From: a virus
IMG/VR virus record: IMGVR_UViG_3300009034_000170
Span: 1 to 29,294 of that record
DNA: 29,294 bases
Direction: 5' to 3' (one strand)
Notes under the pieces: model-generated
Databases searched by the model: none
Seen by the model: the letters and a program-made list of their open reading frames with translations, nothing else
Told to the model about the DNA's origin: nothing
Program-made: the position numbers and the translations under genes
In this document: positions 1-29,294 of the stretch, one piece after another
Position numbering within the stretch: the first letter of the stretch is position 1
How the letters are laid out: the number at the start of each line of letters is the position of its first letter

Positions 1-1
1 C

Positions 2-172
2 CATTCAGTTGTAATGTCAAAAATTGAAGAACATAGCAAAAAACCTGATGAAGTGAGAAACAGAATAGTATCTTTATATGGTGATATTCCACGAATTGAA
101 TTGTTTGCTCGCCAGAAAATAGAAGGCTGGGATGCCTGGGGAAACGAAGTAGAATCAGACATAGAACTATAA
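2..172 (+). CDS. C-terminal end of MT-A70 family adenine methyltransferase (partial)
   Basis: Open from the window edge to the TAA at 170-172; 56 residues are visible. The stretch reads KPDEVRNRIVSLYGD, then PRIELFARQ, then GWDAWGNEV. This is the usual C-terminal signature of phage MT-A70 (N6-adenine) methyltransferases, in which PRIELFAR and the W-GNE block close the fold. The catalytic DPPW motif would lie upstream of the window, so activity cannot be judged. It is followed by a C5-cytosine methyltransferase 540 bp downstream, so this phage modifies at least two bases, probably to escape host restriction. The family call is fairly secure; target and specificity are unknown. Confidence 0.75.
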   Translation, partial: HSVVMSKIEEHSKKPDEVRNRIVSLYGDIPRIELFARQKIEGWDAWGNEVESDIEL

Positions 173-184
173 ATCAAGCCAGCA

Positions 185-206
185 TTGAAGGGGAGGAAGA
201 AGTGAT
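185..206 (+). repeat. Ribosome-site cassette repeat, copy 1
   Basis: These 22 bp (TTGAAGGGGAGGAAG then AAGTGAT) recur at 696-717 with one mismatch. Both copies carry the GGGGAGG ribosome site and the GTG start codon of the following gene, so the unit is a duplicated translation-initiation cassette in front of unrelated proteins. Confidence 0.8.
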
Positions 207-393
207 TACTGAATGCGGTAGAGATTACGAAAAAGAATGTAAACCTCTTGGATTACAGTGTCAAGAATATCCTGTTTGTCAAGATATTAGACAAAGAAAA
301 AATCTAAAAATCTGTAATAGTTGTAGATTTTATGAAAGTTGTGCAAGCAAAGGCGCTTGGCAAATTTGTTCAAATTATCAACCTAAATCATAA
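202..393 (+). CDS. Small Cys-rich protein, unknown function
   Basis: A 63-aa protein starting at GTG 202, chosen because GGGGAGG lies about 5 bp upstream. It has nine cysteines: C5, C13, C20 and C26, then a C-terminal cluster of ICNSCRFYESC and CSNY. The spacing suggests one or two small metal-binding knuckles, but this is inference. No enzyme motif is visible. The 2114-2842 product has Cys clusters of similar flavour, so the two may be loosely related. It sits in a chain of small accessory genes between two DNA methyltransferases. Confidence 0.7.
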   Translation: MITECGRDYEKECKPLGLQCQEYPVCQDIRQRKNLKICNSCRFYESCASKGAWQICSNYQPKS

Positions 394-435
394 CCAAAGG
401 AGTCCCTATTATGAAGGAAGGAAAGAGATGGAAAG
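391..435 (+). repeat. 45-bp direct repeat, copy 1
   Basis: Identical over 45 bp to 1340-1384. It spans the stop codon of the preceding gene, the ribosome site AAAGGAG, and the first eight codons (MKEGKRWK) of the next gene. Confidence 0.9.
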
Positions 436-690
436 CGAAACTCTGGAGAAGTCTTTTTGATGTATATGGTTATAAAGCTATAATTCCACATATCCAAAAT
501 ATTTATCCGCCAGAAAATTTGGATGTTTGGTTTCAAATATACAGGTGGTGTATTTGAATTTTTTCACTATAAAACATACAAGGAAACAAAAGATAATTAT
601 AGACGACTTGCAAAAGAAATTGATGATTATTGGAAGGAAGTAAAATGGGTTGTAAAAAAGAAGCCGCGAGAAAAAGAAAGCAAGTCCTGA
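411..690 (+). pseudogene. Frameshifted small gene (MKEGKRWK family)
   Basis: From ATG 411 the frame runs 48 codons to TGA 555-557. In the +1 frame an open stretch covering 517-690 (with an ATG at 523) ends in KPREKESKS and TGA 688-690. The intact relative at 1360-1647 begins with the same MKEGKRWK and ends with the same KPREKESKS, so 411-690 is best read as one gene carrying one extra base (280 bp instead of a multiple of three). The shift lies roughly between 517 and 555. The middle parts of the two proteins do not look alike. Alternatives are a sequencing error, a +1 programmed frameshift, or two real genes (411-557 and 523-690). Function unknown. Confidence 0.6.
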
Positions 691-691
691 A
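668..691 (+). repeat. 24-bp direct repeat, copy 1
   Basis: Identical to 1625-1648. It encodes the last residues EKESKS and the stop codon of the frameshifted gene. Its last 12 bp (GCAAGTCCTGAA) occur a third time at 1857-1868, at the end of the next small gene. Confidence 0.85.
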
Positions 692-695
692 GGTC

Positions 696-717
696 TTGAA
701 GGGGAGGAAGGAGTGAT
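696..717 (+). repeat. Ribosome-site cassette repeat, copy 2
   Basis: Matches 185-206 at 21 of 22 positions. It supplies the ribosome site and GTG start of the cytosine methyltransferase. Confidence 0.8.
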
Positions 718-1342
718 AGCATTGGATTTGTTTTGTGCAAGTGGTGGAACTTCAAGAGGATTGATTCAAGCTGGATTCGATTCCGTTTACGGTATTGACT
801 GGAACGGAGAAATGACAAAATATTATCCTTATAGATACGAACTTAAAAATGTGTTTGATTTATCAATAGAATATTTAATGCAATTTGATTTTATCTGGGC
901 TTCGCCGCCTTGCCAGAAATATCTTTATTCAACAAAAAAATGGCGTAATTTAGGAATGACTTATCCTGATTTGATTAAACCCACAAGAAAATTACTCTTG
1001 AAAACCGGCAGACCTTTTGTAATAGAAAATTCTACCTATGCACCGATACGAAAAGATTTAATATTATGTGGTGAAATGTTTGGACTCGGAGTTATAAGGC
1101 ACCGGGCATTTGAAATCAACGGATTTTCTGTTAAACAACCTATTCATAAAAAACACAGGGGGACAGTAAAACAGGGTTATTATGTAACAGTTGCTGGACA
1201 CGGCGGGGACGGTTCTGGTAAATTAAAAGATTGGCAGAAAGCAATGAAAATAAATTGGATAAAAGATAATCATATTTTAGCACAGGCAGTACCTCCAGCA
1301 TATTCAAAATATATCGGGAAATGCTTTTTGAAAATTAAATAA
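713..1342 (+). CDS. C5-cytosine DNA methyltransferase, short phage type
   Basis: Probable DNA (cytosine-5) methyltransferase of 209 aa. Motif I is DLFCASGGTSRG (residues 5-16, SAM binding). Motif IV is ASPPCQ with catalytic C67. Motif VI is IENS (104-107). RHR at 129-131 fits motif VIII, and QAVPPAYSKYIG (191-202) is the C-terminal motif X. A classical target-recognition domain is nearly absent: only about 60 residues separate motif VIII from motif X, against well over 100 in M.HhaI-type enzymes. Specificity is therefore hard to guess, and the protein may need a partner or be relaxed. The GTG start at 713 follows a strong GGGGAGGAAGGA site. The likely role is to protect phage DNA from restriction. 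Confidence 0.85.
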   Translation: MIALDLFCASGGTSRGLIQAGFDSVYGIDWNGEMTKYYPYRYELKNVFDLSIEYLMQFDFIWASPPCQKYLYSTKKWRNLGMTYPDLIKPTRKLLLKTGRPFVIENSTYAPIRKDLILCGEMFGLGVIRHRAFEINGFSVKQPIHKKHRGTVKQGYYVTVAGHGGDGSGKLKDWQKAMKINWIKDNHILAQAVPPAYSKYIGKCFLKIK

Positions 1343-1384
1343 CCAAAGGAGTCCCTATTATGAAGGAAGGAAAGAGATGGAAAG
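1340..1384 (+). repeat. 45-bp direct repeat, copy 2
   Basis: Exact copy of 391-435. It carries the ribosome site AAAGGAG and the first codons of the 1360 gene. With the 24-bp repeat at the other end, the whole 1340-1648 unit looks like a cassette sharing both ends with 391-691 but with a different centre. Confidence 0.9.
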
Positions 1385-1647
1385 TTTTTAAATTTCGTTT
1401 GGAGAAATGTTCTAACGCTATGGGTTGGCATATTAATATTTATAGTTGGGAATTTACCCTGATTATTTGGACTGATTTTTTCTTTCATCCGCTTTTTGGG
1501 TTTCCAATGTTTGATTTTTATAGCAGAGTTCTTCCAAGTTGTATTCCTAATTATCATTTTGGTTTACGTTTCGGGATATGGGGAATATATTTATCAAAAG
1601 ATATGACTTGTCCGTACAAGCCCAGAGAAAAAGAAAGCAAGTCCTGA
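1360..1647 (+). CDS. Hypothetical protein, MKEGKRWK family (intact copy)
   Basis: A 95-aa protein starting at ATG 1360, with AAAGGAG eleven bases before it. Both termini (MKEGKRWK and KPREKESKS) are identical to those of the frameshifted gene at 411-690. The centre is rich in aromatic residues (Trp, Phe, Tyr) and reads like a compact beta-rich domain, with IYSWEFTLIIWTDFFFHPLF and GLRFGIWGIYLS. No membrane protein is clearly implied, although the hydrophobicity is high. Function unknown. It lies directly downstream of the cytosine methyltransferase. Confidence 0.7.
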   Translation: MKEGKRWKVFKFRLEKCSNAMGWHINIYSWEFTLIIWTDFFFHPLFGFPMFDFYSRVLPSCIPNYHFGLRFGIWGIYLSKDMTCPYKPREKESKS

Positions 1648-1648
1648 A
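1625..1648 (+). repeat. 24-bp direct repeat, copy 2
   Basis: Exact copy of 668-691, covering the last codons and the stop of the 1360 gene. Confidence 0.85.
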
Positions 1649-1666
1649 AGTAATAAAGGAGGGGAA

Positions 1667-1867
1667 ATGAAAAAGAAAGAATTTGATGTAAAATGCAGAA
1701 AAGGATATTTGATAATTTGGGCTAAAAATAAAACATCTGAAACAATGGCTCAAGAAGTAAGAAAAATATTTGATAAGGCAGGATTTCAAACAGATAGGTG
1801 TTGGAGTAATAAACAAATTAAAGCGGAGAAACCTTTGGGAGTAAGAATTTATATTGGCAAGTCCTGA
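1667..1867 (+). CDS. Hypothetical protein, 66 aa
   Basis: Starts at ATG 1667 after a strong AAAGGAGGGG site. The protein is basic (KKKEFDVKCRKG at the N terminus) and has a plausible helix, TMAQEVRKIFDKAGFQ, followed by a predicted beta strand, GVRIYIGK. The overall pattern suggests a small alpha/beta fold. The final codons reuse the GCAAGTCCTGAA sequence found at the ends of the two neighbouring cassettes. Function unknown. Confidence 0.65.
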   Translation: MKKKEFDVKCRKGYLIIWAKNKTSETMAQEVRKIFDKAGFQTDRCWSNKQIKAEKPLGVRIYIGKS

Positions 1868-1948
1868 ATAATAACATGGTTTATCGAACCACTAACAGAT
1901 GAAGAAATAAGAAGAAAAGAATATTATCCGTTTTTAGAACCAATTTAA
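1868..1948 (+). pseudogene. Possible remnant of a tiny gene (start codon lost)
   Basis: Directly after the TGA of the 1667 gene the same frame stays open for 26 codons, reading WFIEPLTDEEIRRKEYYPFL near its end, and stops at TAA 1946-1948. The composition looks coding. There is no ATG, GTG or TTG at its head: it starts ATA ATA, where ATG might have stood. It could be a degraded gene, a read-through tail of the upstream protein, or chance. Confidence 0.3.
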
Positions 1949-1964
1949 AAGAGAGGTAAGGGGT

Positions 1965-2117
1965 ATGGAAAAAAGAAAAATTTATTATTATTGTGCCGAA
2001 CTTGATGTATTTGAAAAGAAAAAATGTGGATATACAAAAACTTGTGCAGGTAAGACTAAAGATTGCAATAAAAGATATTATATTATTCCAGTAAAAAAGA
2101 GAGGTAAACCCCAATGA
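1965..2117 (+). CDS. Small Cys-rich protein, 50 aa
   Basis: Begins at ATG 1965 after GAGAGGTAAGGGGT, and its TGA (2115-2117) overlaps the ATG of the next gene (ATGA), typical of translational coupling. It contains four cysteines (YYYCAELDV, KKCGY, KTCAG, DCNKRYY), which could form a single metal site, and it ends in a basic tail, KKRGKPQ. Function unknown. Coupling to the larger Cys-rich protein downstream suggests that they act together. Confidence 0.65.
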   Translation: MEKRKIYYYCAELDVFEKKKCGYTKTCAGKTKDCNKRYYIIPVKKRGKPQ

Positions 2118-2842
2118 CTAAGGGAAGCGAGCAGTTGTATGTGTGTTCGAAAGGGAAAGAATGTAAAACAAAACATTGCGCTCAACACTGGAGACCACAT
2201 AAAAAACATGGTGGTTGCGTGATAGGAATTAGCGCTGATTGTCCTGCCTGTATCCCAGTAGAACCAGAGAAAAAATGTTGTGGTACTTGTGATAACTATA
2301 ATAGCGATGAAATGAAATGTATTTTATCTGGGTATTCAACAACCTATAGTGCTGAAGTTGATAAAGACAAATGCTGGATTCCTAAAGTAATAAAGGGCGG
2401 GAATTTTTCCAAAGAACCAGAGAAGAAAGAGGAGAAAGTAGATTGCGAATATTATCAAGGCACAGAAAAAGATAAATGTTATATGTTTTATAAAGCCGAT
2501 TGTAGGAATTGTAAGAAATATATTCCCAAAGGCACAGGCAAAGCAGTCGGGCAGGGGGTTGAGGAGATATTAAATGAATTACATGATGAAATAATACATG
2601 ATAATACACAATTAGAGCAGGAATTTATTAGTACAGAAGAATATAAAAGACGGAGTGATAATGCTATCTCGAAAGCTGAACAGCAACTCGAATCCTTTTT
2701 CCGGAAGGAATTTCATAAAGAAATTGAAGAAGTTGAGAAAAGTTTAATATCGTGTTTTAAATGGGCTGGATTATATAGTGACGAACAAATAAAAGATAGA
2801 ATTAAACAAAAACTTTCAGAACTCAAGCAATCCAAATGGTGA
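2114..2842 (+). CDS. Cys-rich protein with C-terminal coiled coil
   Basis: A 242-aa protein. The first 140 residues hold three Cys clusters: VCSKGKECKTKHC and CPACIP; CCGTCDNY to DKCW; and DCEYY to CRNCKKYIP. The middle cluster, CGTCDNY-CILSG-CW, resembles small zinc-binding modules seen in phage hypothetical proteins. Residues from about 145 onward are highly charged, helical and probably coiled-coil (many Glu and Lys, ending in IKQKLSELKQ). No enzyme motif was found. The gene overlaps its upstream neighbour by 4 bp. Metal binding and oligomerisation are inferences; function unknown. Confidence 0.75.
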   Translation: MTKGSEQLYVCSKGKECKTKHCAQHWRPHKKHGGCVIGISADCPACIPVEPEKKCCGTCDNYNSDEMKCILSGYSTTYSAEVDKDKCWIPKVIKGGNFSKEPEKKEEKVDCEYYQGTEKDKCYMFYKADCRNCKKYIPKGTGKAVGQGVEEILNELHDEIIHDNTQLEQEFISTEEYKRRSDNAISKAEQQLESFFRKEFHKEIEEVEKSLISCFKWAGLYSDEQIKDRIKQKLSELKQSKW

Positions 2843-2859
2843 TTAGGGGAGGGGGAAGA

Positions 2860-3027
2860 GTGAGTAAAATGAATCAGCAAAAAATTTTCTACTTTTGTAT
2901 GGGTTTTATTTTAATAGGCACTTTGATAAATATCTCTACTGTATATCTGTTTGGTTTAAGAATTTTCAATATTATAGTAGCTGCTATTATTTGCTGTTCA
3001 ATTTTAGTCCAATGGAGGTTAAAATGA
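2860..3027 (+). CDS. Small membrane protein, two predicted helices
   Basis: The start is taken as GTG 2860 (55 aa), because GGGGAGGGGG sits just upstream at about 2847-2855. An in-frame ATG at 2836 would place that purine run inside the coding region. Two hydrophobic stretches (IFYFCMGFILIGTLINISTV and IFNIIVAAIICCSILV) predict a hairpin in the inner membrane. The TGA overlaps the next ATG. Function unknown; superinfection or membrane-associated roles are possible but unsupported. Confidence 0.65.
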   Translation: MSKMNQQKIFYFCMGFILIGTLINISTVYLFGLRIFNIIVAAIICCSILVQWRLK

Positions 3028-3227
3028 AAGTTAAGGATTATATCGGAAAAACTTGTCTACTACAAAATAAATCCCCAGACCATGTTTGTGATTGGAAATT
3101 CTTAAGACTTTCAAAATCAGGAAAATGGGTTAAAATAGAATCTCAGATTCATTGTATATGGTGGGCTAACGTTAAAGAGATTGAAGAAAACTATGAAGTA
3201 TTGGAAATTCTGGAAAAAGAGAAATGA
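3024..3227 (+). CDS. Hypothetical protein, 67 aa (SH3-like barrel size)
   Basis: ATG 3024 is preferred over the longer open frame from 2895, because ATGGAGGTTAAAATG gives a ribosome site and the ATG overlaps the upstream stop (ATGA). The protein is a small, probably all-beta domain (MKVKDYIGKTCLLQNKS, then KWVKIESQIHC and YEVLEILEKEK). Such sequences are common among phage accessory proteins and have no assigned function. Confidence 0.7.
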   Translation: MKVKDYIGKTCLLQNKSPDHVCDWKFLRLSKSGKWVKIESQIHCIWWANVKEIEENYEVLEILEKEK

Positions 3228-3394
3228 AACATCCATTCAAACATAGAATCTGCCCTGTCTGTAAAAGGTTACTCAGACCTAAAACGCCAACTCAGAAGTA
3301 TCACCCCAAGTGCAAGGTGATTCACCGTCGGAGATATATGAAATCTTATATGAAAGTTTACTGGAGCAAGAATTCTCCTATCTCACCTTATTAA
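3224..3394 (+). CDS. Small zinc-finger-like basic protein
   Basis: A 56-aa protein starting at ATG 3224, overlapping the upstream stop. It contains CPVC followed 16 residues later by YHPKC, a C-x2-C...H-x2-C arrangement that would bind one zinc ion, and then a strongly basic stretch (KVIHRRRYMKSYMK). That makes nucleic acid binding likely by inference. It is the last gene of the accessory chain. The next element is a promoter. Confidence 0.7.
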   Translation: MKHPFKHRICPVCKRLLRPKTPTQKYHPKCKVIHRRRYMKSYMKVYWSKNSPISPY

Positions 3395-3417
3395 TTAACA
3401 TCCTTAAATAATTCGAT

Positions 3418-3459
3418 TTGTTTATTGACAATTCTTTCTTTTTCTGTTATAAGTAATAT
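3418..3459 (+). promoter_or_regulatory. Sigma-70 type promoter with extended -10 (copy 1)
   Basis: TTGACA at 3425-3430, a 17-bp spacer, and TATAAG at 3448-3453 preceded by TG one base upstream (extended -10). The expected start point, about 7 bp past the -10 box, falls on the A of ATG 3460. The upstream TTGTTTATTGACA and the TTTTTCTGTTATAA block recur in the promoter at 12360-12395, so this is a phage-specific conserved promoter. Confidence 0.8.
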
Positions 3460-3969
3460 ATGGGTCGTCATTTCAAATTCAAACAAATCAATGTTCTCAA
3501 GGCAGTTGAATCTTTAGGAACTCTTTCTGTTAGGGACGCTGCTAAAAGATTCGGAGTATCCAAACAGTCTATAGAATATGCTTTGAAGAAAAGAGAACAG
3601 ACACACAATGAACTTGAGAAAATCCAATCCCTTCCTGATGAAGTAAGAAACTCTAAAGAGATAAAAAAACTAACAAGACTCTTTCACCTGTCTTTAGAAA
3701 TACTCCAGGAGAAGTTAGCTAAAGCAAGACCTAAGGACTTAATGATTATAGCCTCCATTATCTTTGACAAAAGAAACTTAATGCTTACCAGGTCTACAGG
3801 TAAGGAAAGAATAGACTTTCCTGAAATGTCTAAGAAAACTAAAATACTTATTGAACAGTACCTCTATAACGATAAATCTCCTAAAGACATTAAACCTAAA
3901 GACATAATAGACTCTGAACCTCTAAACAGAATCAAAACTGATAAACCTTCTGAAGATTCTAAAACATAA
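3460..3969 (+). CDS. terS: Putative small terminase subunit (helix-turn-helix protein)
   Basis: A 169-aa protein with an N-terminal helix-turn-helix at residues 23-43 (SVRDAAKRFGVSKQSIEYAL), a long helical middle part (KIKKLTRL-like helices, then AKARPKDLMIIASIIFDKR) and a polar tail. The helical part, with PKDLMIIASIIFDKRNL, resembles the central domain of HTH-type phage small terminases, which recognise the packaging site. The gene lies one gap upstream of the large terminase. The ATG at 3460 coincides with the predicted transcription start and has no ribosome site, so the mRNA is probably leaderless. A transcription regulator is the main alternative. Confidence 0.6.
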   Translation: MGRHFKFKQINVLKAVESLGTLSVRDAAKRFGVSKQSIEYALKKREQTHNELEKIQSLPDEVRNSKEIKKLTRLFHLSLEILQEKLAKARPKDLMIIASIIFDKRNLMLTRSTGKERIDFPEMSKKTKILIEQYLYNDKSPKDIKPKDIIDSEPLNRIKTDKPSEDSKT

Positions 3970-4075
3970 TGCTCTTTCTCTTTAGATTTATTATAGTATC
4001 TATTTTATTGTTTTATGTTATTTATTATATATTATTATAGTTAGTTGTTATAGTAGTATATAGTAGGAGTATATA

Positions 4076-4192
4076 GTGAGTATTTTTGTAAAGTATTTTC
4101 CTGTAGTTTATCTTATCTTAATTACTTTGATTTACTTGACTATAGTTTATTTGAGTGTAAAGTATCTTAGGAAGAAAGAGAAATCATCTTAA
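4076..4192 (+). CDS. Single-pass small membrane protein, 38 aa
   Basis: GTG at 4076 follows TAGGAG with 6-bp spacing. The product is mostly one hydrophobic helix (YFPVVYLILITLIYLTIVYL) followed by a positive tail, KYLRKKEKSS, which would place the C terminus in the cytoplasm. It is too short for any family assignment. The good ribosome site and the membrane-type composition make it more likely to be real than random. Confidence 0.5.
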   Translation: MSIFVKYFPVVYLILITLIYLTIVYLSVKYLRKKEKSS

Positions 4193-4249
4193 TCTTATGG
4201 TGATGATGAATTGATTTAATCTATTAAGAAAGGCAAGAGAAAGATTGTT

Positions 4250-4369
4250 ATGATAGTAGGATTGACTATTTATTTTATAAAAGATGGTGGATATGTAATA
4301 TACCTTGAGAGGATTTCTCAAGAGTTAATAAAAATATGTTTACATCCAGAATTATTGTTAGCAGTCTAA
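4250..4369 (+). CDS. Possible tiny ORF, 39 aa
   Basis: Open from ATG 4250 to TAA 4367-4369, containing the hydrophobic segment MIVGLTIYFI. Only a weak purine stretch (GGCAAGAGAAAGA) precedes it. It may be coding or chance; listed because the gap is otherwise unexplained. Confidence 0.25.
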   Translation: MIVGLTIYFIKDGGYVIYLERISQELIKICLHPELLLAV

Positions 4370-4393
4370 ACTTATTTAATTACATTCTACGTC

Positions 4394-4436
4394 AATAGTT
4401 TGGTTCCGATAAGAGATATTATGTTAACAAACTATT
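4394..4436 (+). other. Inverted repeat upstream of the terL start
   Basis: AATAGTTTG (4394-4402) and CAAACTATT (4428-4436) are perfect 9-bp complements around a 25-base loop. The right arm ends nine bases before ATG 4445 and overlaps a -10-like TATTAT (4433-4438). It could be an operator, a translational control hairpin, or a recognition site for the terminase. Confidence 0.4.
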
Positions 4437-4444
4437 ATAGTTAA

Positions 4445-5869
4445 ATGAATAAAAAGTTTACCAAAAATTATCATTCAAATTCCCAATTACTCCCCAAAAA
4501 TTTATCTTCAATACATAAAAAAGAGAATAAAAATTTTTCAAGACAAAATCAAGCTTTTGAATTATTTTATCTGGGGAGAGATATTCTGGGCTATGACCAA
4601 TTAACAAGATTGCATTTAGAATGGTTTGATATAATATCAAGATACAAAAAACTATTATTTCTTGCACCAAGAGACCATCTGAAGACAACGTGTTTCTCCA
4701 AGACTTATCCGATTTATAAATTACTTAAAAATCGAGATTTAAGGATTCTGTTGATAAATGAAATACTTGGAAATGCAAAGAAATTTTTAAGGGAGATAAA
4801 AGCTCATTTTCAACAAAATGAGAAATTCATAAATTGCTTTGGACATCTTGATGCTCTTGCGGATAAGTGGAATGAGGAAGAAATACTCATTCCAAGAAAT
4901 AGAATCAGTGGGGAACCTTCAATCAGTGTTGCGGGAGTTGAACAGGCGATTATATCAACGCATAGAGATTTAATTATGATAGATGACCCTGTTTCAGATA
5001 AAAACTGTCAGACAGCCACACAGAGGGAAAAGGTGAAAAGATGGTTGCAGAAGACCGTAATTCCGATTCTTGCTCCAAACGGGCAAATAGTAGTAGTTGG
5101 GAATCGGTGGCATATTCGGGATTTATATTCAGATATTTTGGAAGATAGAGATTTTAAGGGTTGGAAAAAGGTGGTGTTAAGTGCGGAAGACAGGGAAGGG
5201 AATATATTGTTTCCTGAAAGATTTCCCAGACAAAGACTCGATGATAAAAAATTTGATATGGGAACTGCAAATTATGCCACACAGTATTTGAACGACCCTT
5301 CCGCAACCATTGGTTTAGTATTTGCGAAAGAATGGTTAAAATATTTTCCTTCAGCTCCAGAAAATATGAGTAATTATCAAGGAGTTGATTTGGCAATATC
5401 ACGTAAAGAGCAAGGACATTATTTCGTAGTCGCTACAATCGGTCTCGACAAAGAAGGCAATGTCTGGATTCTTGATATATATAGAGACAGAATAAGTTTT
5501 CCCTCACAGGTAAAAGCTATAAAGAGAGAGAACGCTTATCACAAACCTTATCTGATTGCTATTGAATCGAATGCATATCAAGAGGCATTGCCAGAGACAT
5601 TGAGAACAGACCCTGAGTCAAAAAGATTACCTTTCAGGTCAGTCACAGCTCAAGGTGATAAAGTCAGAAGAATTAGCTCTCTTTCACCTCTGTTTGAAAA
5701 TGGAACTATAAGATTAGTCAAGGGAGAATGGAATCACGAATTTGAACAGGAGTATCTACAATTCCCGAAAGGAAGCAGTGATGATATATTAGACGCTTTA
5801 CATATAGCGGTTGAAGGAGCAAAACACCTTTTTAGAAAAGAAGTATCAGTAACTGTCGCAGGAGAATAA
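4445..5869 (+). CDS. terL: Terminase large subunit (packaging ATPase and nuclease)
   Basis: A 474-aa protein of standard length. ATPase domain: Walker A-like APRDHLKT (74-81), Walker B LIMIDD (176-181), and the coupling motif VVGNRWH (217-223). RNase H-fold nuclease domain: D315 in YQGVDLAIS, E374 in AIESN, and the acidic DDILDA cluster (446-451), giving the usual metal-binding carboxylates. It drives ATP-dependent DNA packaging through the portal and cuts the concatemer. The only sensible start is ATG 4445, which has no visible ribosome site; a TATTAT at 4433-4438 could make this mRNA leaderless too. The portal gene starts 2 bp after its stop. Confidence 0.93.
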   Translation: MNKKFTKNYHSNSQLLPKNLSSIHKKENKNFSRQNQAFELFYLGRDILGYDQLTRLHLEWFDIISRYKKLLFLAPRDHLKTTCFSKTYPIYKLLKNRDLRILLINEILGNAKKFLREIKAHFQQNEKFINCFGHLDALADKWNEEEILIPRNRISGEPSISVAGVEQAIISTHRDLIMIDDPVSDKNCQTATQREKVKRWLQKTVIPILAPNGQIVVVGNRWHIRDLYSDILEDRDFKGWKKVVLSAEDREGNILFPERFPRQRLDDKKFDMGTANYATQYLNDPSATIGLVFAKEWLKYFPSAPENMSNYQGVDLAISRKEQGHYFVVATIGLDKEGNVWILDIYRDRISFPSQVKAIKRENAYHKPYLIAIESNAYQEALPETLRTDPESKRLPFRSVTAQGDKVRRISSLSPLFENGTIRLVKGEWNHEFEQEYLQFPKGSSDDILDALHIAVEGAKHLFRKEVSVTVAGE

Positions 5870-5871
5870 CA

Positions 5872-7899
5872 ATGCTTAAAAATTTAAAAAAATCTTTAGC
5901 ACTAAGCTTTTTTGGAGATACGATAAAACAAGAAGTCACAAAAGCAAAAGAAGAAATTGTAAGAAGCTCAAGGCAGATTCTACCTTTGATTACAGCACAA
6001 GAGAAAGAAAAAGGAATTGAGCCTGACGTAACAGAGGAAGTTCTATGGGAAACTTATTTATCAGAATCTTGGGTTAGAGCAATCGTAGATTTAATTCAGA
6101 AGAGTTGTGTTGCTTTAGGTTATACCCTAACTCCCTTGAGTGATAAAGCAGACCAGAATCATCTGATTGAATTGGATGCGTTTTTCAAGAATTGTAATCC
6201 GAACGATACGATTATGGAAATGGTTTCGGATATTTCAAGAGATATAAGTATTTTGTCAAAAGCCTTTATGGAGATAGTCAAGAAAGATAAGAAGCCTTAC
6301 CAGTTATGGTCCCTTGACCCGATTAGTATGCGAGTCAAACAAAATGAAACTGGAAGGATTTTAGGTTACAGGCAGGAAGCAAACAAGGGGAGTAAAGACC
6401 CCCAATGGGGACCAGATGAAATAATCTATTGGCGTCTCGGTACAAGGGGTTCGAAGGCTATGTCTAATTCACCTCTCATAACCTTGGCAACTTCAATTAC
6501 AGTTGACAAGTACGCACAGATTTACAACAAGGCTTTCTTCCAGCATGGAGCAAAAGCAAAAGGTCATTATGTTATGAAGGACCAACCTCTGGAGGTGGTA
6601 GAGCGTAACAGAGAATATCTGAAATCGGTTGCAGAGAAACCAGAACTTGCACACATGGATTTGGTTTTTGAGGGAGATATTGAATACGAAAAGACAGGAG
6701 AGAGTCATAAAGATATGGAATTCGGAGAGGATAGAAAATTTATCCGAGATGAAATATTGGCTGTCTATGGTTGCCCACCTTCCTTGATTTCTATTATTGA
6801 ATCTGGCAATATCGGAGCTGGTACAGGTGAAACTCAAATAAAAAACTTCTACGAACAAACAATTATACCTTTGCAGAGAAGAATAGAAAATAAAATCACA
6901 AAGAAAGTTATCAAAGAGGGGTTTGGTTATGATGACTGGGCTTTTGAATTGAGGAAGAGAAAGGTAGCAGAAAAAGAAATGGCAGAAATTCTAAAGATTT
7001 TAGTTGATGCGAATATTCTTACCCCTGAAGAAGCAAGATTATATTCTGGTTATCCACCTCGTAAGGCAGTTGAATCATTGGAGAAAAAACTTGCTTTGAG
7101 AGTCAGAGGTATTCCATCTTTAGAAGAAAGATTTGAAAATGCTTTGAAAAGATTACTCAAGAGATTTGCAGAAGCAGGAAAGAGACAGCTCGAAAAACTC
7201 CCTCTTGCAAAAATGTTTTCAGTCTTGAAAGACGCTGAATATGAAAACAGAATTTACGAATCCCAGTTTAATGAATATATTTTTGAGTTGCATAAATTCC
7301 CTGTCAAAGAAAAACAGTTGAACATAGATGCGATACTTGAAACGATAAAAGAAGAAGATGTCAAAGAAGAACTGTCAAGATTTATGCAAGAAGCCGGGGA
7401 GTTCGGTGCTTCTACAGGAAATAAAAAGCTCGGTACTAAAGCTGTTCTTTCTGCTACAACTCTTGAGAGAATAGATGTGTACCTCACAGACTTGGCAAAG
7501 TATCTGAAAGAAACCATTGACTCAAGTGTGAGACATGAGATAGTTGAAGGTATCAGAGCAGGTGAAACTACTGCTGAAATATCTGCAAGAGTTGAGTCTG
7601 CACTCGACAAACCGATTAAGCACACTATAAATCCTAAAGCCAGAGCCGCTTACACAAAAAGATATAAATATTCTGCTACCGCTGAGTTGATAGCAAGAAC
7701 AGAAGTCAACCGAGCTTTCAATATGGGGATGGTAGATGTATTCAAACAGGCAGAAATTAAAAAAGTTAAGATTCTGCTTTCCCCAGATGCCTGTCCCGAA
7801 TGTCAGCCTTTCAGGAATAAGGTAGTGAATCTGGATGAAGCGAGTCAGATACTGCCGATTCACCATCAGTGTCGTTGCACATTTATTTCAGCGGAATAA
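5872..7899 (+). CDS. Portal protein fused to a MuF-like minor head protein
   Basis: A 675-aa protein, longer than a typical portal (about 400-500 aa). Residues 1 to about 400 match the HK97/SPP1-type portal pattern, with the clip and stem region around the GCPPSLISI to NIGAGTGETQIK segment. The C-terminal part, from about 555, has the MuF (SPP1 gp7/Mu gpF) signature: IARTEVNRAFNMGM, then DACPECQPF (639-647) and HHQCRC (664-669), a conserved Cys/His module. The start is ATG 5872 after GCAGGAGA. Portal and MuF are normally separate adjacent genes; here they are one polypeptide, so up to 12 MuF copies would be anchored at the portal vertex, facing the capsid interior. Confidence 0.88.
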   Translation: MLKNLKKSLALSFFGDTIKQEVTKAKEEIVRSSRQILPLITAQEKEKGIEPDVTEEVLWETYLSESWVRAIVDLIQKSCVALGYTLTPLSDKADQNHLIELDAFFKNCNPNDTIMEMVSDISRDISILSKAFMEIVKKDKKPYQLWSLDPISMRVKQNETGRILGYRQEANKGSKDPQWGPDEIIYWRLGTRGSKAMSNSPLITLATSITVDKYAQIYNKAFFQHGAKAKGHYVMKDQPLEVVERNREYLKSVAEKPELAHMDLVFEGDIEYEKTGESHKDMEFGEDRKFIRDEILAVYGCPPSLISIIESGNIGAGTGETQIKNFYEQTIIPLQRRIENKITKKVIKEGFGYDDWAFELRKRKVAEKEMAEILKILVDANILTPEEARLYSGYPPRKAVESLEKKLALRVRGIPSLEERFENALKRLLKRFAEAGKRQLEKLPLAKMFSVLKDAEYENRIYESQFNEYIFELHKFPVKEKQLNIDAILETIKEEDVKEELSRFMQEAGEFGASTGNKKLGTKAVLSATTLERIDVYLTDLAKYLKETIDSSVRHEIVEGIRAGETTAEISARVESALDKPIKHTINPKARAAYTKRYKYSATAELIARTEVNRAFNMGMVDVFKQAEIKKVKILLSPDACPECQPFRNKVVNLDEASQILPIHHQCRCTFISAE

Positions 7900-7900
7900 A

Positions 7901-10246
7901 ATGCAGGAAATCAAAAAAATAGTTGACTTAAAAACTTATAATCCAAAAGAACAAAACGATGCCCAGCTTCGAGATGATTACAGAATAGCTGCGGCTTGGT
8001 ATTCATCAATCAAAGCTGGGCAGAAATTAAAATGGTCTCAATCTCAAGTTGAGAATCTTACTATCAATATTCTGAAAGAAATTTTAAGTAGAGGGATTGA
8101 GAAATTCACACCTTTAGGAATGAAACCTGCCTCAAAAGAATTATTTATGAAATCAATCAAAAAGATTACTCTCCCTGGGGTTATACTTGTAGAACCTCAC
8201 GCACAGAATTCAATCAAAAGAAAAAAGACTTTAATAATAAAAACGAAACCTTTCAAAGAAATCACCACAAAACCAGTTCATCTTATTTCTAAAAATCTAT
8301 CTTACGGGGTTGCAAAGTTAGAAGAACCGAAAGAAATCTCTTTTAAGAAGTTTCACGATTTAAGAAGACAGCATTTGATTACAGAAGAAGAAAGATTGAA
8401 ATGGGCAAAGACAGAACCTTCCTGGAATAAAGAACCATTGTACTCTTTTGATTTCAAGGTATTGGTAGAATTTGAGAAACCAGTTAATATCACAAGGAAA
8501 GTTGGAACGCAGGTTTACCAAAGAGAAGTCATTCAAAAGAAAGTTGAATTGAAAGACCCGAAAGAATTATCGGATGAAGACTTACTTGAAATGTATCATT
8601 TTTTACATGAGGCTTGGAGAAAGAAAGAAGACGGAAAAAAAGTTCCTGAATTTCCCGAAAGAACTTTTGAGGCTATAATAAATTATTATGTTCTTGTAGT
8701 TCAAGAAATGCAGAGAAGGAAGATGGAATATACACCGATTGATGAATTAGATGAACAGGCAAAACCATTCTTAAAGTCTTTTGCTCCAGTACATCATTCA
8801 GGAGTAATCGAAGGCAGAGAGATTATTTTAAAAGATGTTTTGGGTCAGATTAAATCTTTCCTGCCTTATCCAACAGTTGCTTGGATAGTTGGTGGACTTG
8901 CAAACTGGGGCAAGACCAAAGGTGATATTGATGTTCTTTGGAAAATAACAGACTCATTTCCAGATTGGTTTAAGAATGTATTGATGTTTAGATTCGGCAG
9001 ACAATTCAGTAATCCAGATTTTGCCAGTAGAGTGCAACACCATTTCGATGCGTATCGTGGACCCTTCACTAATGCAGTTGAAATATATCGAATGAATATT
9101 GAAAGAGTAAATCCTCAAGGACAGATAAAAGAAGCGGGGTTTGAAGTAGAACCTAAAATAGTCAAAATGTTATGGGATGAAGAAAAAGAAGGATATATTC
9201 CAGATGATATAATATATCGGATTGAAAAACAATTAAGGGCAGGAACTCCAGAGATTAAAGAACAGGCAGATATTTCAGCCAAGAAAGATGAAGTCAAGGT
9301 TTCAAGATTTTTCTTACCTCTCAAGCCTACAAGGGGCTATAAGCCAGAGCAAAGACAAACCATAGAAAACTTTCTTGCATTATTTAAGCCTGAAAATTTC
9401 CCTGTCTGGTCTTCAAAGAAATATGATGGAGCAAATCACGAAGTACACAAGAAAGGTGATACTGTAAAAATATACAGTGAAGATGGAGAAGACAATACAG
9501 ATAGGTTTCCAAAATCAGTTGAGGAGTTCAAGAAACTTTCAGATAAAGATTTTGTTTTATTAGATGAAGTTGAATTATGGAGAGAAGGGAAACATTTACC
9601 CAGAGAGGCAGTGGTTGGTTATGTTCATGCCAAGGATGAACCAGATGATTCAGAATTAATACATAATATTTACGATATAGTTTATCTTGAGAAAGATATA
9701 CACAAAGTTCCTTTTGAAGAAAGAATAAAGAATCTACAGAAATTAAATATTAAGCAATCTACTTTTGGAATTCCTGATATGAAGTATCGGATAAATGGAG
9801 CACCTTATCTTGTTTCCAAAGATTTAAAAGAACTTGAAGGACACACAGAAAGATTAAGGAAACTTCCTGGAAGTGAAGGAAATGTCGCAAAGTTTTTTGA
9901 CTTTATTTATTTCTTAGATGGTAGAAGAAGTGGAATGATTAAATTTCATAATTCTGCAATTCTGAACGGAATTGTAACCGAAGTCAAGGAAACAAAAGTC
10001 AAAGATATTTTTAATTATACTTATGGAATTGACCCACAAAATTATGCAATAGAAGATGTTGTGGTTGTTGATGAAAAGACTTTTCTTAAAGTTGGCAAAA
10101 CTTTTTCAACCTCAATCAAAGCAAAGAAAGGTGATGTGATTGAGGTTGAATACGAGACATTGAATCTGGAAAAACACGAGACGGATGATGAAGAATTTTA
10201 TAAAGTAACTTGTTGGAGTCCAAGAGTTATGAAGGTTTTAGAATGA
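7901..10246 (+). CDS. Nucleotidyltransferase-like / ATP-dependent DNA ligase fusion in the head operon
   Basis: A 781-aa protein. The start is ATG 7901, directly after the portal stop; a longer frame from 7835 would overlap portal coding sequence. Residues 1-110 are unrecognised. Residues 327-347 (IVGGLANWGKTKGDIDVLW) match the GG...GDID signature of Pol beta-type nucleotidyltransferases, with D383 (HHFDAY) as a possible third carboxylate. The C-terminal half is a DNA ligase core: motif I KYDG with K507 as the AMP acceptor, motif III LLDEVELW (553-560), motif IIIa YDIVYL (from 591), motif IV SEGNVAK (658-664), motif V MIKFH (679-683), then an OB-fold-like tail with VGKTFSTS. The arginine usual in motif Ia (SRxG) is replaced: it reads SEDGED. 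Ligases are not normal head-operon genes; see findings. Confidence 0.8.
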   Translation: MQEIKKIVDLKTYNPKEQNDAQLRDDYRIAAAWYSSIKAGQKLKWSQSQVENLTINILKEILSRGIEKFTPLGMKPASKELFMKSIKKITLPGVILVEPHAQNSIKRKKTLIIKTKPFKEITTKPVHLISKNLSYGVAKLEEPKEISFKKFHDLRRQHLITEEERLKWAKTEPSWNKEPLYSFDFKVLVEFEKPVNITRKVGTQVYQREVIQKKVELKDPKELSDEDLLEMYHFLHEAWRKKEDGKKVPEFPERTFEAIINYYVLVVQEMQRRKMEYTPIDELDEQAKPFLKSFAPVHHSGVIEGREIILKDVLGQIKSFLPYPTVAWIVGGLANWGKTKGDIDVLWKITDSFPDWFKNVLMFRFGRQFSNPDFASRVQHHFDAYRGPFTNAVEIYRMNIERVNPQGQIKEAGFEVEPKIVKMLWDEEKEGYIPDDIIYRIEKQLRAGTPEIKEQADISAKKDEVKVSRFFLPLKPTRGYKPEQRQTIENFLALFKPENFPVWSSKKYDGANHEVHKKGDTVKIYSEDGEDNTDRFPKSVEEFKKLSDKDFVLLDEVELWREGKHLPREAVVGYVHAKDEPDDSELIHNIYDIVYLEKDIHKVPFEERIKNLQKLNIKQSTFGIPDMKYRINGAPYLVSKDLKELEGHTERLRKLPGSEGNVAKFFDFIYFLDGRRSGMIKFHNSAILNGIVTEVKETKVKDIFNYTYGIDPQNYAIEDVVVVDEKTFLKVGKTFSTSIKAKKGDVIEVEYETLNLEKHETDDEEFYKVTCWSPRVMKVLE

Positions 10247-10560
10247 ATAAGATAAAAGAGATATACATCAAAAGTAAATGGATAGGAGGTATTTCAGACG
10301 GTTTGACTTTGCAATGCTATTTATGTAAACGCATTCCAAAATTTGATTTTACTATCGAAGATAGTTTTTGGAATAAAATAGTACCCAAAAAATACAGGTT
10401 AGGAATAATTTGTTTACCGTGTCTTGATAAATTAGCCACAGAGAAAGGAGAAAATGTCGCAATATATTTGGAAAGAATTCAATTTACTGGAATAGGAAAA
10501 ACAATTTTATTAAAGCCTGAAAAAATATTTTATTATAAAAACAAGAGAGGTGTAAAATGA
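10243..10560 (+). CDS. Zinc-knuckle protein, 105 aa
   Basis: ATG 10243 overlaps the ligase stop (ATGA); a longer frame from 10210 lies within ligase coding sequence. The protein has CYLC near residue 26 and CLPC near residue 61, a two-CxxC zinc-ribbon arrangement. Between them is FTIEDSFWNKIVPKKYRLG, and the end contains LERIQFTGIG. This combination (CxxC, FWNKI, CLPCL, IQFTG) is familiar from short uncharacterised phage proteins. It is located between the ligase and phosphoesterase-like genes and translationally coupled to the ligase, so a shared task is plausible but unproven. Confidence 0.7.
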   Translation: MNKIKEIYIKSKWIGGISDGLTLQCYLCKRIPKFDFTIEDSFWNKIVPKKYRLGIICLPCLDKLATEKGENVAIYLERIQFTGIGKTILLKPEKIFYYKNKRGVK

Positions 10561-10694
10561 CAGGAGTAGATTGGTTTTTGATTGTTATACTGATACTTTG
10601 TTTTATAGGAAAATCTGATAAAGGAAGAAGTAGAACATATACCAGAAAAAAACCGACAAGTTTGCCACCTTCAGAGAGAAAAAAATCAATGTAA
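10557..10694 (+). CDS. Tiny membrane protein, 45 aa
   Basis: ATG 10557 overlaps the upstream stop (ATGA) and has GAGAGGTG before it. One hydrophobic helix (WFLIVILILCFIG) is followed by a strongly basic, Ser/Pro-rich tail (KGRSRTYTRKKPTSLPPS). By the positive-inside rule the tail is cytoplasmic. Function unknown. Confidence 0.55.
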   Translation: MTGVDWFLIVILILCFIGKSDKGRSRTYTRKKPTSLPPSERKKSM

Positions 10695-10704
10695 AAGGGA
10701 AAAA

Positions 10705-12342
10705 ATGAAAATTGATTCAGTAGATTCAGCAGTTGAGAAAGCAAAGAAGGGGTTAGTATTTCAACCGAAGACTATCACAAAAGAGAAAGAGATTTTGTAT
10801 AAAACTTTCTTAGAGAAGCAAGTCAAAAATCCTTATATGATAGTTCCAGATGAAGATGTAAGTTATAAATATGTTTGTCAACATCATTACAGGGGTAAGA
10901 CTTGTCATACCGATTATAGAATTGAATCTGAAAAGAAAGAGTTCTTAATTGGCTGGACTTTAGCTGATTTGATTAAAGGTGTGATTACTAAGCCAGTTGA
11001 AACTATGACTGTTGCAAGAAAATGGGATAAGACTTCAAGAGCTTGGAAGATAGATTGGAAAACTGGGAAATTTAAATTAAGAAGAACAAGAGCAGGTACT
11101 TTAGTTCCAGCAGAAATCAGGGCATTTGAGAAAGCAGTAGAACCACACGAATGGCTGAAGGTTGAAGGTGTTACTCCTCCGTTCCCAGCCCCAGGAGCAA
11201 CGAAAGAATTCAGAGGAGTCTTTACTGTAGTTGATGATGGCATTGGAGAATATGGTTCACAGAAGTTGGACTTCCACGAATATTTTTTAAGTAAAGGAAA
11301 ATTAAAAGGTAGATTAGTAACCCGCAGGTTAGTCAGAGGTCAGTTTCAAAAAGAATATGATATTGATAATGATATAGAAGAAAGCCTTGCTTTAGAAGAG
11401 AATGAAGAAATTCCTTTATGGCATTTCAAAAGGAATGTTCAACTTTACTTAAAAAATGTTTTAGGATGGCAACCTGAAAAGATTGAAAAGCATTTTCCCC
11501 TTGAAAAGAAAATGATTGATATAGAAAAGCAGTTTGGAGAGATTATGAAAGAACGTCAGGCAGTCTTGCCTCCTGGTACTCCCGAAGAGAGGCTTGTAAC
11601 CGCTACTTTCTGGGTAGCCATTCAACCGAAAGACCAGACACCTTATGTCTTACAGAAAAGGGCAGTTGATAAAAAATGGATGCCCCCTGATGGTAAATCT
11701 GCATTGCCCAAAGTTATCAGAAGGCAGATTCCTTCTGAATATCAATACTGGAAAGAGAAAGGAAAGAAAGCACAAAAAGTTAGGGATGATTTGGTCAAGG
11801 CTATAAAAGAAAAAGAAGTTGAGATTGACATAGATATAATAGCAAAGAATTATGAAATAGAAAAACAGGAATCTGGAAAATCTGTTTTACAGTTTCATTG
11901 GTGGCGGGGTCCTGTTGTAGTTCGCAGGGGGGCTTCCGAATACCATTTTGACTTCAGAGCATATTTTGGAAAGACTCCATTTGACCATTGGGTTTTAGAA
12001 GAGAATCCACTTGAACAGCCAGAAGGAGTATCTGCAATTTTTAAATCTTGCAGAGATGTTAAGACTCTTGATGTAGAATTTAATCCTCCTCCAAAAGATT
12101 CTCCGTTGGCAGAATACAAGAAAAGGTCAATCCCATTCAATACAGAACTTAATCCAACTAAGGCAACTCCAGCTTTTATTCAAAAGATAGATTCAGGCAG
12201 AGTTATAAAATTAATTGATAAACCATTATTTAAGAAATATCAGGTTACTACTGGAAAGATGAAGGGAGTATGGATAATAGAGCGTAAAACCCCGACGGAA
12301 AAAATTTGGAAATTCTCGAAATCGGCTTTGCCGAAAACCTGA
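10705..12342 (+). CDS. Protein with two LigD phosphoesterase-like HxDxR domains
   Basis: A 545-aa protein with a start at ATG 10705 after AAGGGA. Residues 59-72 read QHHYRGKTCHTDYR, close to the LigD 3'-phosphoesterase block (Q-K-H, then H-x-D-x-R), with H61, H68, D70 and R72 as candidate active-site residues and one extra residue in the spacing. GWTL follows where the family has SWAV, and EYG at 182-184 matches the family's later EYG. A second copy lies at 396-418: QFHWWRG, then EYHFDFR with H414, D416 and R418, followed by WVLEENPL. About 320 residues separate the two blocks. In LigD this domain removes 3' phosphates or ribonucleotides before ligation. The call is by motif only; non-catalytic structural use is possible. 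Confidence 0.6.
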   Translation: MKIDSVDSAVEKAKKGLVFQPKTITKEKEILYKTFLEKQVKNPYMIVPDEDVSYKYVCQHHYRGKTCHTDYRIESEKKEFLIGWTLADLIKGVITKPVETMTVARKWDKTSRAWKIDWKTGKFKLRRTRAGTLVPAEIRAFEKAVEPHEWLKVEGVTPPFPAPGATKEFRGVFTVVDDGIGEYGSQKLDFHEYFLSKGKLKGRLVTRRLVRGQFQKEYDIDNDIEESLALEENEEIPLWHFKRNVQLYLKNVLGWQPEKIEKHFPLEKKMIDIEKQFGEIMKERQAVLPPGTPEERLVTATFWVAIQPKDQTPYVLQKRAVDKKWMPPDGKSALPKVIRRQIPSEYQYWKEKGKKAQKVRDDLVKAIKEKEVEIDIDIIAKNYEIEKQESGKSVLQFHWWRGPVVVRRGASEYHFDFRAYFGKTPFDHWVLEENPLEQPEGVSAIFKSCRDVKTLDVEFNPPPKDSPLAEYKKRSIPFNTELNPTKATPAFIQKIDSGRVIKLIDKPLFKKYQVTTGKMKGVWIIERKTPTEKIWKFSKSALPKT

Positions 12343-12359
12343 AAACTAAATTTTTTGAA

Positions 12360-12401
12360 TTGTTTATTGACAAATTGTATTTTTTCTGTTATAACAATAG
12401 T
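12360..12401 (+). promoter_or_regulatory. Sigma-70 type promoter with extended -10 (copy 2)
   Basis: TTGACA at 12367-12372, a 17-bp spacer, and TATAAC at 12390-12395 with TG one base upstream. It shares the 13-bp TTGTTTATTGACA and the TTTTTCTGTTATAA block with 3418-3453. The expected start point is near 12402, about 135 bp before the protease ATG. Confidence 0.8.
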
Positions 12402-12537
12402 AAAGTAAATATCAAGGTTAAGCGGTATTTAATCAGGATTCAAGAAATCTAATTAAGAAACCGATACACCGAACAAAGATATAACTTGAAAAGTTATTTG
12501 TTTGGTATTATCGGTTTTTTTATTTTTGGAGTAAAAG
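12402..12537 (+). ncRNA. Untranslated leader or small RNA between promoter and protease gene
   Basis: No ORF is present between the predicted start point and the ATG at 12538. The RNA would begin with an unpaired, A-rich 55 bases and end in the long hairpin at 12459-12521. It is either a 5' leader that attenuates the capsid operon or a free-standing RNA of about 120 nt. It resembles no riboswitch class known to me. Confidence 0.45.
12459..12521 (+). terminator. Long hairpin with T-run in front of the protease gene
   Basis: AACCGATA (12459-12466) pairs with TATCGGTT (12509-12516). ACCGAACAA pairs with TTGTTTGGT (one G-U pair). ATAACTT (12481-12487) pairs with AAGTTAT (12491-12497) around a 3-base loop. 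Seven T residues end the element (12515-12521). The form is that of an intrinsic terminator, yet it lies between a strong promoter and the capsid operon, so it probably works as an attenuator. Confidence 0.7.
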
Positions 12538-13950
12538 ATGGATTTTAAATTTCCGATATTAATTCAAAAGGCTTACGAAGATACAGAAGATAAAGAATTT
12601 CATATTACTGGTTATATCTCAACTTCTGCTCTTGACCTTCAGAATGATGTTATTGCTCCAGAAGCTCTTGATTTGAAATTAGAAGATTTTGCAACTCAAA
12701 CTTTATTATACAATCATAATCAGGACAGACCAATAGGTGCATTGAAAAAATTAAAGAAAACTAAAAAGGGTTTATGGATTGATGCAATTATTGATAGGTC
12801 TGCTACTATAATTGAAACTGGAATAAACGTAGTTGACGCAATCAAACAAAAAATTCTAAATAAGTTTTCATTCAAAGCAAAGGTAGTAGAAGCAGTTGAT
12901 AAATTTTTAAGTAGATATGATAGAGTAGTAAATTATGTTACAAGGATTCTACCAGTTGAGGCTTCTCTTGTTTGTGTACCTGCAAACCCAGAAGCTGAAG
13001 GATTAGGCTGGTACGAAAAATCACTATCAGAATTTCCAAGAGCAATTGGATGGTATTTAACCAAAGCTCTTGAAGAAAACGGAGGAAGAAAGATGCCAGA
13101 TGAAATTTTAGAGAGTGTTGGATTTCCAGAGATTGACAATGAGGAATTTTTTAAAGGTTTAGGTGATGTTGTTGAGGGTTCTTTTTTGACAGCAGATGAA
13201 ATATGTAAATCATTTGAAGAATTTTTGAAAGAAAGGAAACTCACAGAGAGTGACAAGCAAGATTTGATAGATAAATCTTGGGAAGAGTTTTGTGAATCAA
13301 AACAGCTTCCGAAACCTTATCCGAAATACCCTGTTCCTGCAGGACGTTACCCAGAACCGAAAACAGGTCAGTATCCGTATCCAGGACCCACAGTTTCAAA
13401 ACAGGCTATCAAAGAAATCTTCTTTCTACTGGATAAACTAACAAAGGGACCAAACGAAAAAATTACAAATATAGCAAAACAGATAAAGGCAATGCTGTCA
13501 AGGGCTGTTGAATATCCTACTCCAGCTACAGCATATCCGAAGCCTTATCCATACCCAAAGCCGGCAGGCAAGAAGGAGGGAGAGAAAGTGGAAGAAAAAA
13601 TTGAAAAATTGTTTGGAGAGTTAGGCATTGATGAAAAAGGACAGGAAGACCTGAAAAAGCAATTCCCGAAAGAAGAAGATTTGCTGAAACATCTTGAAGA
13701 GAAAGCGACTGCGAAAAAACTCGAAGATGAAAAGAATGAGAAAGAGAAAAATGAGAAGGGGATTGAGAAAAAGCTCAGTGATTTGATTGATGAAAAATTC
13801 AAAACTATTACTGAGAAAATCGAGAAGGGTGAAGTTGTAAGAAAAGGTCTTGACATAAACGAATCAAAAACAACTCTTGAAAAAGCTCTTGAAGGAAAGA
13901 GCGAACAGGAAAAGTTAAATATTCTATTATCCCTCGAACGTAAAGGATAA
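12538..13950 (+). CDS. Prohead protease fused to scaffold
   Basis: A 470-aa protein starting at ATG 12538, with GGAG 6 bp upstream. The N-terminal 160 residues are an S78/HK97-type prohead protease: GYISTSALDLQNDV, H60 in LYNHN, S111 in KFSFKA and E141 in PVEASLVCVPANP form the expected His-Ser-Glu triad. Residues about 255-285 and 325-345 are Pro/Tyr-rich linkers (such as YPKYPVPAGRYPEP and TAYPKPYPYPKPAG). The C-terminal 115 residues are a Lys/Glu-rich coiled coil, as in scaffold or delta domains. Protease and scaffold in one chain would self-remove after capsid assembly. The capsid gene is 570 bp downstream. Confidence 0.88.
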   Translation: MDFKFPILIQKAYEDTEDKEFHITGYISTSALDLQNDVIAPEALDLKLEDFATQTLLYNHNQDRPIGALKKLKKTKKGLWIDAIIDRSATIIETGINVVDAIKQKILNKFSFKAKVVEAVDKFLSRYDRVVNYVTRILPVEASLVCVPANPEAEGLGWYEKSLSEFPRAIGWYLTKALEENGGRKMPDEILESVGFPEIDNEEFFKGLGDVVEGSFLTADEICKSFEEFLKERKLTESDKQDLIDKSWEEFCESKQLPKPYPKYPVPAGRYPEPKTGQYPYPGPTVSKQAIKEIFFLLDKLTKGPNEKITNIAKQIKAMLSRAVEYPTPATAYPKPYPYPKPAGKKEGEKVEEKIEKLFGELGIDEKGQEDLKKQFPKEEDLLKHLEEKATAKKLEDEKNEKEKNEKGIEKKLSDLIDEKFKTITEKIEKGEVVRKGLDINESKTTLEKALEGKSEQEKLNILLSLERKG

Positions 13951-14017
13951 AGAATTTCAGAATTAACTTTCTTATTTGAGAGTGAGAAGTAAAAAATTTA
14001 AAGAGGAGGATTCCATA

Positions 14018-14479
14018 ATGAAAAGAATCTTAATCGTATTATGTTTGATGATTCTGATTTTTGGAGCAATTAAGGCTGGGAGTAAGCGACCATTAGATGG
14101 GAATGGCAGAACCTATTGGTCAACAGATTTTGGAGTCGACTACAAGATAGTTACCGACACTACTACTTGGACTACGGTTTTTAACAGACGTGGGATTATC
14201 TACGGGGTTTACTGTATGGCAAGTGCGACATGGACAGCGAGTACTAATTATTTCAGACAGGCAGCTTCTACGAATGCCATCGTGATACCGAATCTGACTT
14301 TGGCAGCGAAATCTACAAGAATTGTTGGCAATCCTGTAGCAGAATCAACTAATTTTATTCCTACGAAAGCGATTTATGCAATCAGTGGTTTGAAGGTCAG
14401 ACCAGGTGCTTCTATACCAAAGAACGCAGCTGGGGTTGAAAACGAAACAACTTTGTATATTCTCTACTGGTCACGATAA
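14018..14479 (+). CDS. Signal-peptide protein in decoration-protein position
   Basis: Start at ATG 14018 (153 aa), chosen for AGAGGAGG 8 bp upstream; the frame is open back to 13976 without a ribosome site. The N terminus, MKRILIVLCLMILIFGAIKA, is a classical Sec signal peptide with likely cleavage after Ala20. The mature part is Thr/Ser/Ala-rich and beta-like (DYKIVTDTTTWTTVFNRRG, TKAIYAISGLKVRPGAS), with no Cys after the one at residue 64. Genes between scaffold and capsid usually encode head decoration proteins, and the size and composition fit. A cleavable signal peptide on a head protein is unexpected. It may instead be an exported phage protein unrelated to the head. Confidence 0.65.
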   Translation: MKRILIVLCLMILIFGAIKAGSKRPLDGNGRTYWSTDFGVDYKIVTDTTTWTTVFNRRGIIYGVYCMASATWTASTNYFRQAASTNAIVIPNLTLAAKSTRIVGNPVAESTNFIPTKAIYAISGLKVRPGASIPKNAAGVENETTLYILYWSR

Positions 14480-14517
14480 TAGAAAAACCAGAGAAAAAAA
14501 AGTGAGGTGTAAATATC

Positions 14518-15438
14518 ATGATTAGAGATTTACAAGAACTTAAGAAAGCTTTAGATGTAGCAGCAGCGGGTGATGTTCTGTTACAACCTGAAGTTGACAA
14601 AGTAATTCAGTCCTTGATTTTGGTACATAACCCGTTGAGAAATAATGTGCCAAGAAAGAAAGGAAGCGGAAAACAGTGGATTGTCGTAAAGAGGTCAGTG
14701 GCTCCTGGAACGAATTGGGTGAATGATACCGAAGAACCAGCTGTTACAAATTCAACCTATCCTGCATGGGTGACTTTCGATTTCAAAGACATATTATTTA
14801 AGGGCAAAGTGACGCATAAACTTCAACTGACAGGATTATCGTACACTGATGTTAAATCAGCCGAAATCAATGCTGGGCTCGACGCAATTAAGAAAGATGA
14901 AGAAGATGCGATGATAAATGGTGATGCCAGTGTAACTCCAAAACAACCTTCTGGTTTGAGGAAACTCATTCCTGCGGGTCAGATAGTTGAGGCTGGCGGA
15001 GCAGGTGGAGACGGTGCTTCTTTAACCTTGAAGTTAATGGATGAAGCGATAGACCTTTGTTACGGATTGCCAGATATGATAGTTTGCTCAAAGCGAACCC
15101 GAAGAGAGTTAAATTCCCTAATGCAAGTGAAACAGAGATTTATCGATAAAGTTGAAGTGAAAGGTGGGTTTAAACTACAGTCCTACAATGACATTCCGAT
15201 TTACTGGACTCCTGCGATTTCAGATGCTCAAACTCAAGGTAGTTCAAGTGATGCAAGTGACCTATACATAGTTGATACAACTAAATTCTGGGTTGGTGTT
15301 CTCGAAGAATTGAGACAGGTTCCTTTAGCAAAGGTTTCTTCTCAATATGATTCCTTCGACATCCGTGAGAGTGTGACTAACGTTCTGGCTAATGAGAAAT
15401 ATTGTTCCCGAATCAAGGGAATAATTCCACCGAGCTAA
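14518..15438 (+). CDS. Major capsid protein, HK97 fold
   Basis: A 306-aa protein with a start at ATG 14518 after GTGAGGTG. The pattern is that of a short HK97-fold capsid protein: N-terminal helix region (LQELKKALDVAAAGDVLL), an E-loop-like segment around NDTEEPAVTNSTYPAW, the spine helix with KKDEEDAMINGD, and a C-terminal P-domain/A-domain with DMIVCSKRTRRELNSLM, YNDIPIYWTPAI and the DLYIVDTTKFWVG strand. It follows the protease-scaffold gene and is followed by a strong terminator, as expected for a gene expressed in large amounts. No long N-terminal delta domain is present, which agrees with a separate scaffold. Confidence 0.85.
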   Translation: MIRDLQELKKALDVAAAGDVLLQPEVDKVIQSLILVHNPLRNNVPRKKGSGKQWIVVKRSVAPGTNWVNDTEEPAVTNSTYPAWVTFDFKDILFKGKVTHKLQLTGLSYTDVKSAEINAGLDAIKKDEEDAMINGDASVTPKQPSGLRKLIPAGQIVEAGGAGGDGASLTLKLMDEAIDLCYGLPDMIVCSKRTRRELNSLMQVKQRFIDKVEVKGGFKLQSYNDIPIYWTPAISDAQTQGSSSDASDLYIVDTTKFWVGVLEELRQVPLAKVSSQYDSFDIRESVTNVLANEKYCSRIKGIIPPS

Positions 15439-15449
15439 AAGAATAATCA

Positions 15450-15479
15450 GAGAGGCGTATTTCTACGCCTCTCTTTTTT
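15450..15479 (+). terminator. Intrinsic terminator after the capsid gene
   Basis: GAGAGGCGTA (15450-15459), loop TTTC, TACGCCTCTC (15464-15473), then six T. A perfect 10-bp stem. Genes downstream must rely on read-through, antitermination or a promoter not recognised here. Confidence 0.95.
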
Positions 15480-15500
15480 CTTTGATATATGGAGGTAGAT

Positions 15501-15980
15501 ATGAAAATATATCTTGCTATAGGTTTAATTTGTTTACTTTCTGTAAGTGCTTTTTCTTACGTTGCTCCCAGAGATGATAATAGAGTGCCAGCTTCTGTTA
15601 TCGCTGATAGAGATGGAAACTTTTTAGTGATAGATTCAAGCGGAAATTTGATGGTGAGTATTTCTACCCTTACCTCAATAGTAGTTCTTGATTCAAGATA
15701 TAGCGGGAAGGTTTCCACTGGAACCTCTGGTAAGATTACCGCCGTTACGAGTCAGCAAATAGTCATATCCAATGATGTAACAGGGTTTCAGTTTACTTTC
15801 ATAAATTCAGTAGATGGTTCTGCTGAAGCGACTGTTACTACTTCTCACGATGGCGACAAAAAATATTTTTACGATGGATTCTGGAAAGTAATAAAAATAG
15901 ATGTACCGCAACCCATAACCTTTGATGTTTCTTTGCCGGTTACTTCTACCATGACTTATGAAATTCAAGAAGTCAGGTAG
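15501..15980 (+). CDS. Signal-peptide protein, beta-rich, unknown function
   Basis: A 159-aa protein. ATG 15501 is preferred over the in-frame ATG at 15489 because GGAGG sits at 15491-15495. The signal peptide MKIYLAIGLICLLSVSAFS likely ends after Ser19. The mature domain has alternating strand-like segments (NFLVIDSSGNLMVSIS, GKITAVTSQQIVISNDVTG) and ends in YEIQEVR. It resembles small accessory or decoration domains on virions. It is the first gene of a five-member secreted-protein cassette. Confidence 0.65.
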   Translation: MKIYLAIGLICLLSVSAFSYVAPRDDNRVPASVIADRDGNFLVIDSSGNLMVSISTLTSIVVLDSRYSGKVSTGTSGKITAVTSQQIVISNDVTGFQFTFINSVDGSAEATVTTSHDGDKKYFYDGFWKVIKIDVPQPITFDVSLPVTSTMTYEIQEVR

Positions 15981-16001
15981 ATTAAGACGAGGAGAATTCT
16001 A

Positions 16002-17096
16002 ATGAAAAAATTTATAATATCTTTCATTTTAATTTTATTCCTTCCGAGTTTAGTTTTCAGTCAAACCTTGAGAGATTATACCAAAGTTAAAAAATCCGGG
16101 GATAGAATGACTGGCAATTTATATCTACAAGCAGATTTAAGGGATGTCGTAGTTGGCGTATTTAATACGATAACTTCATCGGAAACTGGAAAAATTGCAG
16201 GAATTATTTTTAACAGCCAAGGAAATGTAATTGACATGACTAATCTAAATCTCGGTAGAAAAACTACAAATTATTTCTACGGAGGTACGGCTGACGATTA
16301 TCATAGAGCAGATGGAGAAGCTCAAGCTCATGATAGTTATAAAGCTCCCAATCTTTATGGCGATATCTTGCATATTGATGCCATCGTTCCGAGAGGCACC
16401 GTTCCATCAATAACTATTTCCACTAATGTCAATGCAGAAGGATATATGATAGCGGCAGATAGTTTTTCTCTTACAGGTTCAGGGGTTAAGGCAATAATAT
16501 GTTATGATACAGAAGAACATGCTGTCACAATTAGTTCAAAAACAATTATAGATGGTGGATTTGTAGTAAATGGAGATTTTGATGCAAACGGAAATTGCAT
16601 TGAAGATGTCTGCACTCTTTCTGTTAGTTCGCACAGTAACTTTGTAGGAGAGCATCACGATTTTGCAGAAATTAGTATCACTACTGGAGCAACTGCTACT
16701 ACATTAACAGATCAAAATGTATGGTATCAAGTAACAACATTAACTTCGACTATTGGCGTGAGGGGTTTAACTGTAGGCGGGAATGAAATAATAATTTCTA
16801 CTAAGGGTTGGTATCACATAAGCCTACCGATTACTTTTAGCGGAACCGTAAAGGATAAAACTATAGAATTTGGAGTGTTTAAAAACAACGGTGCTTACGG
16901 GACTGGCGACGGTAATCTTGAACACTTACGAGCTACTCAATTAACTAACGGCGTAGGAACTTTCCAGACAATCACTATAATAGGAAAAGCTTATTTTGAT
17001 GTTGGTGACCACATAGAGGTTTGGGCAAGATGTACTTGTTCAGGTTCAAACTCAATAACGGTTCGTCATGGAGTATTAGACGTAGATAAACGATAA
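16002..17096 (+). CDS. Signal-peptide fibre-like protein with C1q-like C-terminal domain
   Basis: A 364-aa protein. The start ATG 16002 has GAGGAG upstream. The signal peptide MKKFIISFILILFLPSLVFS is followed by Gln. Residues about 32-45 read KSGDRMTGNLYL, a motif common at the base of phage tail fibres. The middle is a repetitive beta shaft (SITISTNVNAEGYMIAADS). The last 130 residues (GWYHISLPITFSG, TIEFGVFKNNG, VGDHIEVWARC) match a C1q/TNF-like jelly roll, which trimerises at fibre tips and binds receptors. The export signal is odd for a tail fibre; it could be an adhesin or cell-surface protein made during infection. Confidence 0.65.
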   Translation: MKKFIISFILILFLPSLVFSQTLRDYTKVKKSGDRMTGNLYLQADLRDVVVGVFNTITSSETGKIAGIIFNSQGNVIDMTNLNLGRKTTNYFYGGTADDYHRADGEAQAHDSYKAPNLYGDILHIDAIVPRGTVPSITISTNVNAEGYMIAADSFSLTGSGVKAIICYDTEEHAVTISSKTIIDGGFVVNGDFDANGNCIEDVCTLSVSSHSNFVGEHHDFAEISITTGATATTLTDQNVWYQVTTLTSTIGVRGLTVGGNEIIISTKGWYHISLPITFSGTVKDKTIEFGVFKNNGAYGTGDGNLEHLRATQLTNGVGTFQTITIIGKAYFDVGDHIEVWARCTCSGSNSITVRHGVLDVDKR

Positions 17097-17118
17097 ATAA
17101 ATAAGCAATTAAATAACC

Positions 17119-17328
17119 ATGTCTACAGAAAGCGATTTTGATGTTTCAGTCGGAGTTAAAGTTTACAATGCAACGTCGACTATTTCTGAATATAGTTCAG
17201 CGGTCTATGTCGCTACTATGGATGCTTCTGCTGTCGATTTGGTTTTGGCTCCAATTACTTATTTAGAAGACAGGGCGGGAAATGATATTATAGACAGAGC
17301 TGATAATATTCTAATAGCAAGAAGATGA
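17119..17328 (+). CDS. Small hypothetical protein, 69 aa
   Basis: Starts at ATG 17119 without a clear ribosome site. It is Ser/Asp-rich and beta-like (VSVGVKVYNATSTISEYSS), ending in TYLEDRAGNDIIDRADN. No signal peptide is present. It lies among the fibre-like genes; a short structural protein or a fragment of a longer fibre gene are both possible. Confidence 0.5.
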   Translation: MSTESDFDVSVGVKVYNATSTISEYSSAVYVATMDASAVDLVLAPITYLEDRAGNDIIDRADNILIARR

Positions 17329-17329
17329 A

Positions 17330-17515
17330 ATGGCAAGAGAACAGCATTATAAAAAAGAAGGAAATGATTTACATGTTTCAGCAATCGTTAGCGAAACAAA
17401 ACCAGATGTTTCAGATTGGACTGACCCGACTGGTTTATTTTGGATTAGAAAAAGTGATAAGTCTCTTTGGGTTTATATGGTAGATGATTTTTATCCTGTA
17501 GTTTCTTTCGGTTAA
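17330..17515 (+). CDS. Small hypothetical protein, 61 aa
   Basis: Starts at ATG 17330, one base after the upstream stop. It contains DPTGLFWIRKSDKSLWVYM, a Trp-rich beta hairpin pattern seen in small phage tail accessory proteins. No signal peptide and no strong ribosome site; probably translated by coupling. Function unknown. Confidence 0.55.
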   Translation: MAREQHYKKEGNDLHVSAIVSETKPDVSDWTDPTGLFWIRKSDKSLWVYMVDDFYPVVSFG

Positions 17516-17517
17516 TT

Positions 17518-18354
17518 ATGAAAAAAATATTTTTAGTTTTGATTTTATTTTTGGTTGCTTCTAAGTTATCAGCACAATATGTTGCACCTTATAAAATAAT
17601 TTACAGTTCCGAAACGCCTACAGCTACTTTTATTTATGCAGGTCAAATGGAAATCGGAATTTCAACTACCACAAGATATATAATACTTTTAGGTACTGGA
17701 ACAGCCAGAGCAAAAGAAGGAGTATTTGATTACCTATTTATTGCTGAACAGATGAAAGCTAAACGAATAACGAGTGGTGATGATGGAAGTGTTACTAATG
17801 TATGGACAAAGTTTGTTTCATCAGATTCGTGGGGTGAAACAGCAGCAGGAAATGGGGGAAATAAAATCAGGCATGAACCAAAACCTGCCTCAACCTGGGA
17901 TACCCCTGGATATACTGGGAATAGTGCGATAGTGAAAAAAGAATGGGAAGTAAATTCATCAACTCAAAGAATCTATGTTATTAAGTTACCTGACAGTGCT
18001 TTGCCAAATGAGGCGAATACCGACATTATAGTTGATAGGGAATTTGTAGACAATGGAACCGTCAACGCTTATTTTGAAATGGTATCTTCTGCGACAATTA
18101 CAGACCCTGGAAATGTATGGTTACACTTAATAATTTCAACCTGTCGTTTCGTGGTTTCTGAAGTCTATGAATCAACTACAACAGGAGCTTCTAACGGATG
18201 GGATGATGGAGTGGTATCAACATTTACTTTTGCAAATTCAAATATATGGACAGATGGAAAATGCGTAACAGCAAAAATAAGGAGAATAAGTGGAGATGGT
18301 TATACGCAGACGGTTTATATTAAGCATGGTGATTTTTCTTATCCCGTTGATTAG
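17518..18354 (+). CDS. Signal-peptide protein, putative surface or virion adhesin
   Basis: A 278-aa protein starting at ATG 17518, two bases after the upstream stop. The signal peptide MKKIFLVLILFLVASKLSA ends in a good signal peptidase site before Gln. The mature chain is Ser/Thr-rich and beta-like, with EIGISTTTRYIILLGTGTA near residue 45, which recalls shaft segments of fibre proteins, and a C-terminal part (CVTAKIRRISGDGYTQTVYI) fitting a beta sandwich. Its last 65 bp overlap the start of the next gene in another frame. Function unknown. Confidence 0.65.
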   Translation: MKKIFLVLILFLVASKLSAQYVAPYKIIYSSETPTATFIYAGQMEIGISTTTRYIILLGTGTARAKEGVFDYLFIAEQMKAKRITSGDDGSVTNVWTKFVSSDSWGETAAGNGGNKIRHEPKPASTWDTPGYTGNSAIVKKEWEVNSSTQRIYVIKLPDSALPNEANTDIIVDREFVDNGTVNAYFEMVSSATITDPGNVWLHLIISTCRFVVSEVYESTTTGASNGWDDGVVSTFTFANSNIWTDGKCVTAKIRRISGDGYTQTVYIKHGDFSYPVD

Positions 18355-18715
18355 TTGGGCAAAGATGCCAACAGTCAGAGGATACGTAGATTTTAAAACA
18401 ACTGATTTACAGAATACTTTTTACAATTTACTAAATTCTAAAAGAACTAAATGTATAGATAACGCATTGGTAGAGAAACAAAATGTTATTGTAGATATAA
18501 GTACGGGTGTTACAAAAACTATCTACAGGGTTACATTTTATATGAATTTCAACATACAGAATATCTCTGATAGAAACCAAATAAAACTATCAACAACAAC
18601 TTTTAAAATTAATAACAATATAGTTGATTATAAATTTGAAATATGGGAAAGCAACAATGATGGAATTCCAGGGCAATGCAAGCCCGATAAAATAAGGGAA
18701 TTGCTTTTGAAATGA
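18290..18715 (+). CDS. Signal-peptide protein whose leader overprints the upstream gene
   Basis: A 141-aa protein. GTG 18290 is supported by AAGGAG five bases upstream. The alternative ATG 18365 has no ribosome site and would remove the leader. The N terminus (VIRRRFILSMVIFLIPLISWA) is an ideal Sec signal peptide with a triple-Arg n-region and cleavage after Ala25. Nearly all of it is encoded inside the 17518 gene in a different frame. The mature domain (KTIYRVTFYMNFNIQNISD, then a Cys near each end) suggests a small beta fold, possibly with a disulfide. Function unknown. Confidence 0.6.
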   Translation: MEMVIRRRFILSMVIFLIPLISWAKMPTVRGYVDFKTTDLQNTFYNLLNSKRTKCIDNALVEKQNVIVDISTGVTKTIYRVTFYMNFNIQNISDRNQIKLSTTTFKINNNIVDYKFEIWESNNDGIPGQCKPDKIRELLLK

Positions 18716-19437
18716 AGATAATCCTACTTTTGCTTTTTTTATTTTTGTCTTCACAAGTTTATCCTCAGAACGAAGGATGCAGAGGACTTGATGGCATTGA
18801 TGATTATGTTGATACTAACGAACAGGCTATCTTTCAATTTGGAACAGGGGATTATTCTTATATGTTTTGGATGTATCCTACAAATTGGGGTAGTGATTAT
18901 GTAGTACCAATATCAAACGACCACTATTCTGGGATGTGGGAAAGTATCCATATAACGTGTGAACGTGGCGTTGCCCCCCTAAATAGATGCAGAGTTTATT
19001 CAGGAGATAATTTTAATTGGCTAAATAGTGTTACAGTTTTCACAAATAATAATTGGTATCACATAACAGTAACCAGAGTGTCTGGATTGGTGACTATTTA
19101 TGTAAACGGAGTTTATGATAACAGTACCACAATTACTAACAGTGTTACTGTGGCAAGAAATATGTATATCGGCAGAAATGTAGACCCGACATATCCGAGA
19201 CACTTTCAGGGAAGAATAGATGAAGTCAGATTTTGGAATTATGGGCTATCTTCAGAGCAGATACCAGAAAAGATGGATAGGGTTATTGCTGATGAAGAAC
19301 CTGGACTTATTTGGCATTCAAATATGGATGAACCAGCAGGTAATGTTTTTGATAGATCTAAAACGGGAGGGGCAGGAACGGTTACGGGAACGTACGCAGA
19401 TATTAACGCACCGATTAAAAGAATTATTGGAGAATAA
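18712..19437 (+). CDS. Signal-peptide LamG-like (concanavalin-type) domain protein
   Basis: A 241-aa protein. ATG 18712 overlaps the upstream TGA. The signal peptide MKIILLLLFLFLSSQVYP leads into a LamG_3-like jelly roll: GLDGIDDYVDT (residues 25-35), a YMFWMYP strand, NNWYHITVTRVSG followed by TIYVNGVYDNS, and the closing GRIDEVRFWNYGLSSEQI. These are the classical landmarks of the family, which binds carbohydrate or protein ligands. A tail-associated receptor-binding or host-adhesion role is likely. Its location between the capsid and connector genes is unusual. Confidence 0.78.
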   Translation: MKIILLLLFLFLSSQVYPQNEGCRGLDGIDDYVDTNEQAIFQFGTGDYSYMFWMYPTNWGSDYVVPISNDHYSGMWESIHITCERGVAPLNRCRVYSGDNFNWLNSVTVFTNNNWYHITVTRVSGLVTIYVNGVYDNSTTITNSVTVARNMYIGRNVDPTYPRHFQGRIDEVRFWNYGLSSEQIPEKMDRVIADEEPGLIWHSNMDEPAGNVFDRSKTGGAGTVTGTYADINAPIKRIIGE

Positions 19438-19761
19438 ATGGATGCTTTTCCTTATAAAATTTACCGAGGGGATACGAAAACAATAGATTTCGTGGTAACA
19501 GAAGATGATTCACCATTTGATTTATCCGATTCTGTTGTGAAGTTCATAGGTAAAAAGAGCTTTTCAGATACAGATGCAAATGCAGTTTTCGATGTTACTT
19601 GTACCCTGACTACTCCAGCGAGTGGTGAGTGCAGTGCTGAGATTCAAGTTTTTACTGAGGGAACACTTTTTGTTGAATTGGAATACACCAAAGGTGCAAC
19701 TATAAAAACCCTGAAACAATGGGGTGGCTTTGAGGTCTTACCAGACTTACGCAGAGGTTAG
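19438..19761 (+). CDS. BppU N-terminal-like baseplate or fibre attachment protein
   Basis: A 107-aa protein. ATG 19438 follows GGAG with a 5-bp gap. It has the pattern of the lactococcal phage BppU N-terminal Ig-like domain: IYRGDTKTIDFVV, PFDLSDSVVKFIGKK, and a closing VELEYTKGATIKTL then FEVLPDLR. In other phages this domain joins receptor-binding proteins to the baseplate. Here it stands alone, at the end of the fibre-like cassette, and could serve as an adaptor. There is no signal peptide, unlike most neighbours. Confidence 0.65.
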   Translation: MDAFPYKIYRGDTKTIDFVVTEDDSPFDLSDSVVKFIGKKSFSDTDANAVFDVTCTLTTPASGECSAEIQVFTEGTLFVELEYTKGATIKTLKQWGGFEVLPDLRRG

Positions 19762-19772
19762 GAGGTTAAATT

Positions 19773-20033
19773 ATGAAATATGTCCTGCAGAACAAAGAAT
19801 ATCCTGTAAGTGAACAGATTTCTTTTTATCACGAAGTTTTAATCGTACACGAGAATCATATTGTTGAAACTAATTCCAATTTATCAAAAGAGTTATTGGT
19901 AAAGATGGGATTTCAGTTGGTAGAAGAAGAAGGAAAGGTTTTGACTATTAAAGACTTGAAACCGAAAACTGAAAAAAAAGTTGGGACTAAAACCAAACAG
20001 AAAAAATCTTCTAAAAAGAAAACAAAAAAATAA
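19773..20033 (+). CDS. Small basic protein with Lys-rich tail
   Basis: An 86-aa protein. ATG 19773 follows GGAGGTTAAATT. The first 60 residues are a compact domain (YVLQNKEYPVSEQISFYHEV, LVKMGFQLVEEE). The last 25 are almost only Lys, Thr and Ser (KKVGTKTKQKKSSKKKTKK), suited to contact with DNA or negatively charged surfaces. Genes of this size just before the head-tail connector often encode head-associated proteins. No family recognised. Confidence 0.6.
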   Translation: MKYVLQNKEYPVSEQISFYHEVLIVHENHIVETNSNLSKELLVKMGFQLVEEEGKVLTIKDLKPKTEKKVGTKTKQKKSSKKKTKK

Positions 20034-20582
20034 ATGTCCAATTATACCACTGCTCAGAAAGTTAGTAATTATACGAAGGGAAAGATTGCAGTTACAGATA
20101 TTAAATCTGAATGGCTTGAATGGGCTAATGATTATATTGAGCGATTTAGTGGTTTGAAATTTAGTTCTGGGATTGCCTTTACTGACAACTTAGACGGGAA
20201 TGATTTGGAATGGATTTTTACAAAACATTATCCTTTACTGTCAGTAACTTCTTTGAAAGTTGGAGGTACTGAAGTTGATTCAGCTAATTTCAAATGGTAT
20301 CCAACTGGAAGGATTGTTCTTTTATATTCTACTTTTACTATTGGAAATCAAAATGTAGAGGTTATAGGAACTTACGGATTCGCTACTGTCCCCGGGATAG
20401 TTGAACAGATTGCGACAATGCTTACTGCTGGGATTTGTTATGCAGCGAGAGACGGGATATCTCCAGATGTAAAATCCGAAAGAATAGGAGACTATTCTGT
20501 TGCATATTTCGGAATAGCTGAAAGTCAGATAGAAAAGCAACTGAAGGTTTTAGGTAAAAGGAATTCTTTAGAGGGAGCATGA
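20034..20582 (+). CDS. Head-tail connector (adaptor, HK97 gp6/SPP1 gp15-like)
   Basis: A 182-aa protein. The start ATG 20034 follows the upstream stop directly. N-terminal helices (WLEWANDYIERFSGL), a central beta region (LLSVTSLKVGG, WYPTGRIVLL), and the C-terminal helix AARDGISPDVKSERIGDYS match the usual pattern of gp6-like connectors, including the ending with SERIGDYSVAYF. Such proteins form a ring under the portal to which the stopper binds. The gene order that follows (stopper, gp10-like, tail terminator, tube) supports the call. Confidence 0.8.
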   Translation: MSNYTTAQKVSNYTKGKIAVTDIKSEWLEWANDYIERFSGLKFSSGIAFTDNLDGNDLEWIFTKHYPLLSVTSLKVGGTEVDSANFKWYPTGRIVLLYSTFTIGNQNVEVIGTYGFATVPGIVEQIATMLTAGICYAARDGISPDVKSERIGDYSVAYFGIAESQIEKQLKVLGKRNSLEGA

Positions 20583-20592
20583 GAGGTTTGAA

Positions 20593-20904
20593 TTGAGCTT
20601 TCAAGGAAGATTGAATAAGGCAATAAAAGTTTATAGAAAAGGTTCTGTTGGAGCAGATGTTGAGGGCTGGGTTTTAGTTGGGGCTTTTGTTGGCAGGTTT
20701 TCTCCTATATCCCCAGCAGATATTCAGGCTTCTGCTATGATGATAGATTTTAACCCCACTCATAAATTATATACAAGGGTGATTGATTTGAAACAAGGCG
20801 ATAAGGTTGAGAGAGTAGAAGATAGTCAAGAATTTCAAGTTAATAGAGTAATGAAAGATTCTCAAGACCACCATTTAGAATCTTGGGTAAGTGAAGTATC
20901 ATGA
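20593..20904 (+). CDS. Head-tail joining (stopper-like) protein
   Basis: A 103-aa protein with a TTG start at 20593, GAGAGG 6 bp upstream. Size and content (VYRKGSVGADVEGW, VGRFSPISPADIQAS, RVEDSQEFQVNRV) fit the stopper/head-closure family (SPP1 gp16-like), all-beta proteins that close the head after packaging. It lies between the connector and the gp10-like gene, the usual position. It overlaps the next gene by 4 bp. Confidence 0.75.
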   Translation: MSFQGRLNKAIKVYRKGSVGADVEGWVLVGAFVGRFSPISPADIQASAMMIDFNPTHKLYTRVIDLKQGDKVERVEDSQEFQVNRVMKDSQDHHLESWVSEVS

Positions 20905-21356
20905 TTAAATTAACAATCAAAGGTGATAAAGAATTAAAGACTTGGTTTGGCAAAGTTCAAGCTCAGCATGTCAAAGAAGCAGAGAAAACCTTAACAAGAG
21001 TTTTAGTTCACCTGCGAGATAAAATAGTTGAGAAATTATCTGGTAGAATTTTGAATGTTAAAACTTCGAGACTGAGAACTGGAATTGCAGTTATACCAGC
21101 TAAGGCAACCCCGTCGGGATGGGATGGAAAAGTTTTCACAAATGTTAAGTATGCAAGAATACAGGAGAAAGGCGGAGTCATAACCCCCAAAGTGGGTACA
21201 TATTTAATTATATATCTTTATAAGTTAGGAATCTTTAGAAAGGTTAAAAGCGTAACAATTCCTGCGAGACCTTATTTTTATCCGACTCTACCTGAAGAAT
21301 CAACTTGGATTACAGGTGAGTTTAAAAGATTTCTTACAGGTTTGGCAAAAGTATGA
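20901..21356 (+). CDS. HK97 gp10-like neck/tail completion protein
   Basis: A 151-aa protein overlapping its neighbours by 4 bp at both ends. The pattern of helix (EKTLTRVLVHLRDKIVEKL), then LNVKTSRLRTGIAV, KYARIQEKGGVI and the signature PARPYFYPTL is that of the gp10-like family (KYA..hEfG, PaRPFl). These proteins assist joining of head and tail. The call rests on clear short motifs plus gene order. Confidence 0.82.
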   Translation: MIKLTIKGDKELKTWFGKVQAQHVKEAEKTLTRVLVHLRDKIVEKLSGRILNVKTSRLRTGIAVIPAKATPSGWDGKVFTNVKYARIQEKGGVITPKVGTYLIIYLYKLGIFRKVKSVTIPARPYFYPTLPEESTWITGEFKRFLTGLAKV

Positions 21357-21754
21357 ATATTATTATAGATAAAGTAATTGACAAGTTAGATAAATTAACT
21401 ACCGAGTTCGGAGGTAGAATATATCACGGTACTCAGAAGGCAATTAGTTTATATCCTGCTGTTGTGGTTGTACCAGACGAAGAAGGCGACGTTGATATTA
21501 CAATGGGGAAAAGACAGGAGTCTTATAGACTATCTGTTTGGGGATATATCGAACATGAAGATACAAAAGCAAATTCGGTGCTGATATTAACTTTAGGAAA
21601 AGCAGTAAAACAAAAATTATTAGATAATCAGACTTTGGATAGTTTAGTAGTTGAAATGACATTCTTTAGAAATCTACACTGGTTAGTTGAAAGTGAAGGA
21701 AAAAAATTAATGAGAGTTTTTGAAATAGGAGTTGAATACAGAAAAGAAGTTTAG
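21353..21754 (+). CDS. Tail terminator protein
   Basis: A 133-aa protein. N-terminal helix IIDKVIDKLDKL, then YPAVVVVPDEEGDV and SYRLSVWGYIEHEDTKANSV, with a long second helix. Length and position right before the tail tube gene match the gpU/gp17-like tail terminators that cap the tail tube at its correct length. Sequence signatures in this family are weak, so the context carries much of the call. Confidence 0.7.
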   Translation: MNIIIDKVIDKLDKLTTEFGGRIYHGTQKAISLYPAVVVVPDEEGDVDITMGKRQESYRLSVWGYIEHEDTKANSVLILTLGKAVKQKLLDNQTLDSLVVEMTFFRNLHWLVESEGKKLMRVFEIGVEYRKEV

Positions 21755-21767
21755 GAGGTAAATTATT

Positions 21768-23201
21768 ATGGCTATTGGACAGAAATCTTATTTAGGAATT
21801 GGTAGAGAAAGTCTGTGGGGTACATTTGTAGCAATTCAGAAATGGATTAGATTTAGGTCGGAAACTTTTGTGCCTTCGATTGAGGAGTTAATGTCTGCTG
21901 CCTTAACTGCAAAAAGAGACGAACCTCCGAGTTATCAGGGTCTAAAATCCTTTGCGGGTGATATTGTTTCAGAGGTACATCCAGGAGAAGTCGGGTATAA
22001 CTTGAAGTCATTTTTTGGTACACCGTTATCAGCTCAACCCGACGTAGGTTCGGCACCAAATACCTGGGAGCATATCTTTACACCTATGAAATATAATAGA
22101 GATTCGGGTACAGCAGAAGCGACTACCGACGGCACAAAAATCGTTGATACTACAAAAGCATGGGCTGTAAATCAGCATAAGTTTAGATATGCTCACGTGA
22201 TAACCGGAAGCGGAGCAGGGAATTATGGTCTGATAACAGCTAATACTGCGACAGAATTGACGGTTGCAACCTCTCCCGCTGCAGCTTCGGGTGATACTTA
22301 TGAGATAATTGATGGACCCAGAGAGTGCATCGTGCCTCCGATGTCAATCCAAATTTCAAGAGATATTGACCAGGCGTTTCAGTTTGCAGGTTGTGCTAAT
22401 TCAATTTTGAATTTTTCTTTTGGAGTAGGAGAAAAAATTCTTGCTCTGACTTCTTCTTGGTTTGCGAAAAGTGTAACCTTAATAAACAACCCCGCCGTCC
22501 CCGTTCCTGATGTGGGTACTGGTTGGACTACGGGCAACCCTTTCTTTTGGAAAAATGGAGTATTCGGAATTTACAAGGAAGCGGGAACTGCCATAGCAGG
22601 AACTGATGGAACGAAAATTGTTACTGCGGAAACTTGGACAGTAGATGAACACAAGGGGGACTATGTTCACGTTCTTACTGGGAGTGGGAAAGGGGCATAC
22701 GTAAAAATCGCATCTAACACTGTAACTGATTTAATTGTTGCAACTTATCCAGCAGCTGCTCCTACCGATACCTATGAAATTCTGACTACCTATAATTTGG
22801 TTGAAACTGCTGGGATAGTTCTTGACAATGGATTAGCTCCGATTCCTTTGCAAAATAATTCAGACTTGATTGCAAAAATAGTTGGTGATGCTTTTAGGAC
22901 AGGGACTTTCTCACCGACTTTTGAGGTTGAAGACAAAGCACATTTTAATGAGTTTATGCTTGGAACTGAAAAGAGATGGTGTGTTTTCTTTGAAGGTGAT
23001 GCAATTGGTGCGGTAACTGACCCTGGGTATAAATATACAATGCTGTTTGAATTCCCTCAAGTCAGAATTACAGCTTATCCATATTCGATAGGTGGACCCG
23101 GAAGGCAGACCGTTGGAGCAACTTGCAAACTTAAATATAATTCAACAAAAGAACATTTTGCTCAAGTTACAATAAGAAATAAAGTTACATCTTACGCTTA
23201 G
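21768..23201 (+). CDS. Major tail tube protein with two inserted repeat domains
   Basis: A 477-aa protein after GGAGGTAAATT. The ends look like a tail tube core (IGQKSYLGIGRESLWGT and RFRSETFVPSIEE at the start; FSPTFEVEDKAHF, CKLKYNSTKEHFAQVTI at the end). Residues 114-182 and 273-340 are two copies of one about 68-residue domain, both with DGTKIV, TGSG, LxVAT and TYEI. The core is thus interrupted twice by related, probably surface-exposed domains. This explains the length, well above the usual 180-300 residues. The order downstream (chaperones, tape measure) supports the tube call. Confidence 0.8.
   Translation: MAIGQKSYLGIGRESLWGTFVAIQKWIRFRSETFVPSIEELMSAALTAKRDEPPSYQGLKSFAGDIVSEVHPGEVGYNLKSFFGTPLSAQPDVGSAPNTWEHIFTPMKYNRDSGTAEATTDGTKIVDTTKAWAVNQHKFRYAHVITGSGAGNYGLITANTATELTVATSPAAASGDTYEIIDGPRECIVPPMSIQISRDIDQAFQFAGCANSILNFSFGVGEKILALTSSWFAKSVTLINNPAVPVPDVGTGWTTGNPFFWKNGVFGIYKEAGTAIAGTDGTKIVTAETWTVDEHKGDYVHVLTGSGKGAYVKIASNTVTDLIVATYPAAAPTDTYEILTTYNLVETAGIVLDNGLAPIPLQNNSDLIAKIVGDAFRTGTFSPTFEVEDKAHFNEFMLGTEKRWCVFFEGDAIGAVTDPGYKYTMLFEFPQVRITAYPYSIGGPGRQTVGATCKLKYNSTKEHFAQVTIRNKVTSYA
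22107..22313 (+). repeat. Tail tube inserted domain, copy 1
   Basis: Encodes residues 114-182. Shared features with copy 2 are GTAxAxTDGTKIV, HVxTGSGxGxY, LxVATxPAAAxxDTYEI. Visible at the protein level. Confidence 0.85.
22584..22787 (+). repeat. Tail tube inserted domain, copy 2
   Basis: Encodes residues 273-340, related to copy 1 over its whole length with the same landmarks in the same order and spacing. Confidence 0.85.
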
Positions 23202-23247
23202 ATATAAATATATCTTTGTTATAAAGTTATAAATATATCACGAGGTA

Positions 23248-23299
23248 GAGAAGGATTGGCGAATAGAAGAAGCCTTCTATCTTTGTCAATCTTTCTTTT
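23248..23299 (+). terminator. Terminator after the tail tube gene
   Basis: A long, slightly interrupted hairpin: GAGAAG-GATTGGC pairs with GTCAATC-TTTCTT, and ATAGAAG (23263-23269) pairs with CTTCTAT (23274-23280) around AAGC. A T-rich tail follows. A 12-bp direct repeat (TATAAATATATC, at 23203 and 23228) lies just before it. Confidence 0.8.
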
Positions 23300-23314
23300 A
23301 TTTATGGAGGGTTT

Positions 23315-23611
23315 ATGAAAGTAAAATTTGATGGAAAGGAATTGGAAATTACTCGTTTTACACTTTTTGACTTTGGTCAATTAGAAGAGAAAGGGATTTC
23401 TATTCAGAAAATCAGAGAAACCAAAACACCTACTGCAAAAGATTTAATTGCAATTATAGGCTATGCTGTCAGAAAAGCCGATTCATCTTATAAGACAGAT
23501 GAAGATGTTGCAAAAAGAATTGATGTAAGTGAAGACAGCGAAATAATGACTAAAATGATTCAGGCTGTAATGCCAGGAGGTAAGTCGCAAGTCCCTTTTA
23601 CCAAAAAATAA
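23315..23611 (+). CDS. Tail assembly chaperone, short form (gpG-like)
   Basis: A 98-aa protein after GGAGG. It starts with a small beta unit (MKVKFDGKELEITRFTLFDF) and continues with helices. Position between tube and tape measure, size, and the slippery site near its end identify it as the short tail chaperone. It binds the tape measure protein during tail assembly and is normally absent from the virion. Confidence 0.82.
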   Translation: MKVKFDGKELEITRFTLFDFGQLEEKGISIQKIRETKTPTAKDLIAIIGYAVRKADSSYKTDEDVAKRIDVSEDSEIMTKMIQAVMPGGKSQVPFTKK

Positions 23612-23760
23612 TTGATAAATTTTCAATCGAATATCCAGGTTGGTCAAAGAGAGAAATTGAAAGTTTGTCTATTTTGGATTTGAATTATTATAGTAGATTG
23701 ATAGATGAAAGACATAGAAGGTTAGAAATGGAGTCGAAGAAATGGCAGCACCGATATTAG
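23315..23760 (+). CDS. Tail assembly chaperone, long form by -1 frameshift (gpGT-like)
   Basis: Translation join 23315-23599 and 23599-23760; 148 aa. The slippery heptamer CCCTTTT (23593-23599) has the canonical X XXY YYZ form, read CCT TTT in the zero frame, 12 bp before the short-form stop. After a -1 shift the frame runs YQKIIDKF, EYPGWSKREIESLS, LNYYSRLIDERHRRLEMES to TAG 23758-23760. The Leu-Tyr-rich helical tail is typical of the T part that recruits tube subunits. It overlaps the tape measure start by 19 bp. Confidence 0.8.
23593..23599 (+). promoter_or_regulatory. Programmed -1 ribosomal slippery site
   Basis: CCCTTTT in the correct register (C CCT TTT). An A6 run at 23603-23608 is in a poorer register (see rejected items). 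Confidence 0.8.
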
Positions 23761-25775
23761 AAATTCTATTAAAGGCTATAGATGAGGTAAGTAAACCACT
23801 CGATAAAGTCTCAAAGAAACTCAAAGATGCTGGAAAATCTTTTACCGATGTAGGTAAAAAGTTTACCATAGCAGGTGGAGCTATGACTGCTGTTATGGGT
23901 TTGATGATAAAAAGTTCAGTAGATTACGCTGTTAAACTTGACAAGATGTCAAAGGCATCTGGGGTTGCAACGGAAACTTTAGGCAGGTTTATCTATGCTG
24001 CTGAACAGGAACACGCCTCAGTTGATGCCATGAGTAAGGGATTAACTTTACTTGCTCGAAGTTTATTTGATGCCTCGAAAGGAATCGGTGAAGGGAAACT
24101 TGCTTTTGATGAACTTGGTTTTTCAATAACAGATGTTGAAGGAAATTTGAAACCTGTTGATGAAGCCTTTCTTGAACTCGTAGATAGATTTGGTGAAGTT
24201 ACTGATGAAAGTAAACTGACTGGAATGGCTATGAAGGTCTTTGGAAGGGCTGGAGTTGAACTCGTTCCATTTATGAGGTTAGGAAGAGAAGAAATTGAAA
24301 AACTTGGAGATGAAGCAGTTAAACTTGGAAAGATAATGAGTGCTGAAGACGTAAGGGCTTTCAAAGCTTTTGATGATGCAGTGGTAGCTATACAAGGAGG
24401 TATCAAGGGTCTGTTCCTTCAATTTTCTACCGCTTTAATCCCTTCCCTGAAGATTGTGGCAGAACTTGCGAAAGATTTTGTTATAAGTGCAATTGCTTGG
24501 TCAAAAGCTAATGAAGGAATTTTCAAAACTATGTCTAAAGTTGCTGTTGCGATCGCATTAGGGTTGACTGCTCTCGGAGGTTTGCTTTTAAGTATCGGAG
24601 TTTTTCTAAAACTCGGAGGGTTTCTTGTGGGTTCTCTTGCTGCTTTGGGTAAAGGTTTAGTTTTCTTTGCTTTAAAACTTGCTCTTCCTATTGCAGCCCT
24701 TGCCACTTTAGTCTTAATGGGTAAAGCTATAATTGATTCTTTTGATGTATTAAAGAAATCACTTTCAGACCTTCTCCAAAGTTTTGTTTCTTTTGGTGAC
24801 GCAGTGATTAAGATTTTTGAAGGTGTTTTTTATGCTTTAACTTTCAGACCAAAAAAAGCCTTTGAGACTATGAGTCAGGGGATTAGCATGGCAAAAACCG
24901 CTATGCTTGATGGTTTAATAGCAGTTGGAGAAGGTGCGGATGAAACCTTCGGAAATTTCAGGGATTTGACTTTTGGAACTTTTGAATCTGTAAGAGGGAA
25001 GTTTTCCGAAACGATGGATAGTCTTTTGGGAGAACTCGAAAAATTCCCAGAAGGAATTCCAGAAAGTTTGGAAGAAACAAGGAATTTACTAAATGAATTT
25101 TGGGATGAATTTAAGATTGGTTTTATAAGTTCTTTCATGACAGTTGAGAATTTTGGTAAAACAACTTTTACTTCTCTTTCAGGTGCTATGGCACAGACTT
25201 TTGCAGATTTTGGAAAAGGAGTCAAGGATTTTTCTGGTATATGGCAAGGATTTTTAGACTCAATGGGATTGAGTTTCTTCAAGAGTGTTTCAGAAATGAC
25301 TCTGTTATGGATTGCAGGGGATAAACAGAAGGCTGCCTCTACTTTGGCTTGGAAAACTTTAACCTTAGCCTATCAGGGGGCTGTTGCTGCTGGACACGCT
25401 GTAATCAGTGCTTTTCAAACTATGCCTTGGTTTGTTGCAATTCCTGCTGCTGCTGGAATAGCTTCTTCCGTGAAAGGCATTATAGAAAGTTTTGAGTTTG
25501 GTGGTATAGTTCCGGGTCCCGAAGGTCAACCGAGATTGGCGGTAGTTCATGGCGGAGAAGAGTTTAGAACCCCAGCACAACAGAGAATGGCAGAAGGAAT
25601 TCCGAGAGAAATTATCATTGAAAGTATAAATATTCAATTTCCCGAAGTAACAACTTTTCAGGATTGGATAGAAGCTGACCCTTCTCTGATAAAAGAAGTA
25701 ACTGAAAGAAAATTACTTGAATCCTTTAAACTTTTAGCTGAAGAAGGAAAAATGGAAGAGGTTGTAAAAGTATAA
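23742..25775 (+). CDS. Tape measure protein
   Basis: A 677-aa protein, the longest of the tail module. GGAG lies upstream of ATG 23742. The N terminus has the helical tape measure pattern (VSKPLDKVSKKLKDAGKSF), then DVGKKFTIAGGAMTAVM. Long helices and several hydrophobic stretches follow (VAIALGLTALGGLLLSIGVF; LPIAALATLVLMG), fitting a role in membrane passage. The Gly-rich C-terminal part has FEFGGIVPGPEGQPRLAVVHGGE, a signature seen at the ends of many tape measure proteins. It sets tail length and is ejected ahead of DNA. The length implies a tail of about 100 nm at 1.5 Å per residue, an estimate from the family. Confidence 0.9.
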   Translation: MAAPILEILLKAIDEVSKPLDKVSKKLKDAGKSFTDVGKKFTIAGGAMTAVMGLMIKSSVDYAVKLDKMSKASGVATETLGRFIYAAEQEHASVDAMSKGLTLLARSLFDASKGIGEGKLAFDELGFSITDVEGNLKPVDEAFLELVDRFGEVTDESKLTGMAMKVFGRAGVELVPFMRLGREEIEKLGDEAVKLGKIMSAEDVRAFKAFDDAVVAIQGGIKGLFLQFSTALIPSLKIVAELAKDFVISAIAWSKANEGIFKTMSKVAVAIALGLTALGGLLLSIGVFLKLGGFLVGSLAALGKGLVFFALKLALPIAALATLVLMGKAIIDSFDVLKKSLSDLLQSFVSFGDAVIKIFEGVFYALTFRPKKAFETMSQGISMAKTAMLDGLIAVGEGADETFGNFRDLTFGTFESVRGKFSETMDSLLGELEKFPEGIPESLEETRNLLNEFWDEFKIGFISSFMTVENFGKTTFTSLSGAMAQTFADFGKGVKDFSGIWQGFLDSMGLSFFKSVSEMTLLWIAGDKQKAASTLAWKTLTLAYQGAVAAGHAVISAFQTMPWFVAIPAAAGIASSVKGIIESFEFGGIVPGPEGQPRLAVVHGGEEFRTPAQQRMAEGIPREIIIESINIQFPEVTTFQDWIEADPSLIKEVTERKLLESFKLLAEEGKMEEVVKV

Positions 25776-26143
25776 TGTCAGTAATGAAATTGGTTGAAGT
25801 TGCGGTAAAGACTTTGACGTTTGACCCCGATATGGGTTATAGTTTCCCTGATATATTAGAGGCTAAACATCATAGAACTAAAAGTGGTAAATTGTTTTCA
25901 TTCAAGTTTTATCACAAAAGAAAATGGTCTGTTCCTATATCTTGGTTCGATTCGACAGATGCTACTTCAATTTATACTTGGTGGACTGCTTTGACACAGT
26001 TAGAATTTTATCCTGATTTGGTTAATGCTCCTGCTACAAAATATAATGTAAGATTAGTCAATAGGATTAGACCTTTGAATAAATTTATCGGTCCAAACTT
26101 TGAGACTAAATTTCAAGGTAAATTAGAGATAGAGGAAATATAA
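25775..26143 (+). CDS. Putative distal tail protein
   Basis: A 122-aa protein. ATG 25775 overlaps the tape measure TAA (TAATG). It is aromatic-rich (KLFSFKFYHKRKWSVPISWF, STDATSIYTWWTAL, LEFYPDL) and ends with KFQGKLEIEEI, a beta-sandwich-like layout that matches small distal tail proteins or minor tail adaptors. The position between tape measure and hub-like gene is the usual Dit slot, though Dit proteins are usually longer. The next gene overlaps by 1 bp. Confidence 0.55.
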   Translation: MSVMKLVEVAVKTLTFDPDMGYSFPDILEAKHHRTKSGKLFSFKFYHKRKWSVPISWFDSTDATSIYTWWTALTQLEFYPDLVNAPATKYNVRLVNRIRPLNKFIGPNFETKFQGKLEIEEI

Positions 26144-27369
26144 TGCAAACTATTCCAGCAGGATTACAGACAGAATTTGAAAAGCAGAAATCTCTTCCTG
26201 AAAGAAAGTTTGAATACAAGACTGTAGACAAATCTGATTACGTAGAGACCTGGGCTTCTATTTCAAGAAGGGCTGACAAGGTTACTTCGGGAAATGTTTC
26301 TTTAGCGGTGCAGAACTCAGATAAGTCCTGGAATGATATTTTGGCTAACCCGCAGAATCACTTGTTAGGTGTGGGTGAAATTAAGATTGGTTATACTGCT
26401 ATAGCATTTATGACCTTGTTCAAAGGCAAATTAGAGAAACCTGATTTTAAATCAAAAGAGGCAGTCGGTCTTGTTTTCAGAGATAGAATTTCCTATTTCA
26501 CAAAGAAAAGGGTTGGTTCTTCCCAAAGTCCTGCTGATTACTATTCAGCTTCTTCTTATACAGTATTCGGTGATTCGGATTGGTCTTCGGGAAGGAATCC
26601 TGCTCACTTGCTCTGGCACTTATTAACTTTCTGGGGTGGATTAGATAATACCGAAAGTGCTGCTAATACTGATATAGACTGGGATAAATTCGTAACATAC
26701 AGAATATTAATGGATTCACAGGCATATAAAATTCAGGCACAATTTAAAGGTGATGTTTTAGAATCTCTACTTAGATTATTTAATGAGATAACTTTATCAA
26801 CAGTTTTTTCAGAAGCAGACGGAAAAGTAGTTTGTAAATTTTGGCTTGGTCAAGATACAGCAGATGTTCAAAGTTATAATAACACAAAGTGGAAAGACTT
26901 ACCGACAGACAAAACCGATAGATTAAAAATTATCAATAAATATATAGTTTATTATGGTTATAATCCTGGGGCGGATACTTTCGCAGGTTCAATTACAAGG
27001 CAAGATGCCACTTCACAATCTAATTATGGTTTGTTTGATGAAACTTTTGAAGGGAAAAAAATTTGGCATTATGGTTCTGCCTCTGCTATTAATTTTGCAG
27101 AAAGAGTTTTAGATGATACAAAAGACCCGATTGAAGAAGTTGAATTTACAAGTTATCTTTTAGCATATAGACAGCAGTTATGGGATGCTTTAAAATTAAC
27201 CGAAACTTTCTATGGCTGGTCAGACCAGGGATTCAGAATTGAAAACTTGAATTATAATATCAATGATGGTACGATAAGAATTTTTGGTAGGCTTACTGGC
27301 TTGTATCATTTCTTAATTTTAGATGATACAACTTTTGGGAAACTTGATGATTTTAATGTTTTAGCTTGA
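26143..27369 (+). CDS. Putative tail hub or tip protein
   Basis: A 408-aa protein after GAGG. It starts IPAGLQTEFEKQKSLPERKFEYKT and has beta-rich segments such as GNVSLAVQNSDKSWNDI and GEIKIGYTAIAFMTLFKGKL, a pattern of phage hub-like proteins that first define a ring domain and then a knob (KIINKYIVYYGYN). Position after the tape measure and Dit-like gene supports the tail tip. No peptidase or lysozyme motif was seen. Confidence 0.55.
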   Translation: MQTIPAGLQTEFEKQKSLPERKFEYKTVDKSDYVETWASISRRADKVTSGNVSLAVQNSDKSWNDILANPQNHLLGVGEIKIGYTAIAFMTLFKGKLEKPDFKSKEAVGLVFRDRISYFTKKRVGSSQSPADYYSASSYTVFGDSDWSSGRNPAHLLWHLLTFWGGLDNTESAANTDIDWDKFVTYRILMDSQAYKIQAQFKGDVLESLLRLFNEITLSTVFSEADGKVVCKFWLGQDTADVQSYNNTKWKDLPTDKTDRLKIINKYIVYYGYNPGADTFAGSITRQDATSQSNYGLFDETFEGKKIWHYGSASAINFAERVLDDTKDPIEEVEFTSYLLAYRQQLWDALKLTETFYGWSDQGFRIENLNYNINDGTIRIFGRLTGLYHFLILDDTTFGKLDDFNVLA

Positions 27370-27378
27370 GGAGGTTCT

Positions 27379-27630
27379 ATGGTTTGGGAAGGACAGAAAT
27401 TGAGAGAGATTGAATGTTCAAAATGTGGTAGAAAAGAAAATGAAAAAATTTTCGGAGTTGGATTTCCTGGATGGTGCAGACTCTCAGAAATTACAGATAA
27501 AAAAATTGTAAAAGGAATGATGATGATTGGTGGTAAAACTCAAGAAGTTTCGCAAGAGATTCAGGTCAATCCTGAATTGTGTCCCGAATGTATGAAAAAA
27601 CTTTGTAATTGGTTAAGGGAGAAAAAATAA
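27379..27630 (+). CDS. Zinc-ribbon protein, 83 aa
   Basis: After GAGGAGG. CSKC (13-16) and CPEC (68-71) form a two-CxxC zinc ribbon, with WCRLSEI and GGKTQEV between. It overlaps the next gene by one base. Small zinc-ribbon proteins occur in tail-tip regions of many phages without known function. Confidence 0.65.
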   Translation: MVWEGQKLREIECSKCGRKENEKIFGVGFPGWCRLSEITDKKIVKGMMMIGGKTQEVSQEIQVNPELCPECMKKLCNWLREKK

Positions 27631-28751
27631 TGGCTTGGCAAACGATAGCTTTATTTGCGTACAAGGAAGTTCTGGCTTCTACAAAGATGAATCAAATTAG
27701 AACTAATTTGAATTATTTTAAGTCAGATGTGGCAGTTCCTACTGGTAATTGGGGTCCAACAGGGGCTTGGGTGCCCACTGGCAACTGGGGTCCAACGGGA
27801 GCTTGGACTTTCACTCCTGGGAGTGCGATTACCCCTTTAACGATTGACCAAAATTATAATGCAAAAGGACTTTATATTGATAGTGAGAGTATTGGAACTT
27901 ATGGTTTGATAGTAGAAGGTCAATGGGGTATACATGTTGAACAAATTCCTCAATCTGGAAGAGCATTAAATATTTACAGAAATGTAAATGCTGCGGGAAC
28001 GGAGGCTTTGGTAAAATTCGCAGAAGATCACCCTTCAGGGACTCAAAATGTTCTTGAAATTCAAAATGATGGAACTGGGAATGGGATAAGAGTCGACCAA
28101 ATTGGAGCTGCGTTTGGATTAGATGTTGTTTCTAATTATGTAGGAGCTCTTGACCATATTGCAAGATTTTTTCATGATGGGAATTCAACAAATGCAAGTG
28201 GGATATACATTTGGAATGGAACAGATGATAATTCTGGGACTAATTATCATATAACTTTTGGGGATGGTAACGGAACTTATGTTGGTTCAATTCATTCTTC
28301 GGGTGGAACGGTTACTTATGAAGGCTTTACAGGAGGGCATCCTTCTTCAACTAAAAATAACAAAGAATATCCCTATGGAACTGTAATGATTTTATATAAA
28401 GTAGAACCAAACCCATTAAAAAAACATTTCAGACAGCCTAAATATATACTTGAACCATCTAAAAAAGAATTTGATAAAAAGGCATTCGGTATATATGCGG
28501 GTAGAAATGAACATAAAAAAAATGAACATTCAATATATGCACTTGGTGATGGGCATATTTTAGTTGATAAAGAAGGTGGCAATATTGAAAAAGGAGATTA
28601 CCTTACTACTTCAAATAAAGAAGGATATGCTATGAAACAGAACGATGATATTTTACATAATTATACCATAGCGAAATCCTCGGAAGATGTAGATTGGAAG
28701 AAGGAAAAGAAAAATACAAAATTAGTTGCCTGTACATATCATGTAAGTTAG
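27630..28751 (+). CDS. Tail fibre with repeat shaft and chaperone-like C-terminal domain
   Basis: A 373-aa protein. ATG 27630 is chosen (AAGGGA upstream, overlap TAATG); a TTG at 27609 is in frame but less likely. Residues about 35-60 carry two copies of PTGNWGPTGAW, which recall collagen- or fibre-like linkers. The middle is a beta-helix-like shaft (GLYIDSESIGTYGLIVEGQW). The C-terminal 60 residues (ALGDGHILVDK, GDYLTTSNKEGYAMKQNDD, NYTIAKSSE, ACTYHVS) resemble the C-terminal module of fibres that may act as an intramolecular chaperone/protease. A role in receptor binding is inferred. Genes of this type often decide host range. Confidence 0.7.
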   Translation: MAWQTIALFAYKEVLASTKMNQIRTNLNYFKSDVAVPTGNWGPTGAWVPTGNWGPTGAWTFTPGSAITPLTIDQNYNAKGLYIDSESIGTYGLIVEGQWGIHVEQIPQSGRALNIYRNVNAAGTEALVKFAEDHPSGTQNVLEIQNDGTGNGIRVDQIGAAFGLDVVSNYVGALDHIARFFHDGNSTNASGIYIWNGTDDNSGTNYHITFGDGNGTYVGSIHSSGGTVTYEGFTGGHPSSTKNNKEYPYGTVMILYKVEPNPLKKHFRQPKYILEPSKKEFDKKAFGIYAGRNEHKKNEHSIYALGDGHILVDKEGGNIEKGDYLTTSNKEGYAMKQNDDILHNYTIAKSSEDVDWKKEKKNTKLVACTYHVS

Positions 28752-28759
28752 GAGGTTTT

Positions 28760-28954
28760 ATGCCAATTCAAGTTGAAACAGTTCCAGAAAGAAAATTATT
28801 CAGGGTAAGCAAAGGTGGAGATTTATCTGCTGGAAAAAATATCAAAGTTTTAGTAGATGATGTAGTCTATGAAAATCTTGAATTTACAGTTCCCGAAGGT
28901 AAGACAGCCCATATTAGAATTGATATTACGGGAAGTCTGTCGGACAGCCAATAA
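28760..28954 (+). CDS. Small beta protein, 64 aa
   Basis: ATG 28760 follows AGGAGGT; a longer frame from 28694 lies in the fibre gene. It reads IQVETVPERKLFRVSKGG, then KVLVDDVVYENLEFTVPEGK and AHIRIDITGS, a compact beta domain. Its TAA overlaps the next ATG. Unknown function; small beta proteins between fibre and holin genes often decorate fibres. Confidence 0.65.
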   Translation: MPIQVETVPERKLFRVSKGGDLSAGKNIKVLVDDVVYENLEFTVPEGKTAHIRIDITGSLSDSQ

Positions 28955-29187
28955 TGGAAAGTTTTATTCCTATTCTAAAATATTATGGAATCCCGGGGGT
29001 TTGTTTGGCAGGAGTTATCATTGCTTGGTTTAAGATGAAAGACAAGGTTGACAAGACTGATTGTAGTAGAAGCAAGAAAGAATTTTATGAAGAAAATAAA
29101 AAAAATGCTGTATTGTTTGAAGGCATACAGAAGGATTTAAAATATATTGTCAAACAGTTAGATTCAATGAATGGAGTGAAAAGATGA
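28954..29187 (+). CDS. Holin-like small membrane protein
   Basis: A 77-aa protein. One transmembrane helix (YYGIPGVCLAGVIIAWF, residues 10-26), then a charged, coiled-coil-like tail (DCSRSKKEFYEENKKNAV). The pattern and the position after the fibre genes are those of XhlA-type hemolysin/holin proteins that help release the endolysin. No lysin is visible in the window. Overlaps the next ORF by 4 bp. Confidence 0.5.
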   Translation: MESFIPILKYYGIPGVCLAGVIIAWFKMKDKVDKTDCSRSKKEFYEENKKNAVLFEGIQKDLKYIVKQLDSMNGVKR

Positions 29188-29294
29188 ACTTAAAATCCGT
29201 TGGTTTTCCAAAAGGTAGAGAGCCAGAAAAAGAGAAAGAAATTCCGAAGGTAAATCCAAACGATAGATATGATTTGATGATTCGTAAATGGTCT
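29184..29294 (+). CDS. Start of the next gene (partial)
   Basis: ATG 29184 overlaps the upstream TGA. Thirty-seven codons are visible before the window ends: basic and acidic residues (KGREPEKEKEIPKV), then NDRYDLMIRKW. A lysis or tail gene would be expected here, but nothing identifies it. Confidence 0.5.
   Translation, partial: MNLKSVGFPKGREPEKEKEIPKVNPNDRYDLMIRKWS

Follow-up and report, generated by a model that had tools for sequence, protein, structure and literature searches.

A DNA ligase and LigD-type phosphoesterase module conserved beside portal genes in viruses of bacteria and archaea

Introduction

Bacterial LigD combines polymerase (POL), phosphoesterase (PE) and ligase (LIG) domains. 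The name is used in most, not all, cases for proteins with an AEP primase-polymerase domain. In the LigD PE domain, the metal triad consists of His42, His48 and Asp50, and the phosphate-binding residues His84 and Tyr88 are essential in the Pseudomonas enzyme (PMC8656161). LigD-type phosphoesterases also occur in archaea as single, small, stand-alone proteins with solved structures (3p43, 3p4h and 5dmp). Mycobacteriophages bring their own Ku and recruit host LigD (Pitcher 2006, as cited in PMC7719229). In that account, the end-joining chemistry serves genome closure in tailed phages.

A second group of described systems is defined by gene location. For multidomain phage proteins encoded beside late genes and MuF or portal genes, termed polyvalent proteins, packaging and injection have been proposed (Iyer et al. 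2017, PMC5512222). They are large enzymes that can include Pol-beta nucleotidyltransferase (NTase), methylase and 2H domains, and a paucity of them in archaea is reported. In the main text of that study LigD is never named and "ligase" refers to RNA ligases in the 2H section only. The P1 proteins DarA/Hdf are attached to the capsid, contact DNA and are missing from emptied heads (PMC12810830).

Results

Gene order in the window

The window is the whole stretch of DNA that was analysed, 29,294 nucleotides, and corresponds to positions 1 to 29,294 of IMG/VR record IMGVR_UViG_3300009034_000170. All open reading frames named in the initial annotation are present, and all features described here lie on the plus strand. 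The terminase large subunit gene (4445..5869; PF17289; phrog_38, E 3e-92) is followed by a portal gene (5872..7899; PF04860, 8.5e-39) whose product carries a C-terminal MuF domain (PF04233, 2.5e-9). The NTase-ligase gene (7901..10246) and the tandem phosphoesterase gene (10705..12342) come next, in the same operon direction as the terminase and portal genes. Downstream are genes for an S78 prohead protease (12538..13950; PF04586, 2.2e-11) and an HK97-type major capsid protein (14518..15438; PF17236, PF05065). The initial annotation had placed the enzyme set between portal and capsid genes, and the Pfam and PHROG matches confirm this position. The gap that separates the module from the protease gene holds a strong hairpin with a U-run, read directly from the sequence, that resembles a terminator (12455..12520; -25.9 kcal/mol, z -6.9 against shuffles). 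This hairpin may separate the module and protease transcripts.

Two short frames lie between the module genes. The first encodes a 105-aa CxxC protein with no Pfam match (10243..10560) and the second a 45-aa hydrophobic peptide (10557..10694). Both had been counted in the set, as a zinc-knuckle protein and a tiny membrane protein. The frames are open, but neither product has a relative in any fetched locus; the expected co-occurrence of the CxxC family with the module is thus not seen. Both are therefore placed outside the conserved system and treated as incidental.

The NTase-ligase protein

The first module gene encodes 781 aa in three parts. The N-terminal domain (7931..8560, boundaries approximate) has no assigned function. 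Its own HMM matches the window protein and, among others, those of loci L003, L006, L012, L014, L026, L031 and L038. The domain is mobile within the family and takes different positions in the polyproteins of relatives. No DNA-binding domain is identified N-terminal to the ligase. Weak matches to Pyr_excise and ComC in this gene fall below cut-off and were disregarded.

The second part is a Pol-beta-like NTase domain (8783..9151, boundaries approximate) upstream of the ligase. It has a G-G...DxD pattern, with VGG at 8888 and GDIDVL at 8921-8938. The G and DxD residues are invariant in 38/38 family members. PF01909 is found in 4 of 23 family members (best 0.0084).

The third part is the ligase domain (9278..10243), which matches PF01068 above the Pfam cut-off (E 6e-15). 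Motif I is KYDG (Lys507), and motifs III, IIIa, IV and V lie at 9563-9580, 9665-9685, 9869-9892 and 9932-9952. In the family alignment the KxDG lysine is kept in 40/40 members, the motif IV Glu in 41/41 and the motif V Lys in 41/41. The model of residues 449-781 matches human LIG1 on nicked DNA (VIA Z 23, 2.8 A over 289 residues) and has its C-terminal OB fold arranged as in DNA ligases. As judged from motifs I-V and the modelled OB fold, the protein is an ATP-dependent DNA ligase of the PF01068 superfamily. The claim that one gene joins a ligase to an NTase-like domain thus holds. On the ligase domain, general ATP-ligase models score equal to or better than LigD models, with all scores far below equivalog cut-offs. 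The module ligase is the sole PF01068 protein in the window record and in 12 of 15 relatives' records, so it could also serve replication.

The tandem phosphoesterase protein

The 545-aa product of 10705..12342 has no significant match in Pfam, PHROG or PDB when its sequence is searched alone. Its identity comes from family profiles and from its model, and a single Pfam scan would miss it. In hhalign comparisons of family profiles with the PE domains of 13 Chloroflexota LigD proteins, the two halves score 96% (PE1, 10825..11340, boundaries approximate; E 1.4e-9) and 98% (PE2, 11608..12330; E 2.3e-12). Column-shuffled and wrong-domain controls all score below 0.3%. Among first-domain sequences, LigD_N matches 9/26 and TIGR02777 matches 11/26, the best at 2e-7. 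Foldseek gives four matches at E of at most 0.001, every one a LigD-type phosphoesterase. A Foldseek comparison with viral models has no match at E<0.001. The nearest solved folds to PE2 are the archaeal proteins 3p43, 3p4h and 5dmp (Z 12-16); for 3p43 the VIA Z is 15.6, with 2.1 A over 121 of 124 residues. The VIA list mainly covers PE2, so the PE1 fold is supported by profile homology together with a confident model. By these profiles and models, both halves are homologous to the LigD 3'-phosphoesterase, in agreement with the duplicated domains of the initial annotation.

The two halves differ in their active sites. In PE1 the metal triad (His61, His68 and Asp70 in the window) is kept in 39/39 family members and the accompanying Arg (Arg72) in 38/39. 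The equivalents of LigD His84 and Tyr88 are absent from PE1 in the family alignment; the first position is mostly E/Q and the second is W in 39/39. In the sequences the PE1 active site is therefore altered relative to LigD, its chemistry may differ, and LigD-type end healing is a putative activity. The PE2 triad is present in the window and in about 18/39 of the family, and is missing in about half.

Related loci

Single-protein pattern scans of viral contigs returned no relatives, and 23 diverse ligases, once aligned, varied too much for use as a scan profile. Relatives were found once the archaeal virus ANMV-1 (KP703175) supplied a two-sequence alignment. In ANMV-1, AJP62006.1 is homologous to both window genes, fused into one polypeptide and encoded directly after the portal gene. 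The terL gene of this virus lies elsewhere in the genome on the opposite strand. The family sample comprises 44 related loci, whose ligases fall into 34 clusters at 70% identity, and the virus records used are all linear and possibly fragments. Several module carriers come from archaeal MAGs.

Ligase and phosphoesterase are both present in 41/44 loci. The exceptions are L019, without a ligase, and L061 and L065, without a detected PE. The co-occurrence is seen whichever enzyme is the query: loci retrieved with PE alone carry the ligase, and those retrieved with the ligase alone carry the PE. The similarity matrices of LIG, NTase and PE1 correlate (r 0.70-0.72), with 0 of 2000 permutations as high. 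In 35/44 loci the two enzymes form a single polypeptide, so the two-gene form of the window is an exception, local to its lineage and a few others. Of the 33 loci whose upstream sequence extends to 2 kb or more, 31 have a portal gene there, and these portals belong to several portal families. The ligase/PE module is thus a unit kept beside portals in dozens of viruses, distant from one another, that infect bacteria or archaea, and the proposed neighbourhood of the two families at portals recurs well beyond the window.

Some relatives have additional domains acting on DNA or nucleotides fused into the polypeptide, namely a D12 adenine methylase, a metallo-beta-lactamase (MBL) fold or a 2H phosphoesterase (L006, L016, L031, L038, L039, L022, L009, L012 and L017). 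Polypeptides of relatives reach 2241 aa, several with methylase and MBL domains. None of these three domains is identified in the window's own unit. An Apyc1-like or Acb1-like identity for the MBL and 2H domains is unsupported by sequence comparison with solved anti-defence enzymes.

Discussion

Comparison with described systems

The module shares with bacterial LigD a PE-family domain and an ATP-dependent ligase in one functional unit, which is one chain in most relatives. Unlike LigD, it has two tandem PEs, a location in the head operon and a Pol-beta-like NTase in place of the AEP primase-polymerase. The LigD primase-polymerase (PF21686) is absent from 16 virus records, the window's included. 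No Ku is found in a search that covered 15 relatives' virus records, possibly fragments, and three host-MAG records. The initial annotation had described a split, rearranged LigD; given these absences from the records searched and the ligase scores, that description does not stand, and the split itself is the exception among relatives. The module would work much as LigD does, yet is not LigD. The mycobacteriophage described in PMC7719229 supplies Ku and borrows LigD, whereas here the virus supplies ligase and PE. The archaeal phosphoesterases are single proteins, whereas those of the window are tandem and tied to ligase and portal.

Two features of polyvalent proteins are found. The NTase-ligase protein unites catalytic domains of disparate kinds in a single chain, and the module lies beside virion genes, with a MuF-bearing portal in the window. 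Polyvalent proteins are reported to be scarce in archaea, whereas the ligase/PE family occurs in archaeal viruses.

Proposed function

Given the tight portal linkage and the head genes downstream, the most likely task of the unit lies with the viral genome, at about the time of packaging or entry. We consider it probable that it is an end-healing and sealing module without Ku, resembling injected polyvalent proteins. The window genes would form one functional unit, a ligase with attached NTase together with the tandem phosphoesterase. PE1 would most likely clean 3' ends by stripping a 3'-phosphate or terminal ribonucleotide, leaving 3'-OH/5'-phosphate ends or nicks that the ligase would then seal in the viral DNA. 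PE2, whose metal triad is often missing, probably holds DNA or the partner domains in position. The unit could be an internal head protein that is ejected with the DNA and repairs and circularises the genome, or it could mend nicks at packaging. Against this reading stand the altered PE1 site, the lack of an identified DNA-binding domain ahead of the ligase and the three loci with one half only. Sequence and models establish the domain identities, folds, conserved active sites, co-inheritance, fusion and synteny; we infer enzyme activity, DNA as the substrate, carriage in the virion, the time of action and any role of the NTase.

A tentative alternative is late repair inside the cell only. The unpackaged enzymes would repair nicked concatemers and their damaged 3' ends, which would allow head filling by terminase, and gene order would reflect co-expression with terL and portal. 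The shared operon direction, the hairpin past the PE gene and the status of the module ligase as the only one in most records are consistent with this, and no virion-targeting signal is identified. The adjacency is, however, specific to the portal across several portal families, as in ANMV-1 with its distant terL, and a delivered protein is the better match for the very large fusions that include methylase and MBL domains.

A stronger form of the end-healing reading is doubtful. It holds that the module is a virion-carried, Ku-independent end-joining machine of tailed viruses of bacteria and archaea, in which the NTase functionally replaces the LigD polymerase and, once ejected, the complex would heal, fill in and seal the incoming genome's ends without any need of host enzymes for circularisation.

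It is unlikely that the module is an injected anti-defence protein that shields incoming DNA or weakens host defences based on nucleotides or restriction. Nicking would be undone by ligase and PE, and the methylase, MBL and 2H domains of relatives would counter restriction or signalling. The domain company in those loci argues for this reading, which fits the polyvalent-protein theme and the DarA/Hdf precedent. The extra domains are, however, not identified in the window unit, the near-universal part is the ligase/PE core, and the MBL and 2H parts lack a match to solved anti-defence enzymes.

A true phage LigD that partners host Ku in non-homologous end joining is very improbable. The common PE family and ATP-dependent ligase, and the phage precedent cited in PMC7719229, speak for it; the primase-polymerase and Ku missing from the records searched, the general ligase scores, the altered PE1 site and the carriers from archaeal MAGs speak against it. 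That these are structural head proteins exapted from dead enzyme folds, as the site among head genes and the loss of the PE2 triad in about half of the family might suggest, is scarcely credible given the ligase, PE1 and NTase residues conserved across a divergent family, and the module is not merely structural.

Implications

No description of a ligase and LigD-type PE beside a portal was found in the main texts of open-licence papers. The module represents a widespread family, apparently undescribed as such until now, that ties DNA end-healing and sealing enzymes to the portal in bacterial and archaeal viruses. Public annotation is corrected for ANMV-1, in which AJP62006.1, recorded as "ATP-dependent DNA ligase", has two unrecognised phosphoesterase domains and the "MutT-like" neighbour is the portal. 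If active, the module would offer a host-independent route to closing or repairing viral genomes and a new ligase/phosphoesterase pair whose PE active site departs from that of LigD. It would also widen the range of injected polyvalent proteins, adding a DNA-repair core present in archaeal viruses. The conserved pair beside the portal suggests that these viruses carry their own kit to mend or close the genome around packaging or injection.

Gene layout and conservation of the module

The 29.3-kb IMG/VR record comes from a tailed virus with terminase, portal and MuF, S78 protease, HK97-type capsid and tape measure genes. A nucleotidyltransferase (NTase)-ligase gene (7901-10246; 781 aa) and a phosphoesterase gene (10705-12342; 545 aa) lie between the portal and protease genes and are separated by two small ORFs. 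A single base separates the portal stop codon from the ATG of the NTase-ligase gene. The coordinates in the initial annotation are correct for the module genes and small ORFs. Its inclusion of the small ORFs (a CxxC protein, 10243-10560, and a 45-aa hydrophobic peptide, 10557-10694) in the set was not borne out, as relatives of neither were found at the related loci. Elsewhere in the window, 713-1342 is a short C5-cytosine methylase-like ORF (PF00145, E 1.8e-9). Several secreted-looking ORFs follow the capsid gene, among them 18712-19437, which encodes a Laminin-G/concanavalin-like domain protein (PF13385, E 1e-23).

The locus set contains 44 non-redundant loci, counting the window. The phosphoesterase alignment alone recovered 28 loci from IMG/VR, the NTase-ligase alignment alone recovered 23, and a GTDB genome scan found five loci in MAGs, which belong to Dehalococcoidia and to four archaeal groups. 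The proposed pairing of ligase and phosphoesterase near the portal recurs in these relatives. The ligase and the first phosphoesterase domain (PE1) occur together in 41/44 loci, 35 of them as a single polypeptide. A portal is upstream, often within a few hundred bases, in 31 of the 33 loci with at least 2 kb of upstream sequence; a protease or capsid gene is within 3 kb downstream in 25 of the 35 whose downstream sequence is 2 kb or longer. In the archaeal virus ANMV-1 (KP703175), one 866-aa protein is homologous to both window genes and its gene starts seven bases past the portal gene. The ANMV-1 portal (1913-3193; PF06381, 3.2e-22) is annotated as a MutT-like hydrolase.

At 70% identity the ligase domains fall into 34 clusters, and the adjoining portals are drawn from several families. 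The pairwise similarity matrices of ligase, NTase and PE1 are correlated (0.70-0.72; 0/2000 permutations as high); therefore, the module parts travel together.

A strong terminator-like hairpin divides the module from the protease gene, consistent with transcription of the module with terminase and portal. Within 12369-12520, reading by eye places a near-consensus sigma-70-like promoter (TTGACA and TATAAC, 17 nt apart) ahead of this hairpin, which has a U-run (z -6.9). The element may be the terminator of the portal-ligase-phosphoesterase unit or a leader of the protease-capsid unit. A symmetrical 11-bp terminator-like hairpin, matching on both strands, lies directly 3' of the major capsid gene (15449-15474).

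Ligase and phosphoesterase domains

The 7901-10246 product matches PF01068 above the curated cut-off (E 6e-15). In its AlphaFold model (pLDDT 81.8; ligase part mostly >90), residues 449-781 superpose on human DNA ligase I bound to nicked DNA (Z ~23, 2.8 A, 289 residues) and also on archaeal ligases. All 40 family members that could be aligned there keep the lysine, D and G of motif I, and 41/41 retain the glutamate of motif IV and the lysine of motif V. Upstream is a compact Pol-beta-like NTase domain with G and DxD in 38/38 members and a PF01909 match in 4/23; N-terminal to it is a domain whose position varies across the family. NCBIfam matches of the family ligases are scattered among general and LigD models, and all scores of the window ligase are far below equivalog cut-offs. 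The module ligase is the sole PF01068 match in the window record and in 12/15 relatives' records; the remaining three have none.

As a single sequence, the 10705-12342 product has no significant match in Pfam, PHROG or PDB sequence searches. Profiles of both halves match LigD phosphoesterase domains from Chloroflexota genomes (hhalign probability 96.3, E 1.4e-9 for the first; 97.9, E 2.3e-12 for the second), with controls (shuffled, ligase and NTase profiles) below 0.3. LigD_N matches 9/26 relatives and TIGR02777 11/26. The model of the product (pLDDT 79.6) matches only LigD phosphoesterases at E <1e-3, and the second domain (PE2) fits 3p43 with Z 15.6 and 2.1 A.

In Pseudomonas LigD, manganese is bound by His42, His48 and Asp50 (PMC8656161). 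Their PE1 equivalents are invariant (39/39), and the Arg52 equivalent is present in 38/39. The His84 position is mostly E or Q and the Tyr88 position is always W. Because the metal triad is kept and these two residues are replaced, PE1 reads as probably a working metal-dependent esterase with a changed phosphate-binding side. In PE2, the triad is kept in about half of the family, including the window virus.

Relation to LigD and polyvalent proteins

The initial description of a LigD-like set holds in that the module, like LigD, would combine healing and sealing. Membership in LigD is rejected on three grounds. No LigD primase-polymerase was found in 16 virus records, phosphoesterase and ligase are in separate genes in the window genome, and the two PE1 residues are altered. 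The suggested search for a Ku partner was also negative, in 15 relatives' virus records and three host-MAG records.

Related chains reach 2241 aa and also include D12 adenine methylase, metallo-beta-lactamase-fold and 2H domains. Among the relatives, the ligase/phosphoesterase polyproteins of L006 (4248-9446), L031, L039 and L012 contain a metallo-beta-lactamase-fold domain, a D12 N6-adenine methylase domain or both. In the L017 polyprotein (4392-9290), ligase and PE1 are separated by a 2H (2'-5' RNA ligase-like) domain (PF13563, 5.7e-8). At L061 (704-4576), a 1290-aa protein fuses NTase, ligase, a D12 methylase fragment and S78 prohead protease; no phosphoesterase was detected in it. In L030 the ligase domain occurs a second time, after the PE2 half (8779-10086; PF01068, 3e-15), and in L005 a separate 147-aa ORF (1028-1471) interrupts PE2, whose halves flank it.

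In domain composition and portal/MuF location, the module resembles polyvalent proteins, for which packaging and injection along with phage DNA have been proposed (PMC5512222). LigD is absent from that paper's main text, where the only ligases are RNA ligases, named in the section on 2H domains; the text also notes a paucity in archaea.

The module components are already known. In the open-licence papers searched, there appears to be no description of their combination, of the altered PE1 site, of so tight a linkage to the portal or of a distribution across bacterial and archaeal viruses. We infer the enzyme activity and its substrate, as well as the location in the virion and the time of action, and favour a role in which the module would heal and seal DNA ends at packaging or entry.

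Follow-up and report, generated by a model that had tools for sequence, protein, structure and literature searches.

Sec-type leaders on late-region genes of a metagenomic tailed phage

Tailed-phage parts are normally assembled inside the cell, so that export signals on genes of the particle-building region are unusual. The window analyzed here is an IMG/VR record (IMGVR_UViG_3300009034_000170; 29.3 kb, 29,294 nt) of a tailed phage known only from metagenomes, with a standard gene order on the plus strand (Table 1). Six of its genes carry what look like signal peptides. Are these genuine export signals, and where would their products go? Our reading, to which we give a probability of roughly 0.7, is that all six function as Sec signals, most of them with signal peptidase I, and that the products leave the cytoplasm; less certainly, these would have a fibre-like or lectin-like role in or on the host envelope.

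Table 1. Features of the window. Coordinates are those of the window; a slash marks the predicted leader cleavage site.
Feature	Position	Strand	Length	Leader	Matches and remarks
Terminase	4445-5869	+
Portal	5872-7899	+
Prohead serine protease	12538-13950	+		none	PF04586, E=2e-11; phrog_80, E=3e-20
Gene 14018	14018-14479	+	153 aa	MKRILIVLCLMILIFGAIKA/GS	no family match; flanked by protease and MCP
Major capsid protein (MCP), HK97-type	14518-15438	+		none	phrog_212, E=4e-19; PF05065, E=2e-8; PF17236, E=7e-12
Terminator-like hairpin	15449-15480	+			11-bp stem, then T run; directly 3′ of MCP gene
Gene 15501	15501-15980	+	159 aa	MKIYLAIGLICLLSVSAFS/YV	no family match
Gene 16002, fibre-like	16002-17096	+	364 aa	MKKFIISFILILFLPSLVFS/QT	KSGDRMTGNL motif; possible TNF/C1q-like C-terminus
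Small island ORF	17119-17328	+	69 aa	none
Small island ORF	17330-17515	+	61 aa	none
Gene 17518	17518-18354	+	278 aa	MKKIFLVLILFLVASKLSA/QY	no family match
Gene 18290	18290-18715	+	141 aa	MEMVIRRRFILSMVIFLIPLISWA/KM	GTG start; 65 nt shared with gene 17518
Gene 18712, LamG_3 (concanavalin A-like)	18712-19437	+	241 aa	MKIILLLLFLFLSSQVYP/QN	PF13385, E=1e-23; cleavage site not clean
BppU_N-like gene	19438-19761	+	107 aa	none	PF10651, E=4e-4, just below cut-off; 3′ edge of island
Head-tail adaptor	20034-20582	+		none	phrog_442, E=1e-19; neck genes follow
Tape measure	23742-25775	+
Fibre-like gene	27609			none

Apart from these features, the window encodes an 803-aa protein with an ATP-dependent DNA ligase domain (PF01068, E=6e-15) between portal and protease (7835-10246), short partial homologs of which lie near the same place in three related records (G003, G042, G043). 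The gene at 10705-12342 presumably resembles LigD-type phosphoesterases, judged by eye, and has a homolog directly before the protease in contig L029. A C-5 cytosine DNA methylase-like gene is found at 713-1342 (PF00145, E=2e-9), with only the N-terminal part of the family matched.

Leader anatomy and excess over controls

The first-pass annotation described Sec-type leaders at the starts 14018, 15501, 16002, 17518, 18290, and 18712, and all six N-termini are as described. In each, an n-region with K/R is followed by an uncharged apolar core of 12-21 residues. The signal-peptidase site (-3/-1) is acceptable in five genes, with I at -3 in 14018 and L at -3 in 17518. The exception is 18712, which has P at -1 (VYP/QN) or, alternatively, a site at LSS/QV that implies a leader of 14 residues. 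Shine-Dalgarno-like sequences lie upstream of 14018, 15501, 16002, and 18290, and the starts of 17518 and 18712 adjoin or overlap the gene before. The leader of 18290 is coded within the 3′ end of gene 17518 (18290-18354), in another frame and with its own AGGAG before the GTG.

Leader calls were made with our own rule-based caller, not SignalP. The caller accepted 8/9 textbook leaders and 1/83 internal Met starts; among random peptides matching the window in composition, it accepted 0.5%. It called leaders in six of the window's 33 genes of at least 80 aa against 9/528 in control phage records (Fisher p = 9e-5), the controls being whichever phages were available (distant relatives, lambda, and a single phage from a metagenome) and not a random phage sample. 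The evidence supports the suggestion that these leaders are genuine and unusual at such a genomic position. Chance or artefact (N-termini that happen to be hydrophobic, misassigned start codons, a chimeric contig) would be easier to entertain for a metagenome contig with an island of genes that has no homologs in the records compared. We find it scarcely credible given the low caller rates on random peptides, internal starts, and controls, the ribosome-binding sites, the ordered phage genes on both flanks, and the recurrence of the trait in independent records of differing base composition.

The N-termini could also be uncleaved anchors, prosequences for the prohead protease, or peptides that act on membranes and stay in the virion. 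For phages of Porphyromonas gingivalis, it has been proposed that the prohead protease removes signal-peptide-like starts of capsid proteins (PMC10367356). In the window, however, the n-region, core, and c-region are correctly ordered, the -3/-1 residues are mostly small, and unrelated proteins remote from the capsid also have such starts, whereas the MCP itself has no leader. We consider this alternative very unlikely.

Several leaders had been described as ending in S/A followed by Q. This pattern is clean in 16002 (VFS/QT) and 17518 (LSA/QY), but not in 18712, and the other three would expose G, Y, and K. Two of the six leaders, or three counting 18712, have Q after the site. The two clean sites recall the Q-rule of Bacteroidetes, for which values above 48% have been given in almost every Bacteroidetes species (PMC5837995), but a set of six leaders is too small to press the comparison.

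Genomic position and related phages

The six genes had also been described as virion-cluster genes. Of these, only 14018 lies between two head genes; the remaining five sit together as an insert that separates the MCP from the neck genes. This island (15501-19437) is bounded by the post-MCP hairpin (MFE -19.1 kcal/mol, z = -5.9) and the neck genes, and is not a standard decoration or fibre slot. It is missing between the MCP and neck genes of the related records G001, G002, and G004, which nevertheless have G+C-rich post-MCP hairpins too, each of different sequence (read by eye; L008 ~10925-10954, L010 ~10921-10949, L062 ~474-504). The spacing between protease and MCP is 570-710 nt in the window, G001, and G002, each with a leader gene inside, and 13-24 nt in G003, G042, and G043.

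The leader trait was found in six related IMG/VR records (G001, G002, G004, G048, G049, L112), all of which may be fragments. The richest is G001 (34.6 kb, MCP 63% identical). Its nine leader calls fall on the gene upstream of the MCP, on genes of 573 aa (tail-tip slot) and 757 aa (fibre), on a beta-helix protein, and on a pair resembling Rz/Rz1, among others. A further caller match, at an internal start in the G001 tape measure, was taken as a false positive. Since the spanin-like pair of G001 carries leaders, a diderm host is suggested. G002 (MCP 53%) has a leader gene upstream of the MCP that is 47% identical to its G001 counterpart, and G004 (MCP 64% over a partial gene) has four leader calls, one of them a LamG_3 protein. 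G048 and G049, found via a leaderless gene of ~190 aa that adjoins the fibre, carry leader-bearing fibres, and G049 has an additional leader gene in the tail-tip slot and a leader protein with two LamG_3 stretches. L112 is the source of a fifth leader-bearing fibre. The ~190-aa gene was considered as BppU_N, but had no match to that family in Pfam. Before the adaptor, the window and G001 each have a gene for 86 aa, alike in length and place but not in sequence. The G004 fibre is apparently split (L062 10644-12281) into a 121-aa leader ORF and a 419-aa ORF, which together continue the G001 fibre; gene decay or a frameshift may lie behind the split. A distant phage of 70% GC, G047, has a 389-aa leader gene with Q after the likely site in its structural region (33778-34947; also L039 14355-15524).

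Four other records, which may likewise be fragments, gave zero leader calls over their whole length (G003, G042, and G043, with MCPs about 49% identical, and G044). Sister phages with related capsids thus do without such genes, and this capsid type needs no export. No further relatives were found in the genomes of two phyla with MCP matches.

Two families of relatives keep their leaders. Upstream of the MCP, both members (G001, G002) have one, which is less alike than the remainder of the protein. In the tail module of five phages, members of a fibre-like family follow the tail tip. Though divergent, 5/5 keep the leader, and they share an N-terminal domain while their C-termini vary. With the sequences aligned on the mature motif, identity is ~52% over the first 14 residues from that motif and ~11% in the leaders, the latter a lower bound because the comparison was ungapped. 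Uniform absence of leaders from homologs, named at the outset as evidence against the idea, was found in neither family.

The six window proteins have no detectable homologs in the searches and comparisons made, so this argument from conservation applies to them by analogy of place and architecture only. Compared as single-sequence HMMs, the six matched neither one another nor the leader proteins of the relatives significantly; 14018, 16002, and 17518 had no relatives in the phage collection, and a search of viral contigs with 16002 found none. Alignments of 14018 to the G001/G002 gene at 27-29% identity were discarded (BLASTP E=21). With no significant sequence match, 14018 is a positional counterpart of that gene. 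AlphaFold models, made for the mature form of 14018 and for the G001/G002 pair, had a pLDDT of 33, too low to use. The match of 16002 to the C-terminus of the G001 fibre is weak (E=0.006 for a single comparison), and that to PF00229 (TNF/C1q-like) falls below the cut-off (E=0.07).

The leader genes might be morons, host-derived cargo that alters the surface of the infected or lysogenic cell and forms no part of the virion. An island of five genes between a terminator-like hairpin and the neck genes, absent there in relatives and encoding proteins without homologs in them, fits this, and lambda lom is a known tail-region gene with a leader. However, sigma-70-type promoter-like sites in the region show no excess over shuffles, and the fibre family and the MCP-upstream gene sit at fixed places in several phages, which is less expected of passing cargo. 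We regard this explanation as a serious contender, though short of probable.

Possible destination of the leader proteins

If the leaders are real export signals, the products leave the cytoplasm. Leader anatomy, the excess over controls, and the leaders kept in two families of relatives make export of late-region proteins likely. In the reading we prefer, the leaders would direct these products out of the cytoplasm via Sec, and the fibre-like and lectin-like proteins would act late in infection, within the host envelope or on its surface, either in adhesion or by masking receptors against binding by other phages or by progeny already released. Outward-type domains are present, with LamG_3 in the window (18712), G004, and G049, and a beta-helix in G001. 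We rank first the more ordinary reading, that the proteins are secreted or act at the cell surface, and put a final place in the host envelope or outside the cell at somewhat under even odds. A final place in virions, loaded outside the cytoplasm, seems rather unlikely, and the remaining probability goes to other outcomes.

If they are loaded onto virions in this way, decoration or fibre subunits would be exported ahead of attachment and would join particles in the periplasm or beyond it, as the cell lyses or afterwards. The leader would then spare assembly from disturbance or allow periplasmic maturation. The slots resemble those of tail fibres and head decoration proteins, namely the protease-MCP slot in the window, G001, and G002 and the slot after the tail tip in five phages. 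The conserved N-terminal domain and variable C-termini of the fibre family are the usual tail-fibre pattern, although a conserved base with a variable tip also fits cell-surface adhesins. No large leaderless fibre follows the tape measure in G001, G004, or G049, and by elimination the leader proteins may be the fibres of those virions. These records may be fragments, however, and a leaderless fibre may be encoded elsewhere; the window itself has a leaderless fibre-like gene (Table 1). Compared with known decoration and fibre families, only the LamG_3 domain of 18712 matches well among the window's leader proteins, and it is not virion-specific. Cyanophage structural proteins also contain LamG-like domains. 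Among the genes of the control phages, leaders are rare. We know of no tailed phage in which fibre or decoration proteins are exported and then added to particles, which counts against this route. We hold it to be unlikely, and find it just as improbable that the lineage synthesizes tail fibres and capsid decoration alike with Sec leaders and finishes its particles outside the cytoplasm, in the periplasm or once the cell has lysed.

Verrucophage P8625 has signal peptides in 0/52 genes (PMC4642752), and phage DGR target proteins have been reported without them (PMC6199706). Among the closest known likenesses are the proposed Nixviridae, prophages of P. gingivalis (Bacteroidota). These are tailed phages with several signal-peptide genes, for which use of the host general secretion system was inferred, and five of these genes, of unknown function, have Q after the cleavage site (PMC10367356). 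The likeness is one of gene content. In the window, only two sites are cleanly followed by Q, and neither a fibre-slot family with conserved leaders nor a gene in the protease-MCP slot is described in that account of the Nixviridae (PMC10367356). In lambda, Lom and Bor are exported late or prophage proteins encoded by the phage, and the leaders of both were accepted by the same caller; lom is in the tail region. They amount to one or two genes per phage, for an outer-membrane protein and a lipoprotein, rather than multiple fibre-like and lectin-like proteins in head and tail slots. Phage use of host export is thus already known, and the surprising part is leaders on proteins of the tail-fibre slot.

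Were the fibre-slot proteins to form part of the virion, particle assembly in this lineage of tailed phages would take place partly outside the cytoplasm. If they do not, up to about nine late genes would go to exported adhesin-like and lectin-like proteins, and the phages would be devoting much to the host surface at the end of infection. Either way, using a signal peptide as a criterion for bacterial genes would misplace these phage genes.
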